Source: Mesorhizobium sp.
GTDB lineage: Bacteria > Pseudomonadota > Alphaproteobacteria > Rhizobiales > Rhizobiaceae
Assembly (NCBI RefSeq): GCF_016793485.1
Contig: NZ_JAEULZ010000001.1
Span: forward strand, 372,001 to 436,000
Length of the DNA: 64,000 nt
Direction of reading: 5' to 3'
This document shows positions 1 through 64,000 of this stretch, piece after piece. Both the position numbers and the translations under genes were made by a program. Numbering within the stretch: the stretch's first letter is position 1; each line of letters begins with the position of its first letter. Under the pieces are notes generated by a model. It searched no databases, was not told the DNA's origin, and saw only the letters and a list, made by a program, of their open reading frames with translations.

Positions 1-2
1 AA

Positions 3-1316
3 ATGAAGAACAATGACGGCACCGGACTTCTTTCCGTCCAGACGCGCCTCGTCGGCGCTGACATACCGACGATCCTCGGCGATGGCGCCGGCCTCGTTGG
101 GACCGCCGACATTTCAACCGCTATATCGGCGACTGGCAAGTCTGTCGGCGGATTGGTGTCGACGCTGTCGGGATCGGGGACCGCCGCGTTCCGGAATCTG
201 GTGATCGACGGGGTCAATACCGCAGCGTTTCCGGGACTGATCGAGAGGGCGGATCAGTTCGGCAAGGATATCGATGTCGCGCGTACGGCAAGTTTTGCGC
301 CGGCGCTCGTCTCCTCGGGAACGTTTGCAGCCGATCCGGGCGACGTGGCGTTCACCCTGGCTGCGGGCGTCTTGCGTGCTCCGCCGCTCGAACTGAAAAA
401 TGCCGCCGCGAAAATCAGCGTCAATCTTCAATCGGATTTCAACTCCGGTGACGTGAATGCCAGCGGCGACATAGTCTATGACCCCGGCGTCGAGGCGCTC
501 GTCGGTTCGGAGCCGGTTGTGCGCTTCACGCTGAAAGGCCCGCTCGGTGCGACCACGAGCAGCTTCGACAGCGAACCGCTCGCCCAGTTCCTGACGCAAC
601 GCGCGCTGGAGATAGAGCAGGCGCGGGTCGAGGGCATGCAGTCTGCCCTGCTGGAGAAGCAGAGGCTGCGGCGAGAGGTGCGTTATTATGCGGCCTTGCA
701 GGACGAGCACGACAAGGTCGTCGAGGAATGGCGTCGGCAGCAAGAAGAGTTGCGCCGCACGGAGGAGGAGGCGCGCCTGAAGGCTGAGGCCGAGGAACAG
801 GCCCGCCAGGCAGAGATCGAGAAAGCGCGGCTGCTGGCAGAGGAGCAAGAGCGCAAGGACGCCGAGGAGCGAGCGCGTCTGGCTGCCGAGGAGGCGGCGA
901 GGCAGGCAGCCGAAGCGGCGCGCCTCGAGGCGGAAGCAGCGGCGAAAGCCGAGGCCGAGGAGAAAGCGCGCCTTGAAGAGGCGGCGCGGATACAGCGTGA
1001 AGCCGAGGAGAAGGCGCGGCTCGAAGCCGAAGCCGCGGCTCAGGAGGCGGAACGCGCCGCTCGTGCGGAGGCCGAAACGCGCGCACGGATCGAGGCGGAC
1101 GAGCAGGCCCGGCAGGGAACCCAGGAGCAGGACGCCGCGCGTCGGGCCGCCGAGGAAAGCCGCGCTGCCGAGGCGCAAAAGGCTCGCGAGGCGCAGAACG
1201 ACGCCCTGGCGATTGAGGAAGCGCCGCCGCGTCCGCCCACCGATGTCGGCAGGCCTGCGCAACGTCAGACGCCGCCAAAGCAAGACGGATTTCTGGAGAT
1301 GTTGTTCGGGCCGTAG
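3..1316 (+). CDS. AsmA-family protein, C-terminal part with long Ala/Glu coiled coil (5' truncated by window edge)
   Basis: The reading frame is open to the left edge, so the first ATG is probably internal and the gene begins outside the window. The first ~200 visible residues resemble the C-terminal repeat region of AsmA-like envelope proteins (GLVGTADISTAI, GSGTAAF, a later stretch running from LVSSGTFAADPG to LKGPLG). From about residue 200 to 395 it is an almost pure charged coiled coil built from EEKARLEAEAAA-like repeats, followed by a Pro-rich tail ending in FLEMLFGP. AsmA relatives are inner-membrane anchored and span the periplasm; a role in outer-membrane lipid homeostasis is inferred from the family only. 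The coiled-coil tail is not a standard part of AsmA. Confidence 0.7.
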   Translation: MKNNDGTGLLSVQTRLVGADIPTILGDGAGLVGTADISTAISATGKSVGGLVSTLSGSGTAAFRNLVIDGVNTAAFPGLIERADQFGKDIDVARTASFAPALVSSGTFAADPGDVAFTLAAGVLRAPPLELKNAAAKISVNLQSDFNSGDVNASGDIVYDPGVEALVGSEPVVRFTLKGPLGATTSSFDSEPLAQFLTQRALEIEQARVEGMQSALLEKQRLRREVRYYAALQDEHDKVVEEWRRQQEELRRTEEEARLKAEAEEQARQAEIEKARLLAEEQERKDAEERARLAAEEAARQAAEAARLEAEAAAKAEAEEKARLEEAARIQREAEEKARLEAEAAAQEAERAARAEAETRARIEADEQARQGTQEQDAARRAAEESRAAEAQKAREAQNDALAIEEAPPRPPTDVGRPAQRQTPPKQDGFLEMLFGP

Positions 1317-1325
1317 CGACGAGGG

Positions 1326-1598
1326 TCAGACGGTCGGCGGAGAGTTGCCGTTGGCCTTGTCCCTTCCCGACGAAACGGCGTTCGCGCTTCGCTTCGCCTC
1401 TTTCAGCACGAATACCCGGAGAGCGGAGGACAGGTTTGCGTCACGCGGCCGCTCTTCGTCGACGGCCGCGATGAGTGCCGCGAGTGTCAGGCCTCGCTCG
1501 TCTGCGATGTTACGCAACTCGTCCAGGAAAGGCTGTTCGATCGAGAAACTGGTGCGGTGCCCCCTGATGGCGACCGAGTGCTTTCTGACCACGTTCAC
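1326..1598 (-). CDS. ribbon-helix-helix domain protein
   Basis: A 90-residue protein starting MNVVRKHSVAIRGHRTSFSI. The segment at residues 10-50 (HRTSFSIEQPFLDELRNIADERGL) fits a ribbon-helix-helix fold: a short strand with alternating residues followed by two helices, as in the Arc/CopG-like family common in rhizobia next to DUF4169. It is the last gene of a minus-strand set sspB - DUF4169 - this gene, and its ATG overlaps the DUF4169 stop by 4 bases, which implies translational coupling. DNA targets are unknown; a regulatory role is inferred from the fold. Confidence 0.75.
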   Translation of the reverse strand: MNVVRKHSVAIRGHRTSFSIEQPFLDELRNIADERGLTLAALIAAVDEERPRDANLSSALRVFVLKEAKRSANAVSSGRDKANGNSPPTV

Positions 1599-1789
1599 GG
1601 CTTGTCGCGGTCGTTCCGCTCGAGCCGATGCGCCTCGATGAAAGCTTCGGCCTTCTTCGTCAGGGCCTGTTCACGTTGCCGTTCCGCCTTCGGCATACCG
1701 TGAAGCGCACGGTTCTGTGCCGCTGCTGCCTCCTTGTCCTCACGCTCCTTGCGCTTGCGGACGAGGCGGAGGTTGACGACGTTCGTCAC
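1595..1789 (-). CDS. DUF4169 family small protein
   Basis: A 64-residue basic, helical protein beginning with GTG and reading VTNVVNLRLVRKRKERE. I chose this GTG because the conserved family N-terminus (M-x-x-V-V-N-L-R) starts there and it lies 10 bases after the sspB stop; the open frame continues far upstream but is out-of-frame shadow of sspB. The protein is rich in Lys, Arg, Glu and Ala (ALHGMPKAERQREQALTKKAEAF) with no membrane segment. Its function is not known. Position between sspB and a ribbon-helix-helix gene is a recurrent alphaproteobacterial arrangement, to my knowledge. Confidence 0.72.
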   Translation of the reverse strand: MTNVVNLRLVRKRKEREDKEAAAAQNRALHGMPKAERQREQALTKKAEAFIEAHRLERNDRDKP

Positions 1790-1799
1790 GGTTGGCTGA

Positions 1800-2348
1800 T
1801 TACTTCTTGCGAAACGCGTCGAGAGACACGACGTCAGCGCTCTTGGCAGCTGACGCTTCACGCTCGGCAACCTCTTCCGAGGCCGGCTGCGCAGGCTTCT
1901 TCTTCGCCTCGGACTTCTTGCCCGCCGAGGGCGCCTTCGCGACATCCGCGGGAGGCTTGATGGCCTCGACTTCCGCGTCGACCGCGGGCTCTGTCTTGAC
2001 GTCGAATTCCAGCTCGAAGTTGACGGACGGATCGTAGAATCCACGCACCGCCGCAAACGGAATTTCCAAACGTTCCGGCACGTCGGAGAAGGACAGGCCG
2101 ACCTCAAAGCCGGTGTCGGTGACCTTCAGGTCCCAATACTGGAACTGGATCACGATCGTCATCTGCTCGGGATATTTCTCGCGCAGGCGCGGCGAAATGC
2201 GCACGCCGGGCGCGCCCGTCAGGAAGGTGATGAAGAAGTGGTGGTTGCCGGGCAGGCCTGTCCGCATGACCTCAGCCAGCACCTTGCGCATGACGCCACG
2301 CAAGGCCTCCTGGGCAAGGATGTCGTAGCGGATATGGTCTTCGGCCAT
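1800..2348 (-). CDS. sspB: SspB, ClpXP adaptor for ssrA-tagged proteins
   Basis: A 182-residue protein starting MAEDHIRYD at the ATG; a GTG 12 bases upstream would add MPDR and is less likely because the family begins at this motif. SspB binds the tmRNA-encoded tag and the ClpX zinc-binding domain, delivering stalled-translation products for degradation. The tag-binding core is visible (NHHFFITFLTGAPGV, then YPEQMTIVIQFQYWDL and FSDVPERLEIPF), followed by a long low-complexity Lys/Ala/Pro linker from about residue 130 and the short C-terminal ClpX-binding tail VVSLDAFRKK. The tmRNA gene that makes its substrate lies only 3 kb away. It is the first gene of a three-gene operon. Confidence 0.92.
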   Translation of the reverse strand: MAEDHIRYDILAQEALRGVMRKVLAEVMRTGLPGNHHFFITFLTGAPGVRISPRLREKYPEQMTIVIQFQYWDLKVTDTGFEVGLSFSDVPERLEIPFAAVRGFYDPSVNFELEFDVKTEPAVDAEVEAIKPPADVAKAPSAGKKSEAKKKPAQPASEEVAEREASAAKSADVVSLDAFRKK

Positions 2349-2450
2349 TCGGTCTGGCACCCGGTGAATCGTGCAATAGCTGTAATCAGGATTGGAGCCG
2401 GCGTAAATAAGGTTATGGGCGGTGTGTCGGCGCAGGCCGCGGCAACAGGT

Positions 2451-3107
2451 TCAAGCTGGGTAGCGCTTGCCGTAGGCGCGTAAGAAGGTCTTGATCGCAT
2501 TGGTCGCGGACTCGCGGATGCGGTCTTTTCCGAGTTTATCGCCGAGTGCCATCGAAACATGCAGGTCCGCATTGATGAGCGCGAGGAATTGGCGTGCAGC
2601 GATGTCCGGGTCGTCAATGTCCAGATATCCGGAATAGGCGAGGCGCGCGAAACGCGCGGCAAGTGCCGCCCAGGTCTTGCTGGGGCCGTCCTCGCGCCAG
2701 CCGGTGAACAGTTCCGGATAACGCTGGCCTTCCATCTCTATGAGCTTGCGCAGGAATTTGCCGTCGCCGTTGCAGATGCAGTTGCCATTGAGGCGGATGG
2801 CGAAGTCAACGAGTTCAGAATTGAGGTCTTCGGGCTGGTCGGGGAAGGTTGCGAGCGTTGCGAAAATTCCGGCGTTGGTTCTTTCAGTCAGCGCGCGCAC
2901 GACAGCGATGAAAAGCTTTTCCTTGTCGCCGTGATGGTTGTACACGGTCTGCCGCGATACGCCTGCCTCGGCAGCGATCATGTCGATGTTCGCGCCTGCA
3001 TAGCCCTCGCGGCAGAAAACAAAGGTGGCAGCTTCGAGAACGGACATCCGTTTCGCCGCATGGCTGCGGGGCGGGAGCGTGTCAGGAGAAATCTCGGTAA
3101 GCGCCAT
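2451..3107 (-). CDS. TetR/AcrR family transcriptional regulator
   Basis: A protein of 218 residues from the ATG giving MALTEISPD; the open frame extends 20 codons further upstream but that would run through the intergenic operator. The N-terminal helix-turn-helix is clear at residues ~18-65 (AATFVFCREGYAGANIDMIAAEAGVSRQTVYNHHGDKEKLF). The C-terminal ~140 residues are a TetR_C-type ligand domain (ERTNAGIFATLATF, FLRKLIEMEGQRYPELF). It is transcribed divergently from a Bcr/CflA-type efflux gene with a near-perfect palindrome between them, the usual layout for a repressor that controls its neighbouring pump. The inducer cannot be told from sequence. Confidence 0.9.
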   Translation of the reverse strand: MALTEISPDTLPPRSHAAKRMSVLEAATFVFCREGYAGANIDMIAAEAGVSRQTVYNHHGDKEKLFIAVVRALTERTNAGIFATLATFPDQPEDLNSELVDFAIRLNGNCICNGDGKFLRKLIEMEGQRYPELFTGWREDGPSKTWAALAARFARLAYSGYLDIDDPDIAARQFLALINADLHVSMALGDKLGKDRIRESATNAIKTFLRAYGKRYPA

Positions 3108-3133
3108 GAATGTCCATAACGCGGATTGACGAT

Positions 3134-3151
3134 TTGGACAATACTGTCTAA
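3134..3151. promoter_or_regulatory. candidate TetR operator between divergent tetR and MFS genes
   Basis: TTGGACAATACTGTCTAA is an 18-bp near-perfect palindrome of the form TTRGACARTAYTGTCYAA; every mismatch between the half sites is a transition. It sits 27 bp upstream of the TetR start and about 120 bp upstream of the efflux gene, where a dual operator would be expected. Function is inferred from position and symmetry. Confidence 0.6.
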
Positions 3152-3271
3152 AAAAATGGACGATCACTTCTGGCGGTCGGAGGAGTCGGCCGGAAGCGCG
3201 ATCGAACGTCCTACGGGCAAATATGCTGCCTGATAGGGGCGATGCCCGCAGAATTGCAAGGTCTGACTGTC

Positions 3272-4480
3272 ATGAAATCCGGATTCCTCCGCATCGCGAT
3301 CGTGCTCGGCCTCGTTTCGGCCATCGGCCCCTTCGCCATCGACATGTATCTGCCGGCGCTGCCGACCATCGGCGCGGATCTGGGCGCGAGCCCGATGGCC
3401 GTGCAGATGAGCCTCGTCGTCGTGTTCCTGTCCTTCGCCATCGGCCCGATGGTGGTTGGACCGCTGGCCGACATGCATGGACGCAAGCCGGTGCTTTACG
3501 GCGGACTGATCGTGTTCGCGCTGGCGAGCATCGGCGCCGCGCTTGCGCCCAATGTCGAATGGCTGATTTTCTTTCGTCTCCTGCAGGGCCTGGGGTCATC
3601 GACCGGCATGGTGGTGCCCCGCGCTGTCGTGCGCGACCTGCACACCGGCCCGGAGGCCACGAAGCTGATGTCGCTGCTGATGCTGGTGTTCAGCGTCTCG
3701 CCGATCCTGGCGCCGCTGACTGGCAGCTTCATCATCGAGGCTTTCGGCTGGCGCGCGGTGTTCTGGGCGGTGACCATTGCGGCGGTGCTCGCCTTCTTCC
3801 TGCTTATGTTTGGGCTGGAGGAAACGCGCCCGGCCGACCGGCGTGTCGGAAGCTCCTTCGGTGCGGCATGGGCCGGCTATCGCTTCCTAGCGCGCGACCG
3901 CAATTTCCTCGGCCTGTCGATGATTGGCGCCTTCGCAATCTCCAGCTTCTTCGTCTATCTGTCGAATTCTTCCTTCGTCATCATCGACCATTACGGCCTG
4001 TCGCCATCCGGCTACAGCGTGTTTTTTGCGCTCAACGCGGTATCGTTCTTCGGTGTTTCGCAGGCGAGCGGCTGGCTGACGTCGAAGTATGGACTGAACC
4101 GCGTCGTCAGGCTCGCCGTCTTCGGGTTCGCGGCAGTCATCCTCGTCGGGTGGATCGCCATGGTGGTTGGCTTCGACTCGCTGCCGGTGCTCGCGATCAC
4201 CCTCTTCGTTGGTTATGGATTGCTCGGCCTCGTGATCCCGACGACCTCCGTCCTCGCGATGGAAGAACACGGCGAGATCGCCGGCACCGCTGCGGCGCTG
4301 ATGGGGACGCTCCATATGCTGACCGGGGTTATCGCCATGACGTTCTCAAGCTTGTTCGCCAATGGCAATCCGCTGCCGATGATGACAGCCATTGCCATCT
4401 GTGCGGCGCTCGCGCTCACGTTGACGCTGGTGACCCTGAAAAGGGCAGGCGAGGCCGAGGCGGCTGTTCCGGCCGAATAA
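3272..4480 (+). CDS. MFS multidrug efflux transporter, Bcr/CflA type
   Basis: A 402-residue membrane protein with about 12 hydrophobic segments, starting MKSGFLRIAIVLGL; an upstream ATG would add ten residues ahead of the first helix. Features typical of the Bcr/CflA drug:proton antiporters are the opening SAIGPFAIDMYLPALPTIGADLGAS, the loop 2-3 motif GPLADMHGRKPVLYGG (about residues 62-77) and the TM5 region PILAPLTGSFI. It would export small toxic compounds such as chloramphenicol- or sulfonamide-like drugs in exchange for protons; the substrate is not visible. It is divergent from a TetR gene that probably represses it. Confidence 0.88.
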   Translation: MKSGFLRIAIVLGLVSAIGPFAIDMYLPALPTIGADLGASPMAVQMSLVVVFLSFAIGPMVVGPLADMHGRKPVLYGGLIVFALASIGAALAPNVEWLIFFRLLQGLGSSTGMVVPRAVVRDLHTGPEATKLMSLLMLVFSVSPILAPLTGSFIIEAFGWRAVFWAVTIAAVLAFFLLMFGLEETRPADRRVGSSFGAAWAGYRFLARDRNFLGLSMIGAFAISSFFVYLSNSSFVIIDHYGLSPSGYSVFFALNAVSFFGVSQASGWLTSKYGLNRVVRLAVFGFAAVILVGWIAMVVGFDSLPVLAITLFVGYGLLGLVIPTTSVLAMEEHGEIAGTAAALMGTLHMLTGVIAMTFSSLFANGNPLPMMTAIAICAALALTLTLVTLKRAGEAEAAVPAE

Positions 4481-4506
4481 GGTCCGGGATCGGGCGGCCG
4501 AGGATA

Positions 4507-5049
4507 TCAGACTAGCGATATCAGGAATTCCGCGCGGTTCTCGACAGTGCCGCGCGGCAGTTCGACAAGCCGATAGCCCAATTCGTCGTAGGTTTCGGCC
4601 ATGACCTCGTAGGTTCGCACGGCGATCTCCCAGGTCTGCCGCCGTTCCTCGTCCTTGCCGTAGATGTCCTTCCATGGCGGCGCGATCACGACTTGCCGGT
4701 TGTAGCGAAGCCGCAAGGCCTCCTCTTCCATCGCGGATGGGACGGGCAGGCCCTCGAGCCTGAGATAGCCGATCGTGTCGGGCAGGCCGCGGTCGAAGAA
4801 CACCGGGCCCGGCATCCGTTCCGCCGAGCGGTAGGAACGAAGCTCCCATTCGAACATGCGCTCCGCGAAACGCTCGGGATCGATCCAGGGCAGGGCGTCG
4901 CCGCCATCCTCCATCTCTTCACGGATGACGCCTCGTCCGGCCTCTTCGGTGGTGGCATAACCGCGACGTTTCATGGCTTCGATGAGTGTCGTCTTGCCGG
5001 AGCCTGGCCCGCCGGTGAGGACGAAAAACCGATCTTGATCTGTCTGCAT
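4507..5049 (-). CDS. AAA-family small ATPase/NTPase
   Basis: A 180-residue single-domain protein. A P-loop GGPGSGKTT lies at residues 13-21, and the sequence continues as in the AAA_28 group (RRGYATTEEAGRGVIREE, then VFFDRGLPDTIGYLRLEG around residue 85, which holds the acidic Walker-B-like Asp). A C-terminal helix region YEVMAETYDELGYRLVELPRG completes the kinase-like fold. Members are annotated as predicted ATPases with unknown substrate; the fold resembles nucleotide or small-molecule kinases. It is converging with the upstream efflux gene and stands alone. Confidence 0.75.
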   Translation of the reverse strand: MQTDQDRFFVLTGGPGSGKTTLIEAMKRRGYATTEEAGRGVIREEMEDGGDALPWIDPERFAERMFEWELRSYRSAERMPGPVFFDRGLPDTIGYLRLEGLPVPSAMEEEALRLRYNRQVVIAPPWKDIYGKDEERRQTWEIAVRTYEVMAETYDELGYRLVELPRGTVENRAEFLISLV

Positions 5050-5124
5050 GAATTGGCCTGCAAGCGCGTGGTTGCTGAACGCGGAAGCGGATTCGGGTGG
5101 GAGTAAAGGGGAAGGTGGAGGTTT

Positions 5125-5430
5125 CTGTTGCCAGGTACCTCCGAACCCCGCCTGCCGGTGCTAACCGACAGGGCTTGATTCGAGACTATCGCGCCGCATT
5201 AAGCAGCGAGACGTGCCTCAGCATAGTTGTCGTTGGCAACTATAAGTTTAGCCCGATAACGGCGGTACAATGCCGGGCAAAAGAACGATCTTTACACCTT
5301 CGTCGATCCTATTTCGCCCCCAGCAGAAGCCGCCCTTGATCGGCGGCTTGTGGTGGAGGCGCCGGGTACCGCCCCCGGGTCCGAACGGCTTATTCCATCG
5401 CCTGTTTATCACCATAGTCAGCAAGCTGAC
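5125..5430 (-). ncRNA. ssrA: tmRNA, circularly permuted two-piece form (boundaries approximate)
   Basis: On the minus strand an acceptor piece comes first and ends at 5351 with ...GGCGCCTCCACCA, including an encoded CCA. Then a short intervening segment (5322-5350) folds into a perfect hairpin with arms AAGCCGCC and GGCGGCTT. The coding piece starts at 5321 with GGGGGCGAAATAGGATCGACG, the classic tmRNA 5' end. GGGGGCG pairs over all seven positions with CGCCTCC of the acceptor piece, and the T arm is CCGGG-GGCGGTA-CCCGG, the aberrant T loop known from alphaproteobacterial tmRNAs. The tag frame lies in the coding piece. Outer ends are estimates. tmRNA rescues stalled ribosomes and adds the tag recognised by SspB/ClpXP. 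Confidence 0.93.
5199..5237 (-). other. tmRNA proteolysis-tag reading frame
   Basis: Read on the minus strand, the codons give ANDNYAEARLAA followed by TAA. The ANDN start and the LAA end are hallmarks of ssrA tags, and this tag is the one I know from rhizobia. The resume codon is GCC, and a stop follows directly after the final Ala. Confidence 0.95.
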
Positions 5431-5580
5431 GCTCCCAATATAGGGAGCCGCCGAACCAATTGAAAGCGCAAAACGGCGGCGTTCATCTGATGGCGCTGCG
5501 TGATCCGCTGCGTCGACGCGCCCCCTTGTGTTTCGGCCTATCGCCCTTCATGTGGGAAAGAAATTTTAACGAGGTGAAAC

Positions 5581-6444
5581 GTGTCCGCCAAAATCATCAG
5601 CGGCAACGCCGTTGCCAAAAGTATCCGCAGCGAGTGCAAGGAGCGCATCTCGGCGCTCGGACGACGCGCCGGCGTGGTTCCTGGCCTCGCGGTGGTGCTG
5701 GTCGGCGACAGTGCGCCCTCGCGCGTCTATGTTCGCAAGAAGCTCCATGCCGCGCAGGAAGTCGGCATCGTCGCGCACCTGTTCGAGTTTCCAAGTGACG
5801 TCGCACCCGAAACGGTGCTGGCCAAGATCGACGAGCTCAATGCCGATGCGCGCATTCACGGCATACTCGTGCAGCTTCCGCTGCCGCCGCAGTTCAGCAT
5901 TTTCGAGGTGCTGCACCGCATCTCGCGCGACAAGGACGTCGACGGCTTCCATCTCTACAATGTCGGTGGCCTTGTCGTCGGCGACACGATCTTTCCGCCA
6001 TGCACGCCGTTCGGCGTCATGAAGATCCTGGAGCACGAGAACATCCCGATCGAGGGGCAGAACGTCGTGATCGTGGGCGCCAGCAACATCGTCGGCAAGC
6101 CGATGGCCTTGATGATGATGCAGGCCGGAGCGACAGTGGCGGTCTGCCACGCCAAGACGCGCGATCTCGCGCAGTTCACCATTCTCGCCGATATCCTCGT
6201 GGTGGCGGCCGGCGTTCCAGGCCTTATCGTGCCGCAGATGGTCAAGAACGGATGCGTGGTGGTCGATGTCGGCATCAACCGGCTTGCCGATGGCCGTATC
6301 GTCGGGGATGTCGATTTCGACGGCGTGTCGAAGAAGGCATCCTACATCACGCCGGTGCCGGGAGGGGTGGGGCCGATGACGGTGACGATGCTGCTCTCCA
6401 ACACCATTACCGCCGCCGAAAAGAGCACGATGGCGCCGATCTGA
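5581..6444 (+). CDS. folD: FolD, methylenetetrahydrofolate dehydrogenase/cyclohydrolase
   Basis: A 287-residue cytosolic enzyme that interconverts 5,10-methylene-, 5,10-methenyl- and 10-formyl-tetrahydrofolate using NADP. It starts with GTG behind a GAGGTG Shine-Dalgarno. The substrate-binding motif VYVRKK is at residues 49-54 with the catalytic Lys 54, the signature [12 protein letters not shown] at ~120, the dinucleotide site [12 protein letters not shown] at ~157-168 and the C-terminal [13 protein letters not shown] near 260-272. It lies about 100 bp upstream of thyA and in the same direction, so methylene-THF made or used here feeds thymidylate synthesis. Length matches the family (285-300). 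Confidence 0.95.
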
Positions 6445-6542
6445 GGGGAAGTCTTCGCACTTTCCCCGCAATACACTTCCCGCTCCGATGCGCGGCGTCG
6501 GAGAATGCCCTATATTGTGTGCATCACGAATCGAATGGTGCC

Positions 6543-7340
6543 ATGCGTCAATATCTTGATCTTCTCCAGCACGTCCTCGACCATGGCGTCGATCGCAGTG
6601 ATCGCACGGGCACCGGTACGCGCGGCGTCTTTGGCTACCAGATGCGCTACGATCTGGCGCGGGGCTTTCCGGTGCTGACGACCAAGAAGCTGCATCTGCG
6701 CTCGATCATCTACGAACTGCTGTGGTTCCTGAAGGGCGAGACCAACGTCAAATACCTCCGTGACAACGGGGTCACCATCTGGGACGAATGGGCCGACGAG
6801 AATGGCGATCTCGGGCCGGTCTACGGCAAGCAGTGGCGTTCCTGGCCGACCGGCGAGGACGGCAAGTCGATCGACCAGATCAAGAACCTGCTCGTCCAGC
6901 TCGAAAAGAACCCGTATTCGCGACGGCTGATCGTCTCGGCCTGGAACCCGGCCGAAGTGGACGCGATGGCGCTGCCTCCCTGTCACTGCCTGTTCCAGTT
7001 CTACGTGGCCGACGGCAAGCTCTCCTGCCAGCTCTACCAGCGCTCGGCCGACATCTTCCTCGGCGTGCCGTTCAACATCGCCTCCTACGCGCTGCTGACG
7101 ATGATGGTCGCGCAGGTGCGCGGGCTGGCGCTCGGCGATTTCGTCCACACGCTTGGCGACGCGCATCTCTATTCCAATCACTTCGAGCAGGCGCGTGAGC
7201 AGTTGAAGCGTGACCCCAAGCCGCTGCCCACCATGTGGATCAATCCGAAGGTGAGGGACCTGTTTGCCTTCGAGTATGAAGATTTCCGGCTGGAAAACTA
7301 CGTGGCGGACGCCAACATCAAAGCGCCGATCGCCGTCTGA
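6543..7340 (+). CDS. thyA: thymidylate synthase
   Basis: A 265-residue enzyme that methylates dUMP to dTMP with methylene-THF, producing dihydrofolate. The start is the ATG giving [15 protein letters not shown]; the frame is open far upstream only because it shadows folD. The active-site motif LPPCHC places the nucleophile at Cys147, the phosphate-binding [10 protein letters not shown] is at ~127-136, and the folate-binding end is [18 protein letters not shown]. It shares a base with the following folA (TGATG), so the enzyme that oxidises the folate and the one that reduces it back are translationally coupled. Confidence 0.97.
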
Positions 7341-7861
7341 TGCATGTCGCGATCTATGTCGCCATCGCTGAAAACGGCGTGATCGGCCGTGATGGCGGGC
7401 TTCCGTGGAAACTCTCGACCGATCTTAAGCGCTTCAAGGAAGGCACGATGGGCAAACCCATCGTCATGGGACGCAAGACGTGGGAGAGCTTTCCCAGGCG
7501 CCCCTTGCCTGGTCGCCTGAACATCGTTGTTACACGCGATAGAACTTACCGCGCGGAGGGCGGCGAAACCGCGCAGTCCCTCGATGACGCCATCGCCCTT
7601 GCCACCGTTCGCGCCCGCTGCATGGCTAATGTCGATGAAATCTGCGTGATCGGCGGAGGCCAGATTTACGATCAGGCACTGCCCATAGCGGATCGGCTCT
7701 ACATTACGCATGTGCTCGCAAGTGTCGACGGCGACACGGTTTTTCCGGTTGTAGACCCGGCTGTCTGGGAACTTGTCAGCGCCGAGGACTTCCCAGCCGG
7801 CGAGAAGGATTCGCATGCGACACGCTACGCGGTTTACGAGCGGCGCGCTTCAGTGCATTGA
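7340..7861 (+). CDS. folA: dihydrofolate reductase
   Basis: A 173-residue enzyme that regenerates tetrahydrofolate from the dihydrofolate made by ThyA. The start overlaps the thyA stop by one base. Visible motifs are IAENGVIGRDGGLPWKLSTDLKRFK with the substrate-binding Asp28, the NADPH-binding MGRKTWESFPRRPLPGR at ~46-62 and VIGGGQIYDQALPIADRLYITHV at ~105-128. Length is typical. It completes the folD-thyA-folA thymidylate module; the next cluster begins 116 bp downstream. Confidence 0.96.
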   Translation: MHVAIYVAIAENGVIGRDGGLPWKLSTDLKRFKEGTMGKPIVMGRKTWESFPRRPLPGRLNIVVTRDRTYRAEGGETAQSLDDAIALATVRARCMANVDEICVIGGGQIYDQALPIADRLYITHVLASVDGDTVFPVVDPAVWELVSAEDFPAGEKDSHATRYAVYERRASVH

Positions 7862-7882
7862 AATCCAAAGAAAAGCGGCGCG

Positions 7883-7910
7883 TTGAAAGCGGGGCCGCTG
7901 ATCCCTATAG
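7883..7910 (+). promoter_or_regulatory. candidate heat-shock-type promoter for hflK operon
   Basis: TTGAAA is followed after 16 bases by CTATAG, which is closer to the alphaproteobacterial sigma-32 pattern (CTTGAA ... CCTATAT) than to the housekeeping one, and lies about 70 bp upstream of hflK. The downstream genes are proteostasis genes, which suits heat-shock control. This is a weak match judged by eye. Confidence 0.35.
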
Positions 7911-7977
7911 AGGGGTCACTAGGGAGGCACGCGGGCCGTTTGGCGCGCGTCCAGGATTATAACGCGAAAGGACATTT

Positions 7978-9087
7978 ATGCCCTGGAACGACAAGAGCGG
8001 CGGCGGCGGCCCATGGGGCGGCGGCAACAACAACGGTGGCGGCGGCAACGGCGGCCCCTGGGGCCAGGGACCGCGTGGCCCGAGCGGTCCACAGGGCGGG
8101 CCCCCCGACCTCGAAGACATCATTCGCCGCGGCCAGGACCGGTTGAAGCAGGCGCTTCCCGGCGGCGGAGGCCCAAGCCCCGCATTGTTCGGCCTCATTG
8201 GCCTGGCTTTGGTGGCATTCTGGCTATGGCAATCGATCTATACCGTACAGCCGGACGAACTGGCCGTCGAATTGCGCTTCGGCAAGCCGAAGGAAGAAAT
8301 CTCCGAGCCCGGCCTGCATTTTCGCTGGTGGCCATTCGAAACGATCCGCTACGCCAGCACCTCTGAGAAGCTGATCCAGGTCGGAGACGCGCGCGGCACG
8401 CAGTCAGGTGGGCTGATGCTCTCCGGCGACCAGAACATCGTCGATGTTCGTTTCTCGGTCGCCTATCAGGTCAACAATCCCGAGGAATATCTGTTCAGGG
8501 TCGCCGATCCCGACGACATGGTGCGCCAGGTTGCCGAAAGCGCCATGCGCGAGGCGGTCGGCCGCCGGCCGGCGCAGGACATCTTCCGCGACGATCGCCA
8601 GGGCATCGCGGAAGCTGTGCGGGGCATTCTCCAGACGACGCTCGACGACTATGGCGCCGGCATCGCCGTCAACGCGATCTCCATCGAGGACGCGGCGCCG
8701 CCCCGCGAAGTCGCCGACGCGTTCGACGAGGTCCAGCGCGCCGAACAGGATGAGGATCGTTTCGTGGAGGAGTCCAACCAGTACTCCAACCAGCAACTCG
8801 GTCAGGCACGAGGCGAGGCGGCGCAGGTTCGTGAAGAAGCGGCCGCCTACAAGAACCGCATCGTCCAGGAAGCTGAGGGTGAGGCGCAGCGCTTCATCTC
8901 GGTCTACGACGAATACGCCAAGGCGCCCGATATTACGCGCGAACGCCTTTTCCTCGAGACCATGGAAAAAGTCCTGAAGGATTCCAACAAGGTGATCATC
9001 AATCAGGACGGGGCAGGAGTGGTGCCCTATCTGCCTTTGCCTGAACTACAGAAGCGCAACCAGGCGCCGGCGCAGGGAGCGAACTGA
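7978..9087 (+). CDS. hflK: HflK, FtsH protease modulator
   Basis: A 369-residue inner-membrane SPFH/prohibitin-domain protein. The first ~65 residues are Gly/Asn/Pro-rich, one membrane helix follows at ~69-88 (ALFGLIGLALVAFWLWQSIYTV), and the SPFH domain begins VQPDELAVELRFGKPKEE. The C-terminal half is a helical stalk (EAAQVREEAAAYKNRIVQEAEGEAQRF). With HflC it forms large cage-like complexes around FtsH and limits its attack on membrane proteins. The TGA overlaps the hflC ATG by one base (TGATGG). A good Shine-Dalgarno (AAAGGA) precedes the ATG. Confidence 0.95.
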   Translation: MPWNDKSGGGGPWGGGNNNGGGGNGGPWGQGPRGPSGPQGGPPDLEDIIRRGQDRLKQALPGGGGPSPALFGLIGLALVAFWLWQSIYTVQPDELAVELRFGKPKEEISEPGLHFRWWPFETIRYASTSEKLIQVGDARGTQSGGLMLSGDQNIVDVRFSVAYQVNNPEEYLFRVADPDDMVRQVAESAMREAVGRRPAQDIFRDDRQGIAEAVRGILQTTLDDYGAGIAVNAISIEDAAPPREVADAFDEVQRAEQDEDRFVEESNQYSNQQLGQARGEAAQVREEAAAYKNRIVQEAEGEAQRFISVYDEYAKAPDITRERLFLETMEKVLKDSNKVIINQDGAGVVPYLPLPELQKRNQAPAQGAN

Positions 9088-10085
9088 TGGCAAACCGTCT
9101 TCCATTCATCGCCATCATCGGCGCGGTCATCCTGTTCCTGATCTACTCGGCGGTTTTCGTCGTAAGTGCCGGCCAGCAGGCTATCGTGCTGCGCTTCGGC
9201 GAAATCGTCGACGTCAAGACCGAACCGGGCATCTACTTCAAGGCGCCGTTCCCGTTCCTGGAGGCTGACAACGTTCAGATCATCGAAAGCCGTATCCTGC
9301 GCTTCGACCTTGACGATATTCGCGTCCAGGTTTCCGGTGGCAAGTTCTACGAGGTCGACGCCTTCATGGCTTACCGGATCTCCAACGCGCGGACTTTCCG
9401 TCAGGCGGTTTCGGGCAGCATCGTGCAGGCTGAAGCTCGGCTGCGCACCCGCCTCGACGCGGCCTTGCGCAGGGTCTACGGCGTGCGCGGCTTCGAGTCT
9501 GCGCTGTCGGAAGAACGCGCCTCGATGATGCGCGAGGTTCGCGATCAACTCCGGCCGGACGCCGCCTCGCTCGGTCTAGAGATCGAGGACGTGCGCATTC
9601 GCCGTACGGACCTGACCGCCGAAGTCTCGCAACAGACCTACGACCGCATGAAGGCCGAGCGTCTGGCTGAAGCCGAAAGGCTTCGGGCTCGTGGCCGCGA
9701 GGCGGCGCAGCGCATCCGTGCCCGCGCCGACCGTGAGGTTGTCGAGATCGTCGCGGAAGCGCGCAAGGAATCGGAAATCCTGCGAGGCGAGGGCGAGGCC
9801 CAGCGAAACGGAATTTTCGCCGCGGCCTTCCAGCGGGATCCCAGCTTCTTCGAATTTTATCGTTCGATGATAGCGTATTCCAATGCGATGCTTGGCACCG
9901 GCACCACCATGGTGCTTTCGCCGGATTCCGATTTCTTCCGGTATTTCGGCAGCGCCAATGGCAGCCGGCCAGCGGCTCCAGCCGGTACCGCGCCTGCCGT
10001 GCCCGCGGCTCCGGCGCCTTCTGGCACGACGACCGGCGCGATACCCGCCCCGGCGCCGTCAGACACGACGACGGCCAGCCCTTAA
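9087..10085 (+). CDS. hflC: HflC, FtsH protease modulator
   Basis: A 332-residue partner of HflK: membrane helix at residues ~6-27 (FIAIIGAVILFLIYSAVFVV), SPFH domain beginning SAGQQAIVLRFGEIVDVKTEPG, then the helical region ERLAEAERLRARGREAAQRIRARAD and the conserved EAQRNGIFAAAFQRDPSFFEFYRSM. The last ~55 residues are an Ala/Pro/Thr-rich tail (APSGTTTGAIPAPAPSDTT) that is longer than in enterobacterial HflC. Transcribed with hflK (1-base overlap), DUF2065 and degP. Confidence 0.95.
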   Translation: MANRLPFIAIIGAVILFLIYSAVFVVSAGQQAIVLRFGEIVDVKTEPGIYFKAPFPFLEADNVQIIESRILRFDLDDIRVQVSGGKFYEVDAFMAYRISNARTFRQAVSGSIVQAEARLRTRLDAALRRVYGVRGFESALSEERASMMREVRDQLRPDAASLGLEIEDVRIRRTDLTAEVSQQTYDRMKAERLAEAERLRARGREAAQRIRARADREVVEIVAEARKESEILRGEGEAQRNGIFAAAFQRDPSFFEFYRSMIAYSNAMLGTGTTMVLSPDSDFFRYFGSANGSRPAAPAGTAPAVPAAPAPSGTTTGAIPAPAPSDTTTASP

Positions 10086-10094
10086 GGGTTGGCC

Positions 10095-10280
10095 GTGTCC
10101 GACTTTCTGGCCGCCATCGGTCTCGTTCTCGTGGTCGAAGGCCTGGTTTATGGCGGCTTTCCCGGGCTCGCCAAGCGGCTTGCCGTGGAGGTCCTTAACA
10201 CCCCCGAGAACATCCTTCGCATCGGAGGGCTGGTGTCGATCGCGGCAGGCGTCGGCATCGTCTGGCTGGTGCGAGGATAA
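10095..10280 (+). CDS. DUF2065 small inner-membrane protein
   Basis: A 61-residue protein of two hydrophobic segments (DFLAAIGLVLVVEGLVYGGF and GGLVSIAAGVGIVWLVRG). I prefer the GTG start reading VSDFLAAIG because an AAGGG sequence sits six bases before it; a TTG two codons upstream is possible but lies too close to that site. DUF2065 proteins (YjeT in E. coli) regularly sit beside hflKC. The precise role is unknown; position between hflC and degP suggests a part in membrane-protein quality control. Confidence 0.85.
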   Translation: MSDFLAAIGLVLVVEGLVYGGFPGLAKRLAVEVLNTPENILRIGGLVSIAAGVGIVWLVRG

Positions 10281-10394
10281 CGGAGGATTTATTCTCGGTC
10301 AGATGGTCAAAGTCCTAAACAGGCCTTATTTCTTGCGAACATGACCGCTAGCCCTGTGAAGGGTATTTTCCAGACATGGACCGGGAGCCGACGC

Positions 10395-11924
10395 ATGAAG
10401 TCTCGCCGTACATCACCGTGGTTCCGCCGCTTTTTGCCCTCGGCGACGGCGGTCGTAATGCTCGGTGTCGGTGTTCTTCCATCCCTTTCCCAGACGCAGC
10501 CAGATCCCGCCGCGCCGGCGCGGCCGCCTGTCACGCAGGCAGGGCCGGCCTCGGTTGCGGATCTCGCCGAAGGGTTGCTCGATGCGGTGGTCAACATCTC
10601 GACTTCGCAGAACGTCAAGGGCACCGAGGGGCCGGGCAGCGTGCCGATGCCACAGGCTCCCGAAGGTTCTCCCTTCCAGGATTTCTTCGACGAATTCTTC
10701 AAGAACCCCGAGGGGGAAGGTGGTGGTCAGCGCCAGGTTCAGTCGCTCGGCTCGGGTTTCATCGTCGATGCCGCGCAGGGCATCGTTGTCACCAACAACC
10801 ATGTCATCGCCGACGCTGACGAGATCGAGATCAACTTCGCCGACGGCTCGAAACTGAAGGCCGAGATTGTCGGGACCGATGTCAAGACGGATCTGGCGGT
10901 CCTGAAAGTCGATCCGACGCTGAAGGCACTGAAACAGGTGAATTTCGGCGATTCCGACAAGATGCGCATCGGCGACTGGGTGATGGCGATCGGCAATCCC
11001 TTCGGTCTTGGCGGGACCGTGACCGTCGGCATCATCTCTGCGCGCAACCGCGATATCGATGCCGGTCCCTATGACGATTTCATCCAGACCGATGCCGCGA
11101 TAAACCGTGGCAATTCCGGCGGCCCCTTGTTCAACATGTACGGTGAGGTGGTCGGCATCAACACGGCCATCATCTCGCCTTCGGGCGGCTCGATCGGCAT
11201 CGGTTTTTCGATACCTTCCGAGATGGCGGTCGGCGTGGTTACGCAGCTTCGCGAGTTCGGCGAGACCCGGCGCGGCTGGCTTGGCGTGCGCATTCAACCG
11301 GTGACCGAAGAGATCGCCGAAAGTCTTGGCCTCAAGCTCGCGCAGGGTGCGCTTGTGTCCGGCATCATCAAGGGGGGGCCGGTGGATAATGGCTCCATCG
11401 AGGTCGGTGACGTCATCATCAAATTCGATGGCAAGGATATCAAGCAGAGCCGAGAATTGCCGCTTGCCGTGGCCGAAAGCCAGGTCGGCAAGCAAGTCGA
11501 CGTGGTCGTTGTCCGGAAGGGCGAAGAGCAGACCGTGAAGGTCACGCTGGGGCGCCTGGAGGAAGGCGAGAAGCTCGCCGAAGCCGAAGGTACGCCGCCT
11601 GAAGAGGACGGCGGCCCCGTGGCGACCGCCGCGGTTCTCGGCATGACCGTGGGCGAACTGAACGACGAGGCGCGGACGAAGTTCGGCATTCAGCAGGACG
11701 TTTCGGGCGTCGTGATCACGGAGGTTGCGGCGGACTCGCTCGCCGCTGAACGCGGTGTCACCGCAGGCGATGTCATCACCGAGATTGCGCAGGAATCGGT
11801 TGCCGCGCCGAAAGACGTCCTCGACCGCATCGCAGCGCTCAAGGAGCAGGGACGCAAGAACGCGCTGCTGATGCTGGCCTCAAAGACCGGTGAGCTGCGC
11901 TTCGTCACGATCCGTATGGACTGA
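10395..11924 (+). CDS. degP: Do-family periplasmic serine protease (DegP/HtrA)
   Basis: A 509-residue exported protease/chaperone from the ATG giving MKSRRTSPWF, preceded by GGGAGC; an upstream ATG would add 18 residues before the signal peptide. The signal sequence is ATAVVMLGVGVLPSLSQ. The trypsin-like domain carries the triad His136 (TNNHVIADAD), Asp166 (KTDLAVLKVD) and Ser241 (GNSGGPLF). Two PDZ domains follow (RRGWLGVRIQPVTEEIAE and the C-terminal VLGMTVGELNDEARTKFG). It degrades or refolds misfolded envelope proteins and clusters with hflKC, so membrane and periplasmic quality control are expressed together. Confidence 0.95.
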   Translation: MKSRRTSPWFRRFLPSATAVVMLGVGVLPSLSQTQPDPAAPARPPVTQAGPASVADLAEGLLDAVVNISTSQNVKGTEGPGSVPMPQAPEGSPFQDFFDEFFKNPEGEGGGQRQVQSLGSGFIVDAAQGIVVTNNHVIADADEIEINFADGSKLKAEIVGTDVKTDLAVLKVDPTLKALKQVNFGDSDKMRIGDWVMAIGNPFGLGGTVTVGIISARNRDIDAGPYDDFIQTDAAINRGNSGGPLFNMYGEVVGINTAIISPSGGSIGIGFSIPSEMAVGVVTQLREFGETRRGWLGVRIQPVTEEIAESLGLKLAQGALVSGIIKGGPVDNGSIEVGDVIIKFDGKDIKQSRELPLAVAESQVGKQVDVVVVRKGEEQTVKVTLGRLEEGEKLAEAEGTPPEEDGGPVATAAVLGMTVGELNDEARTKFGIQQDVSGVVITEVAADSLAAERGVTAGDVITEIAQESVAAPKDVLDRIAALKEQGRKNALLMLASKTGELRFVTIRMD

Positions 11925-11948
11925 GGCCAGCAAGCGGCTTGGGCCTAT

Positions 11949-12515
11949 CTAAAGGCTGTGGCGACGGCGCCATTCCTCGCGCCCGATCCGGTAGAGGACA
12001 AAGCGCCTGAGTTGCGGCCGGTCGTCGGGGACTTTCGGGTAGTCGAAGTCACCGCCTGGGTCGCGGTGCATGCCAAGCCGATCCATGACGGCCGTCGATC
12101 GATGATTGGTTTCGACTGCGAACGAGATGACCTCGTCGAGCTCCAGCGTCACGAAGGCGTGGTGCAGCCAGGCCGACGCGGCTTCCGTCGCATAGCCCTT
12201 GCCCCAATGTTCATGCGCGAGCCGCCAGCCGATCTCGACATCGCCATGGCGGAACACAGGCAAATCTTCAACCGGACTAAGTCCAGCAAAGCCAACGCAT
12301 TCGCCTGTCGAGGCAATCTCAACGGCGGCGAAACCGTATCCGATCGCGTCGATGTCGGCGCGCAGTTCGTCGAGCAACGCATTGCTTTGCGCTCGATCGC
12401 GGCGGAATGGGAAGAACTCCATCACGCGATCGTCGGAGTTGATGCGATGGAATACGCTCCGGTCACGCTCCTGCCAGTTTCGCAAAATCAGGCGGGAGGT
12501 ATGCAGCGGATTCAC
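11949..12515 (-). CDS. GNAT-family N-acetyltransferase (RimJ/RimL type)
   Basis: A 188-residue protein starting with GTG, which overlaps the serB stop (GTGA). The N-terminal TSRLILRNWQERD and the acetyl-CoA region EIGWRLAHEHWGKGYATEAASAWLHHAF (about residues 90-117) mark it as a RimJ/RimL-like acetyltransferase; the family includes ribosomal-protein and small-molecule acetyltransferases. The conserved EVISFAVETNHRSTAVMDRLGM motif at ~130 is also present. The acceptor cannot be told. It is the second gene of a serB-led minus-strand operon. Confidence 0.85.
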   Translation of the reverse strand: MNPLHTSRLILRNWQERDRSVFHRINSDDRVMEFFPFRRDRAQSNALLDELRADIDAIGYGFAAVEIASTGECVGFAGLSPVEDLPVFRHGDVEIGWRLAHEHWGKGYATEAASAWLHHAFVTLELDEVISFAVETNHRSTAVMDRLGMHRDPGGDFDYPKVPDDRPQLRRFVLYRIGREEWRRRHSL

Positions 12516-13399
12516 CGGACGAACTCTTCCTCGCGATAGCCCTGCAGGTAGAGCAGCGCGGTCAGGTCGCCGTGATCGATGCGGATTTGCGACTGGGCCG
12601 CGACCGATGGCTTGGCGTGCAGCGCTACGCCCATGCCGGCCAGTCGGATCATGTCGAGATCATTGGCGCCGTCACCGACCGCGATGACGTCGTCGGCGTC
12701 GGCGCCGTGCGCGATGGCGATTTCGCTGAGCGCCTCGGCCTTGGCCGCCCGACCGAGGATGGGTTCGGCGACCTCGCCGGTAAGACGCCCATCGGCCTCG
12801 ATGAGACGGTTTGCCCGGTTTTCGTCAAAGCCCAGCATCGCGCCGATCTTCGATGTGAATACGTCGAAACCGCCTGAGACCAGCGCGGTCCAGGCCCCGT
12901 TCTTGCGCATGGTCGCGACGAGCGCTTTCCCGCCGGAGGCAAGCGTCAGCCGCTTCGCAATGATGCGGTCCACCACCGAGAGTTCCAGGTCCTTCAGCAA
13001 CGTGACGCGTTCGCGCAGGGCCGGCTCGAAGGCGATTTCACCGTTCATCGAGCGCGCCGTGATCGCGGCCACGCGATCCTTCAAACCGACCTCGTCGGCC
13101 AGTTCGTCGATGCACTCCTGATCGATCATGGTGGAATCCATATCGGCCAGAAGGATTTTCTTGCGTCTGTTGCCGGCGTCGTGGACGACGATATCGATGG
13201 GCTGGGCGGCCAGCGCCTGGCGCAGGCGCGCGTCGGCTTCCACTCTTTCAAGCCTATCGGGAAGCGTCAGGTCGCAAGCCACGTCGTTGCCCAACCATGA
13301 GATGGCGCTTGCGCCGATCGCATCGGAGGCGATAGTCGCGAGCGCTGGCGTCAAACGGCGCCCGGCAGGATGGGAAATCAGCGTGGCGACGAAAGGCAT
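12512..13399 (-). CDS. serB: phosphoserine phosphatase
   Basis: A 295-residue HAD-family enzyme that dephosphorylates phosphoserine in the last step of serine synthesis. HAD motif I is ADMDSTMID with the nucleophile Asp86 and general acid Asp88, motif II LVSGGFDVF at ~178, and motif III GDGANDLDMIRLAGMGVALHAKP at ~250-272. The N-terminal ~75 residues form the extra domain found in long SerB proteins. Its 5' end overlaps the GTG start of divergent miaA by 17 bases, so the two genes must share a promoter region that lies inside each other's coding sequence. Confidence 0.95.
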   Translation of the reverse strand: MPFVATLISHPAGRRLTPALATIASDAIGASAISWLGNDVACDLTLPDRLERVEADARLRQALAAQPIDIVVHDAGNRRKKILLADMDSTMIDQECIDELADEVGLKDRVAAITARSMNGEIAFEPALRERVTLLKDLELSVVDRIIAKRLTLASGGKALVATMRKNGAWTALVSGGFDVFTSKIGAMLGFDENRANRLIEADGRLTGEVAEPILGRAAKAEALSEIAIAHGADADDVIAVGDGANDLDMIRLAGMGVALHAKPSVAAQSQIRIDHGDLTALLYLQGYREEEFVR

Positions 13400-14324
13400 C
13401 GGGCAATCCGGCGAAAATCAGCTTATCAGGAACGCGATCCTGATAGCCGGGCCGACCGCGAGCGGCAAGTCGCGGCTGGCGCTGGAACTCGCCACGCGGC
13501 TTGGAGGCATGGCGATCAATGCCGATTCAATGCAGGTCTATTCAGTCCTCGATATCCTGACGGCGCGACCCGGCGCAGAGACGGCTCAGATACCCCATCT
13601 GCTCTACGGGCATGTCCATCCCAGCATTGCCTATTCAACGGGCGCCTGGATGCGTGACGCCGTCACGCAGGCCGAGCCGGAGATGTTTGGCGGGAGACGC
13701 CCGATTTTCGTCGGTGGAACGGGGCTTTATTTCCGGGCGCTGGAGAAGGGCATGTCCCGAATGCCCGAGGTTCCGGATCAGGTCCGGAGCAAATGGCGAG
13801 GCGAACTTGCCGAAAAAGGGCCGGATGCGTTGCATGGCGTCCTTACGCGCATGGATGCGCGGGCCGCGGAAACCCTGAAACCCGGAGACAGCCAGCGCAT
13901 CGTGCGCGCGCTGGAGGTTTTCGACAGCTCCGGGCGGTCGATCCTGGACTGGCAGGCAGAGCGCGGCCGACCGCTCGTCGATCTCGACAGCGCGACTTTC
14001 CTTGTCCTCGAGCCAGAGCGCGAGGAACTCGTCGCCCGTATCAACAGGCGCTTCGATACCATGATCGAAGCGGGTGCGCTTGACGAGGTCAGGGCGCTTG
14101 CTGCGCTCGATCTCGACCCTGCGCTCCCGGCAACGAAGGCGATCGGCTTTCGCGAACTGCAAGCGGCGCTGTCGGGAACGATTTCAATGGCAGAGGCCAT
14201 GGAGCGCGCCAAGATCGCGACGCGGCAGTATGCAAAACGCCAGTCGACGTGGTTCCGCAACCAGCTTGGGCCGCATTGGCGGCGCTTTTCGGATGCCGAG
14301 GATGCGGTGGAACAACTGGTTTAG
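13383..14324 (+). CDS. miaA: tRNA dimethylallyltransferase
   Basis: A 313-residue enzyme that adds dimethylallyl to A37 of tRNAs reading UNN codons. The start is uncertain: I place it at the GTG giving VATKGIGQSGENQ, because the P-loop GPTASGKS (23-30) lies close behind, as in the family, and upstream frame is antisense to serB. Further motifs are NADSMQVYSVLDILTARP (44-61), HVHPSIAYSTGAW and GGTGLYFRALEKG (~105-117). The C-terminal QYAKRQSTWFRNQ is conserved. The length fits MiaA (300-316). Confidence 0.93.
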   Translation: MATKGIGQSGENQLIRNAILIAGPTASGKSRLALELATRLGGMAINADSMQVYSVLDILTARPGAETAQIPHLLYGHVHPSIAYSTGAWMRDAVTQAEPEMFGGRRPIFVGGTGLYFRALEKGMSRMPEVPDQVRSKWRGELAEKGPDALHGVLTRMDARAAETLKPGDSQRIVRALEVFDSSGRSILDWQAERGRPLVDLDSATFLVLEPEREELVARINRRFDTMIEAGALDEVRALAALDLDPALPATKAIGFRELQAALSGTISMAEAMERAKIATRQYAKRQSTWFRNQLGPHWRRFSDAEDAVEQLV

Positions 14325-14403
14325 AACGCTTTGTAACTCCGCGATTAACGCTCCGTAAGGTCGGCGATGTCATAAGCGGATCGGTGCCGTCCGCGGAGTG
14401 TTC

Positions 14404-15195
14404 ATGCGCTTCCACAAGTCAGAAGCCGCGTTCTTTGTGTTCATCGCGGTGATCCTTGCGGCGGGCGTGATCATCTTTCACGCCTACGATCTCCTGTTTT
14501 CGATTGCGGCGGGACTGGCGCAGTCCGAACGCTTTGATGAGATCGTCTATCTCTCCAAATTGCTGTTCGGGGCCGGACTGCTTCTTGCAACGGGCCTCTT
14601 CTTCGGCCTGTTTTTCATTTTCCCGCTGATCAGGCGGCAGGTGCGCGAGGAGAACAAGCTTCGCGCCATGACCGAAACCCTGTCGGCGCAATCGCGCAAG
14701 CTCGAGCGGGCGGCGCTTACCGACTCGCTTACCGGCATGCAGAACCGTCGCTATTTCGACGATGCGCTGAAAGAATATCTGGATGAATTCAGGCGGGTAA
14801 ACCGGCCGGTTGGCCTTATGATCGTCGACCTCGACCATTTCAAGCAGATCAACGACACGCACGGACATGACGTCGGTGACGAAGTGCTCAAGGCGGTCGG
14901 CAACTGCCTGAAGGATATGACGCGCTACCACGATGTCGTGGCGCGTCTTGGCGGCGAGGAATTCGCGGTTGTCGCGCCCAACATGGACATGGAGATGATG
15001 GTGCGGTTCGCCGAGCGCATCCGCAAGGCGATCGGCGGCATGGCCATTGTCTCCGGCAACGTACGACTGAAGATAACCGCGAGCGTCGGGCTTGCGGTCT
15101 GGGACCGCAGGGAGCCTGCCGAGGCGCTATACAGGCGTGCAGACCAGCAACTCTACCAAGCGAAGAAGACCGGACGTAACCGCGTCTGCGCCTAG
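14404..15195 (+). CDS. membrane-bound diguanylate cyclase (GGDEF)
   Basis: A 263-residue protein that should make cyclic di-GMP from two GTP. I use the ATG with GGAG six bases upstream. Two membrane helices occupy ~10-38 and ~52-76 with a short loop between, followed by a coiled linker and a GGDEF domain from LTDSLTGMQNRRYF. The active-site loop is GGEEF at 183-187, a functional variant, and an RxxD inhibitory site (RYHD) lies five residues before it at 174-177, so product inhibition is expected. There is no EAL domain and no recognised sensor domain. A PilZ-type receptor gene occurs 18 kb downstream. Confidence 0.9.
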   Translation: MRFHKSEAAFFVFIAVILAAGVIIFHAYDLLFSIAAGLAQSERFDEIVYLSKLLFGAGLLLATGLFFGLFFIFPLIRRQVREENKLRAMTETLSAQSRKLERAALTDSLTGMQNRRYFDDALKEYLDEFRRVNRPVGLMIVDLDHFKQINDTHGHDVGDEVLKAVGNCLKDMTRYHDVVARLGGEEFAVVAPNMDMEMMVRFAERIRKAIGGMAIVSGNVRLKITASVGLAVWDRREPAEALYRRADQQLYQAKKTGRNRVCA

Positions 15196-15237
15196 GGCGC
15201 TAAACTCAACGGTTGCCTGGAGAGCAGTTCCGTATCG

Positions 15238-17064
15238 TCAGCTTCGCGAGCCGAAGCGACCGGGCTTCAGCCCGTAGCCGAAATCCATGTCGTCCTGACT
15301 GCTAGTCTGCCTCGGAGCGACAACCGGATCCGCCTTGCGATAGCCAGGGTCGCCGGGCTGGAGCTGTGCGCTGACCGGCTCGGCGAAGGCGAGGTTGGTC
15401 GCTGCCTTGGGCACGTTGCGCAACCGCTCCACGATGTGGATGAGATCAACGTCGTCGCTTCCGCCGGATTTCTCACCTTCTTCCGGTTTTGCAGTGCCCG
15501 GAATGAGGTTTGCGGCGAGGCGCTCGAATTTGAGGCGCATCGTTGTTGCAACGCCTTCGCCAAAGGCGATCGCCTCACGTTGGCCCATCGATGACAGGAA
15601 GGCGAGGCTGGATGCGGAAGAATCCGCGATTGCCGAACGGATGATCGCCTGGTCGTGCTCGTTGGCCAAGCGCATCGCAAAGAAGGTCGAGCACTGGGAC
15701 AGGATGGTTGGATCGAGTTCGCCAGGCCGCTGGGTGATGACGCCGAGATAGCAGCCATATTTGCGACCTTCCTTGGCGATGCGGGAAAGCGCATGCCGGG
15801 TTGGCGCGAAGCCGAGGCGAGGATCGGCCGGCATGTAGCGGTGTGCCTCCTCGCACATGACCAGCAGCTTCAGCTTGCCGTCGCTCCACAGCGCAAGGTC
15901 GAACGCCAGCCGCGCCAGCACCGAACAAACCGAATTCACCACTTCCGAGGGCATCCCGGCCATCTCGAAGCAGGTCACGCGCCGGCCGTCATGAGGCACG
16001 CGGAAGATGTTGCCGATCGTCTCGTGGATCGTGTCCTCGATCAGACGCGAGTTAAACATGAACTTGTAGCGCGGGTCGGCGACCGCGGATTCGATGCGCG
16101 TCCTGAGCGACTTCAGCGTCGGGCGATCGTTCTTGCTTTCCAGCATGCCCATGCGCTCGTCGATCTGCTTGATCAGATCCGCCATGCGGTAGGGTACTGG
16201 CGTATCGGCCGTAAGCGCGTCGCTGCCACGGCGGACAAACGCGCCCGATGCAGGGTTGCGGTAGAGGTTCTTCGCGACCGGTATCAGGTCGCGCAGTACG
16301 TCCACCTCTTCCGGCACGGATTCGCGGCCGCGAAACAGCACTTCGGTCAGTTCTTCAAGGCGGAACATCCAGAAAGGAAGGTCGAGCGAATTGGCGTCGA
16401 CGCGCACGCAATGTTCGGGCAGAGAGCCCGCGAATTCATTGTGCGGGTCGAGGATCAGGATGCGCAAATCCGGGCGGGCCTCGATGGCTTTTCGCATAAG
16501 CAGCGACACCGCTGTCGATTTGCCGACGCCCGTCGTGCCGACGATCGCGAAATGTCGCGCCAGGGTGTCGTCAATGGCGATGCGCGCTTCGATCGACTCG
16601 TCCTGAGACAACTGGCCGATCATGATGGAACGCCGTCCGGCAAGATCGTAGACGGCCTGAAGGTCGCGGGTGCGGATGCGATGCGCGACCGCGCCGATAT
16701 GCGGGTAGACGGTGATGCCGCGGTCGAAGACGGGCGGTTGCGGCGCCTCGCGGTCGCGAACCTCTCCGACCAGTTCGACGCTGACCTGGATGGCGTTCCG
16801 TTCTCCGGGACTCCACGAAAGGTCGCCCTTGTTGATCGCGTAGACGAGGCCGACGGTCCGTGCGACGCCGAGATTGATGGAGATCATCCGGCCAACCGTC
16901 CACTGCCCGGTTACCGTGCCGTCTTCTTCGTCCGCATAGGCGGTGATCGTTGCGCGCGCGCCGTCGCAATGCACGACGTGGCCAAGGATGCGCTTGTCGC
17001 CTTGATGGGCGTCGCGACGCTCCTGCGATACAGCCTCTCCACGGGAGATGTCCTGTGCATACAT
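15238..17064 (-). CDS. HerA-type ATPase (DUF87)
   Basis: A 608-residue protein from the ATG giving MYAQDISRG; the frame is open 71 codons further but that part would invade the ilv promoter region. A small N-terminal HAS-barrel-like domain (residues ~25-110) precedes the ATPase. Walker A is GTTGVGKST (176-184), Walker B LLVMCEEAH (400-408), with the arginine-rich LSRIAKEGRKYG and the sensor VITQRPGELDPTILSQC after it. HerA ATPases translocate DNA and usually pair with a NurA nuclease; no nurA is visible here, so this belongs to the stand-alone bacterial group. It is divergent from the ilv operon. Confidence 0.85.
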   Translation of the reverse strand: MYAQDISRGEAVSQERRDAHQGDKRILGHVVHCDGARATITAYADEEDGTVTGQWTVGRMISINLGVARTVGLVYAINKGDLSWSPGERNAIQVSVELVGEVRDREAPQPPVFDRGITVYPHIGAVAHRIRTRDLQAVYDLAGRRSIMIGQLSQDESIEARIAIDDTLARHFAIVGTTGVGKSTAVSLLMRKAIEARPDLRILILDPHNEFAGSLPEHCVRVDANSLDLPFWMFRLEELTEVLFRGRESVPEEVDVLRDLIPVAKNLYRNPASGAFVRRGSDALTADTPVPYRMADLIKQIDERMGMLESKNDRPTLKSLRTRIESAVADPRYKFMFNSRLIEDTIHETIGNIFRVPHDGRRVTCFEMAGMPSEVVNSVCSVLARLAFDLALWSDGKLKLLVMCEEAHRYMPADPRLGFAPTRHALSRIAKEGRKYGCYLGVITQRPGELDPTILSQCSTFFAMRLANEHDQAIIRSAIADSSASSLAFLSSMGQREAIAFGEGVATTMRLKFERLAANLIPGTAKPEEGEKSGGSDDVDLIHIVERLRNVPKAATNLAFAEPVSAQLQPGDPGYRKADPVVAPRQTSSQDDMDFGYGLKPGRFGSRS

Positions 17065-17226
17065 GCCGCAATGTCCCCTTCGCCTACGTACCTCCAAAGC
17101 TAACAAATGGCGGTTAAGGGCGGGTTTGGCGGGATGGTTGAGGAGAAGTTTACGCACACGGTAAAATTGTGATTGTTTGTGTAATGCCCGCCGTTTGCTC
17201 TCTTTCGCCAGACGCAAAAAACACGA

Positions 17227-17256
17227 TTGACTCACGGCCAGTACCATCCTTATTGT
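17227..17256 (+). promoter_or_regulatory. promoter of the ilv leader/acetolactate synthase operon
   Basis: TTGACT, an 18-base spacer and TATTGT form a sigma-70-like promoter. The -10 box ends only 8 bases before the ATG of the leader peptide, so transcription should begin at or within a few bases of that ATG and the leader peptide would be translated from a leaderless or nearly leaderless start. Confidence 0.6.
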
Positions 17257-17264
17257 TCGCGCCC

Positions 17265-17318
17265 ATGAACAAGGCACTCATTCTCGTAGTAGGATCGCGC
17301 ATGGGCAGGGCGGTGTAA
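17265..17318 (+). CDS. ilv leader peptide (17 residues)
   Basis: The frame reads MNKALILVVGSRMGRAV and stops with TAA. Residues 5-9 are Leu-Ile-Leu-Val-Val, exactly the amino acids whose supply attenuates branched-chain operons. The stop codon lies in a hairpin (GGCGGT-GTA-ACCGCC), an outer 9-bp stem joins GCGCATGGG (17297-17305) with CCCATGCGC (17336-17344), and an intrinsic terminator follows 34 bp after the stop. Ribosome stalling at these codons under shortage of Leu, Ile or Val would change the RNA fold and allow readthrough into ilvB. No Shine-Dalgarno is visible, consistent with a leaderless start. Function is inferred from the family of transcription attenuators. Confidence 0.8.
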   Translation: MNKALILVVGSRMGRAV

Positions 17319-17352
17319 CCGCCGGGCGACAGCACCCCATGCGCAAAAGACG

Positions 17353-17376
17353 AAGGCTCCCTCGGGGGCCTTTTTT
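17353..17376 (+). terminator. attenuator (intrinsic terminator) upstream of ilvB
   Basis: An 8-bp stem AAGGCTCC / GGGGCCTT (one G-U pair) with a 4-base loop is followed by a run of T ending at 17376. It lies 34 bp after the leader-peptide stop and about 45 bp before ilvB. No confident antiterminator pairing to its 5' arm was found by eye. Confidence 0.8.
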
Positions 17377-17420
17377 GTTATCCAGAAAATGCCGACGGCA
17401 AGAAGAACGGGACCAGGACG

Positions 17421-19217
17421 ATGACCAACGGGCAGAGCGAACAGCGCGACACGGCAAATTTCGAGATGACTGGCGCTGAAATGGTGGTCCAGGCGCTGAA
17501 GGACAACGGCGTCCTGCACCTCTTCGGCTATCCCGGCGGCGCCGTCCTTCCGATCTATGACGAACTGTTCCAACAGGACGCCATCCAGCACATCCTCGTC
17601 CGCCATGAACAGGGCGCCGGCCATGCCGCGGAGGGTTATGCCCGCTCGACGGGCAAGCCGGGCGTCGTGCTCGTCACGTCTGGTCCTGGCGCGACCAACG
17701 TCGTCACCGCGCTGCAGGACGCGCTCATGGATTCCATCCCGCTGGTCTGCCTGACGGGCCAGGTCCCGACCGCGCTCATCGGCTCGGACGCTTTCCAGGA
17801 ATGCGATACGGTGGGCATCACGCGTCCCTGCACCAAGCACAACTGGCTGGTGAAGGACGTCAATGATCTCGCGGCGACGATCCACGAAGCCTTTCATGTC
17901 GCGACGACAGGCCGTCCCGGCCCGGTCGTCGTGGACATCCCCAAGGACGTGCAGTTCGCCAAGGGAACCTACACGCCGCCGCAGACCGCGCCCCGTACCT
18001 CCTATCATCCGAAGCTCCAGGGCGACCTGGGGAAGATAAAGGCAGCAGTCGAACTGATGGCCAGCGCGAAGAAGCCGATCATCTATTCGGGCGGCGGCGT
18101 CATCAATTCCGGTCCGCAGGCGAGCCAATTGCTGCGCGAACTTGTCGATCTCACCGGCTTCCCGATCACCTCGACCCTGATGGGTCTCGGCGCCTATCCG
18201 GCGAGCGGCAAGAACTGGCTCGGCATGCTCGGAATGCACGGCACCTACGAAGCCAACATGGCCATGCACGATTGCGACGTGATGGTCTGCATCGGCGCAC
18301 GCTTTGACGACCGCATCACCGGCCGGCTGAACGCGTTCGCGCCAAATTCCAAGAAGATCCACATCGACATCGACCCGTCGTCGATCAACAAGAACGTGCG
18401 CGCGGACATCGGCATCCTGGGCGACGTCGGCCGCGTGCTCGAGGACATGGTGCGGCTGTGGCGGGCCTCCGCCAAGGCCGACAAGAAGGCGCTGCACCCC
18501 TGGTGGGAGCAGATCGCCCGCTGGCGCGCCAGGGATTCGCTTGCCTACCGCATGAGCGACGACGTGATCATGCCGCAATACGCGATCCAGCGGCTTTTCG
18601 AACTTACCAAAGGCCGCGATACCTACATCACGACCGAGGTCGGCCAGCACCAGATGTGGGCGGCGCAGCACTTCCATTTCGACGAGCCAAACCGCTGGAT
18701 GACGTCGGGCGGCCTCGGCACCATGGGTTACGGCCTGCCGGCGGCGCTGGGCGTGCAGATTGCTCATCCGGACTCGCTGGTCATCGACATCGCCGGCGAT
18801 GCCTCGGTGCAGATGACCATGCAGGAGATGAGCTGCGCCGTTCAGTATGAGGCGCCGATCAAGATATTCATCCTGAACAACCAGTACATGGGCATGGTAA
18901 GGCAATGGCAGCAGCTCTTGCACGGCAACCGGCTGTCGCATTCCTACACCGAAGCCATGCCCGATTTCGTGCTGCTGGCGCAGGCCTATGGCGCCCACGG
19001 TATTCGTTGCGAGAAGCCCGGCGACCTCGACGACGCGATCAAGGAGATGATCGACGTGAAGAAGCCGGTTCTGTTCGACTGCCGTGTCGCAGCACTCGCC
19101 AACTGCTTCCCGATGATCCCGTCCGGCAAGGCGCACAACGAGATGCTGCTGCCCGACGAGGCGACCGACGAAGCCGTGGCCAATGCCATCGACGCCAAGG
19201 GCAGGGAGCTGGTGTAA
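17421..19217 (+). CDS. ilvI: acetolactate synthase large (catalytic) subunit
   Basis: A 598-residue ThDP/FAD enzyme that condenses pyruvate with pyruvate or 2-ketobutyrate, the first common step for valine, leucine and isoleucine. The N-terminal domain begins ALKDNGVLHLFGYPGGAVLPIYDEL; the activating Glu is in RHEQGAGHAAEGYAR near residue 60. The central FAD domain and the C-terminal ThDP motif GDASVQMTMQEM (~460) are intact, and length is normal. It is preceded by a leader-peptide attenuator. The regulatory subunit gene ilvH, normally adjacent, is separated from it by a toxin-antitoxin pair. The symbol could also be ilvB. Confidence 0.95.
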   Translation: MTNGQSEQRDTANFEMTGAEMVVQALKDNGVLHLFGYPGGAVLPIYDELFQQDAIQHILVRHEQGAGHAAEGYARSTGKPGVVLVTSGPGATNVVTALQDALMDSIPLVCLTGQVPTALIGSDAFQECDTVGITRPCTKHNWLVKDVNDLAATIHEAFHVATTGRPGPVVVDIPKDVQFAKGTYTPPQTAPRTSYHPKLQGDLGKIKAAVELMASAKKPIIYSGGGVINSGPQASQLLRELVDLTGFPITSTLMGLGAYPASGKNWLGMLGMHGTYEANMAMHDCDVMVCIGARFDDRITGRLNAFAPNSKKIHIDIDPSSINKNVRADIGILGDVGRVLEDMVRLWRASAKADKKALHPWWEQIARWRARDSLAYRMSDDVIMPQYAIQRLFELTKGRDTYITTEVGQHQMWAAQHFHFDEPNRWMTSGGLGTMGYGLPAALGVQIAHPDSLVIDIAGDASVQMTMQEMSCAVQYEAPIKIFILNNQYMGMVRQWQQLLHGNRLSHSYTEAMPDFVLLAQAYGAHGIRCEKPGDLDDAIKEMIDVKKPVLFDCRVAALANCFPMIPSGKAHNEMLLPDEATDEAVANAIDAKGRELV

Positions 19218-19221
19218 GCTT

Positions 19222-19264
19222 GAGGTAAGACGCGGTAAGGCGTATATGTCTTACCTCGTCTTAC
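19222..19264. promoter_or_regulatory. inverted/direct repeat cluster, likely operator of the AbrB/PIN module
   Basis: GAGGTAAGAC (19222-19231) is mirrored by GTCTTACCTC (19248-19257), with a further GGTAAG copy between them and a further GTCTTAC directly after. Four copies of one motif thus lie in alternating orientation right before the antitoxin gene and right behind ilvI, with TATAT in the spacer. This is the pattern expected of an antitoxin autoregulatory site. Confidence 0.6.
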
Positions 19265-19277
19265 AAGGGAGTTCGCC

Positions 19278-19553
19278 ATGAATGTCCGGGCAAAGATTTC
19301 GAGCAAGGGACAGCTTGTCCTGCCTAAGGCGGTGCGGGATGCGCACGGATTGGGTCCGGGCTCCGAGGTCGAGGTTGAAAGCGTGGGCGACACGATCGTG
19401 CTCACGCCGCGCGCCAAACCGACTCGCAAGAAATACACGCTCGAAGAGGTTGCCGGTTTCCTCAAATATGACGGGCCTCCGGTGAGTATCGAAGACATGA
19501 ACCGCGCCATCGAGAAAGAGGCCAGGCGGATGTGGAATGCCCAGCGCCGTTGA
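19278..19553 (+). CDS. AbrB/SpoVT-type antitoxin (VapB-like)
   Basis: A 91-residue protein with a swapped-hairpin AbrB domain at the N-terminus (MNVRAKISSKGQLVLPKAVRDAHGLGPGSEVEVE), which binds DNA, and a C-terminal tail (LEEVAGFLKYDGPPVSIEDMNRAI) of the type that wraps around a PIN toxin. A Shine-Dalgarno AAGGGAG precedes the ATG. Its end overlaps the PIN toxin start by 17 bases. The pair is inserted between the catalytic and regulatory subunit genes of acetolactate synthase, so it may be carried on the ilv transcript as well as its own promoter. Confidence 0.88.
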   Translation: MNVRAKISSKGQLVLPKAVRDAHGLGPGSEVEVESVGDTIVLTPRAKPTRKKYTLEEVAGFLKYDGPPVSIEDMNRAIEKEARRMWNAQRR

Positions 19554-19932
19554 TACCAATGTCCTTTTGCGGGTCCTCGTCGATGACGGGAGCGAGCATG
19601 TCGCTGCCGCCCGGCGGGTATTCGCAAAGGAGCGTGTGTTTGTACCGTTGAGCGTGATGCTTGAAAGCGAATGGGTCTTGCGCAGTAATTTCGGCTTCAA
19701 CAGGTCTCAGATTTGCGACTCGTTTGATCGACTGCTCGGGCTGGACAGCGTGACGATCCAGGACATCGAGATCGTCGGCAATGCGGTGTCGTCGATGCGC
19801 GACGGGATGGATTTCGCCGATGCGCTTCATCTGCACTCGTCGGCAAACTGCGACGTATTCTACACATTCGACAAGAAGCTTGTCCGCAACGCTAGAGACT
19901 TGGAACCAAGTCTTGCCGTTCGCTCTCCATGA
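19537..19932 (+). CDS. PIN-domain ribonuclease toxin (VapC-like)
   Basis: A 131-residue single PIN domain. The conserved acidic residues are in place: Asp6 in VDTNVLLRVL, Glu in VMLESEWVLR (~43), Asp in GMDFADALHLHSS (~93) and Asp in FYTFDKKLVRNA (~113). These coordinate the metal for RNA cleavage; VapC-type toxins usually cut tRNAs or rRNA. It overlaps its antitoxin gene and ends 27 bases before ilvH. All catalytic residues present argues for an active toxin. Confidence 0.88.
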   Translation: MPSAVDTNVLLRVLVDDGSEHVAAARRVFAKERVFVPLSVMLESEWVLRSNFGFNRSQICDSFDRLLGLDSVTIQDIEIVGNAVSSMRDGMDFADALHLHSSANCDVFYTFDKKLVRNARDLEPSLAVRSP

Positions 19933-19958
19933 TCCGAAATCAAATACGAGAAACGCCC

Positions 19959-20531
19959 ATGAACGCCCAGCTACAGCCCACCGGTTCCGCCTATTTCATC
20001 GCCAAGGAAACCGAGAAACCGGAGACGCACACTCTGTCTGTGCTCGTCGACAATGAGCCGGGCGTCCTTGCTCGCGTCATAGGTCTCTTTTCCGGGCGCG
20101 GCTACAACATCGAAAGCCTGACCGTCTCGGAAACCGAGCACGAAAAGCGGCTGTCGAGGATCACCATTGTGACGCGTGGTACGCCGCATGTGCTGGAGCA
20201 GATCAAACATCAGCTCGAGCGCATCGTGCCGGTGCATGGCGTTGTCGACCTGACGGTTCGGGCAAAGGAGCTTGGGCAGGAACGGCCGCTGGAACGCGAG
20301 CTTGCGCTGGTCAAGGTCGCCGGCAAGGGTGACGAGCGAGTCGAGGCGTTGCGTCTTGCCGACGCCTTTCGGGCCAGCGTGATCGACGCAAATACCGAGC
20401 ACTTCATCTTCGAGATTACCGGAAAGGGCTCGAAGGTCGACCAGTTCATCGCCATCATGAGGCCGCTTGGACTGGTCGAAATCTGCCGCACCGGCGTGGC
20501 GGCCATGAACCGCGGCCCGCAGGGGATGTGA
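19959..20531 (+). CDS. ilvH: acetolactate synthase small (regulatory) subunit
   Basis: A 190-residue regulatory subunit that stimulates the large subunit and gives valine feedback control. The start is the ATG reading MNAQLQPTGSAYF; ten upstream codons in frame overlap the toxin-proximal spacer. An ACT domain spans about residues 25-100 (THTLSVLVDNEPGVLARVIGLFSGRGYNIESLTV) with the usual N-x-x-S-L motif, and the C-terminal ALS_ss_C domain follows (ADAFRASVIDANTEHFIFEITG). It is separated from its partner ilvI by about 740 bp that hold a toxin-antitoxin pair. Confidence 0.95.
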   Translation: MNAQLQPTGSAYFIAKETEKPETHTLSVLVDNEPGVLARVIGLFSGRGYNIESLTVSETEHEKRLSRITIVTRGTPHVLEQIKHQLERIVPVHGVVDLTVRAKELGQERPLERELALVKVAGKGDERVEALRLADAFRASVIDANTEHFIFEITGKGSKVDQFIAIMRPLGLVEICRTGVAAMNRGPQGM

Positions 20532-20547
20532 TCCTCCCGCGGCTATC

Positions 20548-20883
20548 TCAGAAGCCGACGTCTTCGCTCACATAGAATGTGTTGAGAAGGGAGACGCGCG
20601 GATGGTCGATGGGTGTCGTGATCTTCGGGCGCCCGTGCCAGCTCATCTTCATCAACGAATGATACGCCTTCAGGACGACGAAGGCGTAGCCGACGTTGGG
20701 CAGGAACGGCAGGGTCTTCACCGGTTCCAGCCCATAGGAACCAATATGCAGCAGCCCCTTGAGTGACGCCTGGTAGAGCGGAAACGGCAGCGAGAACTGG
20801 TCGGCCGCGTCTATGCTTCGCACCGCGCTTGCGATCAGTTCGCGTGTAAGGCTGCTCTCTTCGGCTTTGGCCGCGACGGACAT
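20548..20883 (-). CDS. hypothetical protein, divergent from nitrile hydratase genes
   Basis: I do not recognise this 111-residue protein. The ATG giving MSVAAKAEESS has a strong GGGGAAG site before it; 21 further codons upstream are open but lack such a site. It has no signal peptide or membrane helix, an acidic helical N-terminus (SLTRELIASAVRSIDAADQF), and an aromatic- and Pro-rich middle (FSLPFPLYQASLKGLLHIGSYGLEPVKTLPFLPNVGYAF). It lies convergent with ilvH (16 bp gap) and divergent from the nitrile hydratase operon 138 bp away, with which it may be co-controlled. Confidence 0.6.
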   Translation of the reverse strand: MSVAAKAEESSLTRELIASAVRSIDAADQFSLPFPLYQASLKGLLHIGSYGLEPVKTLPFLPNVGYAFVVLKAYHSLMKMSWHGRPKITTPIDHPRVSLLNTFYVSEDVGF

Positions 20884-21021
20884 ATGCTTCCCCTTGTCCT
20901 TCCCCGGATGGCTGTGACTCTTGGTGCAGAAAGCTTCAAAAGGCAACTCTCTTATTCAAGTATAGCGACACTGGACCGATAGTCTCGACTTGCTGCTGTA
21001 CAGGCAAGCTCGTAGTTTCCG

Positions 21022-21654
21022 ATGATGTCTCACGATCACGATCATGATCACGACCACGACAATGACCCGATGGCCGCGCGGGTGCGTGCGCTGGAAACCA
21101 TCCTGACGCAAAAAGGACTGATCGATCCCGCCGCCATCGACGCCATCGTCGATACCTACGAGACGAAGGTGGGGCCGCGGAACGGCGCCAAGGTCGTGGC
21201 GCGTGCGTGGACCGATCCCGGCTTCGCAGGCTGGCTGGCGAAGGATGCGACCGCTGCAATCGCCTCGCTCGGCTTCACCGGGCGCCAGGGCGAGCACATG
21301 CAGGCCACATTCAACACCGACGAGACGCACAACCTCGTCGTCTGCACGCTCTGCTCCTGCTATCCGTGGAGCGTGCTTGGCCTGCCGCCCGTGTGGTACA
21401 AGGCGCCGCCTTACCGCAGTCGCGCCGTCATCGACCCGCGCGGCGTGTTGGCGGAGTTCGGGCTGAACCTTCCCGCCAACAAGAAGATTCGCGTTTGGGA
21501 TTCCACCGCAGAACTGCGCTATCTCGTCGTTCCACAACGTCCTGCGGGGACCGAGGGCTGGAGCGAGGAAAGGCTTGCTGACCTGGTAACGCGCGATTCC
21601 ATGATCGGAACAGGCTTTGCGCTTGATCCCGGCCGCGGGTCGGTAGCAGCGTGA
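21022..21654 (+). CDS. nthA: cobalt-type nitrile hydratase, alpha subunit
   Basis: A 210-residue metal-binding subunit of the enzyme that hydrates nitriles to amides. The metal claw CTLCSC lies at residues 108-113, with Cys108, Cys111 and Cys113 as ligands; Thr in the second position marks the non-corrin cobalt type, whereas iron enzymes have Ser. Downstream [23 protein letters not shown] is conserved. The N-terminus carries an unusual His/Asp repeat (five HD pairs, residues 4-13) that could bind metal. The start has no evident Shine-Dalgarno. It overlaps the beta gene by four bases (GTGA). Confidence 0.94.
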
Positions 21655-22310
21655 ACGGCCCCCACGACCTGGGCGGCCAGATGGGCCTCGGACCTGTTGC
21701 TCCGGAACAGGATGAGCCGATCTTCCATGCTGCCTGGGAGAAGCGCGCCCTCGGCTTGACCCTGTGTGCTGGCGCCATGGGAGCATGGAACATCGACGAG
21801 AGCCGTCACGCCCGGGAGAACCGCCATCCTGTCGACTACCTGTCGTCGAGTTACTACGAGATCTGGATCAAGGGACTGGAACGGCTGCTTACGCGTCACG
21901 GTTTCGTCAGTGCCCGCGACCTCGGGGCGGGCAGGGCGATGGACGGCGCCGCTCAACCAAAGCGCGTGCTGCAGGCGGGCGACGTGCCGGCCGTGCTGGC
22001 GCGGGGCGGCCCATGCGACCGGCCGGTCCCGACGCCGCCGCGGTTCAAGGCAGGCGACAGGATCGTCACGCGCAACTTCAGCCCATCTGGCCATACGCGC
22101 CTGCCACGCTATGCCCGCGACAAGCGGGGCGTTGTGGAGGCCGTGCGCGAGGGGTTCGTCTTTCCTGATACAAATGCCCATGGCGGAGGCGAGAACCCGC
22201 AATGGGTATATACGGTGGTGTTCGACGGTCGCGAAATCTGGGGCGACGACGCCGATCCGACGCTGACGGTGTCGATCGATGCCTGGGAAAGCTACCTTGA
22301 GCCGGTCTGA
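21651..22310 (+). CDS. nthB: nitrile hydratase, beta subunit
   Basis: A 219-residue partner of the alpha subunit, starting with GTG that overlaps the alpha stop. The N-terminal [16 protein letters not shown] and [20 protein letters not shown] are signature segments; the middle carries [17 protein letters not shown] and the C-terminal SH3-like barrel contains [30 protein letters not shown] (~130-160), including Arg residues known to hydrogen-bond the oxidised cysteines of the alpha claw. Gene order alpha-beta-accessory is typical of cobalt enzymes. No amidase gene is nearby, so the amide product must be handled elsewhere. Confidence 0.94.
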
Positions 22311-22656
22311 AGCCGAGGGCACATCGGGCGTGCCCACGGATTTGGATGCGCCGGTATTCGCCGAGCCGTGGCAGGCACAGGCATTTGCCCTGACGCTCGC
22401 ACTGCATGAGCGTGGCCTGTTTTCATGGAGCGAATGGGCGGACGCTTTGTCAGCCGAAGTGAAGAAGCCCGACGCCGCAACCGATGGCAGCGACTATTAC
22501 GAGCGATGGGTAGCCGCTCTGGAGAGCTTGCTTGCCTTGAAGAGCGTTGCGCTTACGCCGGAAGTCGATGCCGTCGCTGCGGCATGGGAGCGGGCTGCCT
22601 ATGCGACCCCGCACGGAAAGCCGATCCTGCTGGAAAACGATCCGCTATCACCATAG
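22279..22656 (+). CDS. nitrile hydratase accessory protein (metal-loading activator)
   Basis: A 125-residue protein of the small activator family that resembles the N-terminal part of the beta subunit (APVFAEPWQAQAFALTLALHERGLFSWSEWADALSAE, then YYERWVAALESLLALKSV). It is thought to escort cobalt or the alpha subunit during subunit exchange maturation. The listed ATG overlaps the beta gene by 32 bases; a TTG 18 bases later, nearer the beta stop, is also possible. It ends right before a LexA box that belongs to the next unit. Confidence 0.85.
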   Translation: MPGKATLSRSEAEGTSGVPTDLDAPVFAEPWQAQAFALTLALHERGLFSWSEWADALSAEVKKPDAATDGSDYYERWVAALESLLALKSVALTPEVDAVAAAWERAAYATPHGKPILLENDPLSP

Positions 22657-22663
22657 CTCCTTT

Positions 22664-22699
22664 GTTCTTATTGTGTTCCAATTTTATATACGCTATAAT
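22664..22699 (+). promoter_or_regulatory. LexA (SOS) box and promoter upstream of vapBC
   Basis: GTTCTTATTGTGTTC (22664-22678) matches the alphaproteobacterial LexA site GTTC-N7-GTTC exactly. A consensus TATAAT lies at 22694-22699, and a 17-base spacer places the -35 region (TTGTGT) inside the LexA box, so repressor binding would block polymerase. The first gene downstream is the VapB antitoxin, 36 bp after the -10 box. Confidence 0.75.
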
Positions 22700-22734
22700 G
22701 CTCTTTACATAACAACTTTAGGTTCTTATATACG

Positions 22735-22986
22735 ATGGTGATACACGTAAAAGATGCGGAAACTGATGCGTTGGTACGTCAGTTAGCTGAATCACGGGGA
22801 GTCGGAATTACTTCTGCTATCAGGGAGGCGGTGGAAGAGGCTTTGTCGCGTGATGCCCAGGCCAAGGATGAGGTTGGCGTGAGCTCCGACATAAAGGTCA
22901 AAGCCATGTTGGAGCGATGGGATCGATTGCCGAAATCTGACGTGGTGATCGATAAGAGTTTCTTCGACGATTTATGGGGGGAGTGA
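22735..22986 (+). CDS. vapB: VapB-type antitoxin
   Basis: An 83-residue protein of the Rv0623-like/VapB group: an N-terminal ribbon-helix-helix-like DNA-binding part (MVIHVKDAETDALVRQLAESRGVGITSAIREAVEEALSRD) and a C-terminal toxin-binding tail ending DKSFFDDLWGE. The toxin gene starts four bases after its stop. The region is visibly richer in A and T than the surrounding genes, which suggests acquisition. Its promoter carries a LexA box, so DNA damage may raise expression of the pair. Confidence 0.88.
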   Translation: MVIHVKDAETDALVRQLAESRGVGITSAIREAVEEALSRDAQAKDEVGVSSDIKVKAMLERWDRLPKSDVVIDKSFFDDLWGE

Positions 22987-22989
22987 TGA

Positions 22990-23382
22990 ATGTATGTTGT
23001 CGATGCCTCGGCGCTGGTCGCAATTGTAATGGGCGAGCCAGAGCGAGATTACTTCCTTGATGTTATCAAAAAATCGCCTGGGTGTATTACGCACGTCGTA
23101 AGCGTTTTCGAGTCAGCAATGGCATTCTCCAATCGAACAGGTAGTAATGCAGCCGCAATGCTGGAGATTATGGCGTTCTTGAAAGAGATGAACATAATAA
23201 TTGTTGCGAGCGACTCGGCCATACTTGTCGAAACCGCCATCGCGCGCGATCGCTATGGAAAAGGCAGCGGCCATCGTGCTTCCCTCAATCTGGGCGACTG
23301 TGTCACGTATGGCGTGGCGAAAGCGATGGGAATGCGAATTCTGTATAAGGGTGAAGACTTTAAATTCACCGATATGGCTTAG
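22990..23382 (+). CDS. vapC: VapC PIN-domain toxin
   Basis: A 130-residue PIN domain. Acidic residues of the active site are visible: Asp5 in YVVDASALVAIV, Glu in VVSVFESAMAF (~42), Asp in SLNLGDCVTYGVAKAMG (~100) and the terminal KGEDFKFTDM. The family cleaves specific tRNAs or rRNA. It follows the antitoxin directly and converges on the chaC gene with a 4-base overlap of the 3' ends. Base composition is AT-rich relative to neighbours. Confidence 0.88.
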   Translation: MYVVDASALVAIVMGEPERDYFLDVIKKSPGCITHVVSVFESAMAFSNRTGSNAAAMLEIMAFLKEMNIIIVASDSAILVETAIARDRYGKGSGHRASLNLGDCVTYGVAKAMGMRILYKGEDFKFTDMA

Positions 23383-24119
23383 TCATTTGGAGATGGAATG
23401 GAAGTGCTGTTCGCAAGCAACCTGATCTCCTCCGCCACAAGCTCCTGCAGGCGCCACAGATTGCGGTCGTGGATGCCGAATTCCTCGAGCTTGACGATGG
23501 TGTTGTAGAGATAGGCGGCGTTGGAGCCGAGATGCCCGCAGGCGCTGGCGATGCGGCGTGCAGTTTCCTCCGGCGGCAGCTTGAGAAAGGGAAATCCGGG
23601 GGTCGGAGCGGCCCAGAAGGCAAGCGCCCGGAGCCTGCCCCTGTCGGTTTCGACCTTCAGCCAGCGCGTGTTGTCGAGATCGCCTTGATATTCCGCCTCG
23701 CGGTAGAGCATGCGGAAAAGCTGCTGTTGCCGATCCTTGTCGGGCATGCGCAGCGCGACGCCGTGGCACGTGCCTCCTCGCTCGATCACCATCATCTGGC
23801 CGGGCTGTTCAGGCGAGCCCCGCCAGCGCGGCAGTTCCATGGAGAAGGAGCGATGCCAGCCGTGAGCGGTTGCGCGAACCGTTTCCACTGCCTCGAACTC
23901 CGGTTTCCATATCAGAGACCCATAAGCAAACAGCCAGAGCTGTTCGCCAGCGTCCCGGTCGATTTCGGCGGCCTTCGCCGCCACTTCGGCGTCTGTCAGC
24001 TGCACGTAGCGTGGGTCGGGTCCGGAATCAGTGACGCTGCGGTCACACAAGGCGACAAGTTCAGGTGTCAACGAAAGAGAATGCCGTCGCGGCATGGTCG
24101 GATCCGGAACCAGACTCAC
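23379..24119 (-). CDS. chaC: ChaC-like gamma-glutamylcyclotransferase
   Basis: A 246-residue cytosolic enzyme that probably cleaves glutathione to 5-oxoproline and Cys-Gly. The nucleotide-like substrate loop FAYGSLIWKPEFE (about residues 64-76) and the catalytic Glu in MLYREAEYQGDLDNTRW mark the ChaC branch. The listed start is a GTG; an ATG eight codons on (MPRRHSLSLTPELV) is equally possible. It is divergent from a RecD-like helicase gene, and the LexA box between them lies about 57 bp upstream of this start, so SOS control could extend to it. Confidence 0.87.
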   Translation of the reverse strand: MSLVPDPTMPRRHSLSLTPELVALCDRSVTDSGPDPRYVQLTDAEVAAKAAEIDRDAGEQLWLFAYGSLIWKPEFEAVETVRATAHGWHRSFSMELPRWRGSPEQPGQMMVIERGGTCHGVALRMPDKDRQQQLFRMLYREAEYQGDLDNTRWLKVETDRGRLRALAFWAAPTPGFPFLKLPPEETARRIASACGHLGSNAAYLYNTIVKLEEFGIHDRNLWRLQELVAEEIRLLANSTSIPSPND

Positions 24120-24175
24120 CGGGATGCTACCCGCACCATCGCTTCTGTAAAGCTCTTGACTTGCAAGGCTCGGAT

Positions 24176-24207
24176 GTTCTTATTTTGTTCCAGTAGAGGC
24201 TTATAAT
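24176..24207. promoter_or_regulatory. LexA (SOS) box and promoter between chaC and RecD-like helicase
   Basis: GTTCTTATTTTGTTC (24176-24190) is a GTTC-N7-GTTC LexA site; TATAAT follows at 24202-24207, oriented toward the helicase. The core differs from the vapBC box 1.5 kb away by one base, and the sequence after TATAAT (GCT) is shared too, so the two promoters look related. Confidence 0.75.
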
Positions 24208-24249
24208 GCTTTCACTTGCCGGTCGATCCGAATCTTGCCAGTCAGGCCC

Positions 24250-25377
24250 ATGGAATTTTCTCCCCAACAGGATGATGCGCTTCAAGCCGTGGCGCGGTGG
24301 CTCAAGGCTGGCCGCCCGCAGATTTTCCGGCTGTTCGGTTATGCGGGGACGGGCAAGACCACGTTGGCCCGCTATTTCGCCGAGCATGTCGACGGCCAGG
24401 TGCAATTTGCCGCTTTCACGGGCAAGGCCGCGCAGGTCTTGCGTTCCAAGGGCGCCACAAACGCGCGCACCATTCATTCGCTGATCTACAGGCCGCGCGG
24501 AGAAGAGGCCATCGAGGACGAGACGACAGGCAGGACATCGATGTCGCCAACCTTCGCGCTCAACCGCCAGAGCCCCGTGGCGCGCGCGAAACTCATCGTC
24601 GTCGATGAATGCTCGATGGTGGATGAACAGCTTGGACGCGATCTGCTGTCGTTCGGGACGCCGATCCTCGTTCTCGGAGATCCGGCACAGCTCCCGCCGA
24701 TATCGGGCGGCGGTTTCTTCACCGAACATGAGCCCGACGTGCTGCTCACCGAAATCCATCGTCAGGCGCGCGACAACCCGATCATCCGGCTGGCGCTTGA
24801 TGTGCGCGAGGGCCGCGAGTTCATGCGCGGCGACTATGGAACGGCTCAGGTGATTGGCCGCGAAGACGTCACGCAGGATCTGGTCCTCAAGGCCGACCAG
24901 GTGCTGGTCGGCACCAACCGGACGCGCCGCCGCTACAATTCGCGGCTGCGAGAACTCAAAGGCTTTTCCGCATCCTATCCCCAGGCCGGCGACAAGCTCG
25001 TCTGCCTTCGCAACGATCCGGCGAAGGGCCTGCTCAACGGCTCCCTATGGAAGGTCATGACGTCCTCGCGCGAGACCGTGAAGCCGGGAATCAACCTTCT
25101 GGTTTCGCCTGAAGAGGACGACCCGGACCGGGGCGTCGCCAAGATCAAGCTGCTGAAGGCGGCTTTCGACGATCCCGACGAGGAAATCGCCTGGCAGCAG
25201 AAGAAGCGCTACGACGATTTCGACTATGGCTACGCGCTGACGGTGCACAAGGCGCAGGGGTCGCAATGGAACGAACTCGTCCTTTTCGACGAGAGCTTTG
25301 CCTTCAAGGAAACGCGCCAGCGCTGGCTTTATACGGCAATCACACGGGCGGCGGAGCGGCTTACCGTTGTGCGCTGA
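24250..25377 (+). CDS. RecD-like ATP-dependent DNA helicase (UvrD_C_2 type)
   Basis: A 375-residue superfamily-1B helicase reduced to its motor core. I use the ATG reading MEFSPQQDDAL; a TTG five codons upstream is possible. P-loop GYAGTGKTT is at 30-38, motif Ia FTGKAAQVLRSKGA, Walker B VVDECSMVDEQL (~120), motif III LVLGDPAQLPPI and the C-terminal DYGYALTVHKAQGSQWNELVLF plus LYTAITRAAERLTVV. RecD2's long N-terminal domain is absent. A role in DNA repair is inferred from the fold and from the LexA box in its promoter. Confidence 0.9.
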   Translation: MEFSPQQDDALQAVARWLKAGRPQIFRLFGYAGTGKTTLARYFAEHVDGQVQFAAFTGKAAQVLRSKGATNARTIHSLIYRPRGEEAIEDETTGRTSMSPTFALNRQSPVARAKLIVVDECSMVDEQLGRDLLSFGTPILVLGDPAQLPPISGGGFFTEHEPDVLLTEIHRQARDNPIIRLALDVREGREFMRGDYGTAQVIGREDVTQDLVLKADQVLVGTNRTRRRYNSRLRELKGFSASYPQAGDKLVCLRNDPAKGLLNGSLWKVMTSSRETVKPGINLLVSPEEDDPDRGVAKIKLLKAAFDDPDEEIAWQQKKRYDDFDYGYALTVHKAQGSQWNELVLFDESFAFKETRQRWLYTAITRAAERLTVVR

Positions 25378-25506
25378 AAACCGGCTCGAACAGTTACCTC
25401 GGACTGCCCCATCGTCAAGTCGCTCCGACGGTGGTATTGCAATGCAGCATTTGCAAACGACGAGCCGCTCGTGTAGAGCCGCGCCCGTTTGTCGGAGTAG
25501 CGTTGG

Positions 25507-27423
25507 ATGACGCAGCAGCCAGCCGGTGGCGAGGGCAATGCCAGTAGCCATGCTGATCAGCGTGGCACAGGCAGGACCGGATTTCTTATGCTCGGCGCTC
25601 TGGGTGTCGTCTATGGCGACATAGGCACCAGCCCGATCTATGCCTTTCGCGAAGCACTCGTAGCATCCTCCGGCGGCCGGGAATCGGCTGCTCAGGAAAA
25701 TGTGCTCGGCGTCCTGTCGATGATCTTTTGGGCGCTGACGGTCATTGTGACGGTCAAGTATGTGCTATTCGTGCTGCGCGCGGACAACCGGGGCGAGGGC
25801 GGCACGCTCTCCCTGATGGCTCTCGCCCGTTCGGCCGCCTCTCCGCGCTCGGTCTTCCTGCTCGGCGTCGGCATGGCTGGCGCCGCGCTGTTTTACGGCG
25901 ATGCGATCATCACGCCGGCGATTTCCGTCCTTTCGGCAGTCGAGGGCATGAAGATCGTCACGCCGGCGTTCGACCCCTATGTGGTGCCGCTGACGCTGCT
26001 CATCCTGGCGATCGTCTTTTCGGTGCAGCGTTTCGGCACAGGCCGCGTGGCGACAATCTTCGGGCCGACCACGGCCGTCTGGTTTCTCGCGCTGGGCGTC
26101 ACAGGGCTGCTGAATATCGCGGAGGAACCAGCCGTACTTTTCGCGATCAACCCCTACTACATCTTCAATCTGCTGGTCGAAGCACCCGGCGTTGCCTTCG
26201 TGACCGTCGGCGCGGTTTTTCTAGCGGTGACCGGCGCCGAGGCGCTCTACGCGGACCTTGGCCATTTCGGACGTCGTCCTATCGTATTGGCATGGCTCTT
26301 CATTGTGTTCCCCTGCCTGCTGCTCAATTATTTCGGTCAAGGGGCGTTTGTGCTGGCGAACGATGGCTATATCGGTCATCCGTTCTTCGAGATGAACACC
26401 GGGTGGGCCCTGGTGCCGATGGTGGTGCTGGCGACCGCCGCGACGATCATCGCCAGCCAGGCGGTCATTTCCGGGGCCTATTCGCTGACGCGGCAGGCGG
26501 TGCAACTCAACCTGCTGCCACGCTTCGTGGTCCAGCACACGTCCGAAATGCAGTCGGGCCAGATCTATATGCCCCGCGTAAACCTGCTGTTGGCGCTCGG
26601 CGTCATGCTGCTCGTTGTCGGCTTCGGCGAGTCGAGCAAGCTGGCCGCCGCCTACGGAATCGCCGTCACCGGCAACATGCTGATGACCACGATCCTGCTT
26701 TTCGTCGTCATGCGGTACATCTGGAAATGGAAGCTGGCCGCGGCAGCGTCGCTGACCGCGCTGTTTGCCTTTATCGACATCAGTTTCTTCGGGTCCAATA
26801 TCGTCAAGGTCTTTGAGGGAGGCTGGGTCTCAATCCTGGTGGCCGTTATGGTCATGCTGGCAATGTGGACCTGGGTGCGCGGCACGCGTCAGCTTTTCGA
26901 CAAGACCCGCAAGAACGAGATTCCGCTCGACTTTCTCGCGGGCAATCTCGCCAAGAAGCCGCCGAGCCTCGTCCCTGGCACTGCCGTGTTCCTGACCAGC
27001 GATCCGCTCAGCGCGCCGACCGCTCTCATGCACAGCCTGAAACATTACAAGGTGTTGCACGAGCAGAACGTGATCCTCTCCGTCATCACCGCCCAGCAGC
27101 CGATCGTTCCCGAAAGCGAGCGGGCGACTCTGGAGCCGATCAACGAACTGTTCATGCGGGTGACGCTCAAGTTCGGCTACATGGAACAGCCGAATGTTCC
27201 GAAGGCAATGGCGCTTTGCAGGAAACAGGGGTGGAAGTTCGACATCATGACGACGTCGTTCTTCCTGTCGCGTCGTTCGCTCAAGCCTGCCGCCAATTCG
27301 GGCATGCCGCTCTGGCAGGACAAGCTCTATATCGGGCTGGCCCGCTCGGCTGCCGATGCTACTGAATATTTCCAGATACCAACCGGCCGCGTCGTCGAGA
27401 TCGGCACGCAGGTCGCGATATGA
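25507..27423 (+). CDS. kup: Kup potassium uptake protein
   Basis: A 638-residue inner-membrane K+/H+ symporter. After a short polar start the family signature [23 protein letters not shown] begins near residue 30; about twelve membrane helices follow to residue ~460, including [12 protein letters not shown] and [20 protein letters not shown]. The remaining ~170 residues are the cytoplasmic domain ([34 protein letters not shown]). Length and motifs match the constitutive low-pressure K+ uptake system. It stands alone, with the next gene convergent. Confidence 0.96.
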
Positions 27424-27474
27424 TGGTCGGATCGGATTAGCGCGGACCCTCGTCCGCGCCAATCCATTTCGCCA

Positions 27475-28362
27475 TCAGCCGAGGAAAGCGGCCTTGCTGG
27501 CCTCGAAGAACGCTTTGAGCGAGCGCGATTTGCGGCCGGAAAGCGTTTCGACGTCCGTGGTGATTTCGGCAAGGTCGCCGGCGCGGGTTGCTGCGTCGAA
27601 CGAGACGAAGGTTGGAATATAGGCTTCCGGTACGCCCGCGGCCTTCATGCCGCCGGCGAGCTGTTCGTCGGTCAGGTTGACGACCTGGATCGGCTTGCCG
27701 AGGATTTCGCTCGCAAGCTTGGCAATCTCGCCGTTCGTGAACGCTTCGGTGCCGGTCAGCGTGTAGGTCGTGCTGGTTGCGGGTGGGTTCGCCAGCGCGC
27801 CGGCGATCGCGGCTGCAATATCGTCGCGTGAGACATAGGCTGTGCGGCCGTCGCCGGCCGAAGTGTACCACTGGCCGCTCTTCAGGGCCGGCGGAAGGCT
27901 CATGAAGGCATTCTCCTGATACCAGCTGTTGCGGAAAATCAGATAGGGCAGGCCGGTCGCCTGGATGGCCTGCTCCGTGCCGAAATGGTCGGGCGCGAAG
28001 CTGACCTTGGACGATTGTGCCTTGGGCAGAGACGTGTAGGCCAAGCGCTTGACGCCAGCCTTGGTCGCGGCTGTGACCGCAGCCTTGTGCTGGCGCAGGC
28101 GCGTTCCGGCGCCGTCCAGAGCGTCGGTCGAAACGATCAGTACGGTTCCGGCGCCTGAAAACGCCTTTTCAAGGCCCGCTGCGTCATCGAAATCAGCCTT
28201 GCGCACTGTCACGCCCTTGGCGGCGAGGTCGGACAGTTTTTCCGGGCTGCGCGAGCCGGCGATGATGCGCGAGGGAGCGACGCCCTGATCCGCCAGAAGG
28301 TGGTCGATGATGGCGCGGCCGAGATGGCCCGAAGCGCCGGTTACGAAGATGCTGTCGCTCAT
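27475..28362 (-). CDS. NmrA/QorB-like NAD(P)-binding oxidoreductase
   Basis: A 295-residue atypical short-chain reductase. The N-terminal dinucleotide site is VTGASGHLGRAIIDHLL (residues 7-23), followed by SRSPEKLSDLAAKGVTVRKADFDD, and the substrate region contains LAYTSLPKA and LIFRNSWYQENAFMSL. The closest known relatives are quinone oxidoreductase 2 (QorB/YtfG) of E. coli. It is divergent from an HxlR-type regulator, the same pairing as ytfG with its regulator, so electrophile or quinone response is likely. Substrate is not established. Confidence 0.85.
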   Translation of the reverse strand: MSDSIFVTGASGHLGRAIIDHLLADQGVAPSRIIAGSRSPEKLSDLAAKGVTVRKADFDDAAGLEKAFSGAGTVLIVSTDALDGAGTRLRQHKAAVTAATKAGVKRLAYTSLPKAQSSKVSFAPDHFGTEQAIQATGLPYLIFRNSWYQENAFMSLPPALKSGQWYTSAGDGRTAYVSRDDIAAAIAGALANPPATSTTYTLTGTEAFTNGEIAKLASEILGKPIQVVNLTDEQLAGGMKAAGVPEAYIPTFVSFDAATRAGDLAEITTDVETLSGRKSRSLKAFFEASKAAFLG

Positions 28363-28397
28363 TGCAGTTGTCCTGTCGGTTACGGATTGGTATAAGC

Positions 28398-28410
28398 TCT
28401 CAAAATGAGA
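28398..28410. promoter_or_regulatory. candidate HxlR operator
   Basis: TCTCAAAATGAGA is a perfect 5-bp inverted repeat with a 3-base centre, 35 bp upstream of the oxidoreductase start and about 80 bp upstream of the divergent HxlR gene. Function is inferred from position. Confidence 0.45.
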
Positions 28411-28492
28411 CCATGTCTAGATTAGTAATTGCCTGCTCGCCGTAAAGAGGGCAGTTTTCCGACAGGTAGTTACACAAAAGGAACCGCCACTG

Positions 28493-28897
28493 ATGGACGC
28501 AAGAATCTCCTCGGCCCGTCAAAAGATCGAGATTTATAGGGCCAACGTCGCGCAGGGCGGGCTCGCCAACTGCCCAATCCGCAATGTGGTGCAGAACATC
28601 TTCGATAAATGGAGTTCGCTGCTGCTGATGGCGCTCGCGGAACAGCCGTATCGATTCGGAGAGTTGCGCAGGCTTGTGCCGGACATCTCCCAGCGCATGC
28701 TGACGCAGACGCTGCGCGACCTGCAACGGGACGGCTACGTCCATCGCGAAGTCTTCCCGACCAAGCCCCCGAGCGTCGAATACAGCCTGACCGAAATGGG
28801 CCACCAGATGTACGACTCGCTTCAGCACGTGCTTCACTGGGCCGAGAACAATCACAGTCGGGTGCGCGAAGCGCGCGCCCTTTTCGATGCGGGCTGA
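28493..28897 (+). CDS. HxlR-family winged-helix regulator
   Basis: A 134-residue regulator. The HxlR pattern is clear: a single Cys near the N-terminus ([26 protein letters not shown], Cys27), then the winged helix [51 protein letters not shown]. In this family (e.g. HypR, QorR) that Cys senses electrophiles or oxidants. It is divergent from the QorB-like reductase, which it probably represses. Confidence 0.9.
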
Positions 28898-28996
28898 TCG
28901 CTTCATTTGACGGCTGGCCGCTCTTGATCGGTTCCGTGTCTCGGGTCTTTGTGTCTACGCCGGATACATGATGGTTCGGCGTTGGGGCGGGAAGCA

Positions 28997-30238
28997 TTGA
29001 AGAAACTGGACATCGCCATCGCCGGCGCGGGGCCGGCCGGGCTCGCCGCGGCGCTGTTCCTGCACAGGGCAGGGCATCGCGTGACGGTCTTCGAGCGGTT
29101 CGACACCCCGGCTCCGGTAGGGTCGGGCCTCATCCTTCAGCCGACCGGGCTGACCGTACTTGGCGTCCTTGGCCTGCTCGACCAGATCATGACGCTGGGC
29201 AGCCGGATCGAGCGCCTCTACGGCGCGGATGCGCGCAGCGGTCGGACGGTGCTCGATGTCCGCTATGACGCTCAGCGCGGCGGCCGGTTTGGTGTGGCGG
29301 TACACAGGGCAGCACTTTTCGGTGTCCTTCACCGCGCTGCCATCGGAGAGAACATTGCGATCGAAACCGGCATCGACCTTGATCAGGTTGATGTTGGCGA
29401 CAAGGTAGCGCCCATTACAGCCGAGGGGCGAAAAGTCGGCTCATTCGACCTCGTCATCGATGCCAGCGGCTCCCGCTCAAAACTGCGCCGTTTCGCCTTC
29501 CATTCCGAAGAGCCGAGGCCACTCCCCTACGGCGCGTTCTGGGCGTCGCTCGATTGGCGCGGCGAAGGTTTCGAGGACAATGCGCTCCTGCAGCGCTATG
29601 AGCGGGCCAGCGTGATGATCGGCGTGCTGCCGATCGGCAGGCCGGTGTTGAGCTCGGAGAAGATGGCGGCGTTCTTCTGGAGCCTGAAGCCTGATGAGGC
29701 CGACAGGGTTCGATCTGAGGGCCTCGACGCCTGGAAGGGGCGCGTCCGCGGACTCTGGCCCGAATGTGGGGCCTATATGGACCAGATCGACAGTTTCGAC
29801 CAACTGACGCTCGCGCGTTACGGCGATCACACGCTGAAACTGCCTGTTGGTCCGCGCCTGGCCATCATCGGCGATGCCGCCCATTCCACCAGCCCGCAAC
29901 TGGGGCAGGGGGCCAACATGGCGATGCTCGACGCCGCTGCGCTGGCCTATAACCTTGAACGCGCCGCGAATGTCGATGAAGCGCTCGATGCCTACGCCCG
30001 CGCGCGGCGCTGGCATGTGCGGGTGTTTCAGGCGCTGTCGTCGATGTTCACGCCGTTCTACCAGTCGGATTCCGCGATGCTTCCGTTCATACGCGACCGA
30101 CTTGTGGCCATCGCGGCCCGGATACCGCCAGGGCCGCAGTTTTTGGCCTCGATGGTGGCGGGCACGGCTGTCGATCCATTCGGGGCGGCGGGGCTCAAGG
30201 AGTCAGATTGGAGTCACGTGGTCGCCTCTCAGTCCTAG
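28997..30238 (+). CDS. FAD-dependent monooxygenase (PHBH fold)
   Basis: A 413-residue flavoprotein starting at a TTG (reading LKKLDIAIAGAGP) that has GGGAAG directly upstream; the frame is open 16 codons further but without such a site. FAD motif I is IAGAGPAGLAAALFLHRAGHRVTVFER, the DG-like motif is near FDLVIDASGSRSKLRR (~165), and FAD motif II is AIIGDAAHSTSPQLGQGANMAMLDAAALA (~290-318). Such enzymes hydroxylate aromatic or related compounds with NAD(P)H and O2. The substrate is unknown. Its stop overlaps the end of the next, convergent gene by four bases. Confidence 0.88.
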   Translation: MKKLDIAIAGAGPAGLAAALFLHRAGHRVTVFERFDTPAPVGSGLILQPTGLTVLGVLGLLDQIMTLGSRIERLYGADARSGRTVLDVRYDAQRGGRFGVAVHRAALFGVLHRAAIGENIAIETGIDLDQVDVGDKVAPITAEGRKVGSFDLVIDASGSRSKLRRFAFHSEEPRPLPYGAFWASLDWRGEGFEDNALLQRYERASVMIGVLPIGRPVLSSEKMAAFFWSLKPDEADRVRSEGLDAWKGRVRGLWPECGAYMDQIDSFDQLTLARYGDHTLKLPVGPRLAIIGDAAHSTSPQLGQGANMAMLDAAALAYNLERAANVDEALDAYARARRWHVRVFQALSSMFTPFYQSDSAMLPFIRDRLVAIAARIPPGPQFLASMVAGTAVDPFGAAGLKESDWSHVVASQS

Positions 30239-30873
30239 AGACGGAACCATCCTGGAATACGCTGCGGGAGAATGGTCCCTCCGGCCCTCTCGACCAGATG
30301 GAAGATCGCATTTCGCGCGATATAGGAAGATTCGGTCATACCGAGAGTCTGGATGTGAATCTCGTTCGGTTCACGAGGAAGCCAACCGAACCCGCGAAGC
30401 CAACGCGACTTCGGTAGCATCGTGGCATCGCGTAGCACCATCGAAACCCCCCACTCGTTAGCTCGGCCATTTGCTGGCCGAGCGCTTACAATGTCGTGCC
30501 ACTTGGCAGCGAAGCATGCTCTGCTGTCGGTGAGGCCGTTGCTGTTAATGATCAGCCTCGCGTCATTTAGCGAAGCGTCGCGCATCGTACGCCATGCCGC
30601 AAAGAACCAGTAGGGTAGCTGGCTAAAGCAGAAAACCTGAATACCCAACATAACCAACCTGGAAGCCAGATTGAGGTCCGTCGGTGGCCAGAACAGGGAA
30701 AGTGCAGTTATTGTCAGACATATTGAGACAAGCGTATAGAACGCGCCTGTGGCGACATACCACGAGTGTCGAATCTTCAGTGTCAGCGGCAGATCAACGA
30801 CGATCGGCGGTACCTGGGATCGACGCAGAGTCGGTTCGCCCGGTATTTCGAACGCATTTTGGTCTGTCACCAT
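30235..30873 (-). CDS. hypothetical membrane protein
   Basis: A 212-residue protein I do not recognise. The start is the ATG reading MVTDQNAFEIPGEP, preceded by GGGG; an upstream ATG adds 19 residues. Two membrane helices are visible at about residues 43-66 (ATGAFYTLVSICLTITALSLFW) and 73-93, followed by a ~115-residue soluble domain (LIINSNGLTDSRACFAAKWHDIVSARP) that resembles the PH-like domains placed after paired helices in small bacterial membrane proteins. It lies convergent with the monooxygenase and divergent from a TetR gene; composition is somewhat more AT-rich than neighbours. Confidence 0.6.
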   Translation of the reverse strand: MVTDQNAFEIPGEPTLRRSQVPPIVVDLPLTLKIRHSWYVATGAFYTLVSICLTITALSLFWPPTDLNLASRLVMLGIQVFCFSQLPYWFFAAWRTMRDASLNDARLIINSNGLTDSRACFAAKWHDIVSARPANGRANEWGVSMVLRDATMLPKSRWLRGFGWLPREPNEIHIQTLGMTESSYIARNAIFHLVERAGGTILPQRIPGWFRL

Positions 30874-30997
30874 GTGATCCCCGATTTTATTTACTGTACA
30901 TCCTATCCTCGCCGCGTAAATGAACTTCAACTAAACTTCGAACATCTCGATACTTCACATTCCGGTTGACTCCATCCGCTGCGCACAATATCAGCCG

Positions 30998-31019
30998 AAC
31001 CGTAACGTACGGTACGGTT
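30998..31019. promoter_or_regulatory. candidate TetR operator upstream of tetR-ilvC
   Basis: A 22-bp imperfect palindrome, AACCGTA-ACGTACGG-TACGGTT, in which 20 of 22 positions are symmetric. It ends six bases before the GTG start of the TetR gene, so binding would block its own transcription. Half site TACGGTT/AACCGTA is repeated nowhere else close by. Confidence 0.65.
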
Positions 31020-31025
31020 ATCAGA

Positions 31026-31673
31026 GTGACCCCGGCAGCCGAAAAAGAAACCCCGACGGAGCGCCAGCAGGCGGTGCTGGACGCTGTGCTCGACCTTCTG
31101 GTGGAAGGCGAGGAACAGCTGACCATGACCGCAGTTGCGCGTCGCGCGAGCTGTTCAAAGGAAACGCTCTACAAATGGTTCGGCGATCGTGACGGGCTGC
31201 TTGCGGCGACCGTCCGATGGCAGGCCTCCAAGGTTCGCGCGGGCAACTACGACCGCCAGAAGCTCGACGCCGACGCGTTGCGCGACAGTCTGGAGGCTTT
31301 CGCCGCCAACTGGCTCAAGGTCATCTCCAGCCGCACTTCCATCGCGCTCAACCGGGTGGCGGTCGGCCATGCCGCCTCCGGCAAGAGCAATCTCGGCGCG
31401 ATCGTGCTCGCCAACGGCCGTTTCGCCATCGGCGAGCGTCTGAAGCCCTTGCTCGAGGCGGGCAGGGCGGCCGGCCTGCTGGCTTTCGACGACGTCGAGG
31501 ATACGTTCCGGACCTTTTTCGGCCTGGTCGGCCGCGACGTCCAGATCCGCGTGCTGCTCGGCGATCCGCTCAAGCTTGCGCCTGCCGCGATCGAGCAGGA
31601 GGCGAAGCGCGCCGTAGACCGGTTCTTCACCCTTTTCGGCACCGCAGGTCGCCCGAAAATCCGTTCAGTCTGA
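31026..31673 (+). CDS. TetR/AcrR family regulator upstream of ilvC
   Basis: A 215-residue regulator. I take the GTG reading VTPAAEKETPTERQQ as start because the palindromic operator lies immediately upstream; a TTG 20 codons earlier would place the operator inside the gene. The HTH is TMTAVARRASCSKETLYKWFGDRDGLLAATV (~38-68). The C-terminal region (SSRTSIALNRVAVGHAASGKSNLGAIVL ... DVQIRVLLGDP) matches the TetR_C group often seen in alphaproteobacteria. It ends 24 bp before ilvC in the same direction, so it is probably co-transcribed or reads into ilvC, which is unusual. Confidence 0.88.
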   Translation: MTPAAEKETPTERQQAVLDAVLDLLVEGEEQLTMTAVARRASCSKETLYKWFGDRDGLLAATVRWQASKVRAGNYDRQKLDADALRDSLEAFAANWLKVISSRTSIALNRVAVGHAASGKSNLGAIVLANGRFAIGERLKPLLEAGRAAGLLAFDDVEDTFRTFFGLVGRDVQIRVLLGDPLKLAPAAIEQEAKRAVDRFFTLFGTAGRPKIRSV

Positions 31674-32717
<1,044 letters not shown>

Positions 32718-32801
32718 GGCGATCCACGCCACTCTTTCTGTGCGTTCTTGGGCTTAGCCCCGCGGGACGCAATTGCGGAAAAAAATCGCCTCCCAAGGCG
32801 T

Positions 32802-32834
32802 GGTCGGCGGAGAAATCCGCCGGCCTTCTTTTTT
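32802..32834 (+). terminator. intrinsic terminator after ilvC
   Basis: A 10-bp stem GGTCGGCGGA / TCCGCCGGCC with loop GAAA is followed by TTCTTTTTT. It lies about 85 bp after the ilvC stop and just ahead of the convergent PilZ gene. Confidence 0.85.
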
Positions 32835-32839
32835 GGGGA

Positions 32840-33133
32840 TCAGCCATAATACCAGTGCGGCTTCGGTTCCGTGCCGTGGAAGCTCACGCCGCAGCGGTCG
32901 CGTTTGCGCCAGCGCAGTTCGGCACGGTAGCCGATGCCGTCGATCGGCACAAAAAGCAGGAAGCTCTTCGGGACCCGCGCCTCGACGTGCACAACGAGCT
33001 CCGCCCCATGTTCATGCATGTTGCGGATCGTGCACTGCACGATCGAGTCGTTGATGCCCGATATGATGGCAGCACCCTTCAGGACGCGGCGCCGGTATTC
33101 CCTGGGCGGGGGAGAGTCGGTTGGTCCGGGCAT
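32840..33133 (-). CDS. PilZ-domain protein
   Basis: A 97-residue single PilZ domain starting MPGPTDSPPPREYRRRVLKGAAII. The first c-di-GMP motif RxxxR is represented by REYRRR (11-16), and the second, usually D/N-x-S-x-x-G, is degenerate as NMHEHG (~41-46), followed by LRWRKRDRCGVSF. Nucleotide binding is therefore possible but not certain. The frame is open far upstream without plausible starts. A diguanylate cyclase is encoded at 14.4 kb. Confidence 0.8.
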   Translation of the reverse strand: MPGPTDSPPPREYRRRVLKGAAIISGINDSIVQCTIRNMHEHGAELVVHVEARVPKSFLLFVPIDGIGYRAELRWRKRDRCGVSFHGTEPKPHWYYG

Positions 33134-33350
33134 ACCGGTCCTCCGATTCTTTCCGTTGCATTTCGCCCACTTATCGCGCCGTAGCACTGCGGCGTAAACC
33201 GCCAAAGGCTGGTTCGGGCGCGAATTCTCCAACAGAATCCGATGGGTGCCTGCATTCCGTGTGGGAGCCGAAGGTCTCAACCTTATGGCGATCAACACGT
33301 TGCATGTGTGGCCTTGTCTTCGCAGGCGGTTACGGGCAAAGGTCGGGTCC

Positions 33351-34463
33351 ATGTCGCTGCGCATCGCCACCTTCAACGTCGAGAACCTGATGAACAGGTT
33401 CGACTATTCGGGCTACCGCAACCAGTTGCAGCAGGACCGGACGCTGGCGCTTTTCGATATCGCGAACGAAGCCGAATACCGGGCGCTTGAGCAGGCGCGC
33501 ACGATCGCGCACGCCGACGACATGCGCCAGCTTACCGCGCTCGCCATTGCCGCCACTCGGGCCGACATCCTGTGCCTGCAGGAAGTCGACAACATGGAGG
33601 CCTTGAAGGCCTTCGAATACGGCTACCTGTTCAAGATGGTCGGGCAGGGCTATCGGCAGAAATACACGACCTCAGGCAACGATTCGCGCGGCATCGACGT
33701 CGCCGTGATGCTGCGGTCCGAGACAGCACACGGCCAGCCCATCGAGTTCGTGCGCATGACCAGCCATGCGCACCTCACCTATGCCGATCTCGGGCTGCAT
33801 ACGCCTGAACTCGCCGCGCTCGGCGAGGAGCCGCATGAGCGCATCTTCCGGCGGGACTGCCTGGAGATCGACGTGACTGTGGCGGGCCGCCCGCTCACGA
33901 TCTATTCCGTGCACTTCAAGTCGATGGGCAGCCCGCGCAACGGCATGGACGGACGCCAGGCCACCATGCCGATCCGTCACGCCGAGGCGCTGGCCGTGCG
34001 CCGCATCATCGAGGAGCGCTTTGGCAAGGAACATGCCGGAAGCAAGCGTTGGGTGATCTGCGGCGATCTGAATGATTATCGCGAACGGGTGCTTGTGGGC
34101 GGGGACGCCTTCGCCGGGCTTACCTTTGAGCCGTCCGTGGAGACGGAGTCGAGCGTAAACACGCTGGTTGCCGGCGGTTTCTGCGAGAACATCGTCGAAC
34201 GCCGGCCAACGCTGGACCGCTGGACGCTGTACCACACGCGCGGGCCGCTGGAGCGGCACCTGTGCCAGCTCGACTACATCCTGCTGTCGCCGTCGCTGGC
34301 TGCGCGCAACGCCAACGCGGTTCCCGATATCGTACGCGGCGGCCAGCCGTGGCGCACGCCGTTCCCGCCGGGCCAGGAGGTCGAGCGCTATCCGCGGATC
34401 GGCTGGGACCGCCCCAAGGCGTCCGACCACTGTCCGGTCGCCGTGACGCTGGACATAGCCTGA
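33351..34463 (+). CDS. endonuclease/exonuclease/phosphatase (EEP) family hydrolase
   Basis: A 370-residue enzyme starting MSLRIATFNVENLMNRF. The EEP catalytic residues are visible: Asn in FNVENL, Glu in CLQEVDNMEAL (~77), the Asp/His region RRDCLEIDVTV ... TIYSVHFKSMGSP, GDLNDYRERV (~240) and the final SDHCPVAVTLDI. No signal peptide is seen, so a cytosolic nuclease or phosphodiesterase is likely. It is followed 10 bp later by a NUDIX gene in the same direction, so the two form an operon; the substrate is unknown. Confidence 0.82.
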   Translation: MSLRIATFNVENLMNRFDYSGYRNQLQQDRTLALFDIANEAEYRALEQARTIAHADDMRQLTALAIAATRADILCLQEVDNMEALKAFEYGYLFKMVGQGYRQKYTTSGNDSRGIDVAVMLRSETAHGQPIEFVRMTSHAHLTYADLGLHTPELAALGEEPHERIFRRDCLEIDVTVAGRPLTIYSVHFKSMGSPRNGMDGRQATMPIRHAEALAVRRIIEERFGKEHAGSKRWVICGDLNDYRERVLVGGDAFAGLTFEPSVETESSVNTLVAGGFCENIVERRPTLDRWTLYHTRGPLERHLCQLDYILLSPSLAARNANAVPDIVRGGQPWRTPFPPGQEVERYPRIGWDRPKASDHCPVAVTLDIA

Positions 34464-34473
34464 GGGCGCCGCG

Positions 34474-35190
34474 TTGAGCCATTCCCTGCCGCTGGGCGTG
34501 ATCCTGCCGGTCGATACGATCGACGTGACGCTTGATGCCACGCCGCATCCTTTCGTTCGGGGCAGAGAGAAGGCCATCGCCGAAAACTGGGCGCTGGAGG
34601 TGCGGGAGAAGCCGGCGGTCTTCAACGGAACCGTGGTGATGCTGTCCGAGTTCGGCTATGCCAACGGGCGTCTGTTCGGCCGTTGCCATCCGGTCAGCTA
34701 TGCCACGTTCCTGTTCTGGCGGAAGGATCGTGTCGCCACCGCTGCGCATGCATTCGCGCATCCTATGCTGGTGTCGCGCGACAACGCGCTGATCGCCATC
34801 CGCATGGCCGCGCATACCGTAAATGCTGGTCGGGTTTATTTCGCGGCAGGCTCTTTCGAGCCGGAAGATTTTCCGGACGGCGTCGTTGACGTGCACGGAA
34901 ACATGGTCCGCGAGGTAATGGAGGAGACCGGCCTGGATATATCCGATGTGCGCCGCGAAGAACGGTTCTACGCACTTGCCACAGAGCGCGGAACGGTCAT
35001 TTTCCGGCGCTATTTCCTCGACGAGAATGCCGAGCGCATCGCGTCACGCATCCGCGACTTCGTCGCGACCGAAAGCGAGCCGGAGATTGATGGACCGGTG
35101 GTGATACGCAACGCGGCAGACCTGCCGTCCGGCCTGATGCCGCATATGCAGCCGATGATCGACTGGCACTTTTCAGGAAGCGTGGCGTAG
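34474..35190 (+). CDS. NUDIX hydrolase
   Basis: A 238-residue protein starting with TTG ten bases after the EEP gene. The core of the Nudix box is intact (REVMEETGLDI, ~150-160) with the metal-binding Glu pair, but the first half (expected G-x5-E) is degenerate: Val occupies the first Glu position. The N-terminal ~80 residues (VILPVDTIDVTLDATPHPFVRG ... YATFLFWRKD) are an extra domain. It may hydrolyse a nucleoside diphosphate derivative. The 3' end overlaps the convergent antitoxin gene by 18 bases. Confidence 0.78.
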   Translation: MSHSLPLGVILPVDTIDVTLDATPHPFVRGREKAIAENWALEVREKPAVFNGTVVMLSEFGYANGRLFGRCHPVSYATFLFWRKDRVATAAHAFAHPMLVSRDNALIAIRMAAHTVNAGRVYFAAGSFEPEDFPDGVVDVHGNMVREVMEETGLDISDVRREERFYALATERGTVIFRRYFLDENAERIASRIRDFVATESEPEIDGPVVIRNAADLPSGLMPHMQPMIDWHFSGSVA

Positions 35191-35514
35191 ATCGCCGCCT
35201 TCCTTGTCGTCTTGCCCGCTTCCACGTTCTTCCAAAGGCTTCACGCTCAGACGCAGGCCCATGCTTTTCAGCACGCCGAGGAAAGTCGAGAGCTTCGGGT
35301 CGCCCTCCGCACTCAATGCCTTGTAGAGCCCCTCGCGGGTGATGCCGGTCTTTTTAGCAACTTCAGTCATTCCTTTCGAGCGCGCGATGTTACCCAACGC
35401 AAGAGCGATCAACTCGGGATCGCCTTCTTCCATCACCGCTTCGACATATGCAGCAACCATTTCGGGGCTATCGAGGATTTCGGCCGTGTCCCACTTTGTT
35501 GTTTTAAGGGCCAT
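35173..35514 (-). CDS. XRE-type antitoxin of a RelE/HigB-like addiction module
   Basis: A 113-residue protein starting MALKTTKWDTAEILDSPEMVAAYVEAVMEEGDPELIALALGN. The helix-turn-helix AIDDICTION-type region is GMTEVAKKTGITREGLYKALSAEGDPKLSTFLGVLKSMGLRL (~48-92). This matches the 'putative addiction module antidote protein' family (COG3636). It follows the toxin gene with an 11-base overlap, the reversed toxin-first order. The last ~18 residues are polar and overlap the NUDIX gene end. Confidence 0.87.
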   Translation of the reverse strand: MALKTTKWDTAEILDSPEMVAAYVEAVMEEGDPELIALALGNIARSKGMTEVAKKTGITREGLYKALSAEGDPKLSTFLGVLKSMGLRLSVKPLEERGSGQDDKEGGDLRHAS

Positions 35515-35806
35515 GATCAATCTCCTTTGCCAGTTCCTTCGCTTTAGCGATATCCTTACGTTGGCTTGATTTGTCGCCACCGCAAAGGAGTATAACGACT
35601 GTCGGGCCACGCTTCGTGAAATAGAGCCGGTATCCAGGCCCATAGTCGATACGAAGCTCGCTGACGCCATCGCCGACTGACTTTGCATCGCCGAAGTTGC
35701 CGAGAGAAAGTCGATCAAGCCGAGCAGCAATGCGCGCTCTTGCTCCGAAATCTCGAAGGCCACTAACCCATGATAGAAATGCGGCAGTCTTGCGAACCTC
35801 GATCAC
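35504..35806 (-). CDS. RelE/HigB-like toxin (phage-derived Gp49-like/RHH addiction module killer)
   Basis: A 100-residue basic protein from the GTG reading VIEVRKTAAFLSWVSGLRDFGARARIAARL. A start ten codons upstream would lie inside the palindromic operator, so the GTG is preferred. The addiction-module killer motif GVSELRIDYGPGYRLYFTKRGPTVVILLCGGDKSSQRKDIAKAKELA is complete, including the C-terminal Lys-rich helix. Such toxins are ribosome-dependent mRNA interferases. It is translated before and overlaps its antitoxin gene. Confidence 0.87.
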   Translation of the reverse strand: MIEVRKTAAFLSWVSGLRDFGARARIAARLDRLSLGNFGDAKSVGDGVSELRIDYGPGYRLYFTKRGPTVVILLCGGDKSSQRKDIAKAKELAKEIDHGP

Positions 35807-35808
35807 CT

Positions 35809-35824
35809 GTGAACTATAGTTCAC
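35809..35824. promoter_or_regulatory. perfect palindrome, operator of the toxin-antitoxin operon
   Basis: GTGAACTATAGTTCAC is a perfect 16-bp palindrome ending two bases from the toxin GTG and containing TATAGT as a possible -10 box. Position and symmetry fit autorepression by the XRE antitoxin. Confidence 0.7.
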
Positions 35825-35850
35825 GGCCCGCAACACTTCAAGCCTGCCGC

Positions 35851-37062
35851 CTACTCATGGCGCAACGCTTCGATCGGGTCCAGCCTCGCGCCCCGCAAGG
35901 CCGGGAAGAAGCCGAACACCATGCCGATCAGCGCAGAGAAGCCCACCGCGAGCAGGATGACCGAAGCGCTTGGCGCGAAGGGTATCGAAAGCAGCGATGT
36001 CGCAATGCCCGCGAGCGACAATCCAAGCGCTATTCCGATCAGCCCGCCGAGCAGCGACAGCACGGTCGCCTCGACCAGAAACTGGATCAGGATATGACGT
36101 TCATGCGCGCCGATGGCCAGCCGGATGCCGATCTCGCGCGTGCGCTCCGTCACCGACACCAGCATGATGTTCATGATGCCGATGCCGCCGACCAGAAGAC
36201 TGACGCCCGCCACCGCGCCGAGCATGCCGGTCATTGTCGTGGTCGCACTCGCCATGGCGTCGGCAATCTGCGTCATGTCGCGGATCTCGAAATTGTCATC
36301 GGCTCCGGGAGCGATGCGGCGCGTCTCGCGCAGGATTGTCTCGATCTCGGTCTGGACTTCCGATGTAGCGACGCCGTCGGCCGCTGCGACGAAGATCGAG
36401 CCGATGTCGCGGTTTCCAGCGATGCGGCGCTGGAAGCCGGAGAGCGGCATCATAACCACATTGTCCTGGTCCTGGCCGAAGCCGGATGTGCCCTTGGATT
36501 CGAGGACGCCGATCACCGTGCAGCTCGAGCGGTTCACCCGGATGGACTGGCCAAGCGGGTCGCCTGAGCCGAAGAACTGGCTGCGGACCGTCGTGCCGAT
36601 GAGGCAGACATTGGCGCCTCCGCGTATTTCGGATTCCGTGAACGCTCGTCCCAGGGCGATGTTCCAGTCGCGCGCGGTGAAATAGTCGTTTTCCGTGCCG
36701 GTCACCTGCGCCGAGATGTTCTGCGAACCGTAGACCACGCGGACCGTCTTCTGGGCCGAGGGAGCGACGGCCTTGGCCGTGGTCAGCCCTGCCTTGAGCG
36801 CTTCCACCTCCTTGGCTTCAAGCTGCTTGGGCGTGAAGGATGTGGAGCCGGAGCGGTCCGGTCGCGCCGCCTGCACGACCAGCAGATTGCTGCCGAGCTT
36901 GGATATGTCGTTGCGAACCTTCTCCGTCGTCCCCGATCCGATGGTGATCATGGCGATGACCGCCGCGACGCCGATGACGATGCCGAGCAGTGTCAGGAAG
37001 GAGCGCAGCGCGTTGCGCCAGACAGAGAGCAGGGCGAGGCGGATGGTTTCCCACAACATCAC
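35851..37062 (-). CDS. MacB-type ABC transporter permease
   Basis: A 403-residue inner-membrane protein with the MacB/FtsX layout: one N-terminal helix (SFLTLLGIVIGVAAVIAMITIG, ~22-43), a ~230-residue periplasmic domain (GSGTTEKVRNDISKLGSNLLVVQ to ~270) and three C-terminal helices (LGAVAGVSLLVGGIGIMNIMLVSVTERTREIGIRLAIGA ... GFFPALRGARLDPIEALRHE). The ATPase is a separate protein here, encoded just upstream with a 4-base overlap. With the membrane-fusion protein it forms a MacAB-TolC-like exporter for peptides, siderophores or antibiotics. Confidence 0.92.
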   Translation of the reverse strand: MMLWETIRLALLSVWRNALRSFLTLLGIVIGVAAVIAMITIGSGTTEKVRNDISKLGSNLLVVQAARPDRSGSTSFTPKQLEAKEVEALKAGLTTAKAVAPSAQKTVRVVYGSQNISAQVTGTENDYFTARDWNIALGRAFTESEIRGGANVCLIGTTVRSQFFGSGDPLGQSIRVNRSSCTVIGVLESKGTSGFGQDQDNVVMMPLSGFQRRIAGNRDIGSIFVAAADGVATSEVQTEIETILRETRRIAPGADDNFEIRDMTQIADAMASATTTMTGMLGAVAGVSLLVGGIGIMNIMLVSVTERTREIGIRLAIGAHERHILIQFLVEATVLSLLGGLIGIALGLSLAGIATSLLSIPFAPSASVILLAVGFSALIGMVFGFFPALRGARLDPIEALRHE

Positions 37063-37778
37063 GCTGCCTCCAGGCTGGTCGTGTCGGAGGCGACGCGCCC
37101 GTCCAAGAAACGCAGCGTGCGCCGGGCGTAGTCGGCTATGTCCTGTTCGTGCGTCACCATCACAATGGTGAGGCCGAGCTCCCCGTTCAGTCGCGTCAGG
37201 AGATCCATGATCTCGTAGCTGCGGGCCGTATCGAGATTGCCGGTCGGCTCGTCTGCCACCAGCAGGGTGGGGCGGGTCACGATGGCGCGGGCGATCGCCA
37301 CGCGCTGCTGCTGTCCGCCTGATAGTTCTGCCGGCGTGTGCGTCTCCCGACCTTTCAGCCCGACGTCGGCAAGCGCGTTCATCGCAAGTTCCCGCCGTTC
37401 ACGCGAAGCCACCCCGCGATAGATCAGCGGCAGCTCGACATTTTCGACCGCTGTCGTGCGCGGCAGGAGGTTGTACCCCTGGAAAACGAAACCGATGTAA
37501 CGGTTCCTCAGCGTTGCGCGGCTGCCCCGATCGAGCCCGCCGGCATCGACATCGAGGAAGCCGTACCGTCCGGAGGTCGGCGTATCGAGGCAGCCGACGA
37601 TGTTCATGGCCGTCGATTTGCCGGATCCCGACGGTCCCATGATGGCGACGAATTCGCCCTGGCCGATCGAGAGATTGATGCCAGCCAGCGCGTGGACCTG
37701 CGCCTCGCCCTTGCCGTAGGTCTTCCAGACGTTCTCGAAAGTGATCAGCGGCTGGCGCCGCATCGCGATGTTCATCAC
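37059..37778 (-). CDS. ABC transporter ATPase (MacB/LolD type)
   Basis: A 239-residue ATP-binding subunit. Walker A is GPSGSGKST (~48-56), Q-loop [26 protein letters not shown], signature [16 protein letters not shown] (~150-165), Walker [13 protein letters not shown] and the His switch MVTHE. The sequence belongs to the MacB/LolD branch that powers tripartite export. It overlaps both the upstream fusion-protein gene and the downstream permease gene by four bases, so all three are translationally coupled. Confidence 0.95.
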
Positions 37779-39106
37779 CGCCCCTGCGCGCTTGCGCTCC
37801 TGCTGCCGGTGATGACCTGGTCACCTTCCGACAGTCCCGAGACGATCTCGACAACTTCGCCGTCGCTGGAACCGGTCTTCACCTGAACGGCCTGCGGCGC
37901 GCCGTCCTTGAGGACGTAGAGGGTCCGCGTGCTCGGGTCCGCATTGCGCTGTTGCTGGCGTCCGCCGCGCGGTGGACCCATGCGCGGCATGAACATATCG
38001 CGCAGGCTGAAGCCTCGGCTTTCCGTCGTTGCGGGTGGGCTGTAGCGAAAGGCTGCGGCTGGTGCGGTCAGCACGCCCTTGGCTTCGCGCGTTACCACCG
38101 AGACGGTGGCGGTCATGCCGGGCCGCAGCAGCAGTTCGCTGTTGTCGACGTCCAGACGGGCGTTATACGTCACGACGCCTTCGGTCGTTACCGAGGCAAA
38201 CGAAATGTCGCGGATATCGGCGTCGAAGCTCCGTTCCGGAAAGGCATCGACGGTGAAGCGCGCGCTCTGCCCAGCCTTCACGCTGCCGATGTCGGCCTCG
38301 TCGATCGCGGCCTCCAGTTCCATGTTTTCCAGATTTGCAGCCAGCACGAACAGAACCGGAGCCTGCATGGACGAGGCGACGGTCTGGCCGGGATTGACCG
38401 AGCGCGTGAGCACAATGCCGTCGATCGGGGCGTAGATCTTGCTCTTCACGAGATCCGCCTCCTGCTGCTTCAGCGTCGCCTCGGCGATGGCGAGGTTGGC
38501 CTCCGCCATCGCGACGTTCGCGTCGGCGCGATCGCGGGTCGCGGTCGCCGTGTCGAGGACCTGCTGAGAGGCCATGTCCCGCTTCAGGAGCTGTTCGGCG
38601 CGGGCGAAGGCCTGCTGGCTTTCGGTCAGAGTTGTTTTGGCTTCAAGTATCTTGGCCTCGGCTGATTTGACCGAGGCCCTTGCGCCGTCGATCTGAGCCT
38701 CAAGCCGGGTCGTGTCCAGTTCGGCCAGGACCTCGCCCTGCTTCACGCGCTGGTTCTCGTCAACCGATACCGACCGTACCACGCCTGACAGTTCGCTCGA
38801 TATGTCGACCTGGATCAGCGGTTGCAGGGTACCCGTCGCTGAGACCTGCACCGTGATATCGCCGGGCTCGACCGTTGCGGTCACGTAGGTTGGCTGGTTG
38901 GACGATCCGCTTGAGAAATGCCAGTAACTGGCTGCGGCTGCGAACAGGGCGAGGGCGCCCACCACATACAGCCAACGGCGGCCGCGCTTTCGGCCCTTCG
39001 TACCGGTCAGGCCGAGCGATTCGGATGCGGACTGCGTGCCAGGCTCCTTCAGCCCAGCAGCATTTCCGTCCTGCAGCCTGTTGTTGCGGTCGACGATCTG
39101 GTCCAT
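37775..39106 (-). CDS. membrane-fusion protein (MacA/HlyD type)
   Basis: A 443-residue periplasmic adaptor from the ATG reading MDQIVDRNNRLQDG; a start 14 codons earlier is possible. A membrane anchor lies at about residues 45-62 (WLYVVGALALFAAAASYWHF), then the barrel-sandwich half ITVQVSATGTLQPLIQVDISSELSGVV, a long helical hairpin (ARASVKSAEAKILEAKTTLTESQQAFARAEQLL) and the second lipoyl half (DGIVLTRSVNPGQTV). The C-terminal part contains a Pro/Arg/Gln-rich insertion (MGPPRGGRQQQRNADP). It is the first gene of the three-gene export operon. Confidence 0.92.
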   Translation of the reverse strand: MDQIVDRNNRLQDGNAAGLKEPGTQSASESLGLTGTKGRKRGRRWLYVVGALALFAAAASYWHFSSGSSNQPTYVTATVEPGDITVQVSATGTLQPLIQVDISSELSGVVRSVSVDENQRVKQGEVLAELDTTRLEAQIDGARASVKSAEAKILEAKTTLTESQQAFARAEQLLKRDMASQQVLDTATATRDRADANVAMAEANLAIAEATLKQQEADLVKSKIYAPIDGIVLTRSVNPGQTVASSMQAPVLFVLAANLENMELEAAIDEADIGSVKAGQSARFTVDAFPERSFDADIRDISFASVTTEGVVTYNARLDVDNSELLLRPGMTATVSVVTREAKGVLTAPAAAFRYSPPATTESRGFSLRDMFMPRMGPPRGGRQQQRNADPSTRTLYVLKDGAPQAVQVKTGSSDGEVVEIVSGLSEGDQVITGSRSASAQGR

Positions 39107-39233
39107 TGCGCGTCCATATGATTTCGATATTGCTACGCGCCGACACACGTATTCCTACACTGAACTTGTGCCCCCCGGCGGTGATTACAAGTTAAATTTC
39201 GCTCATGTTCGATTTTTGGCAGGTGGCAAGCCC

Positions 39234-40142
39234 ATGAAATCGCGTCAATATTTTGTTTACGATGTCTTTGCCGACAGCGTGCTTTCCGGCAATCCGCTCG
39301 CGGTTGTCATGGATGCTGAGGGACTGGATGACGACCGCATGCAGGCGATTGCGCGCGAGTTCAACCTGTCCGAGACAGTGTTTGTCCTGCCGCCGAAAAA
39401 CCCGATCCACAAGGCGTCGATCCGCATTTTCATGCCGCGCGGTGAGCTTCCTTTTGCCGGGCACCCAACAGTTGGCACGGCCGTCGCGCTTGCGGAGCGT
39501 GTGAGCGACAATGCCGCGGCCGGCATTCTCGTGCTGGAAGAAAAGGTCGGGCCTGTGCGTTGTGTCGTCACGCGCGGCGCGGGGGGCACATTTGCCGAGT
39601 TCGACCTGCCGAAGCTGCCGGCCCGCCTCGAAGCGTCCATCGATGCCTCGGCTGTCGCCGCGGCTCTCGGGCTGGGACCGCACGAGATCGGGTTCGAAAA
39701 CCACAGGCTGGGTGTCTGGTCCGCGGGCGTGCCTTACGTCACCGTTCCGGTCGCCGGTCTGGACGAGGCGGGCAGGGCGGCGGTCGACGCTGCCCGATGG
39801 CTGGACATTGCGCCACGCATCGGCTGCTCGGTTCCCGCTCCCTACGTCTACTGCCGGGAAACGGTGGGCCATGACTGCGCATTCCATGCGCGGATGTTCT
39901 CACCCTGGGATGGTATCGCAGAAGACCCGGCGACCGGCTCCGCAGCCGCTGCCTTTGCCGGGGCCATCCATCACTTCGACCGGCCGGTCGACGGGCAGCA
40001 CCGTCTTTGGATCGAGCAGGGCATCGAGATGGGCCGTCCGTCCCGGATCAGGCTGGAAATCGACGTGGCGACCGGCCACCTGACGCATGCGCGCATCGGC
40101 GGTCATGCTACCAAGGTTGCCGAAGGGTTGCTTTACGCCTGA
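39234..40142 (+). CDS. PhzF-family isomerase/epimerase
   Basis: A 302-residue enzyme starting MKSRQYFVYDVFADSVLSGNPLAVV. Two diaminopimelate-epimerase-like domains are present; the catalytic Glu is in EFNLSETVFVLPP (~45) and the conserved tail motif is AEDPATGSAAAAFAG (~226-240). PhzF itself isomerises a phenazine precursor, but the wide family also contains enzymes of unknown substrate and no phenazine genes are present. It is divergent from the MacAB-type operon. Confidence 0.88.
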   Translation: MKSRQYFVYDVFADSVLSGNPLAVVMDAEGLDDDRMQAIAREFNLSETVFVLPPKNPIHKASIRIFMPRGELPFAGHPTVGTAVALAERVSDNAAAGILVLEEKVGPVRCVVTRGAGGTFAEFDLPKLPARLEASIDASAVAAALGLGPHEIGFENHRLGVWSAGVPYVTVPVAGLDEAGRAAVDAARWLDIAPRIGCSVPAPYVYCRETVGHDCAFHARMFSPWDGIAEDPATGSAAAAFAGAIHHFDRPVDGQHRLWIEQGIEMGRPSRIRLEIDVATGHLTHARIGGHATKVAEGLLYA

Positions 40143-40191
40143 CGAGCGATGGAGAGGACGTAATCCAAAGCTCAATGCCTCCGAGATTGGT

Positions 40192-40401
40192 TCAGCGTCG
40201 CTTTGCCCAGATCGCCCAGATGATCGCTCCGACCATTGCGCCCATCGGTGCGAAGTAGAAGGCCACGCCTTTGACAAAGGCCGTATCGACCGGCGTGCTG
40301 TCGAGCATGTAAGTTGCCGCCACTGCGAGAGCCATCGCCGTGGCCGCGCCGAAGACGACGCCAAAAATCAGCCCCAAGATCAGTCGGTTGGACTTGGACA
40401 T
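40192..40401 (-). CDS. small membrane protein, unknown
   Basis: A 69-residue protein with two membrane helices (LILGLIFGVVFGAATAMALAVAATYML and AFYFAPMGAMVGAIIWAIWA) and a basic end AKRR. The ATG reading MSKSNRLILG has AGGGAAA before it; a longer start is possible nine codons upstream. It is convergent with phzF. No family assignment can be made with confidence. Confidence 0.6.
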   Translation of the reverse strand: MSKSNRLILGLIFGVVFGAATAMALAVAATYMLDSTPVDTAFVKGVAFYFAPMGAMVGAIIWAIWAKRR

Positions 40402-40558
40402 CGGTTTTCCCTGAGCTTGTCCGCTCATTTTTCGAACGAAATGGGTGCGGCTATTTCGTTGACAGTTTTGCTTACGTCAACTCCAGAACCTGAAAATTCG
40501 GCTGTGTAGTTACAATAGATCGACCGGACACTGACGCCTGCAACGGTTTGTACGTTTG

Positions 40559-41509
40559 CTACAACGGTGGCGGCGGTGCGGAAATCTGTCCTTTGTTCGC
40601 TTGCTTTTCGATCTGGTGAACCAAGGATCTGAATTTCATCGCCGCCGGAGAAAGGCTCCGCCCGCGCCGCCAGATGAACCCATAGTTCAGAACCAGCCAG
40701 GGCTGTTCCAATGGCAGCGCCGTCAGGTTCAGTTCTTCACCGTCACGATCAAGCAACACTTTGGGGAGCGCCGAAAGCGCATCGCTGTGGCGTACGATAT
40801 GCTTGAGGCCTGTTACCGTTTCTACGCGTAGTCGTGGCGATCCATGCCCGGTGATTGGGTCGACCACGCCATATGGCTTCTGCTCTCTTGGAAGGAGCGC
40901 CTGGGCTGCGTTCGGTATATGGACGCCGGCCCACGGAAACTCGAAGATATCCTCCAGCGTTACCTGTTCCAATCGCGTCAGCGGGTGCCCCGATCGGCAG
41001 ACAACCAGAAGCGCGCATTTCCTGACAAGCGCCGTTTCAAGCTCGGGATGCTTGGCCGCCTCCGTTATGTCGGCGAAACCGAGGTCGCAACGCGCCGTCA
41101 GCACGTCCTCGAGCACGGCCGGCCAATCCTTGACGCTGAATTCACACAGGATCGAGGGATGTGCGCGAGAAAGAAGCCCCACCGCCTCCTGGCCGGAAAT
41201 CTCCGCAGGATAAGACCCCGCACTGAGAATCAGGCGTCCGCTGTCGATGCCCTTCGTGAGTTCAATCTCGCGGAGCAGTTCGGCAAAGGCGCCAAGTATA
41301 GCCCCACCGCGCTCAAGGACGATGTTTCCAAATACGGTCGGGGTCACAACGCCGCCGCGATCGAACAGCGGCGCGCCGAGGATGTTCTCTATGTGCCGGA
41401 TACCCTTGGTCAGGGCCGGCTGGGATATTCCAAGCGCCTCGGCAGCCTTTCCGAAGTGACGATGAGTTCCGAGCGCAACGATCAATTCGATATGACGTAT
41501 GGAGTTCAC
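40559..41509 (-). CDS. LysR-family transcriptional regulator
   Basis: A 316-residue regulator starting with GTG. The winged helix-turn-helix is at residues 4-62 (HIELIVALGTHRHFGKAAEALGISQPALTKGIRHIENILGAPLFDRG), followed by the two-lobed effector domain (SGRLILSAGSYPAEISGQEAVGLLSRAHP). It is divergent from the secreted alkyl sulfatase gene, with nested palindromes between them, and so is the likely activator of that gene in response to an alkyl sulfate or related effector. Confidence 0.92.
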   Translation of the reverse strand: MNSIRHIELIVALGTHRHFGKAAEALGISQPALTKGIRHIENILGAPLFDRGGVVTPTVFGNIVLERGGAILGAFAELLREIELTKGIDSGRLILSAGSYPAEISGQEAVGLLSRAHPSILCEFSVKDWPAVLEDVLTARCDLGFADITEAAKHPELETALVRKCALLVVCRSGHPLTRLEQVTLEDIFEFPWAGVHIPNAAQALLPREQKPYGVVDPITGHGSPRLRVETVTGLKHIVRHSDALSALPKVLLDRDGEELNLTALPLEQPWLVLNYGFIWRRGRSLSPAAMKFRSLVHQIEKQANKGQISAPPPPL

Positions 41510-41534
41510 GATAGACCCGCACTATCAAGTTATG

Positions 41535-41575
41535 ACCGTAGGTTATTAGACTTAAGTATCTCGATATACTACGGT
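41535..41575. promoter_or_regulatory. nested palindromes, candidate LysR binding region
   Basis: ACCGTAG (41535-41541) is mirrored by CTACGGT (41569-41575), and within it AGTAT-CTCGAT-ATACT (41555-41570) is a perfect inverted repeat of LysR size. The region lies 26-66 bp upstream of the lysR start and ahead of the divergent sulfatase gene. Confidence 0.55.
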
Positions 41576-41607
41576 TTCTGAAAGTTACAAAACAAACCGC
41601 CCGGACG

Positions 41608-41658
41608 ACGCGCGGCCTTCCACCCATCCGTTCCTGGGTGTGAAGACGCGCGTTTTTT
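41608..41658 (+). terminator. intrinsic terminator within the sulfatase leader (possible attenuator)
   Basis: A long hairpin has a 7-bp outer stem ACGCGCG / CGCGCGT, an inner 6-bp stem CACCCA / TGGGTG and mostly paired sequence between, followed by TTTTT. It lies 29 bp before the sulfatase ATG, on the sense strand. No upstream plus-strand gene needs a terminator here, so it should act on the sulfatase transcript itself. Confidence 0.65.
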
Positions 41659-41686
41659 GCGTCTGGCGCTTACGGGAGAACAGAGA

Positions 41687-43789
41687 ATGCTTCGGTCGAA
41701 ACTTGCGGCTTCGGGTTACATTCTGGGGTCGGTCATAGCGTTGCTTCTGGCACCTGCGGCCTTGGCCCAGGATAACCCTCTCCTCGATCCAAATGCCGCC
41801 AGCGGGGCCCATTTCCATCCGCAGGGAAAGCCGCCGTCCGCCGCCACGTTGCGGTATCGGGATGCTGTGAAGGCGGGGCTCCCGTTCGAGGATGAGCGCG
41901 ATTTCGAGGAGCACAATCGAGGCTTCCTGAAGACGCCGCCCTATACCAAGATCATGGCCGATGCCGGCAACATCGCGTGGGACATGGAAAGCTACCAGTT
42001 CCTGCTGCAGGACAAGGATTTCCCGAGCATTCATCCTTCTCTCCAACGCCAGGCCATTCTGAACATGGGCTATGGGCTCTACGAGGTCCTGCCCGGCAAG
42101 ATCTACCAGGTCCGGGGCTTCGATCTTTCCAACGTTACTTTCATCAAGGGCGAGACCGGCTGGATCGTTTTCGACCCCGCGACCACCGCGGAACCGGCTC
42201 GCGCCGCGCTCAAATTCATCAACGACATGCTGGGCGAGCGGCCCGTTACCGGCGTGGTTTATTCGCATTCGCATATCGACCACTTCGGCGGCGTGCGTGG
42301 CGTCGTCGACGAGGCTGATGTTCGCGCCGGCCGCGTGCCGATCATCGCGCCGGAAGGTTTCCTGCGTGAGGCCATCTCGGAAAACGTATTCGCCGGCAAC
42401 GCCATGAGCCGCCGGAGCCGAATTCAGTATGCGACCATTCTTGCGCGCAATCCGCATGGACATGTCGACCAGTCGATCGGCAAGAACGTGTCCGCCGGTG
42501 CGCCTGGGCTGATCGCGCCCACGATAAGCGTCGATCAGCCGTTCCAGGAGATAACGGTCGATGGCGTGAAGATGGTGTTCCAGAATACCCCCGACACCGA
42601 AGCGCCAGCCGGCATGAACACCTGGTTCCCTGACTGGAAGGCTTTCTGGGCGGGCGAGAACGTCACCGCCACCATCCATAACATCTACACGCTGCGCGGC
42701 GCTCCGGTTCGGAATGCGTTGAACTGGTCGAAGGAAATCAATTCGGCGATCTACAATTTTCCGAACATGGAAGTCCTGTTCGCTTCACATAGCTGGCCGC
42801 GATGGGGCAACGACCGCATCATGGAAGTGCTGCGTGCCCAGCGCGACCTTTACGCAAACATGAACAACCAGACGCTGCACCTTGCCAACCAGGGCGTGAC
42901 AATCAATCAGGTGCACAATGTCTACGAAGTGCCGAAGAGCCTGCAACGCCAATGGGCCGCGCGCAGCTACCACGGCGCGGTGAAGAACAACGTGCGCGCC
43001 ATCATCAACCGCTTCCTCGGCTTCTGGGATGGAAACCCTGTCAATCTCGACCCGATGTCGCCGGCCGACATCGCGCCGCTTTATGTAGAAATGATGGGAG
43101 GCGCGCAGCCCATTCTCGCCAAGGGCCGCGAACTGAACGCAGCCGGGCGCTACAGGGAGTCAGGCGAAATCCTGTCGCGCCTGGTGTTCGCCGAGCCGAC
43201 GAACCAGGAGGCGCGGCAACTGCTTGCCGACGCCTTCGAGCAGCTTGGCTACCAAAGCGAAAGCACCAGCTTCCGCAACTCCTATCTGCAACTGGCCGCG
43301 GAACTGCGCACCGGCATTGCCGAAGGCATAGTCTCCAACACCAACAGCCCCGATGTCGTTCGAGCCATGGCGACGGACCAGTGGCTCGACTTCCTCGGCA
43401 TCAGCATGGACAGCCGCAAGGCGGACGGGATGCGCTGGACCATCAATCTGGTGACGCCGGACAATGGCGAGAAATTCCTGGTCGAAATGTCGAATGCGAC
43501 GCTTACCAACATCAAGGGCTTCACCAAGCCCGATGCGGAACTGACCATCACGCTCAACCGGACGGACCTCGACCAGGTCATGGTCGGGGCCAAGAGCTTC
43601 GAGGAACTCGAGGGGGAGGGCAAGGCCAAGTTCGAGGGCGATCGTCGCCCATTCAATGAGCTGCGCTCGATCCTCACGGTCTTCACGCCCGACTTTGAGA
43701 TTTTCCCGGCGACCGCCAACGCCCGTGCCGTCCCGACCAACGTCAAGCCGTTCCAGTTTGGAGCCGACCTGATGTCGGTCACGGAATAG
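41687..43789 (+). CDS. secreted alkyl sulfatase (SdsA1-type metallo-beta-lactamase fold)
   Basis: A 700-residue exported enzyme that cleaves alkyl sulfates such as dodecyl sulfate to alcohol and sulfate. The signal peptide is SGYILGSVIALLLAPAALA (cut near residue 28). The zinc motif HxHxDH is SHSHIDHFGG with His194, His196, Asp198 and His199. A dimerisation helix region follows, and the last ~130 residues form an SCP2-like lipid-binding domain (NTNSPDVVRAMATDQWLDFLGI ... VMVGAKSFEELEGEGKAKFEGD). Length and domain order match SdsA1. Control by the divergent LysR protein and by a leader terminator is inferred. Confidence 0.93.
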   Translation: MLRSKLAASGYILGSVIALLLAPAALAQDNPLLDPNAASGAHFHPQGKPPSAATLRYRDAVKAGLPFEDERDFEEHNRGFLKTPPYTKIMADAGNIAWDMESYQFLLQDKDFPSIHPSLQRQAILNMGYGLYEVLPGKIYQVRGFDLSNVTFIKGETGWIVFDPATTAEPARAALKFINDMLGERPVTGVVYSHSHIDHFGGVRGVVDEADVRAGRVPIIAPEGFLREAISENVFAGNAMSRRSRIQYATILARNPHGHVDQSIGKNVSAGAPGLIAPTISVDQPFQEITVDGVKMVFQNTPDTEAPAGMNTWFPDWKAFWAGENVTATIHNIYTLRGAPVRNALNWSKEINSAIYNFPNMEVLFASHSWPRWGNDRIMEVLRAQRDLYANMNNQTLHLANQGVTINQVHNVYEVPKSLQRQWAARSYHGAVKNNVRAIINRFLGFWDGNPVNLDPMSPADIAPLYVEMMGGAQPILAKGRELNAAGRYRESGEILSRLVFAEPTNQEARQLLADAFEQLGYQSESTSFRNSYLQLAAELRTGIAEGIVSNTNSPDVVRAMATDQWLDFLGISMDSRKADGMRWTINLVTPDNGEKFLVEMSNATLTNIKGFTKPDAELTITLNRTDLDQVMVGAKSFEELEGEGKAKFEGDRRPFNELRSILTVFTPDFEIFPATANARAVPTNVKPFQFGADLMSVTE

Positions 43790-43820
43790 GTTTCGGAATC
43801 TGACGACCGTTCCGCTTAAA

Positions 43821-43851
43821 AAGCCCCACGCTTCTCGAAGGCGTGGGGCTT
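43821..43851 (+). terminator. strong hairpin after the sulfatase gene
   Basis: An 11-bp perfect stem AAGCCCCACGC / GCGTGGGGCTT with a 9-base loop lies 32 bp after the stop. No T run follows on the plus strand (five T would follow on the minus strand), so it may protect the 3' end or act as a weak terminator. Confidence 0.55.
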
Positions 43852-43876
43852 AGCGTCGAGAAAGCGAGGAGTTGGG

Positions 43877-44695
43877 ATGCCCGGACTTTTGAAGGCCGCC
43901 CCTTTGGCGTTTGCGATTGCGCTGCTAAACTCTGGCAATGCTGGTTCAGCGGACCTCGTTGCTGAAGCGGCGGCGTTGCCCGTGGCTCCAGATCAGGATC
44001 GATGGGTTTTCAGCATCGCACCCTATGTGTGGGGTGCGGGCTTACAGGGCGATGTCGGCCTGTTTGGACGTCAACCTGTCGATATCGACATGAGCTTCGG
44101 GGACATCTTCGACAACCTGCGCTTCGGCGGCATGGTCGTTGGCGAAGCCCACAACGGTACCTGGGGCATTCTTGCCGATGTCGTCTATGTCAAGATCGCG
44201 GTAGGCGAGACGGTCGAACGGACTGTCGCGAACGTTCCGGTTTCGCTTTCAGGAAGCGTAGAGACAAGCAGTCTTACCGGTACGGTCATGGGCCAATACC
44301 GGGTGATTGCCGAACCGACCGCGACGCTCGATCTTATGGCTGGCGCCCGGGTCTGGAGCGTCAACAACGACATCTCGCTCCGTCTATCCACCGGCGAACT
44401 GGCTGCGGAATTCAGCGGCAGCGACGGCGCCACCTGGGTTGATCCCATGGTCGGCATCAGGGGGCGCATCGACCTCAACCCGACATGGTATCTGACGGGC
44501 TGGGGCATGGTCGGTGGTTTCGGCGCCAGTTCCGACGTGAGCTGGGATGCGCTCGGGGCGGTTGGTTATCAGTGGACGGAACGCACCTCGATCGTCGGCG
44601 GCTATCGCGGACTTGGCGTCGACTACGAGAACGACGGCTTTGTCTACGATGTCATCCAGTCCGGGCCGGTGCTGGGTGCCGTCTTCCGGTTCTAA
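43877..44695 (+). CDS. outer-membrane beta-barrel protein
   Basis: A 272-residue protein with a signal peptide (LLKAAPLAFAIALLNSGNAGSA) and a series of amphipathic strands with alternating residues (WVFSIAPYVWGAGLQGDVGLFG, GGMVVGEAHNGTWGILADVVYVKI, WYLTGWGMVGGFGASSDVSWDALGAVGYQW). It ends GAVFRF, the terminal Phe signature recognised by the Bam machinery. It resembles uncharacterised outer-membrane proteins of about this size; a porin-like or protective role is possible, not shown. It stands 87 bp after the sulfatase gene and may not be co-transcribed because of the hairpin between. Confidence 0.75.
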   Translation: MPGLLKAAPLAFAIALLNSGNAGSADLVAEAAALPVAPDQDRWVFSIAPYVWGAGLQGDVGLFGRQPVDIDMSFGDIFDNLRFGGMVVGEAHNGTWGILADVVYVKIAVGETVERTVANVPVSLSGSVETSSLTGTVMGQYRVIAEPTATLDLMAGARVWSVNNDISLRLSTGELAAEFSGSDGATWVDPMVGIRGRIDLNPTWYLTGWGMVGGFGASSDVSWDALGAVGYQWTERTSIVGGYRGLGVDYENDGFVYDVIQSGPVLGAVFRF

Positions 44696-44738
44696 CGCCT
44701 TTTTCGCAGGACGCTGACGGAGTTTCCGTCATCAGGCG

Positions 44739-44768
44739 TGATCCAAGTAGAGGGGGCCAGCGTAACAT
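44739..44768 (+). promoter_or_regulatory. ECF (RpoE/ChrR-type) promoter of DUF2147-phrB
   Basis: TGATCC, 18 bases, TAACAT. This has the -35 hexamer and spacing of the three other sites in this block and of the RpoE promoters known from Rhodobacter. The -10 box ends 15 bases before the DUF2147 ATG. Confidence 0.75.
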
Positions 44769-44783
44769 CGTCGACTGGAGACG

Positions 44784-45164
44784 ATGTCCATGCGCGGAAT
44801 TCTGGTGTCGGTTATTGCTTGGTCTTTCGCTTGCAGTGCCGCTTCGGCGAACGAGATCGCCATCCAGGGCAAATGGAGGCGCGAAGACGGCAACGCTTTG
44901 GTTCGCATCGCGCCCTGCGGCAAGAATATCTGCGCCACGAACTTATGGATCCGTGATACCAGCAATGGCGAGGAGGTTGGCGACAAGCTCGTTATGTCGC
45001 TGACGCCGGACAAGACGAACACGTATTCCGGCAATGCTTACGATCCGAAGCGCAAACTCAACTATTCGATCGTGGTGACAGCGCGAAAGGGTGGTTTGGT
45101 GACCCGTGGTTGCTTCGTTGGAAAACTGGTCTGCAAGGACGTGTCATGGACCGCGGCCAACTAG
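44784..45164 (+). CDS. DUF2147 exported protein
   Basis: A 126-residue periplasmic protein with a signal peptide (MSMRGILVSVIAWSFACSAASA) and the DUF2147 core IQGKWRREDGNALVRIAPCGKNICATNLWI, with paired cysteines at ~45 and ~50 and two more near the end (GCFVGKLVCKDVSW). The family binds hydrophobic ligands in at least one case, but function is unknown. It is preceded by an ECF promoter and followed four bases later by photolyase, so it belongs to the photo-oxidative stress regulon. Confidence 0.85.
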   Translation: MSMRGILVSVIAWSFACSAASANEIAIQGKWRREDGNALVRIAPCGKNICATNLWIRDTSNGEEVGDKLVMSLTPDKTNTYSGNAYDPKRKLNYSIVVTARKGGLVTRGCFVGKLVCKDVSWTAAN

Positions 45165-45168
45165 CAGC

Positions 45169-46608
45169 ATGAAGGACACCGCAGCGCCGATCATCGTCCT
45201 GTTCCGCAAAGACCTCAGGATTTCGGACAACAGGGCACTCGGGGCGGCGGCCGAGACCGGCCGCCCCGTAATTCCGCTCTTCATCTTCGACGAAGATAGT
45301 GCTGGCGCCAGACGGATGGGGGCAGCCAGCCGTTGGTGGCTGCACCATTCCCTTGCCGCACTGGCTACATCCCTTGAAAAGCTCGGAGGCACGCTCGTGT
45401 TTCGGGCAGGCGGAACAGAAAAGATCATCGCCGAAACGATCGAGGCGAGCGGCGCGGACGCCGTGTTCTGGAACCGGCGCTATGCGCCGCCGGATATTGC
45501 CACCGACACGGCTTTAAAGAAAAGGCTGCGGGCGGATAGGCTCGAGGCGGAAAGCTTCGACGGGTTCCTGCTGCACGAGCCATCGCTTATCACGACCCAG
45601 TCGGGCGATTTCTACAAGGTTTTCACGCCCTTCCATAAGAGGCTGGCGTCAGACCAGGAGCCACGCGACCCCGTCGATGCTCCGAAGTCGCTGATGGAAT
45701 GCAAGGCCCGGCTGAAGTCCGAAAAACTCGATGCGCTGAAGCTATTGCCGAAGCGGCCCGACTGGTCGGGAGGGCTGGCCGAACGTTGGCAACCTGGCGA
45801 GGATGGCGCTCTGGGCAGGCTCGAAACGTTCCTGGAGGAACGGCTCCACGGCTACGCGGAAAATCGCGACAGGCCTGGTCAGGACGGGACGTCGGGACTG
45901 TCACCGCATCTGGCGCATGGCGAGATCACCCCGTTCCAGATCATGGCCGCAGTCAGGCGCAGGCGCGGCGGCGACGCGGAGACCTTCCGCAAGGAAGTCG
46001 CATGGCGCGAATTCTCCTACCATCTGCTGTTTCACCGGCCAAAGCTTCACCAGGAAAGCTTCCGTCCGGAATTTGACGCCTTCGAATGGCTGAACGCGCC
46101 TTCGGCGCTGAAGGCGTGGCAGCGAGGGCGGACAGGATATCCCATCGTGGACGCCGGAATGCGCGAACTCTGGCAGACGGGATGGATGCACAATCGCGTG
46201 CGCATGATCGCTGCGTCCTTTCTGATCAAGGACCTGCTGGTAGACTGGCGCGAGGGCGAGGCTTGGTTCTGGGACACGCTGGTGGATGCGGATGTCGCAA
46301 ACAATCCGGCGAGCTGGCAATGGGTGGCAGGGTCGGGCGCCGACGCAGCGCCCTATTTCCGCATCTTCAATCCTGTGCTGCAGGGCGAGAAGTTTGATCC
46401 CAAGGGGATTTATGTGCGGCGATACCTGCCCGAACTCGAAAAATTGCCTGACCGCTACGTCCACCGTCCGTGGGAGGCGCCGTCCTCGATCCTGAGGGAA
46501 AGCGGACTGGAACTCGGCAAGGGTTACCCCTTGCCGATCGTCGATCATGCGCGGGCGCGGGACCGTGCAATGGCTGCATACCGGGCGACGCGCGACGGGG
46601 AAGATTGA
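45169..46608 (+). CDS. phrB: deoxyribodipyrimidine photolyase
   Basis: A 479-residue FAD enzyme that uses blue light to reverse UV-induced pyrimidine dimers. The start is the ATG giving MKDTAAPIIVLFRKDLRISDNRAL, which opens the antenna domain. The FAD-binding half contains GLSPHLAHGEITPFQI (~245), KEVAWREFSYHLLFHRP and GYPIVDAGMRELWQTGWMHNRVRMIAASFLIKDLLVDWREGEAWFWDTLVDADVANN, with the conserved Trp chain. It shares an operon with DUF2147 under an ECF promoter; phrA of Rhodobacter is a core RpoE target. Its own TGA stop is part of the next ECF -35 box. Confidence 0.96.
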   Translation: MKDTAAPIIVLFRKDLRISDNRALGAAAETGRPVIPLFIFDEDSAGARRMGAASRWWLHHSLAALATSLEKLGGTLVFRAGGTEKIIAETIEASGADAVFWNRRYAPPDIATDTALKKRLRADRLEAESFDGFLLHEPSLITTQSGDFYKVFTPFHKRLASDQEPRDPVDAPKSLMECKARLKSEKLDALKLLPKRPDWSGGLAERWQPGEDGALGRLETFLEERLHGYAENRDRPGQDGTSGLSPHLAHGEITPFQIMAAVRRRRGGDAETFRKEVAWREFSYHLLFHRPKLHQESFRPEFDAFEWLNAPSALKAWQRGRTGYPIVDAGMRELWQTGWMHNRVRMIAASFLIKDLLVDWREGEAWFWDTLVDADVANNPASWQWVAGSGADAAPYFRIFNPVLQGEKFDPKGIYVRRYLPELEKLPDRYVHRPWEAPSSILRESGLELGKGYPLPIVDHARARDRAMAAYRATRDGED

Positions 46609-46635
46609 TCCAACCCGGCGCTTTGGACGTAAGGC
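46606..46635 (+). promoter_or_regulatory. ECF (RpoE/ChrR-type) promoter of the DUF2177 gene
   Basis: TGATCC, 18 bases, TAAGGC. The first three bases are the phrB stop codon. The -10 box ends 19 bases before the DUF2177 ATG. Confidence 0.72.
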
Positions 46636-46654
46636 AGATCGAGGAGACGAAACC

Positions 46655-47056
46655 ATGACCTACATAGCAGCCTACGTCGCTTCGTTGATCGTGTTCGGGG
46701 TTCTCGATGCCATATGGTTGACCACAATGACCAGCCGGCTCTACCGCCCGGCGCTTGGTGAAATGCTGCTTGGCGATTTGAGGATCGCGCCCGCCGTCGT
46801 TTTCTACCTCCTCTATCCGGTAGGACTTGTGTTCTTCGCGGCCATGCCGGCGCTGCGCAATGGATCGGCGAGCACCGCGCTGGCCTATGGCGCCTTGTTC
46901 GGCCTGATCGCCTATGCAACCTACGATCTCACCAACTACGCGACGTTGCGAAACTGGACTCTCCAGATAACGCTGATCGACCTCGCATATGGGACAGTCG
47001 TAGCCGCGTTGACCTCACTCGCGGCTTACCACGCGGCCCGGTGGTTCGCAGGGTAA
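46655..47056 (+). CDS. DUF2177 integral membrane protein
   Basis: A 133-residue protein with four membrane helices, starting MTYIAAYVASLIVFGVLDAIWLTTM behind a GGAGA site. Family features are the DAIWLTTM motif in helix 1, the LYRPALGEMLL loop, and GLIAYATYDLTNYATLRNW in helix 3. Function is unknown; members are recurrent in RpoE/ChrR-type oxidative-stress clusters, to my knowledge. It has its own ECF promoter and converges on the methyltransferase gene with a 5-bp gap. Confidence 0.87.
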   Translation: MTYIAAYVASLIVFGVLDAIWLTTMTSRLYRPALGEMLLGDLRIAPAVVFYLLYPVGLVFFAAMPALRNGSASTALAYGALFGLIAYATYDLTNYATLRNWTLQITLIDLAYGTVVAALTSLAAYHAARWFAG

Positions 47057-47061
47057 GCTCC

Positions 47062-48090
47062 TCAGCGGGACGGCGCGAGCCTGTAGTGGCTGATGCCCCA
47101 GGCTTTGCCTTGCGAATGGCCGAACAGGCCTGAGGTTGCGAGGAAGAAAAGCCGCCAGCGGCGGCGCCAAAGGCCAGCGTCCTTGCCATAGACATCGCGC
47201 AGAACGTCTTCGATCTCGTCGGCATTGGCATCGTAGTTGGCCAGCCATGCGTCGGCCGTGCGCTTGTAGTGCTCGCCGTTCCAGCGCCAATCCTCCTCGA
47301 CGGTGAAACTTTCCGGAAATGCGTTCATGAGCCCGTGGCTCGGCATAAGCCCGCCGGTGAAGAAGTGCTGCGCGATCCAGTCCGCGGGATCTTCATGATC
47401 AAACCGATAGGGAGACGAAACATGGCTGAAAACATGGATGAACGCGCGTCCATCGGGCACCAGCCAGCCCCTCATGCGCGCGAGCAGCAAGCGCCAGTTC
47501 GCCATATGCTCGAACATCTCTACCGAGACGACGCGGTCGAAGGTTGCGTCAGTCGAGAAGTCGTTCATGTCCGCTGTCGCGACAGTGAGGTTGGCGAGGC
47601 CGCGCCTGGCTGCCTCCGCCATGATGAACGCCCGCTGCGAATGCGAGTTGGACACGGACATGATCCGCGCATTGGGCAATTTTTCGGCCATCCAAAGCGA
47701 TAGAGAACCCCAGCCGCAGCCGAGTTCGAGGATCGTCTGCCCGTCGCGCAGATCGGCGTGTTCGACGGTTTGCGCCAGCGCATGAGCCTCGGCCTCGGCA
47801 AGGGTCGTCGTGGCGGACGGGAAGAAACAGCTGGAATATTTGCGATGTGGGCCCAGGACGAGGGCGAAGAAGCGCTCGGGAAGCTCGTAGTGCTGTGCGT
47901 TGGCGTCGACGGTATGGATAGCGACCGGATAGTCATCCATCGAGGCGGCGAAACGGGTGACCGCCTCGAGTGGCGCTGCGGAGAGTTTGCGATCCGTCCG
48001 CGCGACGAGAAGGCCAATCGCCGTGCGCAGAACCGGGTCCGGCCAGGAAATCGCTTCACCGAACTGCGTGGCGCGCCCGATCAGTCCCAT
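47062..48090 (-). CDS. CFA-synthase-like SAM-dependent methyltransferase
   Basis: A 342-residue methyltransferase related to cyclopropane-fatty-acid synthase (COG2230) but shorter and without its N-terminal lipid-binding domain pattern. The SAM motif ILELGCGWGSLSLWMAEKLP is at ~120-139, followed by VSVEMFEHMANWRLLLARM and the acidic HHxD-like region FTGGLMPSHGLM. It is the last gene of the minus-strand operon rpoE - chrR - DUF1295 - this gene. In Rhodobacter such a methylase in the RpoE regulon methylates unsaturated fatty acyl chains; that role here is inference. Confidence 0.85.
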   Translation of the reverse strand: MGLIGRATQFGEAISWPDPVLRTAIGLLVARTDRKLSAAPLEAVTRFAASMDDYPVAIHTVDANAQHYELPERFFALVLGPHRKYSSCFFPSATTTLAEAEAHALAQTVEHADLRDGQTILELGCGWGSLSLWMAEKLPNARIMSVSNSHSQRAFIMAEAARRGLANLTVATADMNDFSTDATFDRVVSVEMFEHMANWRLLLARMRGWLVPDGRAFIHVFSHVSSPYRFDHEDPADWIAQHFFTGGLMPSHGLMNAFPESFTVEEDWRWNGEHYKRTADAWLANYDANADEIEDVLRDVYGKDAGLWRRRWRLFFLATSGLFGHSQGKAWGISHYRLAPSR

Positions 48091-48102
48091 GGTTCATCCT
48101 CG

Positions 48103-48894
48103 TCAGGAGTTTAGCGGCAAGGGGAAGAAGGCGCTGGTCCGCGCCTGGTAGGAGCGATAGGCGTCGCCGCGAGTGGCCAGCATGTGCTGTTCCAGTGGCG
48201 GGATCCCTGAAACATAGACCAGCAGCCAGTACATGCAGGCCGGCGCGGCCAGCGCAATCCATCCCCACTGCCACGCGCCGATCGCCAGCAATGGGTAGGC
48301 TATCCAGCCCAGCCATTCGAAAAAGTAGTTCGGATGCCGAGACCAGCGCCAAAGGCCGACATCGCAAACCTTGCCGCGATTGGACGGATTGCTGGCGAAG
48401 CTACGGAGTTGGCTGTCGGCAATAGCCTCACCGGCCACTGCAACGATCATCACCAGCAATGCCAGCCAGTCCTGTACACGCAGCGCAGGCTCGGGGTTTG
48501 CGGCGGCCAGCACCATGGCGAGCCCAAGCGGAATGCTGACCAGCGCCTGCTTCTGCAACAAAATGAACATCTGTCGCGGTGCATCGGCACCCCAGCCCTT
48601 CAGCAGGGCGGCGTAGCGTGGATCGTCGGCAATTCCGCGCGTACGCTGCGCAATGTGGAGCCCAAGCCGCAGCGCCCACACCGCAGAGAAGGCGGCAACC
48701 ATAGCGCGCCGCGAGGCAAGCGCGTCCGAGCCGGCCGGAGCCAACACCGCTCCTGTTAGCCCGACTGCACCGACGCTGAATGTCCAGACCGTATCCACCC
48801 AACCGGAATTCCCCGTCCGCCGCCAGGCAACCCATGCCAGCGACATGCCGGCGCACAACGCCAGCGCGACGACCAAGAGGGTGACCAGGAACAT
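48103..48894 (-). CDS. DUF1295 membrane protein (steroid 5-alpha-reductase-like)
   Basis: A 263-residue protein with about seven membrane helices, from the ATG giving MFLVTLLVVALALCAGMSLAW. The C-terminal signature VGLWRWSRHPNYFFEWLGWIAYPLLA followed by a late Tyr/Arg motif (RGDAYRSYQARTSAFFPL) is that of the DUF1295/isoprenylcysteine methyltransferase/5-alpha-reductase superfamily, which reduce or methylate lipid-like substrates using NADPH or SAM. It lies between the anti-sigma gene and the methyltransferase gene with small gaps, so it is probably part of the same lipid-modifying unit. Confidence 0.87.
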   Translation of the reverse strand: MFLVTLLVVALALCAGMSLAWVAWRRTGNSGWVDTVWTFSVGAVGLTGAVLAPAGSDALASRRAMVAAFSAVWALRLGLHIAQRTRGIADDPRYAALLKGWGADAPRQMFILLQKQALVSIPLGLAMVLAAANPEPALRVQDWLALLVMIVAVAGEAIADSQLRSFASNPSNRGKVCDVGLWRWSRHPNYFFEWLGWIAYPLLAIGAWQWGWIALAAPACMYWLLVYVSGIPPLEQHMLATRGDAYRSYQARTSAFFPLPLNS

Positions 48895-48920
48895 GGTAAC
48901 GGTCAAAGCCCAGCGCTCCG

Positions 48921-49541
48921 TCAAAGCCTGATCAAAGGCTGGATAAGACGACCAAGCCTGCTTTGCAGCCGGATGTTGCCCTGTAGCGCGACGATGCAGA
49001 CGCACGGCGCGCCGGCGCTGACCGTCGGACTGTGCTCCATCGTCTCGTCAGCCTCGTCGAAATCGCCAGGCCCAAAGCGACCGAACTCATGCTCGAACGC
49101 GCCTTCCAGCACGCAGGTCCATTCGTAGCCGGCATGCTTGTGATGCGGAAGCTTCGTTCCGGGAGCAGCCCTGAGCATGAACACTTTGATGTCGCCAGTC
49201 TCGGGGACCGAGACGGAGCGCTGCCGAACCCCAGGTCCGACCCAGCGCCACGGGCCAAGCTCGTAGGCGGCCAAGGGGGCGCTCTCGTCATGTACTACCC
49301 CAATCTCCGCGCTGCCAATCGAGCGCAAGGCGTTCTCGAGGGCGCCTGGCTTCAGCGCCACGTCCGGCGCCTGCTCCAGCAGTTCACCACCGATCGCCTC
49401 GTACCGCGCAACGCCGCCGGAGCAGGCCGCGCAACGGGAAAGATGCATCGCCACGATCAGACTGCGTGCCTCGTCCAGCGTGCCCGCAGCATAGGCCGCA
49501 AGAGTCTCGTCCGTCGGGTGATGTGTAATCTTGTTCGTCAT
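48921..49541 (-). CDS. chrR: ChrR-type zinc-binding anti-sigma factor
   Basis: A 206-residue protein. The N-terminal anti-sigma domain has the zinc ligands of ChrR: His7/8 and the H-x3-C-x2-C motif HLSRCAAC (His33, Cys37, Cys40). The C-terminal cupin domain (KVFMLRAAPGTKLPHHKHAGYEWTCVLEGAFEHEFGRFGPGDF, ~118-160) carries the His/His/Glu cluster needed for the singlet-oxygen response in Rhodobacter. It overlaps the sigma-factor gene by four bases. Singlet oxygen or organic peroxide would trigger its breakdown and free RpoE. Confidence 0.93.
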   Translation of the reverse strand: MTNKITHHPTDETLAAYAAGTLDEARSLIVAMHLSRCAACSGGVARYEAIGGELLEQAPDVALKPGALENALRSIGSAEIGVVHDESAPLAAYELGPWRWVGPGVRQRSVSVPETGDIKVFMLRAAPGTKLPHHKHAGYEWTCVLEGAFEHEFGRFGPGDFDEADETMEHSPTVSAGAPCVCIVALQGNIRLQSRLGRLIQPLIRL

Positions 49542-50089
49542 CTCAGGTCACCAAGTGGATCGCGAAGCCGCTGCAGGGCGAGCCTGATCCGCGACTTGAC
49601 GGTACCGAGCGGAATGCCAAGCAACTCGGCTATTTCGGAATGCGCCAGACCGTCAAAGAAAGAGAGCCTGATGACGCGCAACTGCTCCTCAGGGAGCTTC
49701 GCGAGCGTCGACCTGACAATGTTTTCCCTCTCCGCGATCAGCAGGTGCTGTTCCGGTTCGTCGTAGTCCTCCTCTTCCGGCAAACCCTGTTCGTTCAGCC
49801 ACGCCGCTGCGCGGACATCACGTCTTCCCATATCGACGCTGACATTCCGCGCTATCGCATAGACCCAGGCGGAGCCGCTGGCGCGACCTGGCTCGAATTG
49901 AGCAGCCTTGCGCCAGAGCCGCAGGAGCGTTTCCTGCGCAAGATCTTCCGCGCGGTCGGCGCTGGCGCCCCTTCGCATCATCATGGCCTTCACTCGCGGC
50001 GCGTAGTGCTGGAAAAGCTCCGCAAACGCGGTACGGTCCTGTGCTACCGCGATCCTGTTGATCAGCCGGGCTGGATCGAATTCCACCAT
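49538..50089 (-). CDS. rpoE: ECF sigma factor RpoE (ChrR-controlled, ECF11-like)
   Basis: A 183-residue sigma factor from the ATG reading MVEFDPARLINRI; a start 20 codons upstream is possible. Region 2 contains FAELFQHYAPRVKAMMMRRGASADRAEDLAQETLLRLWRKA (~20-60), region 4 is LPEEQLRVIRLSFFDGLAHSEIAELLGIPLGTVKSRIRLALQRLR (~130-175). The sequence is close to the singlet-oxygen RpoE of Rhodobacter. It is transcribed first in a four-gene operon from its own TGATCC promoter, so it is autoregulated, and three other promoters of the same type lie nearby. Confidence 0.93.
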   Translation of the reverse strand: MVEFDPARLINRIAVAQDRTAFAELFQHYAPRVKAMMMRRGASADRAEDLAQETLLRLWRKAAQFEPGRASGSAWVYAIARNVSVDMGRRDVRAAAWLNEQGLPEEEDYDEPEQHLLIAERENIVRSTLAKLPEEQLRVIRLSFFDGLAHSEIAELLGIPLGTVKSRIRLALQRLRDPLGDLR

Positions 50090-50167
50090 CGCTTTGCAGT
50101 ATACGTTCAAGCGTGCTCCAGCTGGCAAGAGAGCTTCGCAAGACTCCATCCATCGGCCACTTCGACC

Positions 50168-50197
50168 TGATTACGCACGGCATCGCTATTCGGATCA
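50168..50197 (-). promoter_or_regulatory. ECF promoter of rpoE-chrR operon
   Basis: On the minus strand, TGATCC (50197-50192), 18 bases, TAATCA (50173-50168). Its -35 box is one arm of the perfect palindrome CGGATCACCGGTGATCCG (50191-50208); the other arm is the -35 box of the divergent promoter. Confidence 0.75.
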
Positions 50198-50201
50198 CCG
50201 G

Positions 50202-50231
50202 TGATCCGAGCGTGCTCCGGCCACGTATTCC
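50202..50231 (+). promoter_or_regulatory. ECF promoter of the flavin oxidase-DUF1365-cfa operon
   Basis: TGATCC, 18 bases, TATTCC, about 50 bp upstream of the flavin oxidase start. It is back to back with the rpoE promoter; the centres of the two -35 boxes are only 10 bp apart, so two RNA polymerases could not bind at once. Confidence 0.7.
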
Positions 50232-50283
50232 TCGCTGAAGGCGGCAACTTCGCCGCACCGCCGCCTCTGGCCAGGGAACAAGC

Positions 50284-51642
50284 ATGCAGCCGCACGAAGC
50301 AAGGAAGCGCATAGCCGTCGTCGGCGCAGGGATTTCGGGCCTTTCGGCGGCCTGGTTGCTGGGGAAAAGACATGACGTCGTGCTCTACGAGCGCGATGGG
50401 CGGCCCGGCGGCCATGCCAACACTGTAATGGCTCCGAGCGAGAATGGCCCGGTGCCAATCGACACGGGTTTCATCGTCTACAACGAGGCGACCTATCCCA
50501 ACCTGGTTGCGCTTTTCGACCATCTTGGCGTTGCGACCAAGACATCGGACATGTCGTTCGCCGTGTCGCGCGACGGCGGACGACTGGAATATTCGGGTGC
50601 AGGTCTTGGAGGACTGTTCGCGCAGAAGCGCAACATGGCCAATCCGCGCTTCTGGTCGATGCTGCGCGACCTCGTGCGCTTCTATCGCTCCGCCGCTGCC
50701 GACTTGGCGCAACTGCCAGCATCCCATACGCTGGGCGATTATCTCGATCGGGGCCGGTATGGCGCGGCGTTCCGCGACGATCATCTGCTGCCCATGGCTG
50801 GCGCCATATGGTCGGCTCCCTGCTCGACCATGCTCGGCTATCCGGCAAGCGCGTTCATCCGCTTTTTCCACAATCACGGGCTGTTGCTGCTCGGGGACCG
50901 GCCGCAATGGCGCACCGTCGAAGGCGGCAGCATCGCCTATGTCCGGAAGCTGACGGATACATTCTCAGGCAGCATACGGCTCGCAGCCGACATTGCCTCG
51001 ATCGTGCGGCACGACGGCCATGTGTCTGTTTTCGATCGGACGGGCAGGGAACGTTTCGACGCAGTGGTGATCGCAACTCATGCCGACCAGGCGCTTCGGC
51101 TGCTGACAGATGCATCCCCGGAGGAGCGCAGCTTGCTCGGTGCATTCGGTTACAGCAGAAACGAAGCGGTGCTGCACACGGACGACAGCGCCATGCCGCG
51201 CAGGCGCTCAGTCTGGTCGAGCTGGAACCATGTCGACGGCAAGGCCGGCGACGAGGCTGCAAGCGTTACCTACTGGATGAACCGGCTGCAGCGGATCGAG
51301 ACACCGCGTCCGCTGTTCGTGACCCTCAACCCGCGCACGCCGTTGGACGAAGCGCTGGTGCTGCGCCGGGAGACCTATCAACACCCGATCTTCGACCAAG
51401 CCGCCATGGAAGCTCAGCAGCGGCTTTGGATGCTGCAGGGTCGGCGCGGGACATGGTTCTGCGGCGCGCATTTCGGCTCCGGCTTCCACGAGGACGGCCT
51501 GCAGTCCGGGCTTGCCGTGGCGGAAGCGCTCGGCGGCGTCAAGCGACCATGGAATGTTGCGGAACAATCGTCGCGCATAACCCTTCCAGAAGGCTGGCCG
51601 ACTGTTCCTGCCCTGGAGGCCGAACGGGAGATCGCCGCGTGA
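50284..51642 (+). CDS. FAD-dependent amine-oxidase-like protein (COG2907)
   Basis: A 452-residue flavoprotein starting MQPHEARKRIAVVGAGISGLSAAWLLGKRHDVVLYERDGRPGGHANT, a complete GxGxxG site plus the GG-doublet motif. Later segments are PIDTGFIVYNEATYPNLVALFDHLGV, the mid-domain LLPMAGAIWSAP and the C-terminal FAD motif CGAHFGSGFHEDGLQSGLAVAEAL. The family is regularly fused or adjacent to DUF1365 and CFA synthase and is linked to fatty-acid desaturation or oxidation chemistry on methylated acyl chains. It overlaps DUF1365 by four bases. Confidence 0.9.
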   Translation: MQPHEARKRIAVVGAGISGLSAAWLLGKRHDVVLYERDGRPGGHANTVMAPSENGPVPIDTGFIVYNEATYPNLVALFDHLGVATKTSDMSFAVSRDGGRLEYSGAGLGGLFAQKRNMANPRFWSMLRDLVRFYRSAAADLAQLPASHTLGDYLDRGRYGAAFRDDHLLPMAGAIWSAPCSTMLGYPASAFIRFFHNHGLLLLGDRPQWRTVEGGSIAYVRKLTDTFSGSIRLAADIASIVRHDGHVSVFDRTGRERFDAVVIATHADQALRLLTDASPEERSLLGAFGYSRNEAVLHTDDSAMPRRRSVWSSWNHVDGKAGDEAASVTYWMNRLQRIETPRPLFVTLNPRTPLDEALVLRRETYQHPIFDQAAMEAQQRLWMLQGRRGTWFCGAHFGSGFHEDGLQSGLAVAEALGGVKRPWNVAEQSSRITLPEGWPTVPALEAEREIAA

Positions 51643-52418
51643 TCCGGTCGCAACTCTATTTTGGAACGGTGTCCCATCGCAGGCTGCGGCCGCGCGTGCA
51701 CGCGCTGAAATACAGGATGTTCTGGACGCTTCTGGACCTCGACGATATCCCAGACCTGCCGAAGCGGAGCGCGCTGTTTTCCTACAACCGCTTCAATGTG
51801 CTGAGTTTCCACGACGCCGACCACGGCGACGGCAGCGGCGGGGCACTTCGACCGCAGATCGAGCGGATGCTCGATGAACACGGGATCGCCTTCGATGGCG
51901 GCTCGATCCTGCTGTTCTGCATGCCGCGTGTGCTTGGCTACGGCTTCAACCCGATCAGCGTCTATTTCTGCCACCTGAGGGACGGCTCGCTCGCAGCCAT
52001 CGTCTACGAGGTGCACAACACATTCGGCGAACGGCACAGCTACGTGTTCGACGCGCATGAAAAAACACGCCCGGCCGCGCATGGCTGTGACAAGCGTTTT
52101 CATGTATCCCCGTTCATGGACATGGGAATGCACTACGAATTCAGGACATTGTTGCCGGCCGAGCGTTTCGCCCTTGCCATCCGCGGCTCGGACGCTGATG
52201 GGGCGTTGATCCATGCGTCACTCGCCTGCGCCGCCCGGTCCTTCCACACGCTCAACCTTCTGCGTGGCCTTCTCCTGTACCCGCTGCTCACCCTAAAGGT
52301 CACGGCCGCCATCCATTGGCACGCGCTGCGACTTTGGCTGAAGGGCATCCGCGTCAGGCACAAGCCGGAGCCTCCCCTCCAACCCACCACCGTGGTGTCG
52401 AGTATACCGAGGTCATGA
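51639..52418 (+). CDS. DUF1365 protein
   Basis: A 259-residue protein starting with GTG (GTGA overlap with the flavin oxidase stop) and reading VIRSQLYFGTVSHRRLRPRVHALKYRMFWTLLDLDDI. Conserved blocks are FNVLSFHDADHGDGS, FCMPRVLGYGFNPISVYFCH (~90-110), YEVHNTFGERHSYVF and KRFHVSPFMDMGMHYEF. The function is unknown, but it is always found with this flavin oxidase and a CFA-type methyltransferase, so a role in modifying membrane acyl chains is likely. It overlaps cfa by four bases. Confidence 0.9.
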   Translation: MIRSQLYFGTVSHRRLRPRVHALKYRMFWTLLDLDDIPDLPKRSALFSYNRFNVLSFHDADHGDGSGGALRPQIERMLDEHGIAFDGGSILLFCMPRVLGYGFNPISVYFCHLRDGSLAAIVYEVHNTFGERHSYVFDAHEKTRPAAHGCDKRFHVSPFMDMGMHYEFRTLLPAERFALAIRGSDADGALIHASLACAARSFHTLNLLRGLLLYPLLTLKVTAAIHWHALRLWLKGIRVRHKPEPPLQPTTVVSSIPRS

Positions 52419-53641
52419 CAGGCAAGTACGAAATCACCGGCGTCGACGGCTTTGCGGTCAAGTCTCCCGGCATCATGGCGAAGATGGCGTCGCGCCTTGT
52501 GCCGCCGCTGGTCGCCGGCCGGGTTGTGATCGAACTGCCATCCGGCGAAAGAATCGAGCGGCGCGGCGCGGCGCCCGGGCCTGATGTCTTGGTCAGCATC
52601 CACCGGTCGCGGGCGTTCCTTCGACTTGCGCTCGGCGGTGACGTCGCCTTCGCCTCGTCCTATCTGGATGGCGACTGGTCGACGCCGGACCTGCTCAGGC
52701 TGTTCGAGTTGGTGATGTTGAACGAATCCGTGTTTCGGCAGTCGCAAAAGCCGGCTCTCCCGATGCGGCTTCTGGCCGTGCTTCGCCATGGCGCGCACAG
52801 GAACACGCGGCGGGGAAGCCGACGCAACATCGCCGAGCACTATGACTTGGGCAATGATTTCTATCGTCCCTGGCTGGACGAAGGCATGAGTTACTCGGCC
52901 GCGACCTTTGCCGGGAAGGAGACCCTCGAGGAAGCGCAGCGCAACAAGATCGCCCGCGTGGCCGAGCTCCTGCAGATCGAGGGGGGTGAGCGAGTCCTGG
53001 AGATTGGCTGCGGCTGGGGCGCGCTGGCCGAGGGGCTGGTGCGGGGACGGGGCTGCCATGTAACGGGCATCACCCTTTCGGAAGAACAGTGCGCCTATTC
53101 CCGTGATCGCATGCGGCAGGAGATCGAGGAAGGAAAGGCGGAGATCAGGCTCCAGGACTATCGCGACGTCGTCGGCCGGTTCGAGCGCATCGTTTCGATC
53201 GAAATGTTCGAAGCGGTTGGTCAAGCGTACTGGACCACTTATTTCCGGGCGCTCAAGGAGCGACTTGCGGAAGGCGGCACCGCAGTTCTCCAGGTCATCA
53301 CGATCGCTGAGGACCGCTTTGACCAGTATCGGCGCACGCCGGACTTTATCCAGCGCTACATTTTTCCTGGTGGAATGCTGCCGACGAAAAATCATCTTCA
53401 CGACCTGGCGACGCGGGTCGGACTGCGGATTTCCGACGAGGTTTCGTTCGGCGGCAGTTACGCAAAGACACTCGCCGAATGGAGAGCCCGATTCCTGAAT
53501 GCGTGGCCCCGCCTGCAGACGATCGGTTTCGACGACCGCTTTCGGCGAATGTGGGATTACTACCTTGCATATTGCGAGGCTGGGTTCCTCGCAGGCGCCA
53601 CGGATGTGGTTTTGATCAAGTTAAAACACGAGCCAGCTTAG
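52415..53641 (+). CDS. cfa: cyclopropane-fatty-acyl-phospholipid synthase
   Basis: A 408-residue SAM-dependent enzyme that adds a methylene bridge to, or methylates, unsaturated acyl chains of phospholipids. The start ATG overlaps the DUF1365 stop. The N-terminal lipid-binding domain (~20-120, GDVAFASSYLDGDWSTPDLLRLFELV) precedes AEHYDLGNDFYRPWLDEGMSYSAATF and the SAM motif VLEIGCGWGALAEGLVRGRGCHVTGITLS (~190-218), then SIEMFEAVGQAYWTTYF and the bicarbonate-site region FIQRYIFPGGMLPT. It is the second CFA-family enzyme of the cluster and the last gene of an ECF-driven operon. Confidence 0.93.
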   Translation: MTGKYEITGVDGFAVKSPGIMAKMASRLVPPLVAGRVVIELPSGERIERRGAAPGPDVLVSIHRSRAFLRLALGGDVAFASSYLDGDWSTPDLLRLFELVMLNESVFRQSQKPALPMRLLAVLRHGAHRNTRRGSRRNIAEHYDLGNDFYRPWLDEGMSYSAATFAGKETLEEAQRNKIARVAELLQIEGGERVLEIGCGWGALAEGLVRGRGCHVTGITLSEEQCAYSRDRMRQEIEEGKAEIRLQDYRDVVGRFERIVSIEMFEAVGQAYWTTYFRALKERLAEGGTAVLQVITIAEDRFDQYRRTPDFIQRYIFPGGMLPTKNHLHDLATRVGLRISDEVSFGGSYAKTLAEWRARFLNAWPRLQTIGFDDRFRRMWDYYLAYCEAGFLAGATDVVLIKLKHEPA

Positions 53642-53647
53642 CAATTC

Positions 53648-53723
<76 letters not shown>

Positions 53724-54019
53724 GTGCGCCCGGCGAACCGGAGGTCGCGGCGGATATAGCCAGAGCGCCCCGGCCTGTCCAGCCCTTAAACGGCCTTTCC
53801 GCGAAAAGGCTTAACTGTGTCGCGAACGAGGTCCGGCTTAATCGCGTGGTTCGTGGGCGCGACCATCTTGTCTGCTCCGGATGAATGAAGACCTGTCTTG
53901 CCGCAGTCACGCGCTTGGATCATGCTGCAAGCGCGGGGCCGGTGTCGGATCGACGATTGCTGCGATCATGCACTCCCGACAACTCTCCTGGAAACAATCT
54001 GGCTGAAAGGATTTGACCG
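53724..54019. other. intergenic stretch, nothing recognised
   Basis: About 300 bp between tRNA-Lys and the hydrolase gene. The part near the tRNA (GTGCGCCCGGCGAACCGG, then GCGGATATAGCC) presumably holds the tRNA promoter on the minus strand. I see no further gene, repeat or hairpin in it. Confidence 0.5.
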
Positions 54020-54856
54020 ATGGGAACGATCACGACCCGGGACGGCGTCGAAATCTTCTACAAGGACTGGGGCCCGAAGGACGCCCAGCCGATCCATTTC
54101 CATCACGGTTGGCCTCTTTCAGCGGATGACTGGGACAACCAGATGCTTTTCTTCCTCCACAAGGGTTTCCGCGTGGTCGCGCATGACCGTCGCGGTCATG
54201 GTCGCTCCTCGCAGGGCGACAGCGGCCATGACATGGATCACTATGCGGCGGACGCTTCGGCCGTCGTCGAGCACCTCGATCTCAAAAACTCCGTGCATAT
54301 CGGCCATTCGACGGGCGGCGGACAGGTGGCCCGTTATGTCGCCAAGTTCGGTGAACCGCAGGGGCGCGTCGCCAAGGCGGTGTTGATGAGCGCGGTGCCC
54401 CCTCTGATGGTGAAGACGGAGAAGAACCCCGGCGGCCTGCCGATCGAGGTGTTCGACGGCTTTCGCGCCGCGCTGGCGGCGAACCGCGCGCAGTTCTTCG
54501 TCGACGTGCCGGCAGGGCCGTTCTACGGCTACAATCGCCCCGGGGCCAAGGCGGACCAGGGCGTCATCTACAATTGGTGGCGGCAGGGGATGACGGGCGG
54601 AGCAAAGGCTCACTACGACGGCATCAAGGCGTTTTCCGAAACGGACCAGACGGAAGATCTCAAGGCGATTTCCGTGCCGACGCTCGTCATGCACGGCGAC
54701 GACGACCAGATCGTACCCTATGCCGATTCAGCGCCGCTGTCGGTGAAGCTTCTGAAGAATGGCATCCTGAAGACGTATCCCGGCTTCCCGCATGGCATGG
54801 CGACCACGCATGCCGACACGATCAACGCCGATCTGCTGGCATTCATAAAGAGCTGA
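54020..54856 (+). CDS. alpha/beta hydrolase, non-heme chloroperoxidase type
   Basis: A 278-residue soluble enzyme starting [41 protein letters not shown]. The nucleophile elbow is [13 protein letters not shown] with Ser at ~96, the acid Asp lies in [15 protein letters not shown] (~228) and the His in [14 protein letters not shown] (~257). The sequence is close to bacterial cofactor-free haloperoxidases/perhydrolases, which are mainly esterases. An AAAGGA site precedes the ATG; a hairpin terminator follows. Confidence 0.92.
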
Positions 54857-54862
54857 TCAGAA

Positions 54863-54899
54863 CATAGGCGGTCCATGGAAGGCCCGCCTATGCAATTTT
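54863..54899 (+). terminator. terminator-like hairpin after the hydrolase gene
   Basis: A 9-bp stem CATAGGCGG / CCGCCTATG, 12-base loop, followed by CAATTTT. It starts 7 bases after the stop codon. Confidence 0.65.
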
Positions 54900-55067
54900 C
54901 TGAAAAAGGGGAAGGGCGAGACAGCGTTATTGGCCTCCTCGCGATGTATCAAAATCATTTCTACTGCGTTTCTGTCAAGTAACGGCGCTGTGTCCCAGGG
55001 GGCATAAGCGCGTTACCGCGTTGGAATATTGTGTTCTCATGACATCTTCTCCCGATTGGAGGATATT

Positions 55068-55877
55068 ATGAGATCGTTGTTCAAGATGGGCCTGGCGCTT
55101 GCCGCGGTAGTGGCTGGCGCAGTCTCATCTCATGCGCAGGAGCAGGTGGGGCAGGCTACCCTTATCCGAACCACCGTAACCGGTCAGAAAGGCGAGCTTG
55201 CCGTCAAATCTCCGGTCTTTCAGGACGAACGCATCCGCACGTCGCGTAGCGGCCTTGGCGAATTCAGGTTTGCCGATGGAACAAGGTTCGCCATCGGCAG
55301 CAATTCGTCAGTCGTCATAGATCGCTTCATCTATGACAGCTCGAAGACCTTCGACAATCTGACGCTGAATGCGGCGCGCGGTTCGTTCCGCTGGATCAGC
55401 GGCAGGTCGAAATCCGACGCCTATGAAATCGTCACCCCGGCAGGGACCATCGGCATCCGAGGCACCAAGCTGGACATCTATGTTGGTCCGAACGGGTTGA
55501 CTTCCGTCGTCCTCCTGTCGGGAAGGGCGCGCTTCTGCGGCGCCAACGGATGCCAGGACCTGAGGCGTCGCTGCGATGTCGTGGTTGCCACGCCGCGTGG
55601 CGGCGTCAGCAATGCGGCTCGCGTCAACAAGGACATATTCCAGCAGGTCGCCAATGACCGGGCCTTTCCGTTCCTGACCGGCCGGCAGCGGCTCTCGAAC
55701 GCCTTCCGTAGCGTTTATGATGAAAGCTGCGGATTGTCTGCCTTAGGCTATTCGCCCGGACTGAAGCAGGGCGGCGAGGGCAGGCCCAGCCAACGGAGCG
55801 CTCCGACGGGCGGGGGAGATGGTGGTGACGGTGGCTGGGGCGGCGGAGAGCCCGACGGTCCGCGAACGAATTTATAA
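55068..55877 (+). CDS. exported FecR-domain protein
   Basis: A 269-residue protein with a clear signal peptide (FKMGLALAAVVAGAVSSHA) and GGAGG before the ATG. Residues ~30-160 are a FecR domain (VTGQKGELAVKSPVFQDERIRTSRSGLGEFRFADGTRFAIGSNSSVVIDRFIYD ... YEIVTPAGTIGIRGTKLDIYV). It has no transmembrane anchor or sigma-factor partner, so it is not a classical FecR signal transducer but one of the free periplasmic type. Four cysteines occur between ~160 and 180 and near 230. The tail is Gly/Asp-rich (GGGDGGDGGWGGGEPDG). Function is unknown. Confidence 0.8.
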   Translation: MRSLFKMGLALAAVVAGAVSSHAQEQVGQATLIRTTVTGQKGELAVKSPVFQDERIRTSRSGLGEFRFADGTRFAIGSNSSVVIDRFIYDSSKTFDNLTLNAARGSFRWISGRSKSDAYEIVTPAGTIGIRGTKLDIYVGPNGLTSVVLLSGRARFCGANGCQDLRRRCDVVVATPRGGVSNAARVNKDIFQQVANDRAFPFLTGRQRLSNAFRSVYDESCGLSALGYSPGLKQGGEGRPSQRSAPTGGGDGGDGGWGGGEPDGPRTNL

Positions 55878-55888
55878 AGATCGAAGTT

Positions 55889-55916
55889 CTCGGCGCGCCT
55901 TTGTTGGCGCGCCGAG
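55889..55916. terminator. bidirectional hairpin between fecR-domain gene and cobT
   Basis: An 11-bp perfect stem CTCGGCGCGCC / GGCGCGCCGAG with loop TTTGTT lies between two convergent genes. T-rich sequence follows on the plus side (TCTTCCTTA), so it can serve as a shared terminator. Confidence 0.6.
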
Positions 55917-55929
55917 TCTTCCTTAGGCC

Positions 55930-56940
55930 CTATCTGTCCGAGACGCCGGCCTCGGCAAAGCTCGCCATGCCTGCGTGGCAGGCGAGCGCACCGCGAACGA
56001 GGTTGATCGCCAGCGCCGCGCCGGAGCCCTCGCCAAGTCGCATGCCGAGATCGAGCAGCGGCTTCAGGTCGAGCGCTTCCAGCAGGCCGCGATGGCCGGC
56101 TTCGGCAGATACATGCGCTGCGAGCGTGTGCGCCAGCCCATTGGGGTCGAGCCTCTGCAATGGCGCTACAGCGGCCGTACAGACGAAGCCGTCCAGCAAT
56201 ACGGGGACGTTCTTGTGCCTTGCGGCGAGCGTTGCTCCCATGATCGCGGCGAGTTCGCGGCCTCCAAGCGCGGCGGCGATCTTCAGCGGATCGCCGAGTG
56301 CGGCCCTGTGAAGGGCAAGGCCCTTCTCGATCGCGACCGCCTTGCGCTTCAGCCCGGCGTCGTCGACTCCGGTCCCGCGCCCGACCCATCGGGCAGGTTC
56401 GCCGTCGAACAGGGCTGCCGCCAAGGCTGCTGCGGTCGTGGTGTTGCCGATGCCCATTTCGCCGAAGCAGGCGAGATCGGCGTCATCACCTACCGCTGCG
56501 TAGCCAGCCGAGACGGCTGCGAGGAACTCTGCCTCGTTCATCGCCGCTTCCTGCGTGAAGTCGCCTGTGGGGCGTTCCACCTCCAGCGGCACGACGGACA
56601 ATTGTGCGCCCGCCTGGCGCGATAGCTGGTTGATCGCCGCGCCGCCGGTCGCGAAGTTCGCCACCATCTGGTGCGTAACCTCGGCCGGGAAAGCAGACAC
56701 GCCTTGCGCGGTGACGCCATGCGAGCCCGCGAACACCACCACCTGCACCTTATCGAGCTTCGGCATGGCTCGCCCCTGCCAGCGGGCCAGCCATGCGGCC
56801 AGTTCCTCGAGCCGGCCGAGGCTACCCTGAGGCTTCGTCAGCGTGTCCTGTCGCGCCAGCGCGGCTGCCGCCGCCTGTTCGTTGCCAGCGGGCAGAGCGG
56901 TGCAGGCAGCGCGCAATTCATCGAAGGATTTGAACGACAT
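55930..56940 (-). CDS. cobT: nicotinate-nucleotide:dimethylbenzimidazole phosphoribosyltransferase
   Basis: A 336-residue enzyme that makes alpha-ribazole phosphate, the lower-ligand nucleotide of cobalamin. Conserved segments are KPQGSLGRLEELAAWLARWQG (~35-55), VFAGSHGVTAQGVSAFPAEVTHQMV (~67-92), GDDADLACFGEMGIGNTTTAAALAAAL (~150-177) and GRGTGVDDAGLKRKAVAIE; the catalytic Glu lies in the last third. It is the final gene of the minus-strand run cobA - cobB - cobS - cobT, 45 bp after cobS. Confidence 0.95.
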   Translation of the reverse strand: MSFKSFDELRAACTALPAGNEQAAAAALARQDTLTKPQGSLGRLEELAAWLARWQGRAMPKLDKVQVVVFAGSHGVTAQGVSAFPAEVTHQMVANFATGGAAINQLSRQAGAQLSVVPLEVERPTGDFTQEAAMNEAEFLAAVSAGYAAVGDDADLACFGEMGIGNTTTAAALAAALFDGEPARWVGRGTGVDDAGLKRKAVAIEKGLALHRAALGDPLKIAAALGGRELAAIMGATLAARHKNVPVLLDGFVCTAAVAPLQRLDPNGLAHTLAAHVSAEAGHRGLLEALDLKPLLDLGMRLGEGSGAALAINLVRGALACHAGMASFAEAGVSDR

Positions 56941-56985
56941 GGCGAGAAGGGCTCCGTGATCGAGTCAATGCTCTGAGAATTCGAT

Positions 56986-57744
56986 TCAGGTGAGGACAGT
57001 GGCCGCGACGACCAGCACGGCGATTTCGCCAAGCTGTTGCAGCGCGCCCAGCGTATCTCCGGTCTGGCCGCCGATCTGGCGCAGGCAAAGCGCACGAAAT
57101 GCGAAGAAGACGAGGGCGAGGACTATTGCCGCTATGATCGCCGCAGTGAGACCGAGGCAAGCGATAAGAACCGCAGCACCGATTGCCAGCGCAGCATACG
57201 CGGTGTTTGCCCCCACCTTGCCTGCTCCTGCTGCGAGGCCGTCCGTTCGCGCCGGGGGCATGATGTGCATGAAGGCCGGAATGAGCGCGCGGGAGGCAAT
57301 GTGCGCGGCGATCAGGCTCCAGAACGTCAGCGAGGGGCCGACCAGCGAAATCAGCGCGCTCCAGCGCAGCAGCATCGACATCAGGAGCGCCGAAGCGCCA
57401 TAAGCGCCGATGCGGCTGTCGCGCATGATTTCCAGCTTGCGTTCGCTGGTGGCTCCGCCGCCAAAGCCATCGGCAACGTCCGAAAGACCGTCTTCATGCA
57501 GGCAGCCGCTCGCCAGCATGGTTGTTGCGAGTGCCAGCGCGCCGGCGATCAGGAACGAGACGCCGAGCCACACCATGACCACGTAGACGAGGCCGCCCGC
57601 CAGCCCGACGGCGAGACCCGCGACTGGAGCCGCCCAGATTGCCTCGCCGAGCGTGCGCGCGCCGAATTCGAGGCGCGGGAGCGGCAGCCGCGTGAAGAAC
57701 ACGAGGCAGAGCGCGATGTCGTCAACGATGCGTCTCGGGGTCAT
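56986..57744 (-). CDS. cobS: adenosylcobinamide-GDP ribazoletransferase (cobalamin synthase)
   Basis: A 252-residue inner-membrane enzyme that joins adenosylcobinamide-GDP with alpha-ribazole in the last assembly step. It starts MTPRRIVDDIALCLVFFTRLPLPRLEF, has five to six hydrophobic helices and the family motif LASGCLHEDGLSDVADGFGGGATSERKLEIMRDSRIGAYG (~78-117), whose Asp/Glu residues bind metal. Its ATG overlaps the cobB stop by four bases. In Pseudomonas nomenclature the gene is cobV. Confidence 0.95.
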   Translation of the reverse strand: MTPRRIVDDIALCLVFFTRLPLPRLEFGARTLGEAIWAAPVAGLAVGLAGGLVYVVMVWLGVSFLIAGALALATTMLASGCLHEDGLSDVADGFGGGATSERKLEIMRDSRIGAYGASALLMSMLLRWSALISLVGPSLTFWSLIAAHIASRALIPAFMHIMPPARTDGLAAGAGKVGANTAYAALAIGAAVLIACLGLTAAIIAAIVLALVFFAFRALCLRQIGGQTGDTLGALQQLGEIAVLVVAATVLT

Positions 57745-59057
57745 GCGTCCCTCGCGATCGCGTGGAAGAAAGTGCCGCTGACCAGGCCGCGCTTGCCGCC
57801 AGAGACACCCAAGGCATTGCCCTGACCGTCGGCAATCTCGGCCAGCGGCTCGTCTGAGCCGGGATCGATGACCCGCGAATAGTGGAACTCATGGCCGCGC
57901 ACCGCAGTACCTGAAGGTCCGAGCGCAGACGCGGCTTTCATGCGCGCCCGCCGGTAGCCGAGATTCATCCTGCGCTCGGCATAGCTTGTCGCATGGGAAA
58001 GCAGGCCAAGCATTTCATGCCGCTGGCCTGCTGCGTCAACCAGACCTTCGCCCAGCACCATGAAGCCACCGCACTCGCCGTGAACCGGTTTGCGCGCTGC
58101 GAAGTCGCGCATACCCTTCCGAAAGTTCTGCGCCGCGGCCAGTCTTGCGGCATGTAGTTCGGGATAGCCGCCGGGTAGCCAGCAGACGTCGCAGCTTTCG
58201 CCAGGGGTCTCGTCAGCGAGGGGCGAAAATGGAATGATTTCTGCGCCAGCCTTGCGCCAGTGCCGCACAACATGCGGATAGACGAAGCTGAACGCTTCGT
58301 CCTGCGCCAGCGCGATCCGCTGGCCCGGAGGAGGCAGCGCCGCCGAGACGTCGCCATCCTGTGGTGCGAACGGGGCCATGAGGTCCAACACCCGCCCAAT
58401 GTCGATCGAGCGTTCCATGACGTCGGCCAGCCGCTCGATATGTGTATCGATGTCCTGATGTTCGCCGGCTTGCACTAGGCCCAGATGCCGCTCCGGCAGG
58501 GTCAGTGTGGGATCACGCATCACCGCGCCGACAACCGGTATCCCCAATGCCTCGATTGCCTCGCCAGCCAGCCGCCTGTGGCGCTCGCTGCCCAGCCGGT
58601 TGAGTACGACGCCGGCGATTTTCACGCCTGCATCATAGCTGGCAAAACCCTTGGCGATGGCGGCGGCCGTCTGCGATTGGCCCGACACGTCGAGCACCAG
58701 CAGCACCGGCAGTCCGAAAAGCCGGGCAAGATCGGCCGCCGACCCCGACCGTCCCGGCTCGGAGGGTATGCCGTCGAATAGGCCCATGGCGCTTTCGATG
58801 ACGACGGCGTCGGCATCGGCGGAAGCTTGTGCGGCGAGCGCGGATAGAAATCCCGGCGGCATCGCCCAACTGTCGAGGTTGACGCCGTCCTTGCCCGTCG
58901 CGGCGGCGTGGAAGCCGGGATCGATATAGTCCGGGCCGGACTTCGCGCCGCGAACGGCGATGCCGCACCTTGCCAGCGCGCGCAGCAGGCCGATCGTCAC
59001 CGAGGTCTTGCCCGAGCCCGAACGGGGAGCGCCGATGATGACCGCCTTCGCCGTCAT
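57741..59057 (-). CDS. cobB: cobyrinate a,c-diamide synthase
   Basis: A 438-residue enzyme that amidates the a and c side chains of (hydrogeno)byrinate with glutamine and ATP. The N-terminal dethiobiotin-synthetase-like domain has the P-loop GAPRSGSGKTSVTIGL (8-23) and LDSWAMPP; the C-terminal glutamine amidotransferase contains HGECGGFMVLGEGLVDAAGQRH with the nucleophile Cys at ~326. Length is typical. It overlaps cobA and cobS by four bases on either side. Confidence 0.95.
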   Translation of the reverse strand: MTAKAVIIGAPRSGSGKTSVTIGLLRALARCGIAVRGAKSGPDYIDPGFHAAATGKDGVNLDSWAMPPGFLSALAAQASADADAVVIESAMGLFDGIPSEPGRSGSAADLARLFGLPVLLVLDVSGQSQTAAAIAKGFASYDAGVKIAGVVLNRLGSERHRRLAGEAIEALGIPVVGAVMRDPTLTLPERHLGLVQAGEHQDIDTHIERLADVMERSIDIGRVLDLMAPFAPQDGDVSAALPPPGQRIALAQDEAFSFVYPHVVRHWRKAGAEIIPFSPLADETPGESCDVCWLPGGYPELHAARLAAAQNFRKGMRDFAARKPVHGECGGFMVLGEGLVDAAGQRHEMLGLLSHATSYAERRMNLGYRRARMKAASALGPSGTAVRGHEFHYSRVIDPGSDEPLAEIADGQGNALGVSGGKRGLVSGTFFHAIARDA

Positions 59058-59848
59058 GCGCCGCTTCTCAGCCGGTCACGCAGGCTCACGATATGCCCGA
59101 CCACGATCAGGGCAGGGGACACGACATGCTCTCGCACTGCCGCTTCCGCCAGCGTGCCCAGCGTCGCGGTCACGACGCGCTCGTCCGGCAATGTCGCGTT
59201 CTCAACGAAGGCAGCGGGCGTATCGGCCGTAAGGCCGCCCTGCATAAGAGCAGCCACGGTGTCGGCCATGTGGGTCAGGCCCATGTAGATGACGATCGGC
59301 TGGCCTGTTCTGGCAAGTGCCGCCCAGTCCGGGCGGTCGTCGCTTTGTGCCGCAAAGCCGGTCGCGAGGATCACCGCGCCGTTTATGCCACGCATGGTCG
59401 CCGGAATGCCGGCTGAAGCGAGGCCTCCGAAAGCGGACGTGACACCGGAGAGCACGCGATACGGAATGCCTTCCGCCGCCAGCGCCAGCGCTTCCTCGCC
59501 GCCGCGCGCGAAAACCAGCGGATGGCCGCCCTTCAGTCGCACCACCTTACGACCTTCCCTGGCAAGCCGCACCAGAAGCGCGTTGATCTCGCCCTGCGGG
59601 ATCGACAGCCTGCCGCCACGCTTGCCGACGAAGAACTTTTCGGCCTGGCTTGCGACCGCCACGACCTTCTCCGAGACCAGCGCGTCATGCACTAGCGCGT
59701 CGGCTTGCGCCAGCGCCGACAGCACGTCGAGCGTCAGCAGGCCGGGGTCGCCCGGACCCGCGCCGGCAAGCCAGACGTGGCCCGGCTGCAATTCCGGTTC
59801 GTCGTGGGCCAGGCGCGCGATCGCCTGTTCGAGGAAAGCCTTGCTCAT
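59054..59848 (-). CDS. cobA: uroporphyrinogen-III C-methyltransferase
   Basis: A 264-residue SAM-dependent enzyme that methylates uroporphyrinogen III at C2 and C7 to precorrin-2, the entry into cobalamin (and siroheme) synthesis. Motifs: VWLAGAGPGDPGLLTLDVLSALAQADALVHDALVS (~24-58), FVGKRGGRLSIPQGEIN, VRLKGGHPLVFARGGEEALAL (~100-120) and LATGFAAQSD. It is the first gene of the cobA-cobB-cobS-cobT run and is divergent from cbiD across 47 bp. Confidence 0.95.
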   Translation of the reverse strand: MSKAFLEQAIARLAHDEPELQPGHVWLAGAGPGDPGLLTLDVLSALAQADALVHDALVSEKVVAVASQAEKFFVGKRGGRLSIPQGEINALLVRLAREGRKVVRLKGGHPLVFARGGEEALALAAEGIPYRVLSGVTSAFGGLASAGIPATMRGINGAVILATGFAAQSDDRPDWAALARTGQPIVIYMGLTHMADTVAALMQGGLTADTPAAFVENATLPDERVVTATLGTLAEAAVREHVVSPALIVVGHIVSLRDRLRSGA

Positions 59849-59895
59849 GCGTTTCCCCCATGACGCGCCACGTCGCGCGCCCTATAGATCACGCC

Positions 59896-60993
59896 ATGAA
59901 CGACGAAAACCTGCCCTCCGGAACGCCGCTGAAGCGCGGCTGGACGACCGGCGCCTGCGCCGCCGCCGCTGCCAAGGCCGCGGCAGCGGCGCTTGTTTCG
60001 GGCGACTTTCCCGATCCGGTGGAAATCGCGCTTCCGTCCGGCCGCCGCGTTGCCTTCGCGCTGGCGCGCCACGATCTGTCCGATGGCGTTGCCACAGCCG
60101 CTATAGTCAAGGACGCCGGGGATGATCCCGACGTCACCCACGGCGCGCTGGTGACCGCCACGGTACGTCGCGGCGCTGCCGGGTCCGGAATCACGTACGC
60201 GCGGGGCGAGGGCGTCGGTCTCGTCACGCGGCCTGGCCTGCCGATCCAGCCCGGCGAACCCGCCATCAATCCCGTGCCGCGCAAGATGATCGCTGCGTCC
60301 GTTCAGGAAGCGGCGGGAGAGGGCGCGGACATCGAGGTCGAGATTTCCGTGCCGGGGGGCGAAGAGATGGCGACGCGCACGCTCAACCCGCGCCTCGGTA
60401 TCCTCGGCGGCATCTCCATCCTCGGCACGACCGGCGTCGTCATTCCCTATTCCTGCTCGTCCTGGATCCACTCCATCCATCGCGGCATCGATGTCGCGCG
60501 CGCCATGGGCTTTTCCCATGTCTCCGGCGCGACCGGGAATGCATCCGAGGTCGCGGCGCAGAAAATGCACGGCCTGCATGAGGTCCAGCTTATCGACATG
60601 GGCGATTTCGTCGGCGGCATGCTGAAATATGTCCGGGATCATCCCGTGCCGCGCGTCACCGTTGCCGGCGGCGTCGCCAAGATGACCAAGCTCGCGCAGG
60701 GCATGCTCGACGTCCATTCCGCGCGCGGCATGGCCGATCTCGATGCTCTGGCTGTCGTCGCTGAAAAGTACGGTGCATCCGATGATCTCGCGGCCCGGAT
60801 GCGGGCGGCCAACACGGTCGCCGAGGCGTTTTCGCTTGCTGTCGACGAAGGCGTTCCACTTGGCAATGCCGTTGCGGCTGCGGCCTGGTCCACGGCGGCG
60901 GGAGTGCTCAAAGGCACCGGGATCGAACTCGAGCTTCTTGTCTTCAATCGCGACGGCGACCTGATGGGCAAGAAGGACTTTGCGGCGACCTGA
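59896..60993 (+). CDS. cbiD: CbiD, cobalt-precorrin-5B (C1)-methyltransferase type
   Basis: A 365-residue protein starting MNDENLPSGTPLKRGWTTGACAAAAAKAAAAAL. The TTGxCA motif, DPDVTHGALV, GEGVGLVTRPGL and LGILGGISILGTTGVVIPYSCSSWI are characteristic of CbiD, which methylates C1 in the anaerobic route. Neighbouring genes (cobM, cobL, cobK) are of the aerobic type, in which CobF normally does this step, so CbiD probably replaces CobF here. It is convergent with cobM (5 bp gap) and shares a 47-bp divergent region with cobA. Confidence 0.94.
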   Translation: MNDENLPSGTPLKRGWTTGACAAAAAKAAAAALVSGDFPDPVEIALPSGRRVAFALARHDLSDGVATAAIVKDAGDDPDVTHGALVTATVRRGAAGSGITYARGEGVGLVTRPGLPIQPGEPAINPVPRKMIAASVQEAAGEGADIEVEISVPGGEEMATRTLNPRLGILGGISILGTTGVVIPYSCSSWIHSIHRGIDVARAMGFSHVSGATGNASEVAAQKMHGLHEVQLIDMGDFVGGMLKYVRDHPVPRVTVAGGVAKMTKLAQGMLDVHSARGMADLDALAVVAEKYGASDDLAARMRAANTVAEAFSLAVDEGVPLGNAVAAAAWSTAAGVLKGTGIELELLVFNRDGDLMGKKDFAAT

Positions 60994-60998
60994 GCGCA

Positions 60999-61763
60999 TC
61001 ACAGACCTTCCCGCCCGCGGAACCGCCGCTGGTAGTACGCATCGTACAGCGAACTTTCGCGAAAGCCCTCCGCCGCCAGCCCGCGTCCGACGAAGACGAT
61101 GGCGCTGCGCTCGATGGGATCGGCGGCAAGCTTCGCCTCGATGTCCGCCAGCGTCCCGCGCACGATGCGCTCTTCCGGCCATGACGCCCGGAACACAACT
61201 GCGACAGGGCAATCCGTGCCATAGAGCGGCGTCAGGTCGGCCACGATCTCGCCGATCGCGTGAATCGCTAGATGGATCGCCAGCGTAGCGCCAGTCTTGC
61301 CGAACCCTGTCAGCGTCTCGCCGGGCGGCATTTTCGATGCCCGCCCTGAAACGCGGGTCAGCACCAACGACTGCGCGACTTCCGGAATGGTGAGTTCCCT
61401 TCCCAGCGCCGCCGCCGCCGCCGCGAAGGAGGGGACGCCTGGGGTCAGCGTGTAGGGAATGCCGAGCGCTTCGAGGCGCCTGATCTGCTCGGCCACGGCG
61501 CTCCAGACCGAGAGGTCGCCCGAATGGAGCCGGGCGACGTCCTTGCCGGCCGCGTGCGCGGCGGCATATTCGGCCTCAATTTCGTCGAGCGACATTGGGG
61601 CCGTGTCGACAATCCGTGCTTCCGGCGGGCAATATTTCAAAAGGTCCGGCGACATGATCGACCCGGCATAGAGGCATACTGGACAGGCGGCGATCAGGTC
61701 GCGCCCGCGCACGGTGATCAGGTCTGCCGCGCCCGGGCCTGCGCCGATGAAGTGCACGGTCAT
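60999..61763 (-). CDS. cobM: precorrin-4 C11-methyltransferase
   Basis: A 254-residue SAM enzyme of the aerobic pathway, converting precorrin-4 to precorrin-5. The start [42 protein letters not shown] is diagnostic, followed by [45 protein letters not shown] and [21 protein letters not shown] near the end. Its ATG overlaps the cobE stop by four bases. It belongs to the operon cobL-cobE-cobM. Confidence 0.95.
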
Positions 61764-62143
61764 GGCTCGACTCCGAAGGCGATTGCGCAGGTAACAGAGC
61801 CGACGATTACCCGGGGGCCGGCCAGCCTTGCGCCTTGTCCTGCCGCCGCGAGCGCAGCCGCCTCGGAGACGGAGGGCGAGTTCGCCGCTGCAATCGAGGC
61901 GCTGGAGGTTGTCAGGGTTGCCGCTGAGACGTCTTCCAGCGCTGTCGTATCCACCAGAACGAGCGGAAGATTCATCATGCCACTCGCGGCGATGATGCCC
62001 GGCTCGTTTCCCTTCAGGCTCGCCGTAGCCAGCATGGCCAATCCATCGCGCGAAAGGGCGTGCTCAGCCAGCGCATGCTCCACTGCCGCGATCACCTCGA
62101 CTGCGCTCACACCCTTACGGCTGCCGATGCCCGCCACGATCAT
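61760..62143 (-). CDS. cobE: CobE/CbiG C-terminal-domain protein
   Basis: A 127-residue protein starting [28 protein letters not shown], the core of the CbiG C-terminal domain, with [25 protein letters not shown] and the Ser-rich [13 protein letters not shown] chose the ATG that forms an ATGA overlap with the cobL stop; another ATG six codons earlier is possible. CobE is a stand-alone relative of the hydrolase CbiG, with an undefined role in the aerobic pathway. It links cobL and cobM by overlaps on both sides. Confidence 0.88.
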
Positions 62144-63357
62144 GGTTTTACCCACGACCATTGCGTCACTGGCATGGCCGGCCGCCAGCCACTCATCGAG
62201 CCGATGGCGGTTTCGCGTGAGATCGCGATGCGCACGAGGTCGCCGCCCAGTTCGGCGTGCCTTGCCAGCAGAAGGCCTTCCATTTCCAGCGTTACCGCAT
62301 TGGCCACCAGCCGGCCGCCGGACGGCAGGGCGGAGATTGCCGCGTCCATCACGCCTCCGTCCGTGCCGCCGCCGCCAATAAAGACCGCATCGGGCATAGG
62401 CAGGCCGGCCAGCGCGGCGGGTGCAGCGCCTTCGACGACCTGAAATCCCGGCACACCGAAGGCCGAGGCGTTGCGCCGGATGCGCGCGGCCCGCTCGGCG
62501 TTTTCCTCGATCGCCACGGCGCGCATGGCGGGGTCGGCGAGCATCCATTCGATCGAGATCGAGCCTGAGCCCGCGCCGATGTCCCAAAGCAGTTCGCCGC
62601 GCCGGGGCGCGAGCGCCGCAAGCGTCATGGCGCGAACCTCGCGCTTGGTGATCTGTCCGTCATGCTCGAACAGGTCATCGGCCCGTCCAGCTATTAGTGG
62701 CAGGATGCGCGCCTCGCGATCCGATTCAAGTTCCAGCGCCAGCACGTTGAGAGGGTTTATCTTTTCGAGGGCGAATCCGCTGGCGGTCGTCGTCCTGATG
62801 CGCTCGTCAGGCCCGCCCAGTGCCTCCAGCACAGTCAGCCTCGAATCGCCGAAGCCGAGGCCTGCCAACAGAGCGGCGGCGGTCGCAGGTCCGTCGCCGT
62901 CCGAGGTCAGCGCCAGTACGCGCCGACCCGGTTGCAGCAGCGGGCGGATCAGGTCGATGGCATGACCGTGGAGCGACACCGTCTCAACGTCCTGCAGCGC
63001 CCAGCCAAGCCGCGATGCCGCCAGCGAGAATGCCGAGGGAGCAGGGATGACGATCATCTCGTCCACCGGCACATGCCGCGCCAGAGTTACACCAACGCCG
63101 TGCAGGAACGGATCGCCCGACGCCAGCACGCAGACCTTCTTTCCACGCAAACTAACGATATCGCGCATCGCGGTGTCGAACGGGCTCGGCCATGCGCGTG
63201 CTTCGCCTTTGATCAGGCTTCCCGCCAGCGCCAGATGTCGTTTCCCGCCGAACACGAACTCGGCGTCGGCGATCAGCCGCTTCGCTGCGTCACCAAGTCC
63301 GCTGACGCCATCCTCTCCGATGCCGATGACGGAGAGCCATGTCGAGGAGGCGCTCAT
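62140..63357 (-). CDS. cobL: precorrin-6Y C5,15-methyltransferase (decarboxylating)
   Basis: A 405-residue fusion of two methyltransferases. The N-terminal CbiE-like half starts WLSVIGIGEDGVSGLGDAAKRLIADAEFVFGGKRHL and contains VLASGDPFLHGVGVTLARHV (~75-94); the C-terminal CbiT-like half has the SAM motif LLWDIGAGSGSISIEWMLADP (~252-272). It methylates C5 and C15 and removes the C12 acetate carboxyl. First gene of cobL-cobE-cobM and divergent from cobK, with a 250-bp repeat-rich spacer between. Confidence 0.95.
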   Translation of the reverse strand: MSASSTWLSVIGIGEDGVSGLGDAAKRLIADAEFVFGGKRHLALAGSLIKGEARAWPSPFDTAMRDIVSLRGKKVCVLASGDPFLHGVGVTLARHVPVDEMIVIPAPSAFSLAASRLGWALQDVETVSLHGHAIDLIRPLLQPGRRVLALTSDGDGPATAAALLAGLGFGDSRLTVLEALGGPDERIRTTTASGFALEKINPLNVLALELESDREARILPLIAGRADDLFEHDGQITKREVRAMTLAALAPRRGELLWDIGAGSGSISIEWMLADPAMRAVAIEENAERAARIRRNASAFGVPGFQVVEGAAPAALAGLPMPDAVFIGGGGTDGGVMDAAISALPSGGRLVANAVTLEMEGLLLARHAELGGDLVRIAISRETAIGSMSGWRPAMPVTQWSWVKP

Positions 63358-63374
63358 GCTGCCCTCCTAGCGAA

Positions 63375-63531
63375 GCGCAGGTTCCTCGCCCCCGCGCAGC
63401 GGGGGAGAGGTGGTGCGCGAAGCGCGACGGAGAGGGGGGGCAGCGCGACTGGCTGAAGGGTCCCCCTCTCCGTCTCGCCCCTGCGGGTCGATCCACCTCT
63501 CCCCCGCTGCGCGGGGGCGAGGAACCTGCGC
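63375..63531. repeat. nested inverted repeat (39-bp perfect outer arms) between cobL and cobK
   Basis: The outer arms (63375-63413 and 63493-63531) are perfectly complementary over 39 bp; each arm contains its own small hairpin CCCCCGC-GCA-GCGGGGG. Inner arms GACGGAGAGGGGG (63426-63438) and CCCCCTCTCCGTC (63462-63474) are complementary over 13 bp. No reading frame or transposase is associated. It looks like an intergenic palindromic repeat of the mosaic type found in many proteobacterial genomes. Confidence 0.85.
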
Positions 63532-63546
63532 CAACCGTGGCGAACG

Positions 63547-63586
63547 CCTCTCCCCGTATTCACCGTAAGCGGATAAGGGAGAGGGG
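63547..63586. repeat. short hairpin repeat upstream of cobK
   Basis: CCTCTCCC (63547-63554) and GGGAGAGG (63577-63584) flank TATTCACCGTAAGCGGAT. The CTCTCC core is shared with the larger repeat next to it, so the two are probably modules of one repeat family. It ends 23 bp before the cobK start and could influence its transcript. Confidence 0.65.
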
Positions 63587-63608
63587 CAATGCGTAACTCC
63601 AGCACCCC

Positions 63609-64000
63609 ATGAAAAACATCCTCATCCTCGGCGGCACCGCTGACGCACGCCAACTCGCGGGCAAGCTTGCGGGCCGCTTCGACGTCACGCTGTCGCTCGC
63701 CGGCCGTACCGAAAATCCGGTTGCGCAGGGCGTGCCGGTGCGTGTCGGCGGCTTCGGCGGTGCGGAAGGTCTGGCGGCGTACCTCAGGGACAACCGCGTC
63801 GACCTGCTGATCGACGCGACGCACCCTTATGCAGCCCACATTTCCGCGAATGCGGCGAAGGCCGCTGCGGTCGCCAATGTTCCGGCCATTGCGCTGCGTC
63901 GTCCCGCTTGGGAGCGGCAGCCCGGTGATCGCTGGACGTCGGTCGAAAGCGCCTCGGAGGCCGTCGGTCTGCTCGGTGCGCGCCCGCGCCGGGTTTTTCT
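63609..64000 (+). CDS. cobK: precorrin-6A reductase, N-terminal part (runs off the window)
   Basis: The frame from ATG reads MKNILILGGTADARQLAGKLAGRFDVTLSLAGRTENP and stays open to the window edge for about 130 residues. The N-terminal LGGTADARQLA site and LIDATHPYAAHISANAAKAA (~68-87) are signatures of CobK/CbiJ, which reduces precorrin-6A to precorrin-6B with NADPH. The gene is divergent from cobL across the palindromic repeat. Expected full length is about 250 residues. Confidence 0.93.
   Translation, partial: MKNILILGGTADARQLAGKLAGRFDVTLSLAGRTENPVAQGVPVRVGGFGGAEGLAAYLRDNRVDLLIDATHPYAAHISANAAKAAAVANVPAIALRRPAWERQPGDRWTSVESASEAVGLLGARPRRVF

Follow-up and report, generated by a model that had tools for sequence, protein, structure and literature searches.

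In Mesorhizobium sp., an 8.9-kb block within a 64-kb stretch of DNA (the window) probably constitutes an ECF11 RpoE-ChrR regulon. It would chiefly yield a furan fatty acid of the membrane phospholipids that carries one or, more probably, two methyl groups, alongside a photolyase that would repair DNA (Table 1). Furan fatty acids are lipids of the membrane that scavenge harmful singlet oxygen, and the block appears to tie two uncharacterised protein families, DUF1295 and DUF2177, to this protection. The reading is based on sequence, motif conservation, gene order, co-occurrence, and fold similarity; ChrR release and the Ufa/FufM chemistry are known from other bacteria. The RpoE-ChrR switch and the furan fatty acid pathway are themselves established. 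The novelty lies in connecting DUF1295, DUF2177, and DUF2147 with furan fatty acid genes and RpoE-type promoters, a connection for which no earlier report was found in the open-licence literature.

Table 1. Features of the regulon block (positions in the window)
Feature	Position	Strand	Family, match, or motif
RpoE-type promoter, DUF2147-phr	44739..44764	+	TGATCC-N16-CGTA
DUF2147 protein, 126 aa	44784..45164	+	PF09917 E 2e-12
phr, DNA photolyase family	45169..46608	+	PF03441 E 5e-91, PF00875 E 8e-48
RpoE-type promoter, DUF2177	46606..46631	+	TGATCC-N16-CGTA; overlaps phr stop codon
DUF2177 membrane protein, four predicted helices	46655..47056	+	PF09945 E 8.5e-43
FufM candidate, furan fatty acid methyltransferase	47062..48090	-	CMAS PF02353 E 4e-40
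DUF1295 membrane protein	48112..48894	-	PF06966 E 4e-66
chrR, zinc anti-sigma factor with cupin domain	48921..49541	-	TIGR02451, 2z2s
rpoE, ECF11-type sigma factor	49538..50149	-	best PDB match 2q1z
RpoE-type promoter, rpoE-chrR-DUF1295-fufM	50172..50197	-	TGATCC-N16-CGTA; autoregulation
RpoE-type promoter, ufaD-ufaO-ufaM	50202..50227	+	TGATCC-N16-CGTA
ufaD candidate, flavin fatty-acyl desaturase	50284..51642	+	PF01593 E 2e-20
ufaO candidate, DUF1365, furan-forming oxygenase	51639..52418	+	PF07103 E 1.4e-81
ufaM candidate, SAM-dependent fatty-acyl methylase, CFA family	52415..53641	+	PF02353 E 1e-80

The sigma factor matched R. sphaeroides RpoE (2q1z) with an E-value of 5.6e-36, the next PDB match being at 1.6e-19. 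The alignment of many rpoE homologues begins only at about residue 25, so the true start may be a later ATG. ChrR scored 189 bits against TIGR02451, above the cut-off of 124.5, fell under the cut-off of NF051881, and matched 2z2s with an E-value of 4e-35. Its residues H8, H33, C37, and C40, which we take to be the N-terminal zinc ligands, align with ChrR of 2z2s. The cupin-like domain retains H134, H136, E140, and H170 (H, H, E, H), which presumably include the two remaining cupin ligands besides the counterparts of Glu147 and His177. Glu147 and His177 of ChrR were named as required in a review. The Rhodobacter-like identity assigned to the pair in the first-pass annotation was thereby upheld, zinc ligands included. 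By analogy, ChrR would hold RpoE until singlet oxygen or an organic peroxide caused its loss, and the freed RpoE would then fire from the TGATCC-N16-CGTA elements ahead of rpoE, ufaD, DUF2147-phr, and DUF2177. The published core regulon comprises the furan genes and rpoE-chrR, and ChrR turnover requires the furan synthesis genes; Dufour 2008 and Lemke 2014 are cited here as described in PMC6852236 and PMC7380195.

All four TGATCC-N18-TA sites described in the first-pass annotation were recovered, and their positions support its claim of a promoter ahead of each predicted transcription unit in the block. The window contains a fifth match, at 12626 on the minus strand, within a 295-aa ORF; the shuffle expectation was 0.58, and at least five matches were obtained in 0/100 shuffles. 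The genome-wide search that had been recommended with this pattern was useful only in a narrower form. The bare pattern gave 70 matches and is therefore unspecific on its own; it was dropped as a regulon finder because it is too loose. A CGTA ending occurs in 13 of the 70, and four of these 13 sites of the 5.2-Mb genome lie in the block. With densities taken from outside the block, the Poisson probability of at least four sites in 8.9 kb was ~6e-6 for TGATCC-N18-TA and ~2e-9 for the CGTA form. A spacing control, TGATCC-N6..26-CGTA, yielded 123 matches over 21 spacings, with 13 at N16 and an average of 5.5 at the other 20. The final A of CGTA precedes the listed start codon by 19 (DUF2147), 23 (DUF2177), 22 (rpoE), and 56 (ufaD) bases. 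The DUF2177 site starts on the phr stop codon; DUF2147, phr, and DUF2177 may therefore form a single operon in which this site acts as an internal promoter. TGATCC...CGTA elements of the same form are printed for Shewanella RpoE2, where starts were mapped, and for Vibrio.

Of the TGATCC-N18-TA matches elsewhere in the genome, inspection covered the nine with a CGTA ending rather than the 57 with other endings. Four of the nine (window 12626, L091, L092, and L097) fall within long ORFs and were set aside. Further strict-motif sites precede a lipase-like gene (L094), a DUF779 gene (L096, with poor flanks), and mucR (L098). Flanks were scored with a matrix built from 66 relatives' sites (training mean 5.2, sd 3.0), a scoring that discriminates only partly: the DUF2177 (-2.7), MASE7-like (-1.6), and ufaD (0.1) sites have flanks that score barely higher, if at all, than the within-ORF sites (-1.6 for window 12626 and -1.1 for L097), and the first two rank no higher than these.

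Conservation of the strict motif, TGATCC-N16-CGTA, was scored within 300 nt upstream of gene starts in 80 loci, which are related, so that the counts are not independent. In loci with chrR, the motif was found upstream of rpoE (30/36), ufaD (23/35), DUF2177 (9/29), and DUF2147 (4/14), and was absent from that interval in 6/36, 12/35, 20/29, and 10/14, respectively; without chrR, the counts were 0/27 for ufaD, 0/29 for DUF2177, and 0/8 for DUF2147. Random windows carried the motif in 0.8% of cases. The count of 0/11 for rpoE in chrR-less loci was not taken as a control, because the genes matched there encode different ECF sigma factors (28-34% identity, versus 40-82% in loci with chrR). The proposal that DUF2147 and DUF2177 belong to the regulon was thus supported, with the motif lying upstream of them in chrR loci only, and in a minority of these. 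Two of the DUF2177 genes without the motif, in L102 and L109, are positioned behind phr and DUF2147, which would explain them. The 70 bare matches genome-wide, the CGTA sites inside ORFs, and the ordinary flank scores of some block sites could be read as signs that the four motifs arose by chance or serve a different ECF sigma factor. This is scarcely credible, given that sites stand ahead of every unit, all in the CGTA form, and that the motif precedes 36/78 starts of ufaD, DUF2177, or DUF2147 in chrR loci versus 0/64 in loci without chrR.

The genes called flavin oxidase, DUF1365, and cfa in the first-pass annotation, which overlooked a furan fatty acid product, have the order ufaD-ufaO-ufaM of R. 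palustris RPA2571-2570-2569, and UfaO contains DUF1365. By order and families, these three genes and the methyltransferase are candidates for ufaD-ufaO-ufaM and fufM. In an R. sphaeroides delta-chrR strain, 9M5 was made from plasmid-borne ufaM, ufaD, and ufaO, and 9D5 when fufM was supplied on a plasmid; the dimethyl furan is made by FufM. RPA0924 (FufM) shows 26% in comparison with UfaM, and the FufM candidate shows 28% over 233 aa with the window's own UfaM, a comparison confined to these two proteins. By analogy, UfaM would methylate vaccenoyl chains, UfaD would desaturate, UfaO would insert O2 and close the furan, and FufM would add the second methyl; furan chains are accordingly predicted in the phospholipids of the host. 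Furan reacts with singlet oxygen, so it would both scavenge singlet oxygen and feed back on ChrR turnover.

Within the same RpoE-ChrR regulon, the CFA-type enzymes might make cyclopropane fatty acids instead, with DUF1365 and the flavin oxidase serving another lipid change. Both methyltransferases match CMAS, and the best NCBIfam models of both are cyclopropane synthases, all under their cut-offs; but the scores, 260 and 139 bits, are far below the equivalog cut-off of 400, and the three-gene order together with DUF1365 agrees with the tested furan operon, which makes a cyclopropane product quite improbable. DUF1295 adjoins FufM in 67/80 loci. DUF1295-fufM stands apart from the ufa genes in Rhodopseudomonas sp. 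B29 and Bradyrhizobium BTAi1 (L172, L178), which would fit RPA0923-RPA0924 if RPA0923 is, as we infer, a DUF1295 protein. In three loci the pair is separate from rpoE-chrR and has its own motif, before DUF1295 (L145, L176) or before fufM (L171).

The structure model of DUF1295 (pLDDT 95) weakly resembles the sterol/steroid reductase fold. Foldseek returned 4quv (prob 1.00, E 8e-3), 7bw1 (prob 0.99), and 7c83 (prob 0.96), with no match at E <= 0.001, TM near 0.5, and methyltransferases among the matches. D160 and N189 are present in 62/62 sequences and E193 in 56/62, and they align with the D, N, and E of 7c83 and 7bw1, which presumably have a cofactor role in the reductases. 9M5 and 9D5 were made from plasmid ufaM, ufaD, ufaO, and fufM, so DUF1295 has no evident part in synthesis. 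It could serve as an NADPH-type reductase acting on an enone lipid, the most likely substrate being the dioxoene left by a spent, oxidised furan fatty acid. A rather unlikely alternative is that DUF1295 acts as an ICMT-type, SAM-dependent methyltransferase and, next to FufM, modifies a lipid or a prenyl moiety. The archaeal ICMT 4a2n was the best single-sequence PDB match (E 2.4e-4), the NCBIfam isoprenylcysteine methyltransferase model gave E 5e-7, under its cut-off, and ICMT also occurs among the fold matches, with 5vg9 above PbSRD5A. However, the top match of the family profile is the steroid 5-alpha-reductase 7c83 (E 3.4e-4), compared with E 0.033 for ICMT; 4a2n has neither the N nor the E, and its alignment stops short of the D; and the top two Foldseek proteins, 4quv and 7bw1, are reductases.

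For DUF2177 (structure model pLDDT 96), Foldseek gave nothing meaningful and the sequence profile no match, leaving no convincing solved relative. Its occurrence tracks DUF1365: among 49 genomes, DUF2177 was present in 36/38 with DUF1365 versus 0/11 without. It could act with the UfaDOM core as a partner in the membrane. That DUF1295 and DUF2177 are instead operon passengers without a role in furan lipids is unlikely. Strong DUF1295 is missing in 11/38 and DUF2177 in 2/38 of the DUF1365 genomes, and phylum-wide 82/128 DUF1365 genomes are without DUF2177, as passengers might be; against this stand the restriction of DUF2177 to DUF1365 genomes in the smaller set, the adjacency of DUF1295 to FufM even where the pair stands apart, and the induction of the same families in Chlamydomonas (see below). 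DUF2147 is present in 22/80 related loci and has, by eye, a hydrophobic N-terminus, so it is perhaps exported. The phr product falls under the NCBIfam equivalog cut-offs.

The notion that the whole response lies in one 9-kb block was not supported, as a MASE7-like gene on contig 38 and folE on contig 18 of the host genome carry strict motifs, upstream in the case of the former. The MASE7-like gene occurs in 32/80 related loci and immediately follows fufM in 25 of these 32. The loci of the two best rpoH matches contained no strict motif, and the R. sphaeroides cascade differs in this respect. No direct repeat of the tRNA-Lys end of at least 14 bases, as an integration scar, was found in the 64-kb window.

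More speculatively, and rather unlikely in its full form, DUF1295 and DUF2177 could be a furan aftercare module common to bacteria and green algae. The spent (di)methyl furan would give an electrophilic dioxoene, DUF1295 with NADPH would reduce its double bond, and the saturated 1,4-diketone would be detoxified or re-closed to furan, yielding a renewable membrane quencher, with RpoE-ChrR in alphaproteobacteria and SAK1 in Chlamydomonas as two unrelated switches. If the tie to the furan genes is true, it names likely missing partners in a singlet-oxygen defence that is found in bacteria and has been proposed to exist in algae and plants. How a cell handles the reactive compound that its lipid scavenger leaves behind would then become a testable question.

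Among known systems, steroid 5-alpha-reductase and delta(14)-sterol reductase are like DUF1295 in membrane fold (weakly) and in the aligned D, N, and E, but are distant in sequence, and DUF1295 has no steroid context. In Chlamydomonas reinhardtii, the SAK1-dependent singlet-oxygen genes, as listed in a published Table 5, include CFA1, CFA2, DUF1365 (Cre06.g269300), DUF1295 (Cre09.g401701), and DUF2177, all induced; the regulator, SAK1, is eukaryotic, and the likeness is one of induced gene families only. The R. sphaeroides RpoE-ChrR system (ECF11) shares the sigma/anti-sigma pair, the zinc ligands, the promoter motif, the furan genes, and the autoregulation site. Here, however, the operon continues from chrR into DUF1295 and fufM, ufaM comes after ufaO, whereas in R. 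sphaeroides it is RSP2144, apart from RSP1091-1090, and DUF2177 and DUF2147 have their own sites, with none of strict form found at rpoH. Rhodopseudomonas sp. B29 likewise has a FufM candidate beside DUF1295. The R. palustris furan pathway (UfaD, UfaO, UfaM, FufM) has the same ufaD-ufaO-ufaM order, but its fufM (RPA0924) lies far from RPA2569-2571, whereas here the genes form one block with RpoE-type promoters.

All four sites that the first-pass annotation had reported were confirmed at their claimed positions. In each, TGATCC and TA are separated by exactly 18 bases, and each ends in CGTA. Genome-wide (5.21 Mb, 52 contigs), TGATCC-N18-TA occurs 70 times and the CGTA-ending form (TGATCC-N16-CGTA, the strict motif) 13 times, with 4 of the 13 within the block. 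At the density outside the block, the chance of finding four sites within 8.9 kb is about 2e-9. The two elements are 16 bases apart more often than at other distances: 13 sites have this spacing, and the remaining 20 spacings average 5.5 (Poisson P 0.004). The block's sites lie 19-56 bases from the listed start codons. Published excerpts give TGATCC...CGTA for Shewanella promoters of this sigma family, where the rpoE2 and pgpD starts have been mapped, and TGATC-N16-18-CGTAW for those of Vibrio. The DUF2177 site may be an internal promoter, since it begins at the phr stop codon, and two related loci (L102 and L109) with the order DUF2147-phr-DUF2177 have a single site, in front. The back-to-back -35 elements are separated by 4 bases and form a 16-base palindrome, GGATCACCGGTGATCC; simultaneous binding by two polymerases would hardly be possible. 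This gap differs among relatives (8 bases in L064, 42 in L087).

Coordinates of features in the window and in a related locus
Feature	Sequence	Position	Remark
tmRNA gene	window	5108-5446	tag ANDNYAEARLAA
Region of the phzF and tRNA-Lys comparison	window	39231-53723	
Alkyl sulfatase	window	41690-43789	metallo-beta-lactamase fold
Protein without Pfam match	window	43877-44695	adjoins alkyl sulfatase
Regulon block	window	44739-53641	
Back-to-back -35 elements	window	50192-50207	
tRNA-Lys	window	53648-53723	
BD-FAE type alpha/beta hydrolase	L104	8326-9189	

The best solved relative of the sigma factor is R. sphaeroides RpoE (2q1z, E 5.6e-36; runner-up, E 1.6e-19). The anti-sigma factor, the only ChrR match in the genome, scored 189 bits against TIGR02451, above the cut-off of 124.5, and 221 against NF051881, under the cut-off of 300. 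Alignment to 2z2s revealed that the zinc-ligand positions are kept in both ChrR domains (H8, H33, C37, and C40 in one; H134, H136, E140, and H170 in the other).

Related loci were collected with an alignment (A1) of 18 FufM-like proteins, and the best 80 of at least 578 matching loci (the best 80) were sampled; 37/80 contain a chrR match. Windows of 340 nt upstream were scanned for the strict motif, leaving out genes whose match started beyond residue 45 or extended past the contig end. Among the best 80, the motif was found 5′ of ufaD in 23/35 loci with chrR versus 0/27 without, 5′ of DUF2177 in 9/29 versus 0/29, and 5′ of DUF2147 in 4/14 versus 0/8 (pooled, 36/78 versus 0/64); these counts are not independent events, because the loci are related to each other. 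The rate in random windows was 0.83%. The motif also precedes rpoE in 30/36 chrR loci of the best 80. The 0/11 obtained for rpoE-like genes in loci without chrR was excluded as an unfair control, because those genes are other ECF factors. Operon-internal genes of the chrR loci in this sample were nearly devoid of the motif (ufaO 0/34, ufaM 0/28, chrR 0/36, DUF1295 0/35, fufM 1/37, phr 0/3). The sole fufM with a site is in L171, where fufM-DUF1295 is separate from rpoE-chrR, and DUF1295 carries a site in 2/32 loci without chrR (L145 and L176). Judged from gene arrangement and motif, these three may be read as relocated DUF1295-fufM units in which an RpoE-type promoter was retained. Together, the matching promoters, the sigma and anti-sigma relatives, and the footprint in chrR loci support the recognition of an RpoE-ChrR regulon; it is a regulon of an already known type.

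The proposal that the whole response is held in one block was not borne out, as a MASE7-like gene (contig 38) and folE, encoding GTP cyclohydrolase I (contig 18), also carry strict sites. MASE7-like membrane proteins occur in 32/80 loci of the best 80, directly after fufM in 25, and none of these 32 genes is preceded by the strict motif. The homologue in this genome (45% identical to that of L104; MASE7 Pfam score under the cut-off here and over it in L104) has the motif 9 bases 5′ of its likely ATG, with ordinary flanks (score -1.6; training mean 5.2, sd 3.0). The folE start lies 25 bases 3′ of its site, and folE of Rhizobium sp. AC27/96, in a locus that also holds fufM and phr, likewise has a strict site.

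While the regulon was rightly interpreted, its chemistry was incomplete, the candidate furan fatty acid genes having been missed. Passages of PMC7380195 describe methylation of vaccenoyl chains by UfaM, desaturation by UfaD, entry of O2 into the ring by UfaO (DUF1365), and formation of the dimethyl furan by FufM; the R. palustris genes are RPA2569 (ufaM), RPA2570 (ufaO), RPA2571 (ufaD), and RPA0924 (fufM). The order ufaD-ufaO-ufaM is that of the window's flavin oxidase, DUF1365, and cfa genes. Between the second methyltransferase of the window and the window's own UfaM candidate, identity is 28%; the paper gives 26% for RPA0924 versus UfaM. RPA0923 was likewise deleted, and is mentioned in the strain and plasmid tables there. 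We infer that RPA0923-0924 is a DUF1295-fufM pair, which fits the separate pairs in Rhodopseudomonas sp. B29 and Bradyrhizobium BTAi1. In parts of the review PMC6852236, furan synthesis genes and rpoE-chrR form the core regulon, and ChrR turnover requires furan synthesis.

A BD-FAE type hydrolase, assigned by Pfam in L104 alone and by clustering in 17 other loci, lies beside the furan genes in 18/80 loci of the best 80, and is possibly an additional lipid enzyme of the cluster. In nine of the best 80, all without chrR, the furan genes are accompanied nearby by a different ECF-like gene and by an anti-sigma factor of the RskA type (L101, L114, L122, L125, L140, L143, L150, L151, and L156; assigned by Pfam in L101 only, by clustering in the remaining eight). 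The strict motif is absent from the maps of these nine loci, and the pair is possibly a second switch over furan genes.

Gene co-occurrence was determined across 49 genomes from the order: 24 carry a FufM-like match (54-66% identity; partial in G045, G194, and G246), and 25 without one were hand-picked, where possible from the same families. DUF2177 is present in 36/38 genomes with DUF1365 versus 0/11 without, and in 22/24 with FufM, 14/25 without. Across 299 genomes of the phylum, excluding three weak partial matches (G187, G209, and G443), DUF1365 occurs in 46/53 genomes with DUF2177 versus 82/246 without; seven have DUF2177 without DUF1365. DUF2177 thus tracks the ufa core more than FufM, given its co-occurrence with DUF1365 and its presence in those 14 FufM-less genomes. 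In G471 it directly follows chrR. DUF2147 is found in 22/80 loci of the best 80, 14 with chrR and 8 without.

Counting strong matches only, DUF1295 is present in 27/38 of the order's genomes with DUF1365 versus 0/11 without, and, within the 38, in 21/22 with FufM and 6/16 without. It adjoins fufM on the same strand in 67/80 loci of the best 80. The top Foldseek match of its AlphaFold2 model (pLDDT 95) was delta(14)-sterol reductase (4quv; prob 1.00, E 8e-3, TM 0.52), followed by SRD5A2 (7bw1), AtTam46 (8xku_G), ICMT (5vg9), PbSRD5A (7c83), and ICMT (4a2n); no match reached E 0.001. The family profile placed 7c83 first (E 3.4e-4), then AtTam46 (3.6e-3), ICMT (0.033), and SRD5A2 (0.048). A single-sequence search favoured ICMT. 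D160 and N189 (62/62 sequences) and E193 (56/62) have aligned counterparts (D, N, and E) in each of the two reductases, 7c83 and 7bw1, residues that hold NADPH in SRD5A2; ICMT lacks the N and E, and its alignment stops short of the D. Singlet oxygen converts furan fatty acids to dioxoenes, the product class also formed by radical oxidation. For the radicals, this is documented in PMC12595405 and PMC2914009. We hypothesize that DUF1295 is a reductase of the dioxoene from furan fatty acid, a substrate proposed because sterol/steroid reductases act on enones, and a dioxoene is one.

phzF lies directly beside tRNA-Lys in G495, of the same genus, and in G517, the closest relative among the best 80. 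In the window, they are separated by a LysR gene, the alkyl sulfatase, the protein without Pfam match, and the entire block; no repeat scar (a direct repeat of the tRNA-Lys end of at least 14 bases) was found in the window. G517 carries the block on a different contig than phzF/tRNA-Lys. Neither DUF2177 nor DUF1365 has a match in G495, but both do in G471, which belongs to a different genus of the family; the block is therefore patchy in the family.

No published link of DUF1295 or DUF2177 to furan lipids was found in the open-licence literature searched, where DUF2177 appears in 3 papers and DUF1295 in 14, and where PMC4067076 alone covers both, without the term "furan fatty acid"; this tie is the part that deserves testing. 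In the parts of that algal study consulted, singlet-oxygen induction was SAK1-dependent (log2, wild type vs sak1) for CFA1 (5.92 vs 1.16), CFA2 (4.05 vs 0.18), and the DUF1365 (3.50 vs 0.40), DUF2177 (3.25 vs 0.08), and DUF1295 (3.04 vs -0.16) genes. Its long table of SAK1-dependent genes holds many more without a counterpart in the block. Sections of the review PMC8491031 had already pointed out the CFA parallel with R. sphaeroides and furan fatty acids, and sections of PMC10940516 name UFAMD1, UFAO1, and FUFM1/LIME1 in Arabidopsis.
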